Shown piece after piece: positions 1 through 64,000 of a stretch of DNA of 64,000 nt. Numbering within the stretch: position 1 is the stretch's first letter; each line of letters opens with the position of its first letter. The notes under the pieces are model-generated. The model saw nothing but the letters and a program-made list of their open reading frames with translations, did not search any database and was not told the DNA's origin. Location of the stretch: contig NW_026516676.1 in NCBI RefSeq assembly GCF_025766255.1, positions 186,001-250,000 on the forward strand. The letters are read 5' to 3'. The position numbers were made by a program, and so were the translations under genes. This stretch comes from Zychaea mexicana. Taxonomy: Eukaryota; Mucoromycota; Mucoromycetes; Mucorales; Lichtheimiaceae.

Positions 1-3000
1 GGGTGGAATCGGTGGACGAGGCCGTTTAATGTGTAATGTACACCCTTGACAAGGATAGAACCTTCTTTACGTGGAATGATGGCAAGATTGATCTAAACAT
101 AGTATATACATTATATTAAGTGAGCCAGATACCGTTATAAGATCAAAGCTTTAAGACATATTGCTCAGAGATAACTGCTCAATTACCCATCGCTTTTCCA
201 TTGGTTCCAACGTGATTTCGTTGATTTGCTGGAGTTCATACGGACCGAAACTGTACATGTCATTAGAATTGTCAATGGATGTCCCGTGTACCATTGTGTC
301 GTAAGCTTCTGCTTCAGGATCACGTTTCTCATTAAATGGTTTGATCGATTCGCGGTGTTCGCAACCCAGCACAATATTGTTCAGTTGGATAGCAATTTGT
401 AAGGGATTGGATACCTCGATATGAACAATGGTCGGCTCTATAGCGATTTTAGATTAATCTCATAAAGTAGAAAAGACATAACTACATCTTTTCGTCTTTT
501 ACCTCCGATTGCACAAATAACACGGTTATCATGTTGCTGTTGTAGAGCCAGTGCCTTTTTAGATCCATAAATGAAACCCTTTGCAATGTTCTGCTCTAGC
601 AATTCGCGTTCCATTGCTGCCCAATCTTCCTGATTATCTGTATTGTTTGCCTGTGCATTTGAAAGGCTCACTCGAACATGCTGATCATTAAACACCGGTA
701 GCCTAAGATTAGGTAAAGATTCTTCCAACGGATCGATGCCAGACAAGTTTGTATATTGCTATGAAGAGAAGAAAACATATTAACATATTGAGGATCATGT
801 GGTGGGATGGAAGGGGTCAAACTTACTCGATAGATAAACATAAATTCCCGCACGTGCGCAGCTTGCTGTTGAGGAGTCTGCTTGGCATCTGCCAACACAT
901 TCGCAAAGTATGTGGCAGCTCCCTCAAGCTGGCCCAGATGAAAAGACTGACGTCCCAACGCAAACTGAATATGGCTCTTGGCAATCGACCAGGTATGATC
1001 CTCAAAGATCAAGGAAGCCAGTTTGTAACATCGCAGCGCATGTTCTCGTTGCAACGCCTTGCCGTATCGATGAGCAGCCATCACCACATGGAATCCGTAT
1101 TTGCGTACCATAGGCTTGGGCGTCCGCAGAAAGCAATGTGCTGCTTGTTCGAGAAACAAAGCGGATCTCAGATCCGAGTCTTCCCCTGTCATTCGGACAA
1201 GCGCAGTAGGCACTTCTTTCCACATTCTATGTGCTTTCAGTAACTCGTAGTACATGACTGTTGTACGCGTTGCTTGGAAAGGCGATCGACATCGACCCAA
1301 AAATTGTTGTACAGCGAGTTCGAAATTACGATCCACGTCTGTTTTGCTGCGCAAGTGTTGATTCATCATCAAGAGGCAGATACCAATCATTTCCTTAATT
1401 CAATGATACACTAAATATGTCAGCATAAATAGAAACAGGAGCCTCCTTCATTTCGTGTCTGTATAATAAAAGAGATTGTACCTGGGTGCCTGCGTGGTAC
1501 TTATATGCCTTATCTGTTGCATAATCTCGACGAACAGTATCGTAAATGGTGTGCGCAAACTTGTAGTCGCGGATCATAAATGCATAATCGGCCAGCTTTC
1601 GCATCTGAGCCTCAGGTGCACTGTATGGGTATCTTTGATAAAAGAACGGTATTTGATTGGAATGGTTCAGTTCGTATACATCTCGTTTACCCTCGCACAC
1701 ACATACATTGTTACTTGGGTTACCCCTGCAGGAACGTTCGGTCCTGAAGCAGGAATTGTTTGCAGCGAATGGGTCGATTGAGTTCGAGACGACGAGCCAA
1801 ATAATCGACGACTGGCTCCAAACAGACGACCCGTCAGTCCGCGTCTAGCAGATGCCACTTGCTCGTTCCAATGCTGAATATTGCGCTCCATGAACGGAAT
1901 CATACTTTGGATCACGAATTCGCGGACCATTCCTTTACATGCATTCACGTCGTCATCTGTCACATAGCGACCATACTGTTTCGTCACAGTCGCGGTGCTT
2001 TCATCCAAAATGGGCTCATGTTGCTTTTGTTGTTCTTGCTGTAATTGTTCGTTCTCGAGTGACGTGTTGCCCACTTCCAGTGGCGTTGTTTGCAGCGTCG
2101 TGGTAGGCGGTGGAATGCCCTGTAGACTGCTGACGTTGGATGAAACAGAACTGGAACGTGTGTGTCCTGAAAGTGCAGGCGAATCCAGGCCATTTGTTGA
2201 AGATGAAGAAGAGACACCAACGCTGCCTGAATTAGTGGCTGCAGCGTAGGCTTGCATTCGAGATTCGATTGTGTACGACTCGGTAAGTTGATGTTGCCAT
2301 ATTTCGCGTATGGCTGGATCAGCGTCGTGTTCAGCGGATGGTACGTCGGTGTCGTCTAGTAAATGTCCTGTTTCAGGCGGACGTGCTTTGGAATTGATGC
2401 GGAGTAAATGGCAATGCAGGCCCAAGGTTTTGCGCATTTTCTCGAACGTTTCTTGTGCTCTAATACGTGTGTATGATTTATATAAGTTTGCCGATCAGTA
2501 ATGTGTTCCTTTGAGCTTTAACTTCTTTTTTCTTTTTCTGGCAAGAATACGTTACTGGCTCTCGGACGCGGTGTGAGGATCATGTAGTAAGACATAATAT
2601 CGTAAGATATTTGGATCCACGTAAGGGCGATCTACTGTAAAGGACGGAATATTGGGGTTGTATAGCTGTGTAATGGTTCCCATAGGATCAGGGTTCGTCG
2701 ACGAAATAACAATCATGATAGCGACTGGGTGATCAAACGTCTCGTGCTCTGTAATGCCTCGAAGGGATAACATCATGCGCCTGAAATCCGCGTACCATGG
2801 CATACTATCATCCAGCGAAGCTATATAGAAAAGCACAAAATTAAGCATTCTCCTTCCACCCCACCCCTCATATAGCATGAAATACCACAAAGACCCGCTT
2901 ACTGTCGAGATAGGCATCGTTCACGTCGGCTTGGTTTCTTATTTCGTAAAACTGTTGTGGATGCCGCGCACGTACGTAATCGTCAACCACGCTGAAAACA

Positions 3001-3409
3001 GCCTGGTGATTAGGTTCACCGAGCTTGTCGAGTTGCCGAAATCGAATGTTAAAGTTATCGACAGCAATCGGTATACCTTGCCAATCGCGCGGCGAAACTG
3101 TGTGTTGCCATTTTAAAAAGAAAAATTGGATCGGAAAGTTTTAATAATATTGCACTTATACAAGTACGGTGGTTACAGTGTTGTTGATAGTGTAATAATA
3201 CCTCGGCCGTCAATGTGGTCACCGAATGGTTTCATAAAGTCGGCAAAGGAAGGGATATGATTGCTTTGACATAATTCTTCAGCATCTTGACTGGCAGCGA
3301 TGGCGACTAAGGGCGAAAGCGTCCGGGCCAGTTCATCGCGTGGTGTGAGCATGAGCGCTGGTGAAGAAGGAGACGTGTCTGGTAAGTTCGGCAACGGCTT
3401 CGCTGCCAT
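1..3409 (-). CDS. TRS85: TRAPP complex subunit 8 / Trs85 homologue (3' end off window)
   Basis: Subunit of TRAPPIII, which activates Rab1/Ypt1 in ER-Golgi traffic and autophagy. The ATG is at 3409; a longer frame starting upstream has only a TTG. Exons read as 3409-3202, 3097-2903, 2820-2556, 2459 to about 1724, about 1691-1482, 1393-827, about 758 leftwards, and a last visible exon below about position 100 that is still open at the edge. The N-terminus (SQDAEELCQSNHIPSFADFM) and the helical-repeat core (RKLADYAFMIRDYKFAHTIYD) match the TRAPPC8 family. A Ser/Thr-rich stretch with SSSSST and Gln runs (near 1990-2260) interrupts the conserved part. Two junctions (near 1700 and near 150) could not be resolved cleanly. 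Family proteins are about 1,400 residues long in animals; roughly 900 codons are visible here. Confidence 0.88.
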
Positions 3410-4162
3410 GGTCGTGTTAGGTTTTCGCAAAGAGTAAAAGAGAGTCCGCCTGCTGCTACTATTGGCGGAAATGGCAGTTAATTAACTATATTCTGTGCCT
3501 GCGCTTAACATTGCGGGTAGTTGGGAATTGATAGGTGCACTACAACAAATTGACAATAGAGCGAGTACACGGTTTGTTCTAGCATAGTTATATATACCTC
3601 AGCGCAATAAATAGCCATATGATTGGCCTCTCTACAGTTGTAATGTCTAGCTCAAGTGCGTGAGCTAGAATAAGTTGCTAGTTGTTATATATAAAAGGGA
3701 TGGCGATATAGCTAACTCTTAAGAAATATATATAGTACGTTGCCGATCATGCGTCTACATGGGATGATCGTTCAAATAAGCTGGACGAGAACCAGTATAC
3801 AATACACGCGTCAGCCCATACCTGTTCCCTCCAGATAACCAAATTCAATCGAAATAGCATTTTTTAATTAGCGAGGTATCTGCTCTTGTCGGTTATACGA
3901 TTGTTATGTGTGGAGTGGGTGGCAGAAGAAAAGCAGGTCAGGAAGAAACAAAATACATAGTAACAATGCTGGGAAAGAGAGAGTTATTAAATAGAGAAAA
4001 TGTGTATGTATGTGGAAGTGATTGTGTGGAGTATTTAATACGCATATGAAAACGAGCAAAAAGAGAGAAATAGGGTGAAGAGAAAGCCATAAAATGAATT
4101 ACACGGAAGACATATATATATATATATATTATGTTGGAACGATACGAGATGAGAAGGAGATA
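3410..4162. other. Intergenic region between TRS85 and MUB1
   Basis: This stretch lies upstream of the TRS85 start and downstream of the MUB1 stop; both genes are on the minus strand. It holds AT-rich promoter and 3'-UTR sequence and a short (TA)n run near 4111-4130. No coding signal or structured RNA was recognised. Confidence 0.6.
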
Positions 4163-6376
4163 TTACAGTATGGTTCGTGTAGCAGCGTCCACCATTGTCT
4201 GCACTGTATCGTCCTCGGTAACTACGCCGGATGTGGTGTTCATCATGGCGGGCGATTGCTGCTGTGGTTGTGGTTGTGGCTGCTGTTGTTGTTGTTGCTG
4301 TTGTTGCTGGTGGTGGTGGTGGTGGTGATGGTGGTGATGATGATGATGGTGATGTTGCTGTTGTCGCTGGTGATCAGCCGCACCTGTTTCAGCAAGGGGG
4401 TTTGCACCGATGGTATCCTGAATCGTTGCAGGCGCGGGTGTGTTTGTTGCAGCATCAACAGTAGCCACCACCGACGATACTGTATGATTGGTTGCTGTCG
4501 TAGCTGTGGTAGTAGTAGCAGTAGTAGTAGCAGTAGCAGCTGTAGTTGCTGTTGCTGGAGTTGTTACAGCCGTCGCAGCTGCTGTTGCAGCTATCGTTGC
4601 ACTTGCAGACGTCTCTGGTCGTTCGACGCACCACCAACGATGACCTTCGGCCCAAGCCCGACTTTGACAAGCCTTGCTACAATATTTCGCTTTGCGGCAT
4701 CTTCGGCATTTCGCAAATTCGCGCTGTTGCTTTTCCCACTTGCCGCAATGCATATTGGCACACCGACGAATTCCGCCCTGCGTTTCATCCTTTCGGCAAG
4801 CGTTGCGCATGATCACGCCAGCCCAGTACTGGACCGGTGACGCATGAAGCCAATGGCAAAAGCGTTCAACAAGCGAAAAGACGTTCATCTCGTATGCTGA
4901 ATGGAAAACGTTGCGGATGTGTGGGTATTTTGACAGGTAGGCGAGTAGCTGGAGCGATAACAGAATGTCTTCTTCGCGATAAAAGAGATTATCAATGTTG
5001 GACGTTCTGGGATCGCGCCATTCTGATACTGGACTCGTCGGTACTCTGATCAATCGATTGCGTCTGCGCTGAGCAGAGTCGATCTTGATGTATGGAAACG
5101 TGGATCGTCGATGCATGGCTGCCGATGAAAGCCGAATGCGATGGACTCGACCATCATTGCTGTTGTTAACTATATTTTGGTCGTGGGTGGTATCATGCGG
5201 GGTAGTGCTGTTGTTGCTGTTGTCATGGTTATATGAGAGAGATGCAGATGCGGATGGTATGCGAAATTGATTATTGTTGTTATTGTTGGAAGATGCTGGT
5301 AAAGAAGAAGAAGAGGTTGTTGTTGTTGTTGGTGGAGGCGTCGGTAATTCCGACGATGGTGGCATCGTTAACATGTGAGCTAGTATACACACAAAAAACG
5401 TGAGCGGAACAGAAAATAAAAAGAAGGCAGCTGATGGTCGGGATAGTGTGGGTGGGTGGGGGGGGGAAGAAGCCAAAAGTCTGCAGATGATTTGGATTGT
5501 GGCTTTATGTGTTTGTTGCATGCAACGAGGTGTGTCGTGTATGTTTGGTCGGAACACCAAAATTACAATAACCGCATTCACACACACGCATTACACACAC
5601 GCACACGCACACGAACGAACGCACGCATACACACGCACACCCACCCACGTATGGGACACATCTACACCCACACGATACCCGACATGTACAATACACACGT
5701 CTTCAATCTCCTCTCCCTTTCCCCTACTCACGCACACGCACACGCTCTCTCTTTCTCTCTCACTCAACTCCCCGCCCTAACTCCCGCGCAGCAATTAAGC
5801 CCCCCCCGTCCTCCCCGTATCACACACACACATACGCAAACAATACAAGACACATTGTTGATGCTTACCAATCGTATCGGCAGGCGGTGGTAATCGGTGA
5901 AGGACATTGTATCCTCTAGATGTCGTGGGCGACAGCACAATGATAGGCTGCGGATCCCGTTTGTTTTGACTAAGATTTTGTTGTCTGGCTTTGTCTACGG
6001 CCCGCAGAAAGTTCTCCAACACTCGTGTCACAATATGAATCGCACCTGCTTCTACAACTCGAGTTCTGATCCGTTCTGTGCCCCTTACTCCAATGTTCAC
6101 CACGCATTGGAACGCAAGCGACCATTTCCACAGATGACGCCGATCGTTCGGAAGGTCAAAAGTCGATAGAATCCGCACAAGTCTTTCTAATCCGCCGTCA
6201 GTCACCAGGATTTCTCTGATGCGCGGCGAAGTCGATGTGAGATAGGCGAGATGCGTCAGTGAATTAATTAGTGGGACTGTGGCTGTGCAATCAAGCGCAC
6301 GCCTGTCGTAAACACCCGAAGTAATGCAGACAGCGGGTCGGCTGTGGGACATGTACGATATATTTGGTTCTCGCAT
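4163..6376 (-). CDS. MUB1: MUB1/samB-like MYND-type zinc finger protein
   Basis: Mub1 is the partner of the Ubr2-Rad6 ubiquitin ligase that targets the proteasome regulator Rpn4; the Aspergillus orthologue samB affects morphogenesis. Exon 1 is 6376-5869 and exon 2 is 5379-4163, giving 574 residues in one continuous frame. The N-terminus MREPNISYMSHSRPAVCITS is the family signature, followed by an armadillo-like region. A C-terminal MYND finger has the pattern CANMHCGKWEKQQ...CRRCRKAKYCSKACQ...HRWWC. The 489-nt intron is unusually long here and contains (CA)n and (CT)n microsatellite DNA. After the finger come Ala/Thr-rich sequence, an uninterrupted run of 15 His and then a Gln/Pro run. The large plus-strand ORF over 4094-4840 is antisense to this low-complexity part. 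Confidence 0.93.
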
Positions 6377-9300
6377 AACTTGGGGTCAAAAGAACAACAA
6401 TAGAAGCAGAGTTGCTAGCCTGTGAATGTAAGTGTGGAAGAAAAGAAAAGAAGAAATGCAAGTGTGTGTGTGTGTGTGTGTTGTATGTGTGGTAGACTAA
6501 CAAGCAGCGTGAATGGACTACGGCGGGTGTGTGGGCAGGACAATAAAAAAAAGAAAAGAGAAAAAAGGAAAACAAGAAAGAGGAAACAAGAAAAGCTGTA
6601 GGTTTATCCCTTCTTTTTCTCCCCGCCAACAACAAGGCGGATGGTGCTGCTGCTGCCCACCACCACCACCACCCCCCTTCCCGGCCCCCCGAAAGAAAAG
6701 GTAAATAGCGTCATCGTGAATCTTTCCTTTTCACCTTTTTATATTCGTGTGACAAAGAAAAGGGTAGCGGTCTTTATTACTTTAACTCGTTGGTTTCCAG
6801 ACTACAATTAAACAAGTAGCCAACATTCCTTATTATACGTTACGAGCGGCAACTGCTATTCTCATTCGCGGTTCTCTCTGGAAGAATGCTAATGCCTTCA
6901 TGCTTACAAGCATTGAACCAAGTGGCAACATTTTCAAGCCATTTCCGGCGCGAGAATAACAACAACAACAACAACAACAACAAAATAATAGTTTCTATCC
7001 ATGACGCAGTATCAAAGTCACATGTTCCCCTACTGAACGAATCACGCAAGTAGATCACCCAAAATAGTTAAGGGCGTTGTTTATTACCATTACTACTACT
7101 ACTGTTAAACGTTGGCATTACTTGATGATACGTGCTCTTCCCACGAACTTCAGCTGCCATGCGAAGAAAGCGTACTCAAAATAATGAGGGGTTTGCCTGT
7201 TAGGCAAAATCGACTGTTAAGTTTTTTGAAAGATGAAAGAGAGGGTGCATATAATGACATAATATCCGTCTCCAGTCGAGGAAACTGTTTCCTCATCAGG
7301 TCATGCATAGAGAACCTGACACCAGTATAGCAGCCACGACGACTCAACTGGATCCACGGTAAAAACATCATCTTATTGGTTCCACTTCACGCGCCGAAAC
7401 GGGAGTGATGTGTCCTTTGATGATGATGATGCTAAGAGCATTCGCAAAAAAAGGGAGCTGGGTATGGTTTAAGCCAATACGTATGGAAGATAACCAATTT
7501 CCACTCCCCTCAAAAACGCCCATCGGTATCCAGGATGTACCGGGCTCAAAGTATAGACTGCAACAGTAGTAGCAGTTGCTTTATATATACACGAATCACT
7601 GCGATTGATGCTGTACATACAAGGTCTGCGTTATGAATATAAAAAAACTAAAAGAAGCTCTAGAGCGGGTCTTACGTTCTGCTTATTCACCATCAAGGAG
7701 AAAGGAAAAGCGCTATCAAAGGTGTGTGCTACTGACGATTGAGGCTTTTTAAAGGGATTAAACCAAAGCATGCTTCACGCATTCTTGACAACAACAGGAG
7801 AAACATTCGTGTCCTTCCACATACACTAATATAAATTACTTGCATAGTAGTGCATGATTGCAGACAGTGTGAGTACATGTGCTGTAAAAACTACAATAGT
7901 ATGTATATTCATCTTTCTTTGTAAAATAATGGTAGTCCAGATAGAACAATGAATGAATTAAATATCCGGTTAAGCAAGTGAAATTCTTTAATTGCCTTTT
8001 CGTCTGAAAGGTAAGTTCTCGACCGTTACTAGAGAAATACGCTATTGCTGACAACCCGATGAGTACATGTAGGCTGACGATTGGAAGGTATATCAATTTG
8101 AAAAGATTGAGAACGCGCTAATGTGTTGGCGTCATGGATACGCGGCTGTCGTAGTTGCTGATGCTGCTCTTCTTCCTCCAAATGGATCTCAAAAGTGATG
8201 TAAAAGACTATATCTGTTGTTGAGACAGTATTCTCAATCGGTGGCCAGACACTATGTATGGGGTTTAAGGAGTTTGTGCTATTGATATAAATAGAGGATA
8301 GCCACATAGATCTTTTTCTTTCTCACTTATATGTTAGGAGAGCGTTAAAGAGCTTTGAAAAGGAGCATCAGCATCTAGATAAAGAATTAGTAACGCAAAA
8401 AACTATAAAGAAACAAGCGATAACGCCGGAAAAAAGAATAGTGATATACACAATGTAGAGTAATAGCGGTTATCGCGATAGTAGTAGGGATTGTACATGA
8501 ATGAAGGTCAACCCTCGCTTTAAATCAGGTCAAAGTGGCCAACTTTGAAGGCCGATAGCTACTTTTCATTCTAACACAGCTAACATGTCCTGACTTGCTG
8601 CTGTTATTTCCTCTTTAATACTCACGTTAATCGGTTTTGATTTTTCCTGCAACACAAAACGTGGTCGCCACCGGTCACTGTTTGGCGCGCCAAGCATCAA
8701 AGTCTCTATCCGGCACTTGGCGATGATGTTATTTGCAGCCAGCAAGCTCTAAACTTTGCTGGCTCCGCGACAGCACTGCCAACATTACCACCTCACACTG
8801 CTGCCTACAGCTGGAAAGGGTAAATTTCTAATAAAACTAGTAATGCTCTCTGTCAATTTAGTATGATTCAAGTCGCTTGTAGAAGGTTAAAATTCGAGAA
8901 CGACTTACAATAGAAGTCAGAGAAACGGCGACGGTTGGGTGACGAGATAGCTGCCATTGCAGAGAAAGTTGAAGTGACAAAAAGATTATGACCATTCTCG
9001 TTAAATACTACCAAACACTGAACACATAATTACTTTGGCATCTTTTCATGTACGTAAACGTAGAAACACAGGTAACATCACCCCAACGTAATGCTGAGAA
9101 AAACAACGGAAATTTAGCGTATAAAAGAGTAGTGTTATTTTTGTCAGAGACCAAATCAAAAAGCTTTAAATCAATATCAACGCTGAAGAGACTGGCAACT
9201 GCATCAATCCGTGTGCTCAAGTATGAGAGACAACATACTATACAGTGCTTCCACGAAGCATTGTCGCAGCCAATGTCGTTGACCAATCAAAGACAATTTC

Positions 9301-9546
9301 GCATTTTCAGAAATGGAAGTCGTATCTTTAGAAACCAAGTCGCTTGCTTAGAAAATTATGTCGTTCTTGGCACGAGAAAAATATAAAGAGAGAGAGAGAG
9401 AGTTTATATATGAAGATGGGCATGGAAGTGTAGTTGATGGGAATGGTGGTTCTGCCCATGGACTACATTGTTGATCAGAATGAGTTTATTGTTGAAACTA
9501 TTGCCACTCACACTGATAATTTTATAAAGTACAACATCTGGTGGGT
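6377..9546. other. Gene-poor region with microsatellites
   Basis: No gene was recognised. The start is probably MUB1 promoter or 5' UTR with a (GT)n run near 6460-6481, poly-purine sequence near 6540-6600 and a (CAC)n stretch near 6657-6675. An (AAC)n run lies near 6960-6983 and an (AG)n run near 9388-9403. A 92-codon minus-strand ATG frame at 8307-8029 (begins MWLSSIYINSTNSLN) and frames at 9008-9386 have no recognisable domain and may be chance. Confidence 0.5.
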
Positions 9547-9551
9547 GTTCT

Positions 9552-9884
9552 TGTAACAGTGTCGACCGAGATACTTACAATCGGGAACGTGAATGGGTAG
9601 ACAGTGTGGATCAATGAATAAGGTGAGACTCGGATATATCAAACGATTAAACGATGGGGATTCATATAACTCAGGATCCCGTCTTTATATATACGTCGAG
9701 TACTAGGGGGCTAGCTATCGTCTAAGTATTGATCTACATCATAACTTCTATCTAGACAATCCACGCCTATTACTTCATAATCAACCATGCGGTTGACCGC
9801 AAGTCATCCTATCGTCTGAATCATGCGTTGTCGATCGTCAACCATGCAGGTTGGATATCGTCGTAACGGTATGCACCGTTACAG
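9552..9884. mobile_element. Solo LTR of a retrotransposon with 5-bp target duplication
   Basis: The 333-bp element begins TGTAAC and ends GTTACA, the TG...CA inverted ends of an LTR. It is bounded on both sides by the same 5 bp, GTTCT (9547-9551 and 9885-9889), as expected for an integrase-made target duplication. A TATA-like TTTATATATA lies inside, near 9685-9695. There is no adjacent gag-pol, so it is a solo LTR left by LTR-LTR recombination. Ty1/copia or Ty3/gypsy origin cannot be decided. Confidence 0.82.
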
Positions 9885-9899
9885 TTCTCGTACTTGCCA

Positions 9900-11000
9900 A
9901 TGTTAAAAAAGTCGAGAGACGAAGACATCTTTATGAAAGAGACAAAACCAAAAAAAGATTACGTTCGCTATACAGTTCAGGATAAGGCCAGATTTTTCGA
10001 TTTAAAGATCGAAAAGTATATGAGTACATCGACTGCAGCGAAGCAGTTGGGTATACACATTCGAACAACGCAAAGATTGGTTCAACAGTATAGTATGTGC
10101 CCTGACAACATCTTTGACAGTTTAACAGAGTAGGTCGGAGGTGTATTCTAACCAAAGAGCATAGAAGATCTATTGTCAATTCCTCTGCTGCTGTTGTTGA
10201 AGTGACCGAACAATTGTTGAAACGGTTTCATGGTCACAAAGTTTCACGCAGCACTGTTTATAACTTTATGAAAAAAGAATGCAATCTTTCGCTGAAAAAA
10301 GCAGATTTCCATTTCATTGAAAGAAACAGTCAAGCAAAGATTGGAGAACGGTACAAATGGGTTTGTAGATGGGAAAATACAGATATGAACTTCCTGATAA
10401 ACTGTGTGTTTCTTGGAGAGTCAGCGTTTGACGTAAACATGAAGCAATTCTCGTGCATCTTTCAATAAGGTACTCGTGCTATTGTTAGCACACCTACTAC
10501 GAGAGCAAACACAACGTCTATATATTGGGCGCTATTTGTGCTGAAGGCTTGATAATAGCTGGTGTATAGAAACCAAGACCTGCTAAGAAGAGAAAAACTA
10601 ATGGCTATAGAATTTGGGGATTGTAACAGGCCACTACATTAGTTTTTTAGAGAATGACTCCCGATGAAATGGACAAGCTTTCATATATGAAAGGTCACTT
10701 CATAGTCATGGATAATGCACCCCCTTCACATGCATGAAAACAGAAAAAAGTATCATGAGTATCGAGGTTATAATGTGTGTATCTTCTATATACTCTCCTG
10801 AGCTTAACCCTATAGAACAATTTTGAGCAGTAGCAAAGAGTAAGGTTAAACGTCACAGGTTTTTGCACGAAGATACGTTGTCAAAAAAGAATCACAGAGG
10901 CCTGTAACAACAGGATGGAGAAAAGTCATTTCAGAGGCTTCGTTGTGCATTTTTACAAGTGCTGGGTTAAATGTCGAAATGAAGAATACATGCGATACCC
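9900..11000 (+). pseudogene. Degenerate Tc1/mariner-type (DDE_3) transposase, left copy
   Basis: Reading frames on the plus strand, broken by stops and frameshifts, line up as one transposase. First comes a helix-turn-helix-like part (STAAKQLGIHIRTTQRLVQQ near 10020-10090). Then come LLKRFHGHKVSRSTVYNFM and a first-Asp region in which FLGESAF stands where FLDESAF would be expected (near 10410). Next are HFIVMDNAPPSH (second Asp, near 10700) and YSPELNPIEQ (near 10795-10825). At least five stops interrupt it, so it is dead. It starts 16 bp after the solo LTR's right end, which suggests the LTR landed in its 5' region. Its 3' part, from about 10768, is shared with the right arm of the palindrome. 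Confidence 0.8.
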
Positions 11001-11109
11001 TTCAATGACTTCAAATCCAATAGAATCCATTTAATAACCTTCAATGACTTCGAAAATATAAAATCTGGAGCGTATGTTATCTCATGTTCGGAAAAGAGAA
11101 GGCGTTCCA

Positions 11110-11901
11110 TGCAACGCTCCAAAAAATCAACTATTTTATTTCATTGACCAACTTGAACATATAAAGTAATAATAAGAACATCCCAAACAGTTATACAGTG
11201 ACGTTCATAGTGAGCTATTCTCAAACTTGCAGTGTGACCCGATTTAAGCTCGAGTATCGCTAAAGACTATGCCTTACAAGTTCTTAATCTACGGATTGAT
11301 GCTCAAAATACACGGATCCTTGTAATCAAATACGAACTACACTAGAAATTTTGATCGCGAGGGTTTTTGGAGTGCCACCATATTCAAATATATGTGGCAC
11401 GTAGCGCAATGACTCACTCGTTTCTTTTGAAAACTCAGGTCATCATTGACACGATATTGTGTCCCACAGATATCGTCCCTTATTACATTAAAGACTTCAC
11501 ACTATAATTAATGTCTTCATGGTTCAGGCATGAATGTTGGTGAACTCATCGATGTGAGGTACTTGAACCCAAGTCAGCTTATGAGACACTTTACGTTGTG
11601 AATCAATGCGATATAGAATAAATCTAAACTCGGATAACCACATAGACTACAAGCGCTGACACTCCTGCTATAGCAACTCAGTATAAAAATATTTATAATG
11701 CAATCAATTCACAACCTACAACCTGGTCATATCTAGAAAGTTACAAATTTGATTTTTTCACTTTTTCTTATTTTATCTGAACAATTAAGCTCGGATTCTT
11801 CACACGAAATGAATTGATGGCAGCAGTATGTGGAGATATATATGAATGGATGCATTTATTCAAAGCGCAGGGCGCAGAAGCGGTGGCAATTTTTGGTTGA
11901 A
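11110..11901. other. Non-coding outer part of left arm
   Basis: About 790 bp lie between the transposon 3' end and the stop codon of the nuclease-like gene. No ORF or RNA was recognised. Scattered substitutions against the right-arm copy (for example near 11244, 11544 and 11736) are denser here than in the inner arm. Confidence 0.5.
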
Positions 11902-12951
11902 TCAATCAAAGAATAAATGGAGGGATGAGTGGGGCGCCGTTTTTCTTGCCACGAAGAAGCGGCACGGACAGGTTGACACAAACGCCAGAAGGTGGGTCAT
12001 CAATGTGCGCATATTTTTCAAGGACACAAATGTTGCTAGCTCTTCTAAAAACCGGGGAAATGTAAGCTGCGCAACTTCTTGCATCACATTGATTCCATCG
12101 TGGCGGAGGCGCGTCAGAAAAAAAGTGATATGAAAACCATGCACCTGGAAGGTCAGAGCGGCTTCCAATGCATTGGTATCAATGGTATCCCTTGCTAGAG
12201 TTGCCAAACGCATAAGATCGTGGCATAGCGCGTGGTTATCGATGGTGGGACGTGCAACTTTGACCTCTCCATATCCAAGACTGGGCCCAAAGTCGCGCTG
12301 CCGTAGCTTGGAAATTGTGGCGTCAGGGCGGATCTTGTCATTTTCATCAGACATGACGTTGGACCAGCGAAGGAGCACTTTTCTGTCAGGATCAGAGAAT
12401 AGCGATGCCAAGATGGGATCAAAGTACTTGGTGAAAAGCTCACATTCTCCAATAGTTTGCTTGTTTTTAATGGCAACGAGCGGCAAGCGGCGCATCCTAT
12501 AAAAATTGTTCAGTTTTGGCACAGGCTTTCACGAACTACTAATCGATAATGACTTTACGCTACTGAGATGCCAATCGTATATGACGCAGCTGATAGCGCT
12601 GTTCATATAGACAAAATTCGGCATCTTTCATTTTAAGCTTAAGCAAAGCCTTTTCACCAAGCTTCTCCGGTTCAAACGCGTTTTCCAGCCTTTCAATTGC
12701 GGTTCTAAGACGCTTAATGGCTTCAAAACCATAAGCAATGATAGAATCTGCTTCTTTCTATTCACAAATATCAGCTTAAATGTAGAATTATTTAAAGCGA
12801 TAGACATCAAAATCGCTCCTACCTCCAGCATGGGCACCAAAGATCGTCCAAGGGGGCACATGTTTTTTCCGAGTACCAGAAGCTCGATATCTGCATCCAC
12901 ATTGCCGATGATCCGAGCCAATTTCACGCATACATCGTCGCTGATATCCAT
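11902..12951 (-). CDS. PD-(D/E)XK nuclease-like protein, left-arm copy
   Basis: A 305-residue protein of unknown function. By mirror with the right copy it has three exons joined by 65- and 67-nt introns that keep frame. The N-terminal exons encode MDISDDVCVKLARIIG and a charged coiled-coil-like region (about residues 44-107). The last exon carries RPDATISKL followed about 15 residues later by GYGEVKVA; PD...ExK is the active-site pattern of PD-(D/E)XK nucleases. From memory, similar multicopy proteins with RPD...GYGE-K occur in Mucorales, but I cannot name the family. Transcription runs outward from the palindrome centre. The frame is intact. It differs from the right copy by about six residues, all in the last 120 (for example MRLATLARD against MRLAALAKD). 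The nuclease role is inference. Confidence 0.6.
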
Positions 12952-13914
12952 CACGCGTAGAATCCAACTTCATTTCGAGCCGCTGTTATAATTGTGTCTA
13001 TTAGAATTGAGTTGAGCAGGTTTTGACAGTTACCGTTAGTATAAAAGTGCAGATGCAAACTCGTAATAGTAAGAAAATAAAGTCGCGCTTTTGCTCTCCC
13101 TGTGTTATTTTGCTACCGCTCCCCATTCTTAATGATCTTTACGATTTACAGATGCACTGTTATAATTACCTTGTCTCAAGATGAACGGCACACCACGTAG
13201 TTACAATGCTTTTTTTTTGTTCACTGACGAAACATATACTGCTGCACTTCTTTTTTCTCTCAAGTCCCTTTATTCTGTGCCTGCTTCCCTCCACTTTGGG
13301 GGGGGAATAAGTAACTTGCATTAAATATCGCTCGATATGGCGCGTTGTTTTCTTGCTTGTATTGATGCCGATTGATTGGAAAGATCCTTTCTTTTGCCAG
13401 ACATAAGCTATTGATTTGTGGATGGAAAAGAAAGACCGGTCAAAGGTTTCAAAGGGACTAGACAGTATCCACCATAAAGCACGGAAACATTATACTCGAA
13501 TGATCCAGTTCATGTAAACAACATCTGTAGAGCAATAAACGGCTATAACCCGAATGGGCTGACGTGATATGACGTCGTTTGTGAGCTCTTGAAGATTATT
13601 TACGGCTGATGATGCACTTGGAATGGTTGTCTTGTTACTAGTTATATTGGTGAATTATAATCCAAAAAAGGAAAAGTATCAGGAAAGAAGGGGATGGGGG
13701 ATGGGGGAGATAGCGGATAGTGTTATGCAAGTTGGTTAATATCTTATCAGCAGGATGACTGGGCGTGTATTAGATTGGGATAGCGCAAAGGTCAGGCCAA
13801 TGATCAAAGGGTCTCTGTACAGGGTTCGGGTCGATGTTGTTTATATTGAACAATAAATTGTTTGTTTGGGTTTTGTTTGGAGTAAACATGTGCTGAACGC
13901 CGCAGCCAGCGTCT
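12952..13914. other. Non-coding part of left arm upstream of the nuclease-like gene
   Basis: This is presumably the promoter side of the minus-strand nuclease-like gene. A poly-G run lies near 13300. No ORF or RNA gene was recognised. Right-arm counterpart: about 24489-25453. Confidence 0.45.
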
Positions 13915-14520
13915 TCATGGGATCAGTGAGACATTGTAGAAAGTCTCGGCCATTGTGGTGGCGTGTGTAACGAAAATAAAAACCGCTCTCTTATACGAGT
14001 ATATGCCCACGGCAATTATCGGTTGCCGATCCTCCAAGCCCGCAATGATGGATGTGGGCAGCTTAAAATAAATTGTCAAAGCCAGATTATAGAGCAGCAT
14101 GGCTGTTTTCAGCATAGTATGCGCGTCATCCTAGAGCTACTATTATCCAAACAGGCTGCTTCTTCAGGTTGATACTGTTGTTCGGTTTGCTCGTTTTATC
14201 AACCGCCTCCCTCAGCAGTAGCGATTCAAAGTCAATCAGACGTGGTCGGCGTATGTGTGGGTGATGTATGATGTATGTGGGAAAAAAACAAAAATGAGGA
14301 TGGTCGGCTCGTACGAGAGTCAAGCATGCATAATCTTAGCCTTGCTTTTGAGCACATGAAAGTTGTGCCGACCTTGTTCTCGGTTAATCAAGGGGTTGAA
14401 AGGGGCGTGGCAAGCGAAACATATGATACCATTAAACCGGTTCTCTCGGCCTAGAACAGCTTGCCTTAAGCGCCGTTGTTGCTGGTGTGCATGCCCTCCC
14501 AACAAATTTCTTTCCTTTCC
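13915..14520 (-). other. Unassigned ORF cluster in left arm
   Basis: Three short minus-strand frames follow each other and are preserved in the right arm. One has a CxxCH motif (NGIICFACHAPFNPL near 14400-14430). The second is a 65-codon frame ending KKQPVWIIVALG. The third (14115-13915) begins MLKTAMLLYNLALTIYFKLP and looks membrane-like; in the right arm it carries four extra residues from a 12-bp indel. They could be exons of one gene, but no consistent splicing model was found and no family recognised. Confidence 0.3.
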
Positions 14521-14706
14521 ATCATTTTCGCGAACTGAACTACGCGAACACAGAAAGTAAAAGAAAAAATGAAAATGAAAAAGATGAAAAACGGTACCAA
14601 AGTGTGATAAAGCGCGTTGTGATCGTGTTACTGTCGTCTGTCATTGTTCTGCGCTTTGTTGAGCACGGAGCTTATCTTTGCCAGTTTTGGTTTTTTGTAC
14701 GCAGAC

Positions 14707-14729
14707 CCTGGAACCCGTAGGGGTCCAGG
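14707..14729. promoter_or_regulatory. Imperfect hairpin/operator-like palindrome upstream of a TATA box
   Basis: CCTGGAACCC and GGGGTCCAGG are inverted around GTA with one mismatch. The site ends 31 bp before the TATA box at 14761. It is duplicated in the right arm. Confidence 0.35.
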
Positions 14730-14760
14730 CCAGCGTTCTTTTTGGAAATGAACTTTTGCC

Positions 14761-14770
14761 TATAAAAAGA
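14761..14770 (+). promoter_or_regulatory. TATA box of the minisatellite transcription unit (left arm)
   Basis: TATAAAAAGA is followed by a pyrimidine-rich initiator-like stretch. A start codon (14827-14829) lies about 65 bp downstream and is followed immediately by GTAAGT. The mirrored box in the right arm reads leftwards from 23630. Confidence 0.5.
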
Positions 14771-14919
14771 CACCCATTTTCCGCAGCGTGTTGCTTCCTC
14801 GCTTTTTCACTTTTTCACGATCACGTATGGTAAGTCCCTTTCTTTTTTCTGTGGATATGTGGGGAGGGAGTGGGGGCTAACGCGGGTTTTGTAGGTCGTG
14901 GGTGAGTGAGTGTGTGGGT

Positions 14920-16913
14920 GGGTGGGTGGTGCTTGTTTTGTAGGCATGGGCGACGTAGGCGTAAGGTAAGTGATTGAAGGTAAGTGTGTGGGTGGGTGGT
15001 GCTTGTTTTGTAGGCATGGGCGACGAAGGCGTAAGGTAAGTGATTGAAGGTAAGTGTGTGGGTGTGTGGGTGGGTGGGTGGTGCTTGTTTTGTAGGCATG
15101 GGCGACGAAGGCGTAAGGTAGGTGGTTGAAGGTAAGTGTGTGGGTGTGTGGGTAGGTGGTGGTGCTTGTTTTGTAGGCATGGGCGACGAAGGCGTAAGGT
15201 AGGTGGTTGAAGGTAAGTGTGTGGGTGTGTGGGTAGGTGGTGGTGCTTGTTTTGTAGGCATGGGCGACGAAGGCGTAAGGTAGGTGGTTGAAGGTAAGTG
15301 TGTGGGTGTGTGGGTAGGTGGTGGTGCTTGTTTTGTAGGCATGGGCGACGAAGGCGTAAGGTAGGTGGTTGAAGGTAAGTGTGTGGGTGTGTGGGTAGGT
15401 GGTGGTGCTTGTTTTGTAGGCATGGGCGACGAAGGCGTAAGGTAGGTGGTTGAAGGTAAGTGTGTGGGTGTGTGGGTAGGTGGTGGTGCTTGTTTTGTAG
15501 GCATGGGCGACGAAGGCGTAAGGTAGGTGGTTGAAGGTAAGTGTGTGGGTGTGTGGGTAGGTGGTGGTGCTTGTTTTGTAGGCATGGGCGACGTAGGCGT
15601 AAGGTAAGTGATTGAAGGTAAGTGTGTGGGTGTGTGGGTAGGTGGTGGTGCTTGTTTTGTAGGCATGGGCGACGAAGGCGTAAGGTAAGTGATTGAAGGT
15701 AAGTGAGTGAGTGTGTGGGTGGGTGGGTGGTGCTTGTTTTGTAGGCATGGGCGACGAAGGCGTAAGGTAGGTGATTGAAGGTAAGTGAGTGAGTGTGTGG
15801 GTGGGTGGGTGGTGCTTGTTTTGTAGGCATGGGCGACGAAGGCGTAAGGTAAGTGATTGAAGGTAAGTGTGTGGGTGTGTGTGTGGGTGGGTGGTGCTTG
15901 TTTTGTAGGCATGGGCGACGAAGGCGTAAGGTAGGTGGTTGAAGGTAAGTGTGTGGGTGTGTGGGTAGGTGGTGGTGCTTGTTTTGTAGGCATGGGCGAC
16001 GAAGGCGTAAGGTAGGTGGTTGAAGGTAAGTGAGTGAGTGTGTGGGTAGGTGGTGGTGCTTGTTTTGTAGGCATGGGCGACGAAGGCGTAAGGTAGGTAT
16101 TTTAAGGTAAGTGTGTGGGTGTGTGGGTAGGTGGTGGTGCTTGTTTTGTAGGCACGGGCGACGAAGGCGTAAGGTAGGTATTTTAAGGTAAGTGTGTGGG
16201 TGTGTGGGTAGGTGGTGGTGCTTGTTTTGTAGGCATGGGCGACGAAGGCGTAAGGTAGGTGGTTGAAGGTAAGTGTGTGGGTGTGTGGGTAGGTGGTGGT
16301 GCTTGTTTTGTAGGCATGGGCGACGAAGGCGTAAGGTAAGTGATTGAAGGTAAGTGTGTGGGTGGGTGGTGCTTGTTTTGTAGGCATGGGCGACGAAGGC
16401 GTAAGGTAAGTGATTGAAGGTAAGTGTGTGGGTGTGTGGGTGGGTGGGTGGTGCTTGTTTTGTAGGCATGGGCGACGAAGGCGTAAGGTAGGTGGTTGAA
16501 GGTAAGTGTGTGGGTGTGTGGGTAGGTGGTGGTGCTTGTTTTGTAGGCATGGGCGACGAAGGCGTAAGGTAGGTGGTTGAAGGTAAGTGAGTGAGTGTGT
16601 GGGTAGGTGGTGGTGCTTGTTTTGTAGGCACGGGCGACGAAGGCGTAAGGTAGGTATTTTAAGGTAAGTGTGTGGGTGTGTGGGTGGGTGGGTGGTGCTT
16701 GTTTTGTAGGCATGGGCGACGTAGGCGTAAGGTAGGTGGTTGAAGGTAAGTGTGTGGGTGTGTGGGTAGGTGGTGGTGCTTGTTTTGTAGGCATGGGCGA
16801 CGAAGGCGTAAGGTAGGTGGTTGAAGGTAAGTGAGTGAGTGTGTGGGTAGGTGGTGGTGCTTGTTTTGTAGGCACGGGCGACGAAGGCGTAAGGTAGGTA
16901 TTTTAAGGTAAGT
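14920..16913. repeat. Minisatellite, ~81-bp unit, 25 copies (left arm)
   Basis: The unit core is TGCTTGTTTTGTAGGCATGG, then GCGACGAAGGCGTAAGGTA, then a variable G/T-rich linker. Copies of the core recur every 81 bp (for example 15243 to 15324), with shorter units of about 70-77 bp at the edges. Variants include GACGTAGGCG, CACGGGCG and TATTTTAAGG. The C-rich (minus) strand has almost no stop codons in any frame, which creates overlapping Pro/Thr/His-rich ORFs of 230-584 codons; because 81 is divisible by 3, each shows a 27-residue repeat. These ORFs are treated as artefacts. The G-rich strand has runs such as GTGGGTGGGTGGGTGG. Confidence 0.95.
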
Positions 16914-16914
16914 G

Positions 16915-16992
16915 GGAGCAGATGTCGATGGACCTTCTCGTGGTTGCTCCTGTCAGTACCTGCTTAAGAGCAGGGAAGCTAAGACATCGACA
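16915..16992 (+). other. Pseudoknot-capable RNA tail element
   Basis: GGAGCA (16915-16920) pairs with TGCTCC (16945-16950). TGTCGATG (16923-16930) pairs with CATCGACA (16985-16992). These stems cross, giving a pseudoknot topology. A third hairpin, CCTGCT/AGCAGG with a TAAG loop, lies at 16959-16974. The element sits between the repeat array and AATAAA. The right-arm copy is 22363-22440. Confidence 0.4.
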
Positions 16993-17515
16993 CCCTATTA
17001 TTGATTAGTAGTATCATGTATCAAATAAAGAATGGTTTTTTTCTCTTCCCGTTCGTTGAACTTGCTTGTGCGTGATTTTATACAACTCCCTTATGGAGTC
17101 CACATTAAGCCGCCCCTTCCCCCAATTTTTTTCAAAGCCAGCAAAGTGGCCTCCACATTAACAAGGGCGGCCCACAACAACAGCTGAGGGACTTTGTGCT
17201 TTTTTTTAAACAGCAATGGCATTCAATTATTAATGGCGGCAGGCAGATGGAAAAAGGACAGTAACATAAAAAGTAAGCTTTTATTATGTGGTGTGTTAAA
17301 AAGAACAGCAGCGTTGAAAAGGAGGGAAAAAAGAGTGAGTTTCTTATAACCGCGATTTCTTTTGGCTTTTGAATCTTTATTAGATTAATGAAGATGGCAG
17401 TAAAGAAAAAGTCAATGGCAAACTCGGAAATAGTATACACGTTGAAGACAGGCTTTTATTGAAAGATTAATGAAGGTAACGGTAAGAGCTTGCTTCTTTT
17501 TAAAGGGAGGGAAAG

Positions 17516-17728
17516 ATGGCGGATCTTTTTGACTTTGAATGGTTTTGTAATTTGACACACAGCATTTTGAAGAGGGATCGTCAACAATCGTCGACGAATC
17601 TATATGCTCGCCTTCACTACACGTCAACGAAAAGAAGAAGAAATGTACAACACACGTTGACGGAAACCAGAAACATTACAAACGAACAAGTAACGCTGCT
17701 TTTTCAATACTCGCCGCAACTCATATGA
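17516..17728 (+). CDS. Hypothetical 70-residue protein (left arm copy)
   Basis: An intact ATG frame begins MADLFDFEWFCNLTHSILKR and ends FQYSPQLI; it is identical in the right arm (21839-21627). It contains a basic patch (STKRRRN). No family was recognised. It lies downstream of the polyA signal of the minisatellite unit and points towards the palindrome centre. It may be real or a chance ORF kept only because the arms are identical. Confidence 0.25.
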   Translation: MADLFDFEWFCNLTHSILKRDRQQSSTNLYARLHYTSTKRRRNVQHTLTETRNITNEQVTLLFQYSPQLI

Positions 17729-18319
17729 CGATTTGCTTCTAACTGCCATCCCAAGATTTTAAATCGTGCATCTTATCAAACGTTGCTGATGCTCGCCATT
17801 AAATGTACTCGACATCCATATGTAAAATAGGACCGGTAATCACGCACAACACAATACGAAAGCAGGGGAGACATATGTACAGCAGTATTACGTGTTTTTA
17901 CTTACGGCGGCCTATCCTTTTTCATGCATATATTTGATCTACTTACTGAACAACGGCAGTACACAACAATAATATTATGGCGGTTGCTTCTTACGGACGA
18001 GGAAAACGAGCAAGAAAGGGATGCCACAATGCGTTTTTAAAGGGAGTATATCTTTTCATTGCTGTAGAATAGTGGGATCAGTAAGATGAGCGGGTATACA
18101 GAAACCATGTTCCTTTTTTCTTCATTGATAATAAAAACCATACATTATATCGGATTTTTATCTATAGCCAATCTTTTGGGCGAGATGGATATTTATATCA
18201 AGTGATGAGCTGAAAGCAGGATACTTTTTTTAAGGATCAGAGGATAGAAATACGATATATATAGTTTGAACAATACAAAGACAGGCTAAGAAGGAAGAAG
18301 AAGTACTGGAAAAAGGGTG

Positions 18320-20996
18320 TTAATGGCGGCGATGTTGTGTTTGCAGGCGACGGTTTGTGGGGACAGTGCCGATGCTATCGAGGTTTTGTTGGATTGGAAT
18401 AAGCTGCTGTATGATATCACCTAGTGATTCATCATCAGCAGCACTAACAGTGACATCACTTAAATGGCGTTGCATCTGGACAAGCATTGCTTTAAGGCGC
18501 TGTGCATTTGTCTCGGTAGGTACAACAGATAGTGGTGATTGTGGACGGGGAGTGTGTGTTTGTGTGTGTTGGGTGGTGGATGTTATTGCGCTGGTGTTGG
18601 GCTCATCATCAAACATTGTTGCAGGTTTGGCAACTAGAACTTCAAGGTCGTTATGGTCGTAAAGCTCGAGCGCAAACATGTGCTTACAGGGAATATGGCG
18701 GCGCGCAAAAGCAGGGCAGGAACAGGCAGTGATATCATCATTAGTGACAGTAATCTAGAAAATGCTTACTTAGAATGATATATACAGTTGTACCCCGGTT
18801 TTTGCAACCGAGGGTTTTCCGATTTTTTTTGCACAAAGTGAGGATTTGCAAGTAACGGGGTAAACAATTCTGCTTCAAATAGACACTGGATAAGTCATCC
18901 TATATACACTAACCCATTGTTTATCTGTTAGAGATGATGTACGATACGTTCTGTGGGGATTTCACACAGCTCCAAATGTTACTACTTGCATATATAAGAC
19001 CGTTCTTTTATTGAAGCTGTCTAGTGCAGTAACCGTATCATTTTATTCCTCGATAATACGCAACAGATGCTTCTTTCAGTTGATATTGAAAAAATTGAAG
19101 CTGTTTTTACCCCGATAACGCGCAAATCGTATAAACTCATTTGCAAGTTGCAAATTTGCGAAACTACTAAGTTTTTTTGGATTTTTCAATAAAAAGTTGC
19201 AGATATACGAGGAATTGCAAATCCAGGGGTTGCAAAAACCGGGGTGCAACTGTATGCATATGTCTCTGTGCTATATATAATAATACCGTGTATTGTATTT
19301 CAAGGTTGGTGAATGAGCGAACTGTATAAAGATCATCATGCTTTTGGACCATTGCTTCGAGCTGCTCTTCGCTTAATGCTTCTGCTTTCTGCTCTGATGC
19401 ACGAAGCTCACGATCGACTGTGCCCAAACGTCCAATGCCTAATTCTTGCATGCGGATCCGTCGCCTCATTCTCTTTTCAACTGTGGTAGACAGTAGCGTT
19501 GCAAGAGCATCAATACGACGGTTTCGACGACGTTCTAGGAAGCGTGTCTTGAGCTGATTGTGCCAGCTTTCCACAAAGTTATTAGTCTTCATATCGACGT
19601 TGATATCCTGCTTGAAACAGTAGACCCATTCCTTGTACACTTCGTTCTGAATCCATTGCTGTTGAAAATACTGCAAGATTTGCTGTTGGCTCGCCCAGCG
19701 TTCAAGAAATACATTCACACTGTCGTAGTACTCCGCTTCGGTTTGTTTATACATTAGGCACGGAGGTCGCCAAAGATAGCCTTAATGGTGGTCTCCTTGT
19801 TTTGTTCATCATCTACAACAACTTTCTTGCGGATGTTGCTGCGCCAGGAACGCATGACGTGCCATGCACACAATCGGATTGCAGCAGTGTTCCATGTGTC
19901 CTTGATTGCCTTTTTCTCAGTGGCACTGCAATCGATCGTTACTTGTTGTGGGGTGACCCCGCGTTGCTTAAGGCCCATCAAACATTGGTATAGCGGCTCC
20001 GATGACTGATCGTTTGTTATGAGGTACGCCACAGGAAGACCACGCCCTGTTCCAGTGTGGCAGATTACGATGGTGTACATGATGGTATTAGGGTAGATGG
20101 TAACATCATGCGTAGCATCCAAACAGAAACCACTGGCTTTCAGCAAGTGGTGCTCTTGCCATGGTGACATAAAGCCGCAAGCAAAGGTCGAAGAGCAGGT
20201 TCCATCTGGGAGCAGTGTACCTTGACCGTAAACAAAAGTGTAATAGCTTTTGTTCTGCTCATGCTCGAGAAGCCAAAGACCGATAGACTCAAAGTCGTTG
20301 AATGCCTTTCTCGTTCTACCGACATTAACCGTGTAGTATACATTGTATACATCCTCGTATGTCACATAGCCGCCACGTCCACGTACGCCCTGTACCTTGT
20401 CATTCACGATTTGGACTACGCGCGCAACATCATCAACCTCGTCGAGCTTTTCTTGTATAAGCTTAGTGAGCCTTGCTGGTTTTGGCAGATGGCATAAGAC
20501 ACCAAGCGGATGGTTATGCTGATGGTAGAAGCGGAAAACTACCCACTCAGAATCATGGGTGTACTGCTTAACTTGAAACACTGCAGGGCACTGGACCTTT
20601 TTAGATTTGCTTTGTAAAGGTCTTCTTTTCTTGTCAATGTGATCTTCTCCTTGGCGCTCAGGATGGGGATTCTTGGTGCCCACACAATGACAATTGAAGC
20701 TGTGTGAAAAAATCACATAATGCCCGGTATGGTCTTTACGCTGGATTTCTGGGGCTGATATACATACTATCAGCATATCCCTTATAGCTCATATAAAACC
20801 TTACTGTAATAAACTTACTGCCATCTTCATTGAGAACGCGTCCGTTTTCAGACCATCCATTAGCGTAACGTTTTTCCTTGCTCAGCCAGCGTTCCCCCGT
20901 TTCCTCTGGATAGCGTGCAATAGCCTCTAAGTACGTGGCATGCAGCTCAACTTCTTCGCAGCGAACTGATTCGGAATTCAAAGGCAAACGAGACAT
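18320..20996 (-). CDS. Mutator-like (MULE) transposase with SWIM zinc finger, one frameshift
   Basis: DNA transposase of the MULE superfamily. Exon 1 is 20996-20819 (ATG at 20996), exon 2 is 20754-19288 and exon 3 is 18754-18320. Seen in order: an N-terminal Cys/His zinc-binding-like region (CPAVFQVKQY...HQHNHP), first Asp in FCLDATHDV (about 20118), second Asp in VTIDCS (about 19932) with the MULE CAWHVMRSW block, and Glu in NFVESWHNQLK (about 19570). A SWIM finger CSCPAFARRHIPCKHMF follows at about 18680-18725. One base appears to be missing near 19754, where GCCTAATG creates a stop and the next frame resumes with no residue lost. Intron 2 (532 nt) is inflated by a nested 468-bp MITE. Everything else is open, so the gene is recently inactivated or the base is a sequencing error. 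Confidence 0.85.
18785..19252. mobile_element. Pogo/Tc1-mariner-type MITE inside a MULE intron
   Basis: It has 24-bp terminal inverted repeats starting CAGTTG(T/C)ACCCCGG, differing at one base, flanked by TA on both sides (18783-18784 and 19253-19254), the target duplication of this superfamily. The interior has no coding frame. It lies wholly between the donor at 19286 and the acceptor at 18755, so the coding sequence is not broken by it. Confidence 0.85.
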
Positions 20997-21626
20997 GTTA
21001 ATTGCGAGATTTCGAAATGAAAAAAAAACTTGGTAATGAAGTCAACAAACTACTCCGTCCCTGTCTTCGTGTTAAAGTACTCAGCTACTTATTGTACCAC
21101 AACATCCATGTTCTCTAACACTTTGGTAAGAACGCCGTGTTTGATATCGCAAGCATATGTATCATTGCCTCAATAGACAAACATGCATAATAGCAATAGT
21201 ATACCAGTAATGTATGGTTTTTATTATCAATGAAGAAAAAAGGAACATGGTTTCTGTATACCCGCTCATCTTACTGATCCCACTATTCTACAGCAATGAA
21301 AAGATATACTCCCTTTAAAAACGCATTGTGGCATCCCTTTCTTGCTCGTTTTCCTCGTCCGTAAGAAGCAACCGCCATAATATTATTGTTGTGTACTGCC
21401 GTTGTTCAGTAAGTAGATCAAATATATGCATGAAAAAGGATAGGCCGCCGTAAGTAAAAACACGTAATACTGCTGTACATATGTCTCCCCTGCTTTCGTA
21501 TTGTGTTGTGCGTGATTACCGGTCCTATTTTACATATGGATGTCGAGTACATTTAATGGCGAGCATCAGCAACGTTTGATAAGATGCACGATTTAAAATC
21601 TTGGGATGGCAGTTAGAAGCAAATCG

Positions 21627-21839
21627 TCATATGAGTTGCGGCGAGTATTGAAAAAGCAGCGTTACTTGTTCGTTTGTAATGTTTCTGGTTTCCGTCAACG
21701 TGTGTTGTACATTTCTTCTTCTTTTCGTTGACGTGTAGTGAAGGCGAGCATATAGATTCGTCGACGATTGTTGACGATCCCTCTTCAAAATGCTGTGTGT
21801 CAAATTACAAAACCATTCAAAGTCAAAAAGATCCGCCAT
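21627..21839 (-). CDS. Hypothetical 70-residue protein (right arm copy)
   Basis: Identical in sequence to the left-arm frame at 17516-17728 and in mirror orientation, so both copies point towards the spacer. No function was recognised. Confidence 0.25.
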   Translation of the reverse strand: MADLFDFEWFCNLTHSILKRDRQQSSTNLYARLHYTSTKRRRNVQHTLTETRNITNEQVTLLFQYSPQLI

Positions 21840-22325
21840 CTTTCCCTCCCTTTAAAAAGAAGCAAGCTCTTACCGTTACCTTCATTAATCTTTCAATAAA
21901 AGCCTGTCTTCAACGTGTATACTATTTCCGAGTTTGCCATTGACTTTTTCTTTACTGCCATCTTCATTAATCTAATAAAGATTCAAAAGCCAAAAGAAAT
22001 CGCGGTTATAAGAAACTCACTCTTTTTTCCCTCCTTTTCAACGCTGCTGTTCTTTTTAACACACCACATAATAAAAGCTTACTTTTTATGTTACTGTCCT
22101 TTTTCCATCTGCCTGCCGCCATTAATAATTGAATGCCATTGCTGTTTAAAAAAAAGCACAAAGTCCCTCAGCTGTTGTTGTGGGCCGCCCTTGTTAATGT
22201 GGAGGCCACTTTGCTGGCTTTGAAAAAAATTGGGGGAAGGGGCGGCTTAATGTGGACTCCATAAGGGAGTTGTATAAAATCACGCACAAGCAAGTTCAAC
22301 GAACGGGAAGAGAAAAAAACCATTC

Positions 22326-23630
22326 TTTATTTGATACATGATACTACTAATCAATAATAGGGTGTCGATGTCTTAGCTTCCCTGCTCTTAAGCAGGTACT
22401 GACAGGAGCAACCACGAGAAGGTCCATCGACATCTGCTCCCACTTACCTTAAAATACCTACCTTACGCCTTCGTCGCCCGTGCCTACAAAACAAGCACCA
22501 CCACCTACCCACACACTCACTCACTTACCTTCAACCACCTACCTTACGCCTTCGTCGCCCATGCCTACAAAACAAGCACCACCACCTACCCACACACCCA
22601 CACACTTACCTTCAACCACCTACCTTACGCCTACGTCGCCCATGCCTACAAAACAAGCACCACCCACCCACCCACACACCCACACACTTACCTTAAAATA
22701 CCTACCTTACGCCTTCGTCGCCCGTGCCTACAAAACAAGCACCACCACCTACCCACACACTCACTCACTTACCTTCAACCACCTACCTTACGCCTTCGTC
22801 GCCCATGCCTACAAAACAAGCACCACCACCTACCCACACACCCACACACTTACCTTCAACCACCTACCTTACGCCTTCGTCGCCCATGCCTACAAAACAA
22901 GCACCACCCACCCACCCACACACCCACACACTTACCTTCAATCACTTACCTTACGCCTTCGTCGCCCATGCCTACAAAACAAGCACCACCCACCCACACA
23001 CTTACCTTCAATCACTTACCTTACGCCTTCGTCGCCCATGCCTACAAAACAAGCACCACCACCTACCCACACACCCACACACTTACCTTCAACCACCTAC
23101 CTTACGCCTTCGTCGCCCATGCCTACAAAACAAGCACCACCACCTACCCACACACCCACACACTTACCTTAAAATACCTACCTTACGCCTTCGTCGCCCG
23201 TGCCTACAAAACAAGCACCACCACCTACCCACACACCCACACACTTACCTTCAACCACCTACCTTACGCCTTCGTCGCCCATGCCTACAAAACAAGCACC
23301 ACCACCTACCCACACACCCACACACTTACCTTCAATCACTTACCTTACGCCTACGTCGCCCATGCCTACAAAACAAGCACCACCCACCCACCCACACACT
23401 CACTCACTTACCTTCAATCACTTACCTTACGCCTACGTCGCCCATGCCTACAAAACAAGCACCACCCACCCACCCACACACTCACTCACCCACGACCTAC
23501 AAAACCCGCGTTAGCCCCCACTCCCTCCCCACATATCCACAGAAAAAAGAAAGGGACTTACCATACGTGATCGTGAAAAAGTGAAAAAGCGAGGAAGCAA
23601 CACGCTGCGGAAAATGGGTGTCTTTTTATA
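22326..23630 (-). other. Putative spliced transcription unit built on a minisatellite (right arm)
   Basis: Mirror copy of the left-arm unit: TATA box at 23630, ATG at 23564-23562 followed by GTAAGT, 65-nt first intron, repeat array, structured tail (22440-22363) and AATAAA at 22331-22326. It is about 950 bp shorter than the left copy. It is transcribed towards the spacer if active. Confidence 0.4.
22441..23490. repeat. Minisatellite, ~81-bp unit, 13 copies (right arm)
   Basis: Same repeat family as the left array, inverted. The G-rich and splice-like strand is the minus strand here. Unit order at the inner end resembles the left array (including a CACGGGCG unit next to the tail), so the length change came from loss or gain of inner units. 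Confidence 0.95.
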
Positions 23631-23871
23631 GGCAAAAGTTCATTTCCAAAAAGAACGCTGGCCTGGACCCCTACGGGTTCCAGGGTCTGCGTACAAAAAA
23701 CCAAAACTGGCAAAGATAAGCTCCGTGCTCAACAAAGCGCAGAACAATGACAGACGACAGTAACACGATCACAACGCGCTTTATCACACTTTGGTACCGT
23801 TTTTCATCTTTTTCATTTTCATTTTTTCTTTTACTTTCTGTGTTCGCGTAGTTCAGTTCGCGAAAATGATG

Positions 23872-24488
23872 GAAAGGAAAGAAATTTGTTGGGAGGGCAT
23901 GCACACCAGCAACAACGGCGCTTAAGGCAAGCTGTTCTAGGCCGAGAGAACCGGTTTAATGGTATCATATGTTTCGCTTGCCACGCCCCTTTCAACCCCT
24001 TGATTAACCGAGAACAAGGTCGGCACAACTTTCATGTGCTCAAAAGCAAGGCTAAGATTATGCATGCTTGACTCTCGTACGAGCCGACCATCCTCATTTT
24101 TGTTTTTTTCCCACATACATCATACATCACCCACACATACGCCGACCACGTCTGATTGACTTTGAATCGCTACTGCTGAGGGAGGCGGTTGATAAAACGA
24201 GCAAACCGAACAACAGTATCAACCTGAAGAAGCAGCCTGTTTGGATAATAGTAGCTCTAGGATGACGCGCATACTATGCTGAAAACAGCCATGCTGCTCT
24301 ATAATCTGGCTTTGACAATTTATTTTAAGCTGCCCACATCCATCATTGCGGGCTTGGAGGATCGGCAACCGATAATTGCCGTGGGCATATACTCGTATAA
24401 GAGAGCGGTTTTTATTTTCGTTACACACGCCACGACAGTTGATACAACAATGGCCGAGACTTTCTACAATGTCTCACTGATCCCATGA
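23872..24488 (+). other. Unassigned ORF cluster in right arm
   Basis: Mirror of 13915-14520. It has frames at 23886-24071 (CxxCH motif), 24068-24265 and 24276-24488. The last has four residues (VDTT region) absent from the left copy. No family was recognised. Confidence 0.3.
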
Positions 24489-25453
24489 AGACGCTGGCTG
24501 CGGCGTTCAGCACATGTTTACTCCAAACAAAACCCAAACAAACAATTTATTGTTCAATATAAACAACATTGACCCGAACCCTGTACAGAGACCCTTTGAT
24601 CATTGGTCTGACCTTTGCGCTATCCCAATCTAATACACGCCCAGTCATCCTGCTGATAAGATATTAACCAACTTGCATAACACTATCCGCTATCTCCCCC
24701 ATCCCCCATCCCCTTCTTTCCTGATACTTTTCCTTTTTTGGATTATAATTCACCAATATAACTAGTAACAAGACAACCATTCCAAGTGCATCATCAGCCG
24801 TAAATAATCTTCAAGAGCTCACAAACGACGTCATATCACGTCAGCCCATTCGGGTTATAGCCGTTTATTGCTCTACAGATGTTGTTTACATGAACTGGAT
24901 CATTCGAGTATAATGTTTCCGTGCTTTATGGTGGATACTGTCTAGTCCCTTTGAAACCTTTGACCGGTCTTTCTTTTCCATCCACAAATCAATAGCTTAT
25001 GTCTGGCAAAAGAAAGGATCTTTCCAATCAATCGGCATCAATACAAGCAAGAAAACAACGCGCCATATCGAGCGATATTTAATGCAAGTTACTTATTCCC
25101 CCCCCCCAAAGTGGAGGGAAGCAGGCACAGAATAAAGGGACTTGAGAGAAAAAAGAAGTGCAGCAGTATATGTTTCGTCAGTGAACAAAAAAAAAGCATT
25201 GTAACTACGTGGTGTGCCGTTCATCTTGAGACAAGGTAATTATAACAGTGCATCTGTAAATCGTAAAGATCATTAAGAATGGGGAGCGGTAGCAAAATAA
25301 CACAGGGAGAGCAAAAGCGCGACTTTATTTTCTTACTATTACGAGTTTGCATCTGCACTTTTATACTAACGGTAACTGTCAAAACCTGCTCAACTCAATT
25401 CTAATAGACACAATTATAACAGCGGCTCGAAATGAAGTTGGATTCTACGCGTG

Positions 25454-26503
25454 ATGGATATCAGCGACGATGTATGCGTGAAATTGGCTCGGATCATCGG
25501 CAATGTGGATGCAGATATCGAGCTTCTGGTACTCGGAAAAAACATGTGCCCCCTTGGACGATCTTTGGTGCCCATGCTGGAGGTAGGAGCGATTTTGATG
25601 TCTATCGCTTTAAATAATTCTACATTTAAGCTGATATTTGTGAATAGAAAGAAGCAGATTCTATCATTGCTTATGGTTTTGAAGCCATTAAGCGTCTTAG
25701 AACCGCAATTGAAAGGCTGGAAAACGCGTTTGAACCGGAGAAGCTTGGTGAAAAGGCTTTGCTTAAGCTTAAAATGAAAGATGCCGAATTTTGTCTATAT
25801 GAACAGCGCTATCAGCTGCGTCATATACGATTGGCATCTCAGTAGCGTAAAGTCATTATCGATTAGTAGTTCGTGAAAGCCTGTGCCAAAACTGAACAAT
25901 TTTTATAGGATGCGCCGCTTGCCGCTCGTTGCCATTAAAAACAAGCAAACTATTGGAGAATGTGAGCTTTTCACCAAGTACTTTGATCCCATCTTGGCAT
26001 CGCTATTCTCTGATCCTGACAGAAAAGTGCTCCTTCGCTGGTCCAACGTCATGTCTGATGAAAATGACAAGATCCGCCCTGACGCCACAATTTCCAAGCT
26101 ACGGCAGCGCGACTTTGGGCCCAGTCTTGGATATGGAGAGGTCAAAGTTGCACGTCCCACCATCGATAACCACGTGCTATGCCACGATCTTATGCGTTTG
26201 GCAGCTCTAGCAAAGGATACCATTGATACCAATGCATTGGAAGCCGCTCTGACCTTCCAGGTGCATGGTTTTCATATCACTTTTTTTCTGACGCGCCTCC
26301 GCCACGATGGAATCTATGTGATGCAAGAAGTTGCGCAGCTTACATTTCCCCGGTTTTTAGAAGAGCTAGCAACATTTGTGTCCTTGAGAAATATGCGCAC
26401 ATTGATGACCCACCTTCTGGCGTTTGTGTCAACCTGTCCGTGCCGCTTCTTCGTGGCAAGAAAAACGGCGCCCCACTCATCTTTCCATTTATTCTTTGAT
26501 TGA
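25454..26503 (+). CDS. PD-(D/E)XK nuclease-like protein, right-arm copy
   Basis: Exon A 25454-25582, exon B 25648-25841 and exon C 25909-26503 total 918 nt, giving 305 residues with no internal stop. The start ATG is preceded by an in-frame TGA (in AAATGAAG), which fixes it. Introns of 65 and 67 nt have GTAGG and GTAGCG donors and GAATAG and TTTATAG acceptors, with ACTGAAC as a likely branch site in the second. Signature residues are RPDATISKL and GYGEVKVA. It is transcribed outward, mirror-image to the left copy. Both copies are intact, which argues for function or for recent duplication or homogenisation. Family name and activity are unproven. Confidence 0.6.
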
Positions 26504-27290
26504 TTCAACCATAAATTGCCACCGCTTCTGCGCCCTACGCTTTGAATAAATGCATCCATTCATATATATCTTCACATACTGCTGCCATCAATTCATTTCG
26601 TGTGAAGAATCCGAGCTTAATTGTTCAGATAAAATAAGAAAAAGTGAAAAAATCAAATTTGTAACTTTCTAGAAATGACCAGGTTGTAGGTTGTGAATTG
26701 ATTGCATTATAAATATTTTTATACTGAGTTGCTATAGCAGGAGTGTCAGCGCTTGTAGTCTATGTGGTTATCCGAGTTTAGATTTATTCTATATCGCATT
26801 GATTCACAACGTAAAGTGTCTCATAAGCTGACTTGGGTTCAAGTACCTCACATCGATGGGTTCACCAACATTCATGCCTGAACCATGAAGACATTAATTA
26901 TAGTGTGAAGTCTTTAATGTAATAAGGGACGATATCTGTGGGACACAATATCGTGTCAATGATGACCTGAGTTTTCAAAAGAAACGAGTGAGTCATTGCG
27001 CTACGTGCCACATATATTTGAATATGGTGGCACTCCAAAAACCCTCGCGATCAAAATTTCTAGTGTAGTTCGTATTTGATTACAAGGATCCGTGTATTTT
27101 GAGCATCAATCCGTAGATTAAGAACTTGTAAGGCATAGTCTTTAGCGATACTCGAGCTTGAATCGGGTCACACTGCAAGTTTGAGAATAGCTCACTATGA
27201 ACGTCACTGTATAACTGTTTGGGATGTTCTTATTATTACTTTATATGTTCAAGTTGGTCAATGAAATAAAATAGTTGATTTTTGGAGCGT
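26504..27290. other. Non-coding outer part of right arm
   Basis: Mirror of 11110-11901. It lies downstream of the nuclease-like gene and no gene was recognised. Confidence 0.5.
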
Positions 27291-28000
27291 TGCATGGAAC
27301 GCCTTCTCTTTTCCGAACATGAGATAACATACGCTCCAGATTTTATATTTTCGAAGTCATTGAAGGTTATTAAATGGATTCTATTGGATTTGAAGTCATT
27401 GAAGGGTATCGCATGTATTCTTTATTTCGACATTAAACCCAGCACTTGTAAAATGCACAACGAAGCCTCTGAAATGACTTTTCTCCATCCTGTTGTTACA
27501 GGCCTCTGTGATTCTTTTTTGACAACGTTTCTTCGTGCAAAAACCTGTGACGTTTAACCTTACTCTTTGCTACTGCTCAAAATTGTTCTATAGGGTTAAG
27601 CTCAGGAGAGTATATAGAAGATACACACATTTATAACCTTAATATTCAATATATGTCTCTATGTTTTCATGCGATTGAATGGGAGCAATATTCATGACTA
27701 CACAGTTATCTTTCGTTTGTCCATTTGATCGAGAGTCTTTTTCAAGAAACTTACATAATGGGCTGTCAGACGTAAAGTTTCGCCAAAGCAATGCTTGTTC
27801 ACAAGAGCTTGTATGATCCCTGCTAAAAACGGACGAAGTTAGTCGCTACGAGTAGAAAACATGATTATTTGGGAATAGCCAGCCCAAGTAGTATAGATCA
27901 ATTGTTATACACACTTTATTAGCTTTTCCTTTGAGCTGCCTATTGGCATCAGCTTTCTCTGGATCGCTTGCAAAAGCTTTGGCCGGTTATTTTGGATTTT
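27291..28000 (-). pseudogene. Degenerate DDE_3 transposase, second diverged copy (right)
   Basis: On the minus strand the frames give VSFLKKTLDQMDK (about 27720-27760) and VMNIAPIQSHEN, where the canonical second Asp is replaced by Asn. They then run into the 3' part shared with the left arm. Outside position 27640 it is only about two-thirds similar to the left copy, so it is a different copy of the same transposon family in inverted orientation. It is interrupted by stops. Confidence 0.7.
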
Positions 28001-29158
28001 TTTTGAGACAAATATAGAGCTCTATATAAGCTTTTTCATAGCGTTATGCAACGCGAAACTACATCCTAGGACATAGTTGGTCATACACCCGCTTTGAGAC
28101 AAGAATTATACAGACCTCTAGCCAACCAATTTTGTTTAAACGCAGAATACTGCGACCAAGAACAGATCTTTTTTTCATTTTCATTTTCTAGGCGACCCCC
28201 CTCTCCTCTTCTCACCAGAGTACAATAAAGATCGCATCTCCTTGTTTTGTTCAATAACTACATTAATGGATGCATATTGTAAATTTTCCGTCCCCAAACA
28301 ATAATAATAATGATGCTTAATGCAAAGAAATCGAAACGAGACAGCCAATCCATTATCATTGCGGTCTCGTGGGTATGATGAGTAGCAAGAGCAAGTCTAC
28401 GCGGATGAACAAGGGGGAAAACGCGATATTGCCAGAATAAAGCGACGGTGCTGTATGAAGGTATTGCAGCAACCGATAGTCGTCTATGTGCAGCGCCATA
28501 TTGGTCTCTGACGATGATGATTTGGAGCTATTTAGCGAGATGAACAACGAACATTTTATGTGTCAAATGTACTGTATGCGTGGCTACAAGGCCGTACACT
28601 TTGGTATAATGATCGCCGAAATGATACTGACTGTATGCACAATGAATGTATGTGCTTTCTTTCATTAAGAAAACAAAGTAAGAAGGATCGACGGGAAAAG
28701 AGCGCTTTGCAAGATAATTTTAAGGAGTGTCTAAAATCGATTCTGCTGGTGCCGCAATTGTACCTTTCGTTCTGTCAGTTGAGTGAGTGAGTGAGTTAGT
28801 GAGTGAGTGAGTGAGTGTGGAGAAAAGAGACATCCGGTTTGGAGTTGTTGGGTTAGAAGGGAGTGCCCACCTTTGATGAAGTGATTGATTTTGATTCAAC
28901 CACACCTAAAAAGCTTACCAACCAACCAACCAACCAACCAACCAACAGCCCCCTCCCCAATTTATACTCGCCTTTTCCCTTTTTTCCTCTTCTTTCTTTC
29001 TTCTTCTTCTTCTTCTTCTTCTTCACCACCTATTGCTCTCTCTGTTCTTTTCTTCAACTTAGGCTTTTGTACGTGAAAACCAGTAGACATAGTATCGAAA
29101 CTCATTGGTAGCAACTACAGCGCTTATACGAAAAACCCAGCAATATTAGCAACAGTCG
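28001..29158. other. Gene-poor region with simple repeats upstream of NHA1
   Basis: No gene was recognised. Simple repeats: (GAGT)n near 28782-28818, (CCAA)n near 28917-28946 and (TTC)n near 28996-29024. The last few hundred bases are presumably NHA1 promoter and 5' UTR. A frame near 28486-28668 (contains SDDDDLELFSEMNNEHFM) is unassigned. Confidence 0.5.
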
Positions 29159-32100
29159 ATGCCGGTCAATCTCATTCCAGGCGAGTTCTCGCCATTCACA
29201 ATTGCCGTCGCTGTACTCAGTGGCTTCATTGTGTTTTTCGGCTATGTTTCCATGTTCCTCAAGGAACGTCTTTTCTTGTCCGAAGCATGTAAGAATTAAA
29301 AATAGGGATCGACCGACTGACACTCGAGGCATGGAAAGAGGGGATCGGAGAAAAAAGTTAACCAACCAACCAACCAAACCCCCCTTCCTTCTCTCCCTCT
29401 TTAACACTTGCTTATAATATGACACAACGTATCTTAATTACTTCAACGACAACGACAACAATGCTGCTCGATATCAGTCGTGGCACTGATTGTCGGGATC
29501 ATTGCTGGTCCGCTTGTTGCCAATGGCATCAATCCGTACGGCTGGGATAACAATGATGAGATAACCAAGCAGCTGACCCGCTGCATTATTGCTATCCAGG
29601 TAAATTTAAATCAATTTCGTGCTCGACTCGAAGGGGCCATTAATCATCGTCCAATCCTTGTTTGTTATAGGTGATGGCCGTTGGAATTGAATTACCAAAG
29701 TAAGCCCATCTGATTATTGTGCTTTGGAGGTGGTCCCACCACGACTAACAGCATGTCCCCCATCGATGACAGACACTATCTCAAGAAAGAGTGGCTGACA
29801 ATGTTCATGCTCCTGATTCCCGTCATGCTGTTTATGTGGCTCGTCAGCGGCCTGTTTATTTACCTGCTGGTACCACCCATCAACTATGCAAGTACCTAAT
29901 ACGATCCCATGTAGTAGTGGTACCTTTGTTTACATGCAAAGACATTGTTTGACACGTAAAATGTTTCCTTTTTGTATTAGCTCGAATCTTTGGTGATCGC
30001 CGCCTGTGTCTGTCCGACTGATCCTGTGAGTACTTTTGGGCAATTTTCTCCCCAGTTGATAGCGTTTCTTGTTGCTCTTCAAGGGCCCTATTTCCCGGTC
30101 CCCCTCCTCCTCCCCCTCCCCTCTCTCCTTTTTTTTATACAAAGTTCGAACCGCCTTGTCTTGGCTTTTTCTTTCACACGACCTGCCTCCTTATCATATC
30201 TATTTTCTGCGTGCTTTTGAGATCGACAGGGAGAGAAGAAGAGATAGACGTGGCTTTTATGGGGAGCAAAAGTATACATTACCTCCTTACATGTACATAC
30301 ACTCGCTTATTATAGATTCTGGCCAATTCGGTTGTGAAGGGCAGATTCGCAGAAAAACACGTACCCGGGCATATCCGAAACGCTCTTTCTGCTGAAAGGT
30401 TGGTTACTCCAATTTCTGCATGCTATGCAAGACCAGGAAAACTCGGGCACATCTACGAGTACTAACCACTTTGCAGTGGCGCCAATGACGGCTTAGGGTT
30501 CCCTTTCTTATTTCTTGCCATCTTTCTGCTTGGTGAGGATCATGTCGGCAAGGCTATCGGCAAATGGATCTATGAGACCTGCCTCTTCCAGATTGCGCTT
30601 TCATGCATTATTGGCGTGGTCGTAGGCTATGTTGCCCGTAAAATGCTACAGTGGTCCGAGCGACAGTAAGTCTCCCTTAAAATCGGTCAGGAACACACAA
30701 ATTATAACACACTGAAAAACTCTTATTGTCAATATTTTTTGGCTAGCCATCTCATCGATAAGCCCTCGTTCCTTTCCTTTGCAATTGCTCTCTCTGTAAG
30801 TACTTGTGAATGAGTTTATGGCATTTCCGCTATTATAGTAACAGTATAGACAAGGGGTGTGTTTTTTTATTCTTTATTTTGGGGTGGTGATGGCACGGTC
30901 TTCTTATTTCTGCTTCTTTTGGGTGGCGACATTAGCTGTTTTTGATGAGCATGACGGGTTTTTCTGGTAGCGACGACGTCTTGGCATGCTTTGCAGCTGG
31001 CAATGCATTTTCCTGGGACGACTGGTTTCGAAAAGAGACCGAAGAGGCGCATTTCCAGGATGTTATTGATATGATGCTTAACTTGGCCATTTTCGTATAT
31101 ATTGGCGCTATCATAGTAAGCTCTTTTCCGTCCTTTCTTTGTCTCTAATTTAGTTAGAATATAATGCTAACTCGAATATGGCTCTGCTCGTGTCCTTGTG
31201 CATAGCCATGGAATGCGTTTCATGATCCGACGTTGGGCTTGACACCATGGCGACTTGTCGTCATTGCTATCCTTATCCTGCTGTTCCGTCGTCTTCCGAT
31301 CGTTCTCTTACTGAAACCAGTGATGCCTGCAATGAAAACGTACCGTGAAGCCCTGTTTAGCGGCTGGTTTGGACCTATGGGAGTTGGTGCTGTGTTCTTG
31401 TCCAAGATCGCCAAAGAAGAGTTAGAGCAGGTGTACCCAATTGTTGAAGGTCAAGAAGAAGCGGTAGCGATTCGACTCATCAACCCTGTCGTTTTATTTA
31501 TCGTCATGTCATCGGTCTTTATTCACGGTACAACAATTCCATTATTTAAACTCGGCAAACGTATTCGAAGCCGTACCCTGTCATTTGCAAGCACCAGCAG
31601 CAATCCAATGATTATGCGTATTCCCAAACTCTCGACAGGCGGTGCCTCTTCTCGTCGACATCAGCATCATCACCACCACCACCCTAGACGACCACAAAGC
31701 AGCCCAGACTCGTCCTTGACTGAGACGGAACGAAATACGATGATCAATACAGCGCATCGACGTCATAACAACGATTCTGAAAGTAGTGAAGAGACGACGA
31801 TACAACCTGACTATGCAATTGATATGCAGCAAGCTGACGGATCTGATATTCCAGAAGAAGAATTTTTGCCTCCAGATGAGAATGAACCATATCCTAGCAA
31901 CAGATTATCACATCAACAGCTTCAGCCACCGCCCTTGAGTCACCAGCAGAATCAACAACATGCCCACTCGTTACCGTCGACACCGTTGGAGTCGCAAATT
32001 AGATTCGTTGAGCCCATAAAGCCTCGCACATCGTCACAACTGCAAACAGAAGACACGAATACGAGTGGGCATAGCGGAAAAAGCAGTGGCAACAATGGTA

Positions 32101-32540
32101 GAAGAAGTTGGCTGGAGAGAAACCGCAACGAAGATCAAGACGATAGTCAACATCGCGGTAGCAGCAACAAGTCCAAATTCCACATATTCCGTGGAAAACA
32201 TCATCAAAAGAAAGCGCCACGGTCAGAAAAAGAGGCGGAGAACAATCTTGACCCGCGTGCTGAAGAAGCCTTCCACACGCCACTAAATCCTCGTATTGAA
32301 GTATGGGAGGAGGAGGACAACATTATCATCGAGGATACCCAAGACGATACGCCCCAAATCGTCATCAACAAGAGCGAGCAGCCCAACTGGCGCGAAATCG
32401 TCAAGCGCACGGTCGATGAAAAAAACCATGCAATCCGTAGCGAGTCAGCTACCGCCCGTTCTGACAAGTCGTTTTCATCTTCATCGACGGCGACCAGCGC
32501 AACTTCTCGCAACAACAATAGTAATAACAGCCACTCATAA
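29159..32540 (+). CDS. NHA1: Plasma-membrane Na+(K+)/H+ antiporter, Nha1/Sod2 type
   Basis: Exports Na+ or K+ in exchange for protons. Ten exons: 29159-29288, 29478-29599, 29671-29699, 29773-29887, 29981-30025, 30316-30398, 30477-30665, 30747-30795, 30936-31115 and 31206-32540. Their sum is 2,277 nt, giving 758 residues in one frame. Family motifs: hydrophobic N-terminus, GIIAGPLVANGINPYGW, VCPTDPV and SGANDGLGFPFLFLAIF (conserved Asp residues of the ion site), and a membrane domain of multiple helices ending near WFGPMGVGAVF. The long hydrophilic cytosolic tail is rich in His (a run of six), Ser, Gln and acidic residues, as in yeast Nha1. The intron at 29888 uses a GC donor (GCAAGT). The intron at 29289-29477 contains a (CCAA)n run. 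Confidence 0.93.
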
Positions 32541-32973
32541 ACATACAATATAGCATGCCTTCACGCCCACCTCTTCTCCCTCTATTGCAACTTTTTCTGC
32601 TTTTCATAGTGTTTAATTGCTAAGTGATATGGCAGCCCCCGGAAAAAGAAACTCACCTACGCATACACATTACACAGCTTATAATCACACCCTTTAATGT
32701 ACAGAAGTGCTGGTAAAAAAAGGAAGGAATTTACTCTCTTTCATATTTTTACAATACGACCGTATCAATAGTATGCAGTACAAGGCTATCGTTAAGAAAT
32801 TTCCAAAAAAGCAAGGGATGTTGAGCAATTTATTATTTCAAAGCATATGTTTTGTGTATGTGCAAACCTATTTAGTGACGAGATATGAGAGGGGTTTGTT
32901 TGTGGAAGTATAGCGAATTGTGAGAAAGACAGAAGAGGGGAGATGGAGATGGATATGTTATATGTACATTTCG
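32541..32973. other. Convergent 3' region between NHA1 and NUP96
   Basis: AT-rich 3' untranslated sequence between two convergent genes. No gene was recognised. Confidence 0.5.
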
Positions 32974-34662
32974 TTAAAGGGATTCTGCAACGGAACGTGG
33001 GGTATTCTTTTTTACTGTGAGCGATGCGTTCCATAGATTCTGCGCTTCTTTGATCCAGCTTTCGGGAACGTTGTACTCGTTGGCGACAAATGGCGATCGC
33101 GATAAAATCGATACCACGTTCTCCTTGCTATTAACCGCAAACAACGTAATATAAGCACTTATCCTCTGGACTCTGTGTAGATACACCACTCCAAAAGCCC
33201 CGTTTATTCTCTCTCACTCTCTTCTTTTAATCATACCTTGATATGAACAGGGATGCAAATAGAGCCATATCCGCCAGACCAATCACTTGCAGTTCTGTGC
33301 ACCAACGTCGCACGATACTTGCAACCAAAGTCGGTGATAGGTCATCTGCAAAGGATATAGCAAACCGCCATGCTAGCCGTGCCGGCCAGGCGCTCACATT
33401 GACCGTGGTCGGATTTTGGCTGTTGTATGTCCGTTGCCACCACCATTTGACGACGTTGTACCATGGTGAAGAGTCGCGTGCCTTGAGTGATGCGGCTGTC
33501 GTAGATGCAGATGTGGCAGTGGTAGTGATATTAGATGATGATGGCGGCGATGAAGATTTTGCCGGTGTTATGGTTGTGGTATTGTTCTTATCAAAGTAGC
33601 GTCCAAGCAAGGTATTCAACGGGTCTTCGCCTGGCCGTGTCTTTCCGTACAGAATGTAGAGCATCAATGTCTGCTTCCAATCCAATCCGTCCGTCACGTT
33701 TGAATCGACTTCGCCTGATAATGCCTGCCATATCTTGGCATGATAGTCGCTCTTGATGGCAGCGGTGGATGATAACTTTTTTCGTTGATTAACGGCGTTT
33801 TTGGGCGACATTGGTGAAGATAAGAAGATGGCGAGCGTGTAATCATTCTTTTTCACGGCCAGCGAGGTTGCATCACTGATACGACCAAACGTCATGGCAG
33901 TAAAGATTTCAGCGTACGGGTCGTTGGGCTCGGTCCTTTTGATGGATTGAATGGCTGCCTCTGCGCCTGCTGATACCGTCTGTATCCACCACTGCTTGAA
34001 TTTGATGGCTTGTCGTTGTGCGTCGTCTTTGTCTTTTTCTCCCTGTTGCTTTTCAAAAAGAATGGCGCAGAGTCGCCAGCCTTGTTGTTCGTAACTTGGC
34101 AGTTGTGCAAAATCCGGAAGGTTCAAGTAGGTTGACCACTGTGCATTCGCCTTAAGTTTTGCGTATGGAATTCGATTTAGCGTTTTAACTGTGGTGTCGT
34201 TCTTGACTAGTTCCAACGTAGACGCGTAAAGTGTTCGACGCTGCAGGTTGCAAGTGTGTGTGTTTTCCAGGCGTTGTTAGGATTCGAAGCTGCACAAGGA
34301 AGAGGAGTAATTGAACAGAGAGAGAGAGAGGGGGTTGTTCAAATAAAAAGAATACCACCGTTTCTCTCTCTATTCAACAAGGAGGAATCTACGAAGAAGA
34401 GCTACCTTATTTCGTTTCTTTTCTGTCGTTGTAAGCGGCTTTTCGAAATTGCTGCAATCATTAGACGGCTGTGGCGACAGCGAAGAATCGGATTCGTAAG
34501 GTAACGAAGTTGGACTAACAAAAAGCATTAATAGAATTGACAAAAAAAGAGGTTCATCTACTGATAGTACCTATCCAAAATCTTTGTTTTCTTTTGATGA
34601 CAGGCCTCTTCAACAGCGGTATCTTCTGAATGAGAACGCTTTTTCGCAGTAGGAGACAACAT
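32974..34662 (-). CDS. NUP96: Nucleoporin Nup96/Nup145C homologue as a separate gene
   Basis: Scaffold nucleoporin of the Y (Nup84/Nup107-160) complex. Exon 1 is 34662-34571 with its own ATG (MLSPTAKKRSHSEDTAVEE), exon 2 ends in TTTEKKRNK, and a long exon 3 ends at 33237; a 48-nt intron precedes the last exon 33188-32974. Family features: PYAEIFTAMTFGRISDATSL followed by KKNDYTLAIFLSS and LDWKQTLMLYILYG, the helical scaffold typical of Nup96. It is about 475 residues, shorter than yeast Nup145C. The gene lies directly downstream of NUP98 on the same strand, in the order found in the fused NUP98-NUP96 precursor, but begins with its own Met after 307 bp of non-coding DNA holding a NUP98-side AATAAA (near 34770). 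Confidence 0.82.
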
Positions 34663-34969
34663 GGAGAAAGTCGGATATGAGAAAAGGAAAAGATGACAGA
34701 GAGGGCGGCAGAAGACAGAGCGTTTATGCTTTTGGGTTCAGCAAGTGTGTGACTTTGATTTTGAATGAATTTATTGAGGTCTTTGTAGTATTTCTGGGTG
34801 TACTTTCAAAGGGTTGAATTGTTGACGGGTAAAAACGGATGGGGGACAGTCTGTACTAAGCTAAGAGGAGAGGAGAGGAGAAAGAGATATTGGGTGTGTA
34901 GGGTTGATAAGTGTGTAAATGTGTGTGTTAGAAAGGAGTATACTATGTTAATGCGGTAAAAATAGCAAG

Positions 34970-37900
34970 CTAAAAATGCTCCACTTTGAATGTCCATGTT
35001 CCGGTTTCCACAGTATAGCCCACGAATTGGACACCTTGACGGTTGCGCAGCTTGTCGAGGAAGATTTTGAAGCGAGGATGCTCGGGGTCCTTGATCGGTT
35101 TCCGGGTTTCCTTGTCCATTGAGTAGCAGTTTTCTAGTTTCACTGTTGCTGGGACATTTAATGCAGTGCCTTCCTCGGCCTTGGTGCTTTCGTCGGGATA
35201 GATGACCACGCTCTTCTCTTCGAGGATCACAATGGTTCCCATAATATCGTGCAAATTCAACTCGGATAGGTCCACTGGCGAGTCGAACCGCACTTCACCA
35301 TAGCCGTGGCGGCCCACCATGAACTTGTCGACGTGTTTGAGTTCTTCCTTGGTCATTGACTGCAGTGTTTCGAGCGTAGGAGACGAGTAATAGCCTTCGT
35401 TCGCGCTAGCCGATGAATATGCCTTGGTTGAAACAAACTGCGGTGCAGCAGAGCTTCCTGTATGCGCAGTGGCAGACGATGAGGACGGCGTTGCTGCTAC
35501 TGCGACAGCAGACGAGGATGCATCACCAGCTTCCTTTTCCCGTTCGGTCTCCTTCTTGCGTGCCAGCATCTCCAGCTTAGGATCGAAGAGCATCTGGGGT
35601 TTGTCACTCTTTTTGTTCAGGAGCGCGGCAATATCAGCACTGTCAATCTCCTTGTCAAACACGAGCTTTTTGTTGCTTGTGCGTGGAGAAAAGGCGTTAG
35701 GACCGAGCACGGCGTCGTCGCTGATGCCTTCGAGCGAGCTCATCTTCCTGCTTGTGGAGGATCGACTAGCAGAGCCGAGCGAGAAGCCACGAAGCTTGAT
35801 CTTGGAGACGACGCGGGGTGCCATGGGCCGATGAGCAGCTGTAGGTTTCTTGCCCGAGTCCAACGCGACAGCACTGGGACCGGGCTTTGCTCCAGCAGGA
35901 GCAGGCTTGCTGGTGTCAAAGAGTGGGTTAGAGCCGTATGGCTTGTTGTCAACAGTGGCAATCAAGGGCTGTTGCTGTTGACCGGGTTGGAGGCCAGAAG
36001 TGCCGAATGACGTCAAACCGCCTGTGGCCGGCAAAGAGAAAGTGTTGGTACCCGCTCCTGGTTGCTGGGTGCCCAAGCCGCCGCCAAAACCGCCAAAGCC
36101 GGTCGAGCCAGCTTGGTTGTTGAACAGACCAGTCGTGCCGGCCGTGCCGGTCGCTGGCTTTTGACTGAACAGGCCTCCTGATCCGAAACCACCAGCACCC
36201 GTTGCTCCAGCGCCGAAGCCGCCAGTGGCTGCTGGCTGTCCACCACCGAAGAGAGATGTTGAAGCAGCAGGTTTGTTTCCGCCGAAAAGACTTGTTTGTT
36301 GAGTTTGAGGTGCACCGAAGCCGCCTGCAGTGTTCGTTTGTGGTGCGCCAAAACCACCACCAGTAGTAGCACCGAAACCAGTACTTGTTGCGCCAGTCTG
36401 TGCACCTGGTGTATTGAACGAGAATGAGGTGGCAGGCTTGCTTGTTGCGGTCGATCCAAAGCCACCACCGAAACCGCTGGTAGTACCACCAAAGCCGCCA
36501 GTTGCTGGGGTTGTTGCAGGTTTTGCTCCAAATCCACCAAAGGCGCCGGTTTGCTGTGGATTCTGCTGTCCAAATCCACCGGTAGCTGCGCCTGTAGCTG
36601 CACCGAATGCTGGAGTCGAAGTCGTAGCGCCAAATCCGCCTGCTGCAGGTTGCGAGCCTATTTAACGTTTTTTTTATTGAACAAGTTAGCCAGATAAGTC
36701 AGCTTTTTTTTACTAGTAAGATCCCCTTTCTAATTACCAAACAGAGGTTTTGCAGCATTACCTGGAGCAGCACCAAATCCTCCAGTAGCGCCAAAGCCTC
36801 CTGTGGTACCACTACCAGCACCAAATCCACCAGGTGTGCTTCCGAAACCACCAGTTGTGCCGCCGCCAAATGCTGAGGTACCTGATGCTGCTGGTTGCTG
36901 TTGGCCGCCGCCAAATAAGCCAGTTCCAGTGCCAGTGCTGCCAAATCCACCAGCGGCCGGCTGTTGTGGCTGCCCGAATGCGTTTGTCGCAGGCTGTTGA
37001 CCTCCAAAAGCAGAAGAACCTGCGGCAGGTTGACCAAATCCACCAGTTGCTCCTGTGCTTCCAAATCCACCTGTTGCGCCTGCTCCAAATCCGCCCGTGG
37101 TACCTGCTGCACCCGAGTTTTTGCGGTTCTGTGCGTAATCTTGCAATCGCAGTTCTTCCAAAGAGTAGTTGCGGTACTGGGGCATTGCTGTGATTGTTTG
37201 GAAGTAGTTGTTCGTACCCGAGGCAATATCGCGATCCGTCGTTGCTGTAAAGTCGGCTACAGCAGTACCTTGATTGGCACCACCTGCAGCGCCAGCGGGT
37301 TGCCCGAAAGCAGATGCTGATCCCATGCCCCCACCGAATGCAGACTGTTGTTGTTGAGGTTGGGCACCAAAGGCGCTGGGTGCAGAGCTGGTAGCACCGC
37401 CGCCAAACACACCACCTGTAGTAGAAGTAGCGGGGGCTCCGAAGGCGCTAGGACGGCTCTGGCCAAAGAGACCACCGCCGCTAGGTTGGGTATTTGCTGC
37501 AGCGCCGAATCCTGATGTAGTTGGCGTCGAAGCTAGTGAGAGAGAGATATGGTATTTCAATATCAGTAAAACGATGAATCACATTTCATTATTATTCTCC
37601 TCCTTTCATTTCTCTTTTTATCCATCTGCAAGGTACTTACTAGCTCCAAATCCACCAAAACCAGTAGATGGTTGCTGCTGTTGAGTTCCTGCTATATATA
37701 TGATATTCAACATGCTTTTAGTATACGTCGAATGAAGTCAAAAAGAAAAAACCCTCCTTTTAAGAAGGTAGGACGTACCTGAGCCGAAGGCAGACGTTCC
37801 GCCAAATGCAGATGGTCTCGATTGACCGAATGCTGATCCAGTGTTTGCTCCGAAGCCTATAAGTTTTAGTTTCAAAAAGTAACATATTGTCAATCAGTCT

Positions 37901-38359
37901 CAAAACACGATAATGTAGCCAGAATTCAAAACCCACTAAAAGGCACGGTTCTCCAACATTCTTGCAACATTCAAAGAAGAAAACGTTCAAATCGGTTACT
38001 CACCAGTTGCTTGTCCAGTCGAGCCGAATGCGCTTGGTTGTGCAGATTGACTAAACGCTCCGGTGGATGTGTTGGGAGTTGAGCCAAACGCGCCTCCAGT
38101 TGTTGTTGAACCGAATCCTTTAAGGAAAAAGGACAAACAATGTCAGGTTATGTTTGCATTCATTAATTATTACTATTATTTTTTCTCCTTTCCAAATTCA
38201 CCCTTTGTGCTTCCCCCAAGTCTCAATGTAGAACTTACCGCCTCCACCAAATGGAGAAGGTTGTTGTTGTTGTTGTTGAGGCTGCTGTTGCCCAAAGACA
38301 GAAGACTGCTGCTGCTGGCCGAATCCTCCAGTGCTTCCAAAGGCGCTTTTGCCAAACAT
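34970..38359 (-). CDS. NUP98: FG nucleoporin Nup98/Nup145N with GLEBS and autoproteolytic fold
   Basis: Central-channel nucleoporin for mRNA export and transport. Exon 1 is 38359-38239 (ATG at 38359), exon 2 is 38117-38004, and further small exons lie near 37855-37782 and 37691-37644. Larger exons cover about 37533-36740 and 36658-34970. The N-terminal half is FG/GLFG-type repeats. A GLEBS (Gle2/Rae1-binding) motif, TDRDIASGTNNYFQTITAMP...YRNYSLEELRLQDYAQNRK, lies near 37120-37250. The C-terminal autoproteolytic-domain fold (VGRHGYGEVRFDSPVDLSEL to GTWTFKVEHF) ends in a stop directly after HF, exactly where the precursor is normally cut (HF|S). The catalytic Ser position is therefore absent and the encoded protein already equals mature Nup98. 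Confidence 0.92.
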
Positions 38360-38997
38360 TGCGGGTAAAGAACTAAGAGGGAAAAAAAAGCGCGTCGTGC
38401 TGGTGCACTTTTGTTTTTTTATATACTAAAAGTCCGCAGCAAAAAAAATCACTGCTGCTGGATTGCTGCGACTTTATTCTTGGCTTGGAGCAGCCGACCC
38501 TTTCGTTTTCTATCTACTAACTGGTGTCCTACATCTCTTATGATACTATATTTTACCAAGTGCGCAACAATATATAGAGCAGGAGGATATTCTAACAGTG
38601 TAAGTTCGTTTACTCGTAGCAGCTATATTCCAAATTGTATTATATGTATATATCTACTCTTACGTAGTAATGACGGCCTTATATCTTCAAAATTTGGTAA
38701 TCATGGCGCCTTAGCCTTTGTTCTTGAGAAAAAAGCTATTGGTAATTCAATTTTGCTTCTGCTAGACTCTATCACATAATAATAATAAAAAAGCATAGGG
38801 TCTATAACGACTTCAAATAATTCTCACGTTTGTAAGTTGTTAGATCCAATATCAATGGTATTACTGGAAAGAAACATAGCAGCAACATGATGGTGGTTAC
38901 TAAACCTGCCTTGCATCAAGTTTTGCAGTCCGCGCGCTTAAGAAAGAGAAACCCCACCTTTTTTGTGAGCTCACTTCTTTTTCTTATTCAGCTCAAT
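38360..38997. other. Divergent promoter region NUP98 / CEG1
   Basis: 638 bp between two divergent start codons. AT-rich; no additional gene was recognised. Confidence 0.6.
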
Positions 38998-40807
38998 ATG
39001 AATCATAGTGCTGTACCCAACATTCCTGGAATCCCGGTCCGAGATGATCGTTTTTTAAAGGAAAAGATTGCAAAATTATTAAATATGCGAAGCTACAGGT
39101 TGTTCTCCACGTTATATAAGTTTGTGTGTTGCTTAGTGGGTTAGCTGATCTAAAATGTTACAATTTTAGATTTCCAGGTGCACAACCTGTGAGCTTTGGT
39201 TCTGCACAATTAGAAGAACTTGAAAAAGAAGAGTATGTCCTTTTAAATTCAATCCAACTTACGTACACCTATTGGAAAAGTTGACGATTGAGTTTTCGAA
39301 CTTTGTCTCTCGTGTTCTTTCAGTTACTTTGTCGCCGAAAAATCAGATGGTGTACGGTGCCTAGCATTGCTTACTGTGAACGAAAGAAACGAACAAAAAG
39401 TCTACTTGGTATATTGGCAATCGATTCTTTCTGGCTTTTCTTTTCTTTTCTGTCGACAGGGAATTTCTAACACGAAGAGACGACGAAAAATAGTTTGATC
39501 GTAAAAGCAACTTTCACGTAGTCGATAATATACGATTTCCGATCCCTCAAGATCCCTCATTTCGAAAATGTCTTTCGGATACCATTATTGATGGCGAGTT
39601 TGTTCTGGATACTGAACCTGACGGCAGTGTTAGTCATAAACGGGTGCAGAGGACCGGACTGGATGAATTGCGTACCGTGTTACTGACGCAGTGGGGTCTA
39701 ATGTAGACTACGTTACGATTTTTACTCTTCGATTGCCTAGTGATTGCCAAAATATTATTAACATCACGGGATTTAATGAAGCGGCTTGGTGTACGTAAAT
39801 ATATATATGCAATAATGTATGCAAAGTGATGATGATTATTCAGGAGATCTCAATGAGTTTGCTGCTATGTTTAGTACCTTCGCAACGAGATAATACGTCC
39901 ACATCACGTCATGTTAAAAAGAAATCCACATATGGTGAAACACCAGCCATTCAGGTAAAGTTTCGAACAATTCCAAAAAAAGTGTTATACAGATTATGCA
40001 TGCTAATAATGAGGTTATATCAGTGTGGAATTCAAAGAACAGCAATTTACATATCATCTTGATACTGTATTCAAGCAGATCATTCCTGCATTGAGGCATG
40101 GTAACGATGGACTTATATTCACATCGGTCGTAGCACCATATGTGTTAGGAACATCTGAAAAAATGTAAGGTCTATTAAGAATTGAGAAAGAGAGGCAAGG
40201 AGAATAAGTGATCTGTGTATAATAATGGTTTAGCTGATTCGATCCGTCCATGTGCATTTATCAGGATTAAATGGAAGCCTGCCAACGAAAACTCAATTGA
40301 TTTTAAAGTACATGTGACGTTTCCTGGTTCGACACTTCCAGACGTACCAGACTTGACGGCAAGACCACGAATAGATTTGCTTGTATGGAAAGGTGGTGAT
40401 AGATACGAGTATTTCAACGAGCTTGGTATTACGGATATGGAATGGAAGCAGACGTTTGGCAACACACCGCAAAAATTGCAAGGGCGTATCATCGAATGCA
40501 ATTATGACCCTGAGGCGCAAGAAAAATACAACTTGCAGTCGCCATGGCGATTCATGCGTTATCGTGACGACAAGCCTGATGGAAATCACAAAAGTACTGT
40601 CGACAAAGTACTGAATAGCATCAAAGATGCTGTAACACAAGAAGAGGTAAATTTCGTTATACGTTAGCATAAATGTGGTTTGATTGCTTACACACATAAC
40701 ATATTCTGCAGCTGATAGCAAGAATTCCGAGCATACGGGATGCATGGTCAGAGCGAAAGAAAAAGGCATCGGAGAAAAAGGCAGAGGAGGCAGAGGATAA
40801 CTTATAG
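38998..40807 (+). CDS. CEG1: mRNA capping enzyme, guanylyltransferase subunit
   Basis: Transfers GMP to the 5' diphosphate end of nascent mRNA via a Lys-GMP intermediate. Nine exons: 38998-39098, 39170-39232, 39324-39408, 39494-39628, 39707-39790, 39875-39954, 40024-40164, 40265-40646 and 40712-40807, summing to 388 residues. The nucleotidyl-transferase motif I is AEKSDGVR (active-site Lys61). Motif III-like FDRKSNFHVVD, IIDGEFVLDTE, LRFLLFDCLVI and HGNDGLIFTS follow. The C-terminal OB fold includes LVWKGGDRYEYFNELG and ECNYDPE. Introns carry clear TTTCTAACAC-type branch sites. The length fits a monofunctional fungal guanylyltransferase without a triphosphatase domain. Confidence 0.93.
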
Positions 40808-40968
40808 AAAGTTCTTATACGCATTATGCATGTTTTCCCTTTTCTTACCTTTGTACGACGCGCACGGACCAGCAACACACAACATTATTAACACCCATAT
40901 TTACATAATCCACACAGAATGTGCACGCAACCTTTCTACTCTCGTCATTCAACAACTTTATTTTCCAA

Positions 40969-43173
<2,205 letters not shown>

Positions 43174-44849
43174 TCTTTAAAGTTGAAAAATATGCCAAAG
43201 AAAGAAAGGGAAAAAATTTGAGATTTTGCGGAGTACAAGAAGCATTGTTCTTTCGTGTTGCCCAAGGAGGGAATAGACAATGCAGACACACCACTTGAGC
43301 GTGTATCTGCTACAATTATTGACACAGCTAGAGCTAAAGTACCTTCTACATTTGCTTATGGCTAGGAGTCACACTCGTGTGTTATGGAGCGCGTCCATGA
43401 GTGGTAAGATAAATACCCTGCTCGCTGTCATTTACGTATTGTAGTGGGACGGATTATCCAATTCTCTTTTATCGGTTTGACCACCGCCCTTAGAAAACTT
43501 CCTATAAGCATCTTTATCACTGGGTACATATGCACTTGGATTCTTCTTTGCTGCGGTTGATTAGCTCAAAATTGGGCACAGTAATCACGCACATCATATA
43601 TATCATGATCATATTCACCAGCTGTACAGCATTTGCAACTTATTTGATGCATTCTTCATCAGCTGTCACTCCCATAGTTAATTATAATTTTTATGTGTAC
43701 ATACCGCCATTCAAAGCTCATACAACAGAGCAACGACATACCAAATATTGTCAAAATTGTAAATAGTGTGAGTTTTTAAGTACAATTGGCGCTTCATCTC
43801 AGCTGTCATCTTCGCCGACCTTTAGGAACAGTTTGTAAACATTAATAGCCAGGCTTTGGTCTACTGTACCTTTTATTGGCATCGCGCTAATAATATCTTC
43901 GAATTACTTGTATCTTTTAATAGGTTGGCGTATACACAGAAAAAGAATAAAAGAAATGATAAACGTTAAGAATATATAAGATCTAACGATGCGGGTATCG
44001 ACTGTGGTTATGATATTCTGGATTTTGGCTATTAATTAGTTCGGCTTGACATTCTTGAACTCAATTGATCCTGTCACGCACATTTGCCTGTATCATGACA
44101 GAAGCCGAGTTGGCATATTTTGTAGCACTCTACTAGTGAATAGCTAATTTTTATGGGGTTTGGTTATCATATGAATATGCGTTTTCAAAGTACTATTTTT
44201 ATAGCAGACATCAACTGCGATCTTATCAGTAATGATTTCGAGAAGCAGTCAAAACCAGTCAAACAGAACAGCCACAATGCGAGTATTTATGCCTTCGAAC
44301 AATGAAGAAAAAGAGGACATTGGTGATCCGGTATGCCACAAGTAGCTCTGTGCTGGGGCCGGATAGCATATGCGATTTGGCAAAGGTGAGATCATGAGCG
44401 GAGGCGTATTATACAGACACGCCGAGCATATCCGACAGAAGAGTCAAGAACATAGATGCCTTCATCAGTAGAACTGATTGCAAAAGTGGCTAGTAGCAGT
44501 TTGTGTGTAAAACAAAACCTTTAGAAATTTGTACGCGTGTGATTAAAGCTGGTTGTTCCTCGGGAATGAATCAACTTATCATAATTTGAGACCTTGTAAT
44601 CGCGATTCAATCAGTTCCTACTTGTCGACTCCACCTTCTTCGTCTTTGCCACATTGCGCGACACCATATCCTAAACCAATCTTGCACAGTAACAAATCTG
44701 GCCTCATCGATGACTGCTTTGTAGCGTAAAGTTTTACTCTAGGTAAATTCTCGGCGATTGTTCGAAAATGTATTAGTTTAAGAAGAGCACGATTATCACA
44801 ACCCCACCTAGTACATTCTGGTTTTCACGACCGATATGTTGTGAAAGTA
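43174..44849. other. Gene-poor region upstream of MAP2
   Basis: The first part is presumably the MAP2 promoter. A short frame at 43530-43766 is unassigned. No RNA gene or repeat structure was recognised. Confidence 0.45.
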
Positions 44850-46020
44850 CTGATCCAAAACAATGACGTATTCACAACAGTAATATATCTCGGGACCTAT
44901 CGGTGCAATGTCGTCCAGGACTTCCCAAAAGTAGTGGAATAATATTGCCAACATCGAACGCTTGAGCCAGTCTTCGTCGAAATGTACTGGCGGGTCAAAT
45001 AGACAGACATTTCTCGCTGATCATGGCGCCGACTTCGTTGATAACCTCCGTTTGCTGATTAGGGCCGAGTATATCAGTGTACTTCTTAAGTGTTTCTTCA
45101 CAACATCAGTACAACCTTTAAGGAAAGCCTCAATTTCTGGAGTAAGGATTGGTTGACTAATATTTCCAACCATATAAATCGTTACTAGTTGAGCTTGTGT
45201 GAACACCATTCGCCAGCAAGAGTCTGAGAAATCAATCACAAAGGAATGAGGAAGGTTATCATATATGAGCAGTAAGGGAATTGAGAGTTTAGTACAATTC
45301 ACATGAAGCAGATCCCAGCATTATCAAAAAAAGCCATGTGCTGAATCCAAGCATTTACTGTTCATATTCAAGCTGAAGTCTTAATACATATATTTTGTCC
45401 TCGACAAAAATGTCATCGCCAGGGTTCCACTACTTTTTGTCGTCGAGGACTTCACCATTTTCGTAAGACCTTATAGAATGCTTCGGAGAGTGGCAAAGAG
45501 TCTGATTTAGAGAGCTTTATACCAAAGTATAGATGCGCGTTTGATGGCATAAAGTAGGCAGAACAAAACTGTACGTACAGAGCGAGATTGCTTATTACTT
45601 ACATATATTGAATTTCGTTGAAGGGCTTTTGTCTAAAGGACACTCAAAAATTGGTATTAATCGGTTTGGATTGGATCGAACTCAAGCACAGGATTTCTGT
45701 TTGTGCTGGGTCCAGTATAGATATCATAAGCTGATAATTAGACAAACAACACAAACCTTTGTATTCATCAGCGATCGATTTCTTATGGTCGTCTATTCGT
45801 GGTTTTCTTGACTTCACATACACAGACTAACATTAGGATTTTTACCATTATATTGCTTCCTGTGTCATGGTTGGAGTCATCAGTTTGATAGTAATTGACG
45901 GATCCCCCAATGTTGCTCGATTTGATCGCTAGTTCACGAGTTCTCGATGACAAAACTTTCACGCGCTTCCAAAATTCCACGGACACTTGGGAATTTTTCA
46001 GTTTCAACAACGTCATCAAT
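44850..46020 (-). pseudogene. Remnant of a decayed protein-coding gene
   Basis: Minus-strand pieces in different frames look like one broken gene. FWKRVKVLSSRTRELAIKSS lies at 46019-45783, a 93-codon piece (HSFVIDFSDSCWRMVFTQAQ) at 45302-45021, and VCLFDPPVHFDEDWLKRSML with LFHYFWEVLDDIAPIGPEIY on to about 44850. They resemble, from memory only, lineage-specific multicopy Mucorales proteins without assigned function. Stops and frame changes make an intact product unlikely. Confidence 0.35.
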
Positions 46021-47809
46021 CACTTCATTCCCTTAAAGCAGACTTATGTAGCAAAATAGATTATCTGTATATGCTCATTATCACAGCATATACGGGTGCT
46101 GCGCGGTTTGCTTCCAACTTTACGGTGTGATATTACTAAAAACTTTAGGAATACATCACATATTTGGGATTCGTGAATCAGATTTGGCGAGATACAATAA
46201 CAATGCGCTGATATGTCGTTGGCAGGCGTAGACGTGACGCGGCAGCTTCATCTATATAAAGTTGTTGACACGAATGTTTTTGCATCCCAAAAGAATAGGG
46301 ATATAGAAATAGGATGTCAAAATGCTGGCTCACTAAAGGCACAGTTAATATTTACAACTACATCCTTGCGACCGTCGAAAACTACATGACCACAAAAGCC
46401 TTGCAAACAGAGCAACAATACATAACAGAGGTAGTGTCAATTATCAAAGATCCTTACGAGCCGACTTTTTTTCCATAAGCAAAGCATAAACCTAAGCTAC
46501 GCTCACTGAAAGCGTAGGTGACCGAACGGGAAGCTGCACACTAGCAGAAGCTGCTCCAAAAAAGCAGAAGGACCCGAACAAATGAAGAAACACTTTGTGT
46601 CACAGCAGTCTCTTCAAGCAAGACACTTAGTGCTGCTGAGATTCTAGGTAACAAAGCGACGGAGTACTTTTCTTCCATTGTTTGCTTCGGTGCACACATC
46701 ATTATGTACATTCACAGGCCTATGGTAAGCGTTCTATAAAAGCCCTGTCTTGTCTCACGTATAGTGAATTTTCTCCTAACCTTTTTCCTGCGTGAGTTTA
46801 AAAGTGGTGTTCCTCTTGCCTATATGGCGATAATCTGCGACATAAAAGTGGACTTTTTAAAAACATCGGAACGACTAATTGCGGAACAAAAGGGAACAGA
46901 TCGCCTGTTTTCGACAACGCAGGGAATGATAGCTCGTGAGAAAAAAAGTGTATCACCACGACAGCAGAGTGTTCTCATAAATGTTGGATGGTCTTCAAGT
47001 CCTAGCGCACATACTTACATAAACGGCAATACCGAAAGCTTTATCTCTGTTGATCAATGAGAGACGAGGCCGAATAAAGTTAGTGAGAAAACATCTCCAA
47101 TAATTGAACTATCGGGATAAACCTCTATTGGGCTTTGTATGAACATGTCAAGCCACGCTGCTAAAAATGTTGCTTCTTTGCCGGGCATTATTGGTCTTAT
47201 ATTTTCCTTGTCAAGCATTCTTGCTTATGGCATATCATTACGTGACTTCCATCATCGATTAGCAACTGAACATGAGAAAGGATGCCGAATGTATCCAAAA
47301 GAAGCGTACCATAGCACTGTTTGTGCCCGCTGCTGAATAGGCATTAACACCTCACATAACAAAAACCATCTGCAAATAAGTATGCAAATCAACCCGTGAC
47401 ACATTGAGAACAAGGCATGATTCCCCGATCGGATACAAGTCTACGCACAGCATAGGTCAGGCTAAAACTTGTACAACAACGCAGGGAATTGACTCATCAA
47501 ATCCAAGCACGGGCGATCGTACATACATTGAACAGAAGCAAATTCCAAAAAAAAAAAAAAGTCGCATAGGTGTAGTTGAATAGTGGCAACTCATGGAAAA
47601 TGGTATAACAATAATAACAATGCTGGAAAATGCAGGAAGTTTATAACGATTTGTTTTCTTCTCTTCAATGGAAAAAGAAAGAGGGGGAGAGCGAAATGGG
47701 ATAAAATGCAGGGAAGAAATGTTTATAATACGAATCCTACAGAAAGTAAAAGGAATACCATTGTTCAATGTTAGTACCCATAAGACTACAAAATCAAAGC
47801 CTCATGGTA
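46021..47809. other. Gene-poor region with unassigned ORFs
   Basis: Contains plus-strand frames, for example 46764-47060 (LSTT-like segment RLFSTTQGMIAREKK), that could be transposon-derived but match no motif convincingly. A poly-A run lies near 47548-47561. The right end is the 3' side of the C2H2 gene. Confidence 0.4.
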
Positions 47810-49304
47810 TTAATTTTTCATACCAGGATAAGATGAATTTTCATCATCGTCATCTTGTGTGGATAATGCAAGCGATGGGATAGGCTCAAAGCTCTGCGGT
47901 AAGCCAGTTTTCGGATGAAACAACATGTTACTCTCTTCTTGCTCATTTGGGTGTTGCTGCTGTTGCTGTTGTTGCGGATCATCGGAAAAGGAAGAGCAGT
48001 AGTGTACTCGCAAGTGGCGTCGCATATTACTTTGAACGCTAAAGCGTCGCCCACAACCAGGATGGGGACATCCGTGCGGCTTCTCGCCAGTATGAGAGTA
48101 AATATGCACGCGTAAGGATGAAGGTCTGGAAAAGGTTTTGGGGCACATCGAACATCGGTATCGGTGGTTATTAGGTGTTGTTGGTGATGACGAAGATGGC
48201 TCAGCATGCTGCTGCTGTTGTTGTTGTTGAGATGCTAGCGACTGCTGTGGTAGCAAAGGAGGCGGTGCAGACACACGATTTGATGACTGGTGGTCATACC
48301 TGCTGGATCGCTTATCAGATGCTGGTGTTGACTGTTTGCTTCTGTTATTGTTGTTAGGAATGCCGACGATGTTAGCTTGATGGATATTATTTTCGTCTAG
48401 TACTAGAGACCCTTTATGAAGATCGATGTTTCCACGTGTGGAATGCATTACAATAGGGGAAGCAGGAACGACTTCGTGATGTTGATAAACAGGCGATGGT
48501 TGTGATGTAGTGGTGGTCGGGACCACTGTAGTGGCCGAAAAAGCTCTGCGATGGCGGTGGGGTTCGTAAGAGGAGCGACGACGAGGTGTTGAGCCAAGCA
48601 TTCGAACAGGGGCTGTTGAGTTTTGCAAAGGCGATGCGATCGGCTGTTGTTGCTGCTGTTGCTGCTGTTGCTGTTGATGGCGTTGCTGATGATGTTGCTG
48701 TTGTCGCTGCTGGTATATTTGTTGCTGATAATAGTGATCGTACAAGTTATGGTCCGATACCGAGCGCATATGTGCTGGTTTCGTAGCAGTATTAGTATGA
48801 TTGTTGTTGCTGTGGTGGTTGGTATTGATAAGCAACTCTGCCGACGATGATGGCTCTGGTGACGGAGACTCGCCAGCAGTTGAAGATGTAGTATTGTCAT
48901 CCACGACCAAGTGTGCCACCCCATTATTGTCGGGACTTGGCTTTCGCGCATCATGGGCATCAGCTGACGACGATACGGGCACTCCCGGCTCTTCAAAAAA
49001 GAGACTTGCTGCGTCTTGCTTCAGTCCTGATAACAAACAGTCAGTGTTAGTTTCTTGGCCGTGTGTTCTTTACGTTCTGTAAAGAGGATGGAAGATGAAG
49101 GAGCGTGCGTGGTGGCGATCGCAGTCTTCCTTTGTGGGTCGTGCGATCCTTTATCTCTACTCCTTTTCAACTTCCTTTTCTAGCACTATCCCTTCATATC
49201 CCGTGCTTATCTGTGCAAAGAAAAGAACTTAACGTGCCTTGTTGCTCTTCGTCGCTAGGCAGCATGGTCTTTATGGGTGGCAATGAGATGCGTTCGGTAT
49301 CCAT
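47810..49304 (-). CDS. C2H2 zinc-finger transcription factor with Gln-rich tracts
   Basis: A likely DNA-binding regulator. The main exon runs 49036-47810. A short first exon probably starts at the ATG near 49304 (MDTERISLPPIKTMLPSDEE) and splices over a TTATCAG acceptor near 49037; the exact donor is unresolved. Two adjacent fingers, CSMCPKTFSRPSSLRVHIYSH (split by its own linker) and CPHPGCGRRFSVQSNMRRHL, are joined by TGEKP and lie near the C-terminus, which ends in an acidic DDDDENSSYPGMKN. The rest is low complexity: Gln/His runs and Asn-rich stretches. It resembles many fungal two-finger regulators; a specific orthologue cannot be named. Confidence 0.8.
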
Positions 49305-51096
49305 AGTGAAATAGAAAATTTTTTCACGATGTTACAAAAGCGAGAAAAAGAAAGGGGTGGCACAGTTCCAACAAGCGAATTTATAGGGTGCGCACAACGC
49401 ACACTCAACGTCAAGTGGGTCCCGGTGCGGCCGATCTAAATTTTTTAAGGGCACATGCTCCCCTGGGCTTTTGGTCGATCAAGACAAAGAGTCATGCACT
49501 CGCTGCATTATACACCATCATCTTCTTACTACCCTTTGGCTTGTCCGACGCATCGAATCTCCCACATGTATCTCCGTCGATAATAGCAGTCAAGAAGAAT
49601 AGAAAAAAGGAATGATGATAAGACCGATGACAAAATACTGCGATTGAACCACCAACAGCTGCAGCGTGTCATGTGTCTTAATGAGTCTGTTGTGGAACAG
49701 TTCTTACCAGACTTGACAAAAAGCCGCAGAGCCAGTTCGGCACATGGACAACCGATATGCGAGCTCTTCGTGTGGGCGATAACCACAATTATGAAGAATG
49801 CGAATGTTTTGTTGCAAGCCTCCTTTATTGTAACGAACTTTCTCGATTTCAAAGGTCGCGGAAAGAACAAAAGAAAAGGCAGATAACAGAGATCTTCATC
49901 GTGCCTATTTTGGATGCTTATCGCCTGCCTTGTCAAAAGCCACTTTCTCCTTCTTACAGATATTTTCCATAATTCGACCTCTTACTCTTTTGCTATGCAG
50001 GTGGACAGCCGCTTTACCGATTCTGCATTTCAACTTTGAACATGTCTTATTTACCTCCGAAGACTGTTTCTGGTGGGCCACGCTTCAAGAATGAGAATTC
50101 ATGTCATTTCCACTCACAGTACTTTCTCGATGATCCAATCAACTAGTGGTGAGCATGATTAGCAAACACGCGCTCATGTAAAGGGTCATTGCCGGAGGCG
50201 CTTGAAAGCGCTGAGCAAATAATATAAGAAAAACAGGCTTGTTCACGTTGCAGTATGTGCTATTGAGTGCAACATATAATAAAGTTGCATCCCCGAACGT
50301 TTACTGTGCACATGTACAGTTTTCTTTCAACAGCCATATAGACGAGTGGGTATATGAAACACCAGTACCATAACGCTTGATATAGAGTTTGTCAATGCAT
50401 TTAGGGGATATTTTGCATAAGGGAACCTGCTGCTACTACTACATGGTGCGCTAAGAACTCATGATGATACCCTGGTTTCACCGCATGGAACAACGAAATG
50501 GCAACAACAACAACAACAAATGATGGTGGCGCTGTAATATTCGGTCGCTGACAAGTACTTGGAATGTTGACCGCTAGCAGGAGTCAGCTGGTACTCGCAC
50601 CCACTTTTTCGCGATTTTATACCTGGAAGCGACGTAAGAGTGCCGCAATCGATGATGCACGGGCTTCAACTGTGGCGCCAGTGGCAGAATATTACGGCTC
50701 ATAAGATGAAATCAGCGCATAATTCAATCAGCAACTGTCAGTGGTGGCAAAGACAATTGTCACGTTCTAGACTTTCTCATCGCTTAATGAGGACAAATGT
50801 ACTTGCTGATAACGTTCGTTGATCATACATAGTACGGCGATATAATAATGCTTCGAACAAAGAAAAGAAGTGGTCCTTGCCACTATGAACTGTTTAACGG
50901 ATAGTATGTCAGTCACGGCAGAGGATGGGTTCGGGGAAGCCTAATGAGGCAATGGTTGCTTCATCAACAATCAAGCGATCAAAAACCCCTGGGACGATAT
51001 GTTTCACTAGGGTTTTTGAGCAAAAGCGGTGGGCTGACCCCTTCACATAATTTCCTTTCTTTATCTCTTTCACATTCTGCTCATACTCTTAACATT
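49305..51096. other. Gene-poor region with decayed coding remnants
   Basis: Plus-strand pieces such as RLNHQQLQRVMCLNESVVEQ (about 49640-49700), YLPPKTVSGGPRFKNENSC (about 50050-50105) and FYTWKRRKSAAIDDARAS (about 50615-50670) sit in successive frames and suggest an old, unidentified gene or transposon. The last 150 bp are the promoter side of the next gene. Confidence 0.35.
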
Positions 51097-51585
51097 ATGT
51101 CGTACCAACAACAACCAAGTGAAATGCGTTCAGATGTTATGCCAGCACAACAGGCAGCACCTCAATCCTATGTTCCTGAGCAAAACGTTCGCAATGTTCA
51201 ACCACCTCAAAACGTGTTCGTGGTGCCAGTAGTACAACAGCAACCACCGACTCAGAACGAAGGAGCAGCTCTCCCACAAGCGCAAATGCAGCAACAACAG
51301 CAACAACAGCAACAACAGCAGCCAGGCATGAGCTCGGGCGTCTACGGGGGCAGTAGCATGGGTTCCCGCGGAAGTCGTCCGGTAGCAGATCAGAATGCAT
51401 TCATGGGCACAGACCTACAAGAGCGCCGCGCCTCGTGGAATGAATTGAATCCCCGACAGCGGGCCAAGCAGCTCGAAGCCGAAATGAAGGATAAGCTCAA
51501 ATATCGGAAGGAGCAGCATATTCCTGAACCTACCAAGCAGGTTACCCTTGGAGGAAAGGCTATCGATCTGCAGGAGGAGCAGTGA
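51097..51585 (+). CDS. Hypothetical Gln-rich protein, 162 residues
   Basis: Single exon with ATG at 51097-51099 (MSYQQQPSEMRSDVMPAQQA). The N-terminal two-thirds is Gln/Pro-rich with a run of 11 Gln. The C-terminus (SWNELNPRQRAKQLEAEMKD to TLGGKAIDLQEEQ) is charged and probably helical and looks constrained. A longer frame opens 51 codons upstream but through sequence that looks like promoter. No family was recognised. Confidence 0.6.
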   Translation: MSYQQQPSEMRSDVMPAQQAAPQSYVPEQNVRNVQPPQNVFVVPVVQQQPPTQNEGAALPQAQMQQQQQQQQQQQPGMSSGVYGGSSMGSRGSRPVADQNAFMGTDLQERRASWNELNPRQRAKQLEAEMKDKLKYRKEQHIPEPTKQVTLGGKAIDLQEEQ

Positions 51586-51969
51586 GGAGCATGGCTGTGA
51601 AACATATTTTTCATACAACAGATACACTAAGTACGTCTTTATAATAATAATGAATATTTGCGTAAATAATATAAACTATGTCCGGCACATTCTGAAATGA
51701 TGGACGGCGCAATGTGCTTACCCACCAATGTGTGGTAGCATTACTAGTTTCTTTTTATCGACTGGTATTTCTTCATATGCCACTTGATCCACTCAACAAT
51801 AAAAAAACACAAGGAAAATGCAACATATTTTCATTTAATGAAAAGGTGGGAGAGTGGAGTGGGGACAATGATTCGATTAAGTAGTAGAGAGAGAAGAAGT
51901 CGAGCTAAAAGAGGAGTACAAATAAATGTTATTGATCGTATTTACAAAGCATAAGAAAGGAAGGGTATC
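51586..51969. other. Convergent 3' region
   Basis: 3' untranslated and intergenic DNA between the Gln-rich gene and the SPRY gene, with AATAATAATGAATA-type A/T sequence. No gene seen. Confidence 0.5.
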
Positions 51970-53581
51970 TCAGTCAAGTAGTGATCCACGGTTCATATTT
52001 TGGCCAGCACCAATTCCGCTAGAACTGTTACTGTTGTTGCTGCTGTCGCTTGAGCTACTTGCAGATATACCGTCTTCTGTATCGGTATCGCTAGCGTAGC
52101 GCGCAAGAGCGGGAGGGATGGCAGATGAGCGAGGAAACGTGGAATACTCGGGGGGAGATTGGGCTGGATAACGGTTGCCGTTTCGTGGTATATCGATTTG
52201 TATCAGTGGCTGTTCATCGTCGTCTTCGTCATAGTCACGATTGACATTGCGCGTTCTACTGCTGCTAAAGATTGGTGCGTTCGGAGGGGTTGGTACAGCA
52301 TCTGCATCGCCACCAGCACCTCCTAAGCCAGCAGCGGACGCAGCTGCCGTACCTCTTTCCAGCAACAAAGATCCTGCTTCAAGCCCATACGCTGGAGGAG
52401 GTGCCAAGGTACCATGCGCCGGTGCCAGTCCCCACTTTTTGACATTTGCTTCAACAAATACGAAACCTTAAAAAGATGTAATGTGAGAAAGATTGTTGTC
52501 ACTGCTTTTTTTTTTTCCACGTTTCAGATCCGGCATTTTTTCGCTGATTATTTACCCATTTGTCCAAGATTGACATGCACTTGACAGGGCCCGTTTGCAC
52601 CAATGGTCGGGAACAGGTTCCAGCGCAAGCCTGCACATGCATCGTCTAGTCTGCGTCCGTTCCGTGTAAAGAAAACAGTGCCCGAGCGATGGCGATATCC
52701 AACACCCACCACATCACCTTCTTCAAATGTTGCTCCATACGGTTTGCCTTGAAAAGGATTATTGAAGTGTTTATAGCCAGTGTCACTGAAAAATGCAATC
52801 GAGTGCCGATTCCAACCTACAAAAGCATACATTTGACTTAGTAAAGACGTTCACAGCGTTCGGTTATTAAATAAGTTACCTGGCAACCTAAAGTGTGGAT
52901 AAGGCTTTGTTGCTACACCAACTGCAACTGTAGTTGTCGTTGGTTTTTCAAACATTTTGGCCTAACGTCAAAACAGACATAAACACACATGTAAGCATCA
53001 AGTGTTTAAGAGTAAAGGCATCATCCGATCGTCGTTGTCTTTCTCTTTACCTCCCAATAGTAAACGTCCTGGTTTCTTGGTAGTGGCAAGTTGGTTTGTA
53101 CACAGCATTCCCCACTGAAAAACTGAATTTCCGTGCGTGCCGACACAAAACTGTTGGATTCCATATCCCATTCGAACTCAAAAGCTGACACGCCTTTTTC
53201 TTGTATTGACACAAACTGTGAAAGCGTAATATCGGTTGGTATACTGTCTGGAGGGTATCGTTGTTGAAATACTATATATATCACAAATATATTATTTTAA
53301 TTAAAATATAACAACGATCAGCCGAAGGAGTAAAAAAGAATGCATACACAATGTCTCAATTGGCCCATACCTTTTGCTTGTTCGTAACTGAATCTCGCAT
53401 CTTCTGAAAGCGTAGCTAAAAGCGCTGGCGTCTCTTCAAAGTCGCTAGCACATTCAGGGTCGTCTGTGCCGCCAAGGAACAATCGGTCACCTCCCGCCTT
53501 CGTAAAGCATAGTAGCACGATGATGACGAGAAAAAATACAACAACGCCGACAATAAATATCCACGTATAGCTGCTGTCCAT
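51970..53581 (-). CDS. SSH4: SPRY-domain Rsp5 adaptor, Ssh4/Ear1-like
   Basis: Membrane-anchored adaptor that brings the ubiquitin ligase Rsp5 to vacuolar and endosomal transporters. The ATG is at 53581. The N-terminus has a single transmembrane segment (YTWIFIVGVVVFFLVIIVLL). Further exons encode the pre-SPRY region RYPPDSIPTDITLSQFVSIQ and the SPRY domain (DVYYWEVK, WNRHSIAFFSDTGYKHFNNP, GDVVGVGYRHRSGTVFFTRN, FPTIGANGPCQVHVNLGQ). The C-terminal cytosolic tail carries two PPxY motifs, PPAY (about 52395) and PPEY (about 52155), the WW-domain ligands expected of Rsp5 adaptors. It has several short introns. The SPRY+PPxY+TM layout is diagnostic; whether it is the Ssh4 or Ear1 orthologue is not decided. 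Confidence 0.9.
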
Positions 53582-54613
53582 GTTTTAGCGGACGCCAGTG
53601 TTCCTCTCGATAAAATGCTGGAATTCTGTTGAATTCAGTGTGTGTGTGTGTGTGTTGTGTTGTGGTTACAGTAGAATAGCAAGGGAGAGAAAAATAAGAA
53701 GAGAGCAAACACCTCGGAACCAGACGAATCGCACCGATTGCTTCCAGTCGGAGTACTGTTACCTGAACAGCCTATATGGTAAAAGCTCCAGATGCTAAGT
53801 CCACGATCCACTTAAGGCTTCCTGTAAAACCTATAGTGTTCTTTGGCTGTATCGTAGCTCTTCAACTCTTACACTCTCTCAGATATCTGTAAAGCTGCTC
53901 CTTCTTGTAGGAAGCCTTACTATGATGGAAACTCTACACGCAAGCATACAGCTGCCACCCTTTACATGCGCTGCTTTAGTGGATGCGATAAGAGTCATGT
54001 CAGAAGGCAACAATATGCCTATAAGCATTTGCGTAAAATTAGAATTGACAAGCGAGTTTAAGAACTTTCCACATGAAATACCATTATTGTTGACAGCAGC
54101 TCAAGATTAAATGTATTTGTCATGTGATTTCCAAACAAGGGATCTGTGTCATCTATCGAGCTTCAACATATTTGCCTGGAAATGAGTAGAATGTATCACC
54201 AGGAGGCTATCCTATGTAATTATTTCGTAGTCTGCAATGTCTTATCTTTGGTAGAAATGCAACGAGGCGACGTTCGCTCTATCGGTTGCTGTTCTCTCTT
54301 TCGTGCCATCAAAAACTATGTGCCATTGTTTTAGCGTGATGATAAACTAAGTGGCCGATCTCTCAACAAGATCCAGAACAAATTTGGGAAAGACAGGGGA
54401 TCAAAGGGAGGCGCTGTATCAATTCTAAATTGTGCCGTAGGATGGTATATTAAAACCCATGTTACATTGCAGCATTAGTCCTTCATTTTGCATGTAGTAA
54501 TTGCTGCCGCTTTCCTGAGCTTTTACTGCACTTCAGTGGTTGAACGGATCCAAATCTTGTTGAGTCTACATACAGGTCTATTAATTACTTTTTTTTATTA
54601 TGGTAGCGATTAT
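53582..54613. other. Intergenic region between SSH4 and BCS1
   Basis: A (GT)n run lies near 53640-53660. Frames at 53922-54334 are unassigned and broken. No RNA gene was recognised. Confidence 0.45.
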
Positions 54614-56226
54614 TTACAGTTGTGTCCAAAGAAGTTCTGCCTGTTCAACCGCTTGTTCAGGCCTGTCCTTGAAATAAACAAAGTGACCCTATAGATGATA
54701 TATTATCAGAAATTTCTGTTTCCATCCTTTTTATACTGCCAAGAGTACTTTCGTTTAATTAAATTCTAGCTTACCTGAAGGCCAGCAGTGCTAAGTTGTC
54801 TATCTTTGACCCGCTCAAAGAACGCATCTTCCAAGTGTTTCATGTCATTGCCATAGAATCGCGAGAACATGCCCCGTATTTGAGATTCTGTAGCATTGCC
54901 GAGGTATTCCTTCAAATCCACTCTGCCAGGTCGAATCAATGCTGGGTCGAGATTTTCTACGTGGTTTGTTGTCAGAAAGATAATGCGCTCTTCAGCTGAA
55001 GCAACGCCATCCAGCGCGTTGAGGAGGCCACTGAAAGTGATCATTGATTGGTATCTAAAAGAAGACGAACGACAGGCAAAAAAAGTCGTTAGACAACTTG
55101 TTCTTCTTCTCCATTATGATATGTCGCTGCCACCAATCCATGTACCATACCCTTGACTATCAGATTGTGATCTCTTTGTGAAAGCTGCATCAATGTCTTC
55201 CAGTAACATAATGCTTCGCTCAGGTACATTGCTTAGCAAATGGTTTAGTCGATCGTCCGTCAAGCCACGTTCCGATAGATTTAGGATACAGATATTGTAT
55301 TCCAATTCTCCCTAGTAGATCGCTCGTCCGTTAGCTCGCAATTCATTTTTTCAATAAATAAATGCAATGTAGTCGAACATAGAAATCAAGCATACCGCAA
55401 GAGCTTGGATGAAACTACTTTTTCCTGAACCAGGTGGACCATAAAGTAGATAGCCTCTTCTGTAAGGAATGCCTCGTTCATTGTACCATTTGCCGCTGCC
55501 AATAAATGATCGAACGTCGTCCACGATACGTTGTTTAATGCCCCCATCTAAAATTACAGAATCCAGCAATCGTCGACGACGAGGCATTCCAAAAGGACGC
55601 CACTCGGGTCCATACGATGTGTAAATAACCGTCTTCCCTTCTTGCTTTTTAAGCGCCATCTCTTGTGCTTCGGACAACAAGTCAGTAAATACATGTCGAT
55701 CCCGCGAAAGAGTCGTTACTGTGATTGTCTCCCATGGACTTCCGGTAGTCAGATCCATCATTTTTCCATCCCGTTGGCGCTGCACCTTCATCCACACGCC
55801 GTGCCAGCGGAAAAAGTGAATACCAGGGCCAGGCACCAGGCCAAAGGTCGTCGATACACTGCCATTGTCGTGCTGCTTATATGAAGTCTCCACAGCTAAA
55901 TGTTGCATTCGACGCTTTGGTGCTTGATGCGACATCCACTGCAGAAACCATAGATATGACTTGTCTTTGGAGGGAATCTCGAGTGTAACAAGTAGGCGCC
56001 GTTGAACGTACGATGCACCAAGCATGAGACCCTGTCGCAACAATGTCAAACCTGCACCGACACCGATCAAGCCAAAGCCTGCTGAAAAGTATGGGTTTGA
56101 GGTGATACTGCTGAGGAGACCTGGTTCTTCCTTTTTTATCTGATCGGTAACATTGGGCTGTACTTGTTGATCGCCTGCAACTGCAGGACCGGCCAGGGTG
56201 GGCCCTTGGTTTTGCAAAGGCAACAT
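54614..56226 (-). CDS. BCS1: Mitochondrial AAA ATPase Bcs1
   Basis: Inner-membrane chaperone that translocates the folded Rieske iron-sulphur protein into complex III. Exons 56226-55396, 55311-55151, 55054-54775 and 54688-54614 give 448 residues, the usual size. An N-terminal hydrophobic segment ([20 protein letters not shown]) acts as membrane anchor, followed by the Bcs1-specific region. Then come Walker [15 protein letters not shown], Walker [32 protein letters not shown] and sensor/arginine-finger region ALIRPGRVD. The short last exon supplies the C-terminus [18 protein letters not shown]. The start Met is the first ATG in frame ahead of the conserved part. Confidence 0.94.
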
Positions 56227-57303
56227 TATAAGGTTCGGTGACAAGGATTTTGCCAGGCAACTTCTCATCCAGCTTGAATTGGCAGCTGAAATCTAAGCAC
56301 CGCTCAAACCTTTCCACTTTGAAATGTTGCAATCGCCCCTGTTTCTCAGTTATCAGATGCATCAACGTTATGTAACTCTGTGGACAGAATTGCAAGTGCT
56401 ATCAATAGAGTCTTATACACACGTAGCTTGCGGACTCTACTATAGCGGCAACTTTAACTGTTACTCTTCATCATTGGTTGAGAGAAACCTTACCACACTA
56501 AAAGATCTGCCTTTTTGCCAAATATATCGCCAGATTATAGATTACGGCACAAAAAATAAAGACTGATTTCACATCTATTAGTTCTTATAATAAGCTTAGA
56601 ACAAATGGTACAGAGGCGTTATTCGTTGTAGCAAGCAATGCGTATCTGTTTAGGCGAAAAACATGGAGATTATAATATCGAGGTGCACATATACCTTTTC
56701 AATACCAGTAGTTTCGACATTATTTGCACATACATATTAGTTGTGAACTAACGGAATCAGGACAAAGAAGCGAATGTATAAATCTACAAAAAGGACATAG
56801 CAAGTGAGCTTAAACTAAAATGCTGATATCGCCCCCCCCGATCAGCACATAGCTGAAGAACGCATCATTATAGGGAAGAAAAAAACCTGATAATACTTTA
56901 AAACACCTTACCACAGACTACCAGAACTTCATCCAAAAGCTGGTTGTAGTTTACACAAAGGATATACGTTCGGCTCAATACACAACGCGTTTGATTTTAC
57001 TAGCACCACACTAATGAACGTACCCATGTCTGCACTTTATAGTAGTGTAAAACTTTAAATCAGACACATAAGCATGATACTACTCCTTTCTTTTTACAAT
57101 GCGTCTTGTAACATATGCGGTGATGTCAGTCAATAAATGATATACACAAAGGTGCAATAGACTTATTGAATGGAATGCAATAAACATGACGACGGAAACT
57201 GGTATATACAATATGGTAAGTAGCACTGGCTTCAAAAGTACCGATGAAAAATTGATACTAATCCGCTACTTCTCAATAATCCTCATGAAACTACATAGCT
57301 TCA
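56227..57303. other. Intergenic region between BCS1 and the U11/U12-35K gene
   Basis: About 1.1 kb, AT-rich, with no recognisable gene. A C8 run lies near 56833-56840. Confidence 0.5.
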
Positions 57304-58509
57304 TTAGTCTCTGCGTCTTCTCGGAGATCGGTCATCGCGTCGTCTGTATCTTTGTGATGACCGATCGTCTCTGTGTTGTCTCTTTGCTGAACGATCATCT
57401 TTACTATTATGCCTCCTTGGTGACCGATCTTCTCTATGGTATCTTGATGGGGACCGATCGCGCGGTGGTGGTTCGTAATGGCTAGTATGAGAAGTACGTT
57501 CCTGATGGCGATGACTTGATGTAGAACTTCTTTTTCGGGGACTTTGACTTCGATGTCTATTACTACTTGTACTTCTTCGACCGGAGGTTCTTCTGGAGGG
57601 AGATTGCTTGCGCGCTTCATCACTAAATTGACACCAGTTGTCCGAACGGCGTTGATCATGTGATATATGGTGACCATCACCACGTCCCATTCTTCTGAAT
57701 GTTTTTTGCAAAGGAAAAAATAAAGGGATTAGTAGTCGATAGCACTAACAAAGTAACAGAAGAGTCTGTTAGCAAGAAGCAGAAGAAAAACTAACGCTGG
57801 CCATCGAAATGGTTTATCTCGCGCTCCAAAACGCAGTTGGCCGCTCTCCTTTTTCCCTCCAAATCCACCGCCTAGTCTACGAGGAACCCAGCCTTTCATC
57901 CCACGGCTTCGTTCATAGTCGACCAGTATGATGTGGTCGTCTAATACAGCATGATTTGCTTTATCATATGCAGTTCGTGCATTATTCTCGTGCTTGAATG
58001 TAATGAAGCTATAACCTTGGGAAGTTCCTGTCACTATAAATTATAGTTTATTTCCCTGGTTAATCGTGTTTTTTTGTTACACGCGCCCATACTTCCAAAT
58101 CCCACAAAAGCGTACTCACCAAGATTATAGATCAAGCGAATGTGTGTGATTTCACCAAACTGTTCAAAATAGCTACGCAAACTTTCTGACGAGCAGAGTG
58201 AATAGTATGTTAGTCATTTTTGAGATGATTGCACGTTCCAAGAAGTTGTCTCTCTCTTTTGTCTACCTTCGGTCGTGTTGAAGTTTAAACGCCCCACATA
58301 GATCGTTTTCGCGGGATCACTCGACAGTTCCTTTGGAGGATGATCTAGTGATTTTTTGACTACTATTAAAATTTTACTGAAGTTTTGGACTAAATTACAA
58401 ACGTACAGTGAGATTGCTGTGCTCGTTTAATAGCATTATCGTGAGGTAAAGCATCGGTGCCATCGATGGATCCTGCTTGAAGCGGATCGTATACTTTTGA
58501 GAACCACAT
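57304..58509 (-). CDS. SNRNP35: U11/U12 snRNP 35-kDa protein homologue (minor spliceosome)
   Basis: RNA-binding subunit of the U11/U12 di-snRNP, the minor-spliceosome counterpart of U1-70K. The ATG is at 58509 (MWFSKVYDPLQAGSIDGTDA). Exons then encode KTIYVGRLNFNTTE (RNP2), FEQFGEITHIRLIYN and GYSFITFKHENNARTAYDKA (RNP1), an RRM. RSRGMKGWVPRRLGGGFGGK then KESGQLRFGARDKPF follows; the KESGQLRFG(G/A)RD-PF block distinguishes the 35K protein from U1-70K. The tail is Arg/Ser/Asp-rich with repeated RDDRSPRR units. There are at least four short introns; the junction between the KPF exon and the RS tail (near 57700-57800) was not fixed. Confidence 0.85.
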
Positions 58510-58741
58510 AAGAAGCAGTGGTAACACAAAGTCCAATCAGGTTTTTTTAATATAACTGCTTCCTTCCAAACCGCTATGGAGTTATGATACCAGTGTGCAA
58601 ATTAAGGAAATATTTATTACAAGCAAAAGAAGGATATACACATGGAAAATAAAGAGAGAACGTCAATATTCGTTATTCAGGTCGCAGCAGTAGTTTACAT
58701 ATTTTTACAAGTGAATAATCATGGTTTCTCGGAGACACACT

Positions 58742-59170
58742 TTATAAAATGACAGACGATCCAGGTTTAAGAGTAATACCGTCTTGTCGATTCAGTACAC
58801 CCATCGCCTTTTCCAGCATTTCTTCTTTGACAAGAACGTAGTCGGTGTCAAAGGTGCTTACGACATATACGGGAATCTTGTTATCACGCAACGGATCAAC
58901 AATGCTAGCAAGAATACCCACAAGTCCAAAATCCATCTGTGCATCCACCTGAAAGCATCGCCACCCCAGTTCACTTTTGTTGGCTGTAGAGACAATTGAT
59001 CCCTGCAGTGTCGCCGGCTGTTGTGCTGGGCAAAGCAAAGAAACTTCGCTGGTCGTTTTAGAGAGCGTATACCACGGCAATTCGTTCAGCCATTCTGCTG
59101 GAAAGCGATAATCCCGGTCGAATTGGTATATGCCAAATTCGTCGGGCAGAATGAGTAGAGAAATCGTCAT
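58742..59170 (-). CDS. ACT-domain protein
   Basis: Single-exon gene of 142 residues, start MTISLLILPDEFGIYQFDRD. A first half of ACT-like fold is followed by the family block GWRCFQVDAQMDFGLVGILA, then IPVYVVSTFDTDYVLVKEE, typical of small ACT_7-type proteins related to amino-acid-sensing ACT domains (CASTOR-like). Ligand is unknown. It is divergent from the ZZZ3-like gene, with 288 bp between start codons. Confidence 0.85.
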   Translation of the reverse strand: MTISLLILPDEFGIYQFDRDYRFPAEWLNELPWYTLSKTTSEVSLLCPAQQPATLQGSIVSTANKSELGWRCFQVDAQMDFGLVGILASIVDPLRDNKIPVYVVSTFDTDYVLVKEEMLEKAMGVLNRQDGITLKPGSSVIL

Positions 59171-59458
59171 TTGAGAGTGAGCAATGGGGACTAAAATCGA
59201 GAAAAGAAGTGCTGTTGGTTGAGGTTCTGTCTGAAAAGACCGTTTCTGTGGAAAATGTGGTCGCCGGCAGTACGTTCAGCCGCTTATAGCCAGCAGTATT
59301 TGGGCAACAGCAAAAAAAAGCTGCGTTTTACGGGAAGTTTGCTTTCTTTTTTATTTTGAGCTTCTTGATCACTGTCTCGCTCACCCACTGTACACGCTGT
59401 ACGAAAATCCCCTACACAGCTATTTTCCCCTTCCTTTGACCCACATGATCTTTCAAGG

Positions 59459-62096
59459 ATGCCGATTCAAGCACCTGTTGCCGAGCAAACAGCAGCGACA
59501 ACCGCGAATCGATACTCTGAAACCCACTCAATCAACAACGGCAGTTCCACGTTGAAAAAAATCAAAGTTGAATCGACAAACGACACCAACGAAGGCCAAA
59601 ATGCTGAAGGGCCGAACGCTTTAACGAAAAACGAAGAGTATGCTTAGCGACCTGTGCGGTCGAGACTGAATCAGGACTGATGCGATCTCTTTCTCACCTT
59701 GACAAAATATTATATGATAGCTATCAAAGCACATTGAATGCTTTGAATCTCCTACACCACCAGTTGAAAAAAGCAACTAAAGATATTGAAACGCTTAACA
59801 AATTGAAAAGAGAAGCGCTCGATAATCCATATGACTTTTTGGTCGATCTCAAAGAAAAGGTATGGTACGGAAGTCTACCTGAAAATATAGCATGCCATAT
59901 CTTATGTTTATTCTTTCATTCTAATAGAAATCATCTAAACGTCGCGTACCAAAACTACAAAAAATCGCATCCGTCCCTACTATTGACTGGTCCAAATATC
60001 GATTTCTGCCTGACAGTCGTATTGCAGAACAAACTGGTAAAATTTTATTTTATATTATTAAATGTTTCATTCTTGTTAAAAAACGTGAACTGTGCTAAAC
60101 AGGACATATGTTATGTAGCATATCTCGCTGCTTTGGCACAAAATATCAACAAACCATCACCAGCATATCGGGTAAGGCGGTGATAGCGGGGATATTAATG
60201 TATTCTAAAAAGTTAACTTTGCATTTGTATGGAAACCTAACGCGGTACTATTACATAGAATATCTTGGATCATGCCGGTCCATTTTATCGACAAGAACCA
60301 AATTCACCATCCGGTACAGTGAGCTATTTACAACGAGAGACAGCAAGAGTGGCTCGTACAGTTAGAGAACTACCGTCAAGGGCAGGATCGGTTTCTGATG
60401 GATCTGATCGAGAATCGGATGATGAAGGACCCAAAAACAATTCTGGCGCTGTTGGACAAGGTAAAGGAAAACGAAGGACATCAGTAGCACAGGGTGGCAC
60501 AATCACACCTAGCGAACCAGCAGAAAGTGTAGCCATCATGTGGAGACCAAGTCAAAGGTAAACAAATTTGTCTTGCAGTTTTCATGAGTTTCGCAGTCGA
60601 CTTATCAATACATGTGCGTTAGCGCTACTCCACGACTTCCCTTGCCTACGAATGATTCGGATGGGATCGATGAGATGCTGCTGGAACATGATATGGAGGT
60701 AAAATCTTGCGATTATGCATATACCTACGTGTATGTTGGTTCCCGTGTTAATGCCGTGTTACCTTTTAGCTGGAAACCAGGGCTCCGACATATAATCAAC
60801 CATGGTCCGATGAGGAACAGGTAATTGTACAATTGGATTTCAGTTATCTTTATAGTTATGTGTACACCTGCTCTAATAATAAAACGGTATTATAGCGTCG
60901 ATTGGAGGAACTACTAGAAATCTATCCTGATGAACAGGTGCAGGCTCAACGGTTCAACAAGATATCGAAGGCACTAGGGACACGGTCGGCAAGACAGGTG
61001 GCGAGTCGTGTTCAAAAATACTTTATAAAACTAGCCAAATTAGGTTTACCTGTTCCTGGGAGAGTTTCTATTCCAGTAAGTTTTTTATGCTCTCATTGGA
61101 ATATAGATGAGGAAAAATGTAGTTCTGTTTACTGAAAGATTTCATTCATTATCATTATAGCCATCTTCAACAACCAAACATTCGCGAGGTGGTGGCAACA
61201 GGCGGGGTAAAATTTCCAAAGTGAAATCGAGAGGTGGCTCCTCTAGTGCTAGTAGTAATAGTACTGCCAATACTGCTGCCGCTTCCGCTGCTTCTGTAGC
61301 AAGGACCGCAAAACCAGCAATGCGAACTTCCGGTGCGGGATATAACACTATGGTCTCTGGGGGTATCACGAACACTAGGTATGGAAAAAGGGCTAAGGAA
61401 AGGAAAGGAACAAGCATCGTGATTGACATATTAATCAAGTGAAGAAAATGTTATGCAGAATTTCAGGAGCGCATTATTTGACCACGCATGGACCACCTTC
61501 TGCTCTGATGTCTGATGATGAAGATAGCGATGTAAAACAAGCGATGCTGAACGCTACTAATCCAAAAGCGGCAATTCAGGTAACTTAAAAAGCGTAGACA
61601 TGAATATGTATGTCGTGTACTAATATGCCGTATCCATAATTAGCAAGTGGAAGGCACGGGTGGCGATCCATTATCCAGTGCATCGATTATACATGAAGGA
61701 TATGCTGTAAGTAATGATAACTATAGTAGTATGCTTACTAGACTTTTGTAACGTGTGATTTACACATGTATTATATATCCTCTAGTGTGATGGATGTGGT
61801 ACGGAACCGATTGTGGGCGTACGGTACAAGTGCACAGTTTGCGATGTCAGTGAAGAGATTGATCTCTGTAGCAAATGTATGGCAGCAGGCACTTTCCAAA
61901 ACGGTATGTTTATTACTACTTTAGGCTATATATACTGCTATTTGTTGTATATTGATGAAACCTTTTGAGTGTAGATCACCATACACCGGATCATCCTTTT
62001 GAGGCTATCCATGTAGCCAATCCGCTTCCGTACTATGCTGATAATGATTATGCCCCGAACGAATATTTGGGCGAATACAGTTATCTTGGCCTCTAG
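59459..62096 (+). CDS. ZZZ3: ZZZ3-like protein with SANT and ZZ domains
   Basis: In animals ZZZ3 is the histone-reading subunit of the ATAC acetyltransferase complex. The start is [21 protein letters not shown] coiled-coil-like exon contains [21 protein letters not shown] Ser/Gly-rich linker is followed by the SANT/Myb domain, split by an intron: [10 protein letters not shown] then [20 protein letters not shown] and [20 protein letters not shown]. Near the C-terminus comes the ZZ finger [19 protein letters not shown]...DLCSKC with [11 protein letters not shown]. About ten exons; the first splice junction and those in 60100-60600 were not resolved to the base. The stop is TAG at 62094-62096. 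Confidence 0.87.
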
Positions 62097-62427
62097 TACC
62101 ATCAGCAATAGTAATACTAGTAATTGTGTTGCATATATGTATATATTGTGTAGAATAATAGTAGCTTATAAAAATGACATATTCAGGGCATACATTCCAT
62201 ATTCAGGGTGCTTAGGAGGAGGGGGAGGTGGGTATACGAGCTTTGCGATTTGTCGTGCTATACATACATAAAAGTGAATGAGTGGCTCAAGTTCTTGGGA
62301 GAACGGGGGTTTGGCGTAATGCAAAAAAGGAAAAGAAGAGAAAATTCAAAAATGAGCACTATCACTATGTTTTAAACATACATAATAGTGCCTGTTGCTT
62401 ATGTGTAAAGACAGTTAAATTGTATGC

Positions 62428-63641
62428 TTATTGCATCGCACTATGATAATGCATGCGGTTTGCAAGGTCTATTCCGTCACGACAAACCATGGTCGATTTG
62501 CACCAGCCATCTGTAGCGAGAATATCGTCAGCAGAAATCCGGGATTGCACATTGATGTCGAGCATACGATACAATAGGCCCTGAGGACCTGACGGTATGT
62601 CGGTAAACAAAACAAAATTTCCTTGGCATTTCAAAAACTCGCGGTAACCGGCATCACTTGGGGACGCTTGTTTCCACGGCAACCCATTACGGTATACACA
62701 ATACAGAACGATCCCAGCACTCCAAATATCTGCAGCATCAAGTCGTGTAATGTTAACTGCTGAGTAAGTGCCCGAGTCTACTGTTCTTTTGCCTGTCAAA
62801 AGCAGCTCAGGAGCTATGTATGGAACCGAGCCGACTTTGTGCACATTCTGCTCCCAAGGCAGCACTGAAGTATTGTCATATGGCGTACGAAACACAGTAG
62901 CAGATCCAAAGTCAGCAATCTTGAGCTGACCCCGTGCAGTCCATAACAGATTCTCGGGTTTCACGTCACGGTGTGCAACGCCTAGCGAATGCAAATGTGA
63001 AAGGCCACGGATCAATTGCCTGAAACAACAGGCGCGTTCATATTCGCTATTCATCCTGCCATCCTTAATGCACTCAAATAAATCGCCTCCATTACACTAG
63101 ATTCAGAGAAAGCACAGCGGATATGTATACTTAGTACAATGCAGATAGTTAAGAATACACTTTGCATGAAAGATGTCTGAATACATACATATTCCATTAC
63201 TGTGCAGTATACATCCTCCTTCAGCACTAAATCTAGCGTCGTCACGATGTTGGGATGGGAACTAACCGACGAGGCGATACAGTACTCGCCTGCAATGCGT
63301 TTCATGTAGTCTTTAGCGCTCTCGCTACGTCTGCGTTTTCGAAATCGTTTGACAGCGTAGACCTTGGCGTCGCGTTTATAGATCAACACCGTGCTGTTAG
63401 ATCCTTCGCCTATTCGGCCGCATGATTCGCCATACATTTCGACTGTTTTGCGCGTTTTGTTCTTGATAGAACTGACAGGTAGTGCAGAAACGTCACTGTT
63501 GCGCAAACAATTCCAAGAACGACTTGGTGTCGGCGAAGGGGGTTGCTGACAAAGAGCTGTAACGGTTGCCGATAACTTCTGCTGCCAGCGATCATCCCTC
63601 GACGACGTTGGCGACGGCGACGGTGACGGCGGGTCAGTCAT
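62428..63641 (-). CDS. Ser/Thr protein kinase of the HAL/NPR type
   Basis: Exons 63641-63189 and 63096-62428 give 373 residues. After a Ser/Pro-rich N-terminus come the Gly-rich loop RIGEGSNSTV, catalytic Lys in VYAVKRF, the catalytic loop HRDVKPENLL and DFGSA. The APE motif region is VGSVPYIAPELL, followed by DIWSAGIVLYC and GLPWKQA. The SAKDYMKRIAGEYCIASSVS segment and overall layout fit the fungus-specific Hal4/Hal5/Npr1 family, which controls plasma-membrane transporters such as potassium uptake. Relatives are usually longer because of extended N-termini; this one is compact. A link with the NHA1 antiporter in the same window is only thematic. Confidence 0.85.
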
Positions 63642-64000
63642 TAAAGGAAGGATGAATTGGTCGCAGAAAGTACAAAGAAAAGGGAGTTCGGGGGAGAACG
63701 GCTTGTCAGAGACAGCAACAAGAATCCTTCCCTATCTCGCCAGAGCCAGAAAAGAACACGTATAAATAGCAGATTTTCAAAGTTATACTACATTAGGCTC
63801 CAAGTAGAAAATGAAGCACAGCTGCCCAATAGCACAAAGCACGCTTTTTTTTCACGACCCTGTCGTACAAAATCCCAATATAAACCCTTCATGACAATAT
63901 AGAAAAACAAGAGAATTTATTTTTCTTTCAATACAAAAACATTGAGGTGTTTTTATATCAAAAAAACATTTACTCGGTTTCGAGAACGTTACGCTCAGAA
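63642..64000. other. Promoter side of the kinase gene and window edge
   Basis: No gene was recognised in the last 360 bp. The frame at 63657-63902 is regarded as chance. Confidence 0.5.

Follow-up and report, generated by a model that had tools for sequence, protein, structure and literature searches.

A large palindrome around a MULE transposon in Zychaea mexicana as a probable transposon-seeded inverted duplication

Long palindromes are normally viewed as unstable accidents or as special sex-chromosome structures. The 64,000-nucleotide stretch of DNA analysed here (the window) belongs to the soil fungus Zychaea mexicana, and it holds a 16.9-kb palindrome that raises the question of how such a structure comes about. 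Self-BLAST places the left arm at 10768-18147 (+ strand) and the right arm, its inverted repeat, at 21208-27640 (- strand), either side of a unique spacer with no strand assigned (18148-21207), confirming the arms and spacer of a preliminary description, the coordinates of which were right within 1 bp. The near-identity of the arms ends on the inside at 18147/21208 and on the outside at about 10768/27640, and an inverted repeat of such length and identity cannot be due to chance. Its origin is testable, as similar palindromes are present around other jumping genes of the same genome. We argue that the palindrome is probably a transposon-seeded inverted duplication, in which fold-back at the terminal inverted repeats (TIRs) of a MULE transposon was followed by reverse copying of the left flank and closure at a Tc1 repeat.

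The spacer is the interior of this MULE, a 5.2-kb element (17083-22272, transposase on the - strand) with copies in C122, C288 and C32 at 96-99%. Its left TIR of 1065 bp (17083-18147, +) has the terminus CAACTCCCTTATGGAGTCC, matching the ends of those three copies, and is identical to the right TIR (21208-22272, -), with no differences over 1233 aligned inner bp. The TIRs, which are common to these independent genomic copies, form the innermost part of both palindrome arms, whose inner limits coincide with the inner TIR ends. A MULE transposase gene had previously been placed in the spacer, but the MULE extends beyond it, its TIRs reaching into the arms, and a 473-bp, TA-flanked, MITE-like element (18782-19255) missing from the C122, C288 and C32 copies interrupts the transposase region. 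The main transposase frame (19754-20788) and further pieces (20736-21041, 19167-19781 and 18320-18754) all lie on the - strand, and the MULE and FAR1 Pfam domains (PF10551 and PF03101) are above cut-off, with a SWIM zinc finger also present.

The target duplication of MULEs is 9 bp long. None is found at the ends of the window MULE, directly outside which lies mirror-image sequence with no direct repeat. Two other copies have both ends readable: that in C32 has unmirrored flanks and a 9-bp direct repeat with 8 of 9 bases alike, and that in C288 has the dispersed repeat E on one side, unrelated DNA on the other and no duplication. The window MULE is a rearranged copy. Since its flanks are mirror images and not a 9-bp target duplication, the outer arms arose after the MULE was in place. 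That the MULE simply inserted at the middle of a palindrome already present is rejected on the same observations, and is excluded because a duplication of odd length can never equal its own reverse complement. On this evidence it was the palindrome that grew around the MULE, and not the MULE that entered the palindrome.

Outside the TIRs the arms comprise repeat E, which carries an 81-bp minisatellite and a 208-aa gene, together with a piece of a decayed Tc1-like transposase. The left copy of E lies beside the MULE at 11622-17082 and its mirror image at 22273-26783, borders beyond which other genomic copies extend. At the MULE border the sequence runs past the junction point in 20/20 other copies examined there (of at least 40 matches), with three main kinds of continuation, and the idea that E is a TIR transposon ending there was therefore rejected. 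None of the loci examined showed the expected original state, in which the MULE would interrupt a continuous E and be bracketed by a 9-bp duplication. E-MULE junctions number five (two in the window, two in C288, one in C305), and their positions agree to within one base. The junctions elsewhere could have supplied partners for an ectopic crossover, in which wrong-way TIR pairing between two E-MULE copies joined their halves head to head, and in the segment 11622-13066 the 16 differences that separate the left arm from the C290 copy are indeed only a few more than the 11 (in 1,445 bases) that separate it from the right arm. However, the Tc1/E junction at 11622 is common to both arms, whereas the copies in C288, C2, C20 and C290 continue differently there, and over the same segment the arms are nearer to each other than to these four copies, from which the left arm differs at 16-29 positions and the right at 21-32. 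The partners would need to be sister copies, bringing the crossover close to the model we favour, and we regard it as improbable.

Differences between the arms bear both on the reality of the palindrome and on its age. Counted inward from 10775, and taking in 811 co-linear bp of the minisatellite array, the arms show 19 substitutions in 6,169 aligned bp (0.31%) plus small indels, with one further mismatch in a smaller array block outside this count. A 12-bp indel, at 13953, and a difference in repeat number had both been described before and are confirmed, the minisatellite having about 24 units on the left (14902-16914) and 13.0 on the right (22441-23489), an array derivable from the left one via internal deletions. 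These differences, together with the asymmetric 3-kb spacer, the continuation of the 594-kb contig on both sides and the single full-length occurrence of the tested right flank, argue against a chimeric or mis-joined long read having produced the mirror image. The argument against misassembly is from anatomy only, and the assembly is in 305 contigs, with several copies of E near contig ends; we nevertheless consider such an artefact very improbable.

The innermost 2,988 of the 6,169 aligned bp contain no substitution, all 19 lying further out, and random placement of 19 substitutions left this stretch empty in 0 of 20,000 trials. Active homogenisation of the arms, as earlier suggested, is thus possible. 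The recent origin suggested with it is supported by the 0.31% divergence, but the duplication does not look extremely recent everywhere, given the 11 arm-to-arm mismatches in 11622-13066 against 16 to the C290 copy. As the left Tc1 is ridden with stops and the arms are so little diverged, the duplication is younger than the decay of the Tc1. The left arm is probably the template and the right, with its shorter array, probably the copy; outgroup information exists for 14 substitutions (seven changes in the right arm, two more probably in the right, four in the left and one ambiguous), counts too small for polarity to tell template from copy with certainty.

At its outer end the left arm continues into a Tc1-like end at 9241. 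This left Tc1-like sequence (9241-11363, +; terminus TACAGTGCTTCC), of which 10768-11363 alone is within the palindrome, is a pseudogene full of stops and frameshifts and is interrupted by a 330-bp MITE-like insertion (9552-9884) with many genomic copies. At the outer junction on the other side (about 27640) the copied Tc1 switches to a separate decayed Tc1 fragment (27641-27767, -), about 75% identical to the left Tc1. Beyond it the right flank has a single full-length occurrence, C26 giving partial matches only (69-81%), and the lack of a full-length duplicate elsewhere speaks against long break-induced copying of a chromosome arm. The terminus at 9241 has no partner near the right fragment at up to two mismatches. 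A role in mobility for the whole 16.9-kb unit, raised in the preliminary description, is not borne out: the MULE ends have no target duplication, there is one Tc1 terminus and no pair, and among the matches listed in own-genome searches the complete unit did not recur, so that we reject it as a mobile unit.

Class assignment of the Tc1-like sequences draws on better copies, in C14 and C240, the window copy being decayed and having a left terminus only. The C14 transposase matches DDE_3 (PF13358, E=1e-28) and has 34 residues between D and E (DD34E), and the TIRs of the elements in C14 and at C240:742355-748891 are flanked by TA, two bases that are weak evidence on their own. Zychaea has Tc1-like elements with kilobase TIRs and a transposase gene in each, the TIRs measuring 1,860, 1,900 and 8,001 bp and ending in TACAG-type termini. 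In a Tn10-type composite each arm is a complete element; this arrangement was rejected for the Tc1 arms, as no convincing 3' TIR was found in the four tested, the best score in C14 being 21 where shuffled sequence reached 18 at most, and those in C240, C13 and C147 not exceeding the shuffled maximum, though the C14 arm may contain a trace of a 3' TIR.

Such elements in the same genome make it conceivable that the palindrome is itself a giant long-TIR Tc1-like element, the TIRs of which grew inward over cargo by arm conversion, with the MULE merely in the middle. Consistent with this, the window has the terminus at 9241 and shares with C240:742355-748891 the order of Tc1 followed by the 208-aa gene, and by hand tally 9/12 neighbouring Tc1 pairs no more than 20 kb apart are inward-facing, among the matches listed. 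Against it, near-identity ends at 10768, 1.5 kb before the terminus, the right side beyond is the roughly 75% identical fragment with no terminus of its own, and the inner boundary at the end of the MULE TIR is not predicted by growth inward from a Tc1. We consider this origin unlikely, if somewhat less so than the crossover.

Fold-back at the MULE TIRs accommodates these borders, since the palindrome has a central inverted repeat as its inner arms, mirrored flanks derived from one side and a second junction at a repeat. The MULE with its 1,065-bp TIRs would have arrived beside E, where the five junctions place it, by a route we can only infer. A break or stalled fork beside it could then have left both TIRs single-stranded and able to anneal, as the mirror-image flanks suggest, and synthesis from the annealed TIRs would have added to the right side a reversed copy of 5-6 kb of the left flank (E, the 208-aa gene and part of the Tc1). 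The new strand would have joined the right side at the different, decayed Tc1 found at the junction. The right-arm minisatellite may subsequently have shortened, and either recency or conversion between the arms may account for the identity of their inner parts.

Other transposable elements of this genome appear to have been sites of the same process. At C240:274786-283793 a different multi-copy TIR element, with at least 37 other long matches, occupies the centre of a palindrome (arms 99.4%); here too the inner boundary lies no more than a few bases from the inner end of the TIR, and the mirroring of the flanks begins immediately outside the element. In C147 the arms (at least 3,054 bp, 99.87%) extend at least 1.18 kb beyond the ends of a long-TIR Tc1. 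In C13 they are 8,001 bp long (99.875%) around a multi-copy 1-kb element, and the boundary is one end of this element and not a TIR inner end, making the centre less clean.

The 208-residue frame carried in both arms (11902-12528, -; 25877-26503, +) has the motif RPDATI-GYGEVK and is a candidate PD-(D/E)XK nuclease. In the PD...(D/E)XK motif, proline and aspartate are followed at a distance by aspartate or glutamate, any residue and lysine. Homologues occur in many Mucorales (46 proteins found); among the 30 of these that were aligned, P168, D169 and E188 are nearly invariant and K190 is invariant. Searches of Pfam, PDB sequences and Foldseek gave no significant family, and the VIA ranking placed several unrelated folds as high as nuclease-like folds; on its motif, the product is possibly such a nuclease. 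A more far-reaching and less likely reading is that the Zychaea Tc1 elements are a previously unreported kind, with kilobase transposase-bearing TIRs and, in at least two cases, an interior candidate PD-(D/E)XK gene, and that they and other TIR elements repeatedly palindromise their surroundings, possibly because transposase or cargo nuclease cuts beside long inverted repeats and conversion keeps the arms alike.

One genome thus has at least four natural palindromes, each about 8.7 kb or longer, that have transposable elements in the middle, and in two of them the mechanism can be read from the borders, with the TIR inside and the flank mirrored outside it. Should this be confirmed, the TIRs of transposons serve as natural seeds of large inverted duplications; scanning the whole genome could then give their frequency, the element families involved and the rate of arm convergence.

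Fold-back is a known mechanism; neither these individual palindromes nor the Tc1 architecture turned up in the literature searched, as far as its accessible text goes. Open-licence literature yielded nothing on transposons of Zychaea mexicana and, among the best matches, no description of a Tc1 whose kilobase TIRs each hold a transposase gene. The Mucorales reference Tc1-MP1 (PMC9977792) has related hosts and a DD34E transposase of comparable length (434 aa), but measures 1,688 bp, its TIRs being 141 bp long and its transposase gene single, unlike the Zychaea elements with their kilobase TIRs, transposase gene in each and internal cargo gene. KolobokP (PMC9587614) likewise combines transposase and nuclease in a eukaryotic composite-like architecture, but its long terminal repeats are direct, its transposase internal and its nuclease of the His-Me finger type. 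Sex-chromosome palindromes (PMC6790999, PMC7023750) also have large, near-identical, gene-bearing arms, maintained by gene conversion, whereas that of Zychaea is transposon-centred and arm conversion in it is a possibility only. In Atlantic cod (PMC12368964) TIR elements are enriched at the borders of inverted DNA, but the case concerns large chromosomal inversions via ectopic recombination and not inverted duplications centred on single elements. Inverted duplication at an interrupted palindrome in E. coli (PMC3315005) is similarly centred on an existing palindrome; it is bacterial, and the accessible text mentions no transposon. In budding yeast (PMC10622511, PMC10164571, PMC6103520), inverted repeats near a break anneal and are extended into an inverted duplication, secondary joins form at dispersed repeats, and widely spaced repeats are effective in single-stranded DNA. 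A fold-back origin predicts a hairpin-capped or dicentric intermediate and a dependence on repair genes. The Zychaea case differs from yeast in that it is natural and its repeats are the TIRs of a transposon.

The inverted repeat claimed in the preliminary description of this Zychaea mexicana locus (Mucorales, Lichtheimiaceae; positions 186001-250000 of contig C35, in a genome of 50.3 Mb and 305 contigs, here C-numbered) is borne out, with a left arm at 10768-18147 and a right arm at 21208-27640 flanking the interior of a MULE transposon. Counted from 10775 inward, and including 811 co-linear bases of the 81-bp minisatellite array present in each arm, the arms differ by 19 substitutions in 6,169 aligned bases (0.31%), with three 1-bp, one 2-bp and one 12-bp indel, and one additional mismatch, outside the 19, lies within a smaller array block. 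The left array has 24 units and the right 13, the right being derivable from the left by deletion of blocks of units, and the 97% BLAST identity of the outer arm is an effect of minisatellite register. Ten of the 19 substitutions fall within 400 bp (11833-12230), where six changes are clearly and two probably on the right arm and two are on the left, a possible mutation cluster. The identity of the inner 3 kb of the arms may reflect recency, conversion or assembly polishing.

The 3,061-bp spacer query matched three further MULE copies (C122, C288, C32). Because copies stop at window position 17083 (C32 at both ends, C288 and C122 at one end each, inner-arm query), the MULE is placed at 17083-22272, with terminal inverted repeats (TIRs) of 1,065 bp. 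Its transposase frame contains FAR1 and MULE domains and a piece of SWIM, and the element is interrupted by a 473-bp TA-flanked insertion absent from the other three copies. This insertion (18782-19255) and another at 9552-9884 are MITE-like and have dozens of other genomic matches. The flanks of the C32 MULE, caccaggtg and cactaggtg, agree at all but one base and represent the expected 9-bp duplication; those of the window MULE (left gattttata, right tataaaatc) are mirror images. Simple insertion of the MULE into the middle of a palindrome is ruled out by these mirrored flanks, as no direct duplication of 9 bp can be its own complement. The dispersed repeat E adjoins the MULE on both sides (11622-17082 and 22273-26783). 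In all 20 other E copies fetched from the 40 matches listed, sequence extends beyond the junction point, in three main variants; it therefore looks as though an inverted copy of the left side of the MULE has taken the place of the right side. None of the loci fetched showed the undisturbed state, in which a MULE bearing a 9-bp duplication would lie within continuous E. At C288:32619-47324 the MULE TIR and E are duplicated directly, and the second copy once more starts at the inner edge of the TIR, 6 bp into the interior of the MULE.

Both arms contain the junction at 11622 between E and a decayed Tc1-like sequence, which is lacking in the E copies on C2, C20, C288 and C290, and across 11622-13066 (gaps uncounted) a comparison of the two arms gives 11 base differences, against 16-29 (left arm) and 21-32 (right arm) in comparisons with these four. 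The common junction and the closeness of the arms to each other thus argue that both descend from one local arrangement, by a modest margin over C290. The Tc1-like sequence carries the family terminus TACAGTGCTTCC, with its left terminus at 9241. Near-identity of the arms ends at about 10768/27640, beyond which the right side consists, for ~130 bp, of a different decayed Tc1 fragment of ~75% identity. Since the left Tc1 transposase is disrupted by stops and frameshifts, set against 0.31% arm divergence, sequence decay indicates that the duplication is the younger event. Both right-flank stretches tested, 27600-29200 and 30000-33500, have a single full-length occurrence in the genome.

Related Tc1 elements at C14:62390-68345 (TIRs 1,860 bp, 99.8%) and C240:742355-748891 (1,900 bp, 99.6%) have an inward transposase gene in each TIR, both frames being open in C14 (DD34E, DDE_3 domain) and one shortened in C240. 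The part common to Tc1 elements is 73-84% identical between elements and in comparisons with C14 ends approximately at the transposase end; the window-C240 likeness extends somewhat further, to 11363. A hand tally of 12 neighbouring Tc1 pairs at most 20 kb apart, among the matches listed, gave nine inward, two outward and one direct. The C14 and C240 elements both enclose a relative of the 208-aa gene found in the window E (C14 frames inspected by eye). This gene and the transposase have Rhizopus microsporus homologues with consecutive locus tags (G6F70_006362 and G6F70_006361, respectively), and the two genes are therefore probably paired outside Zychaea as well. The conserved RPDA...GxGEVK motif of the 208-aa gene is suggestive of a putative PD-(D/E)XK nuclease.

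Other palindromes in the genome were reached via the window's own repeats and are not an unbiased sample. The 9-kb palindrome of E at C240:274786-283793 has arms that BLAST gives as 99.4% identical, and 2,927 aligned array-free columns contain 2 substitutions. At its centre is a 2.29-kb element with TIRs of ~630 bp and at least 37 other long matches; the inner boundary of the palindrome coincides, to within a few bases, with the inner end of these TIRs, and the sequences directly flanking the element are mirrored. At C13:429557-446244 (16.7 kb), 8,001-bp arms (99.875%) enclose a 689-bp spacer, with Tc1-type termini at the ends. The centre of this palindrome is occupied by a multi-copy element of 1 kb, at one end of which the inner boundary falls. 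The C147 palindrome (arms at least 3,054 bp, 99.87%) extends at least 1.18 kb past the ends of a long-TIR Tc1. At C147:24055-26625 the interior of a long-TIR Tc1 contains a frame of 258 aa that has another motif, D...EYQLK-like, and no match in Pfam. A C291 pair is only 92.5% alike, so near-identity is not general to pairs.

Yeast studies of fold-back describe inverted repeats near a break that anneal and then prime synthesis, with repeats elsewhere stabilising the product (PMC10622511, PMC10164571, PMC6103520). The window palindrome resembles these duplications: its TIR borders, mirrored flanks, outer-junction repeat and low divergence, together with the recurrence of such loci, form a pattern that by analogy fits fold-back inverted duplication, for which we infer a break near inverted repeats, TIR annealing and the direction of copying. 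Fold-back inverted duplication is already known as a process; the literature searched yielded neither a single fungal genome with a set of palindromes centred on transposons nor Tc1 elements whose kilobase TIRs each carry a transposase gene. Among the published elements found, the nearest relative is Tc1-MP1, of 1,688 bp with 141-bp TIRs (PMC9977792).
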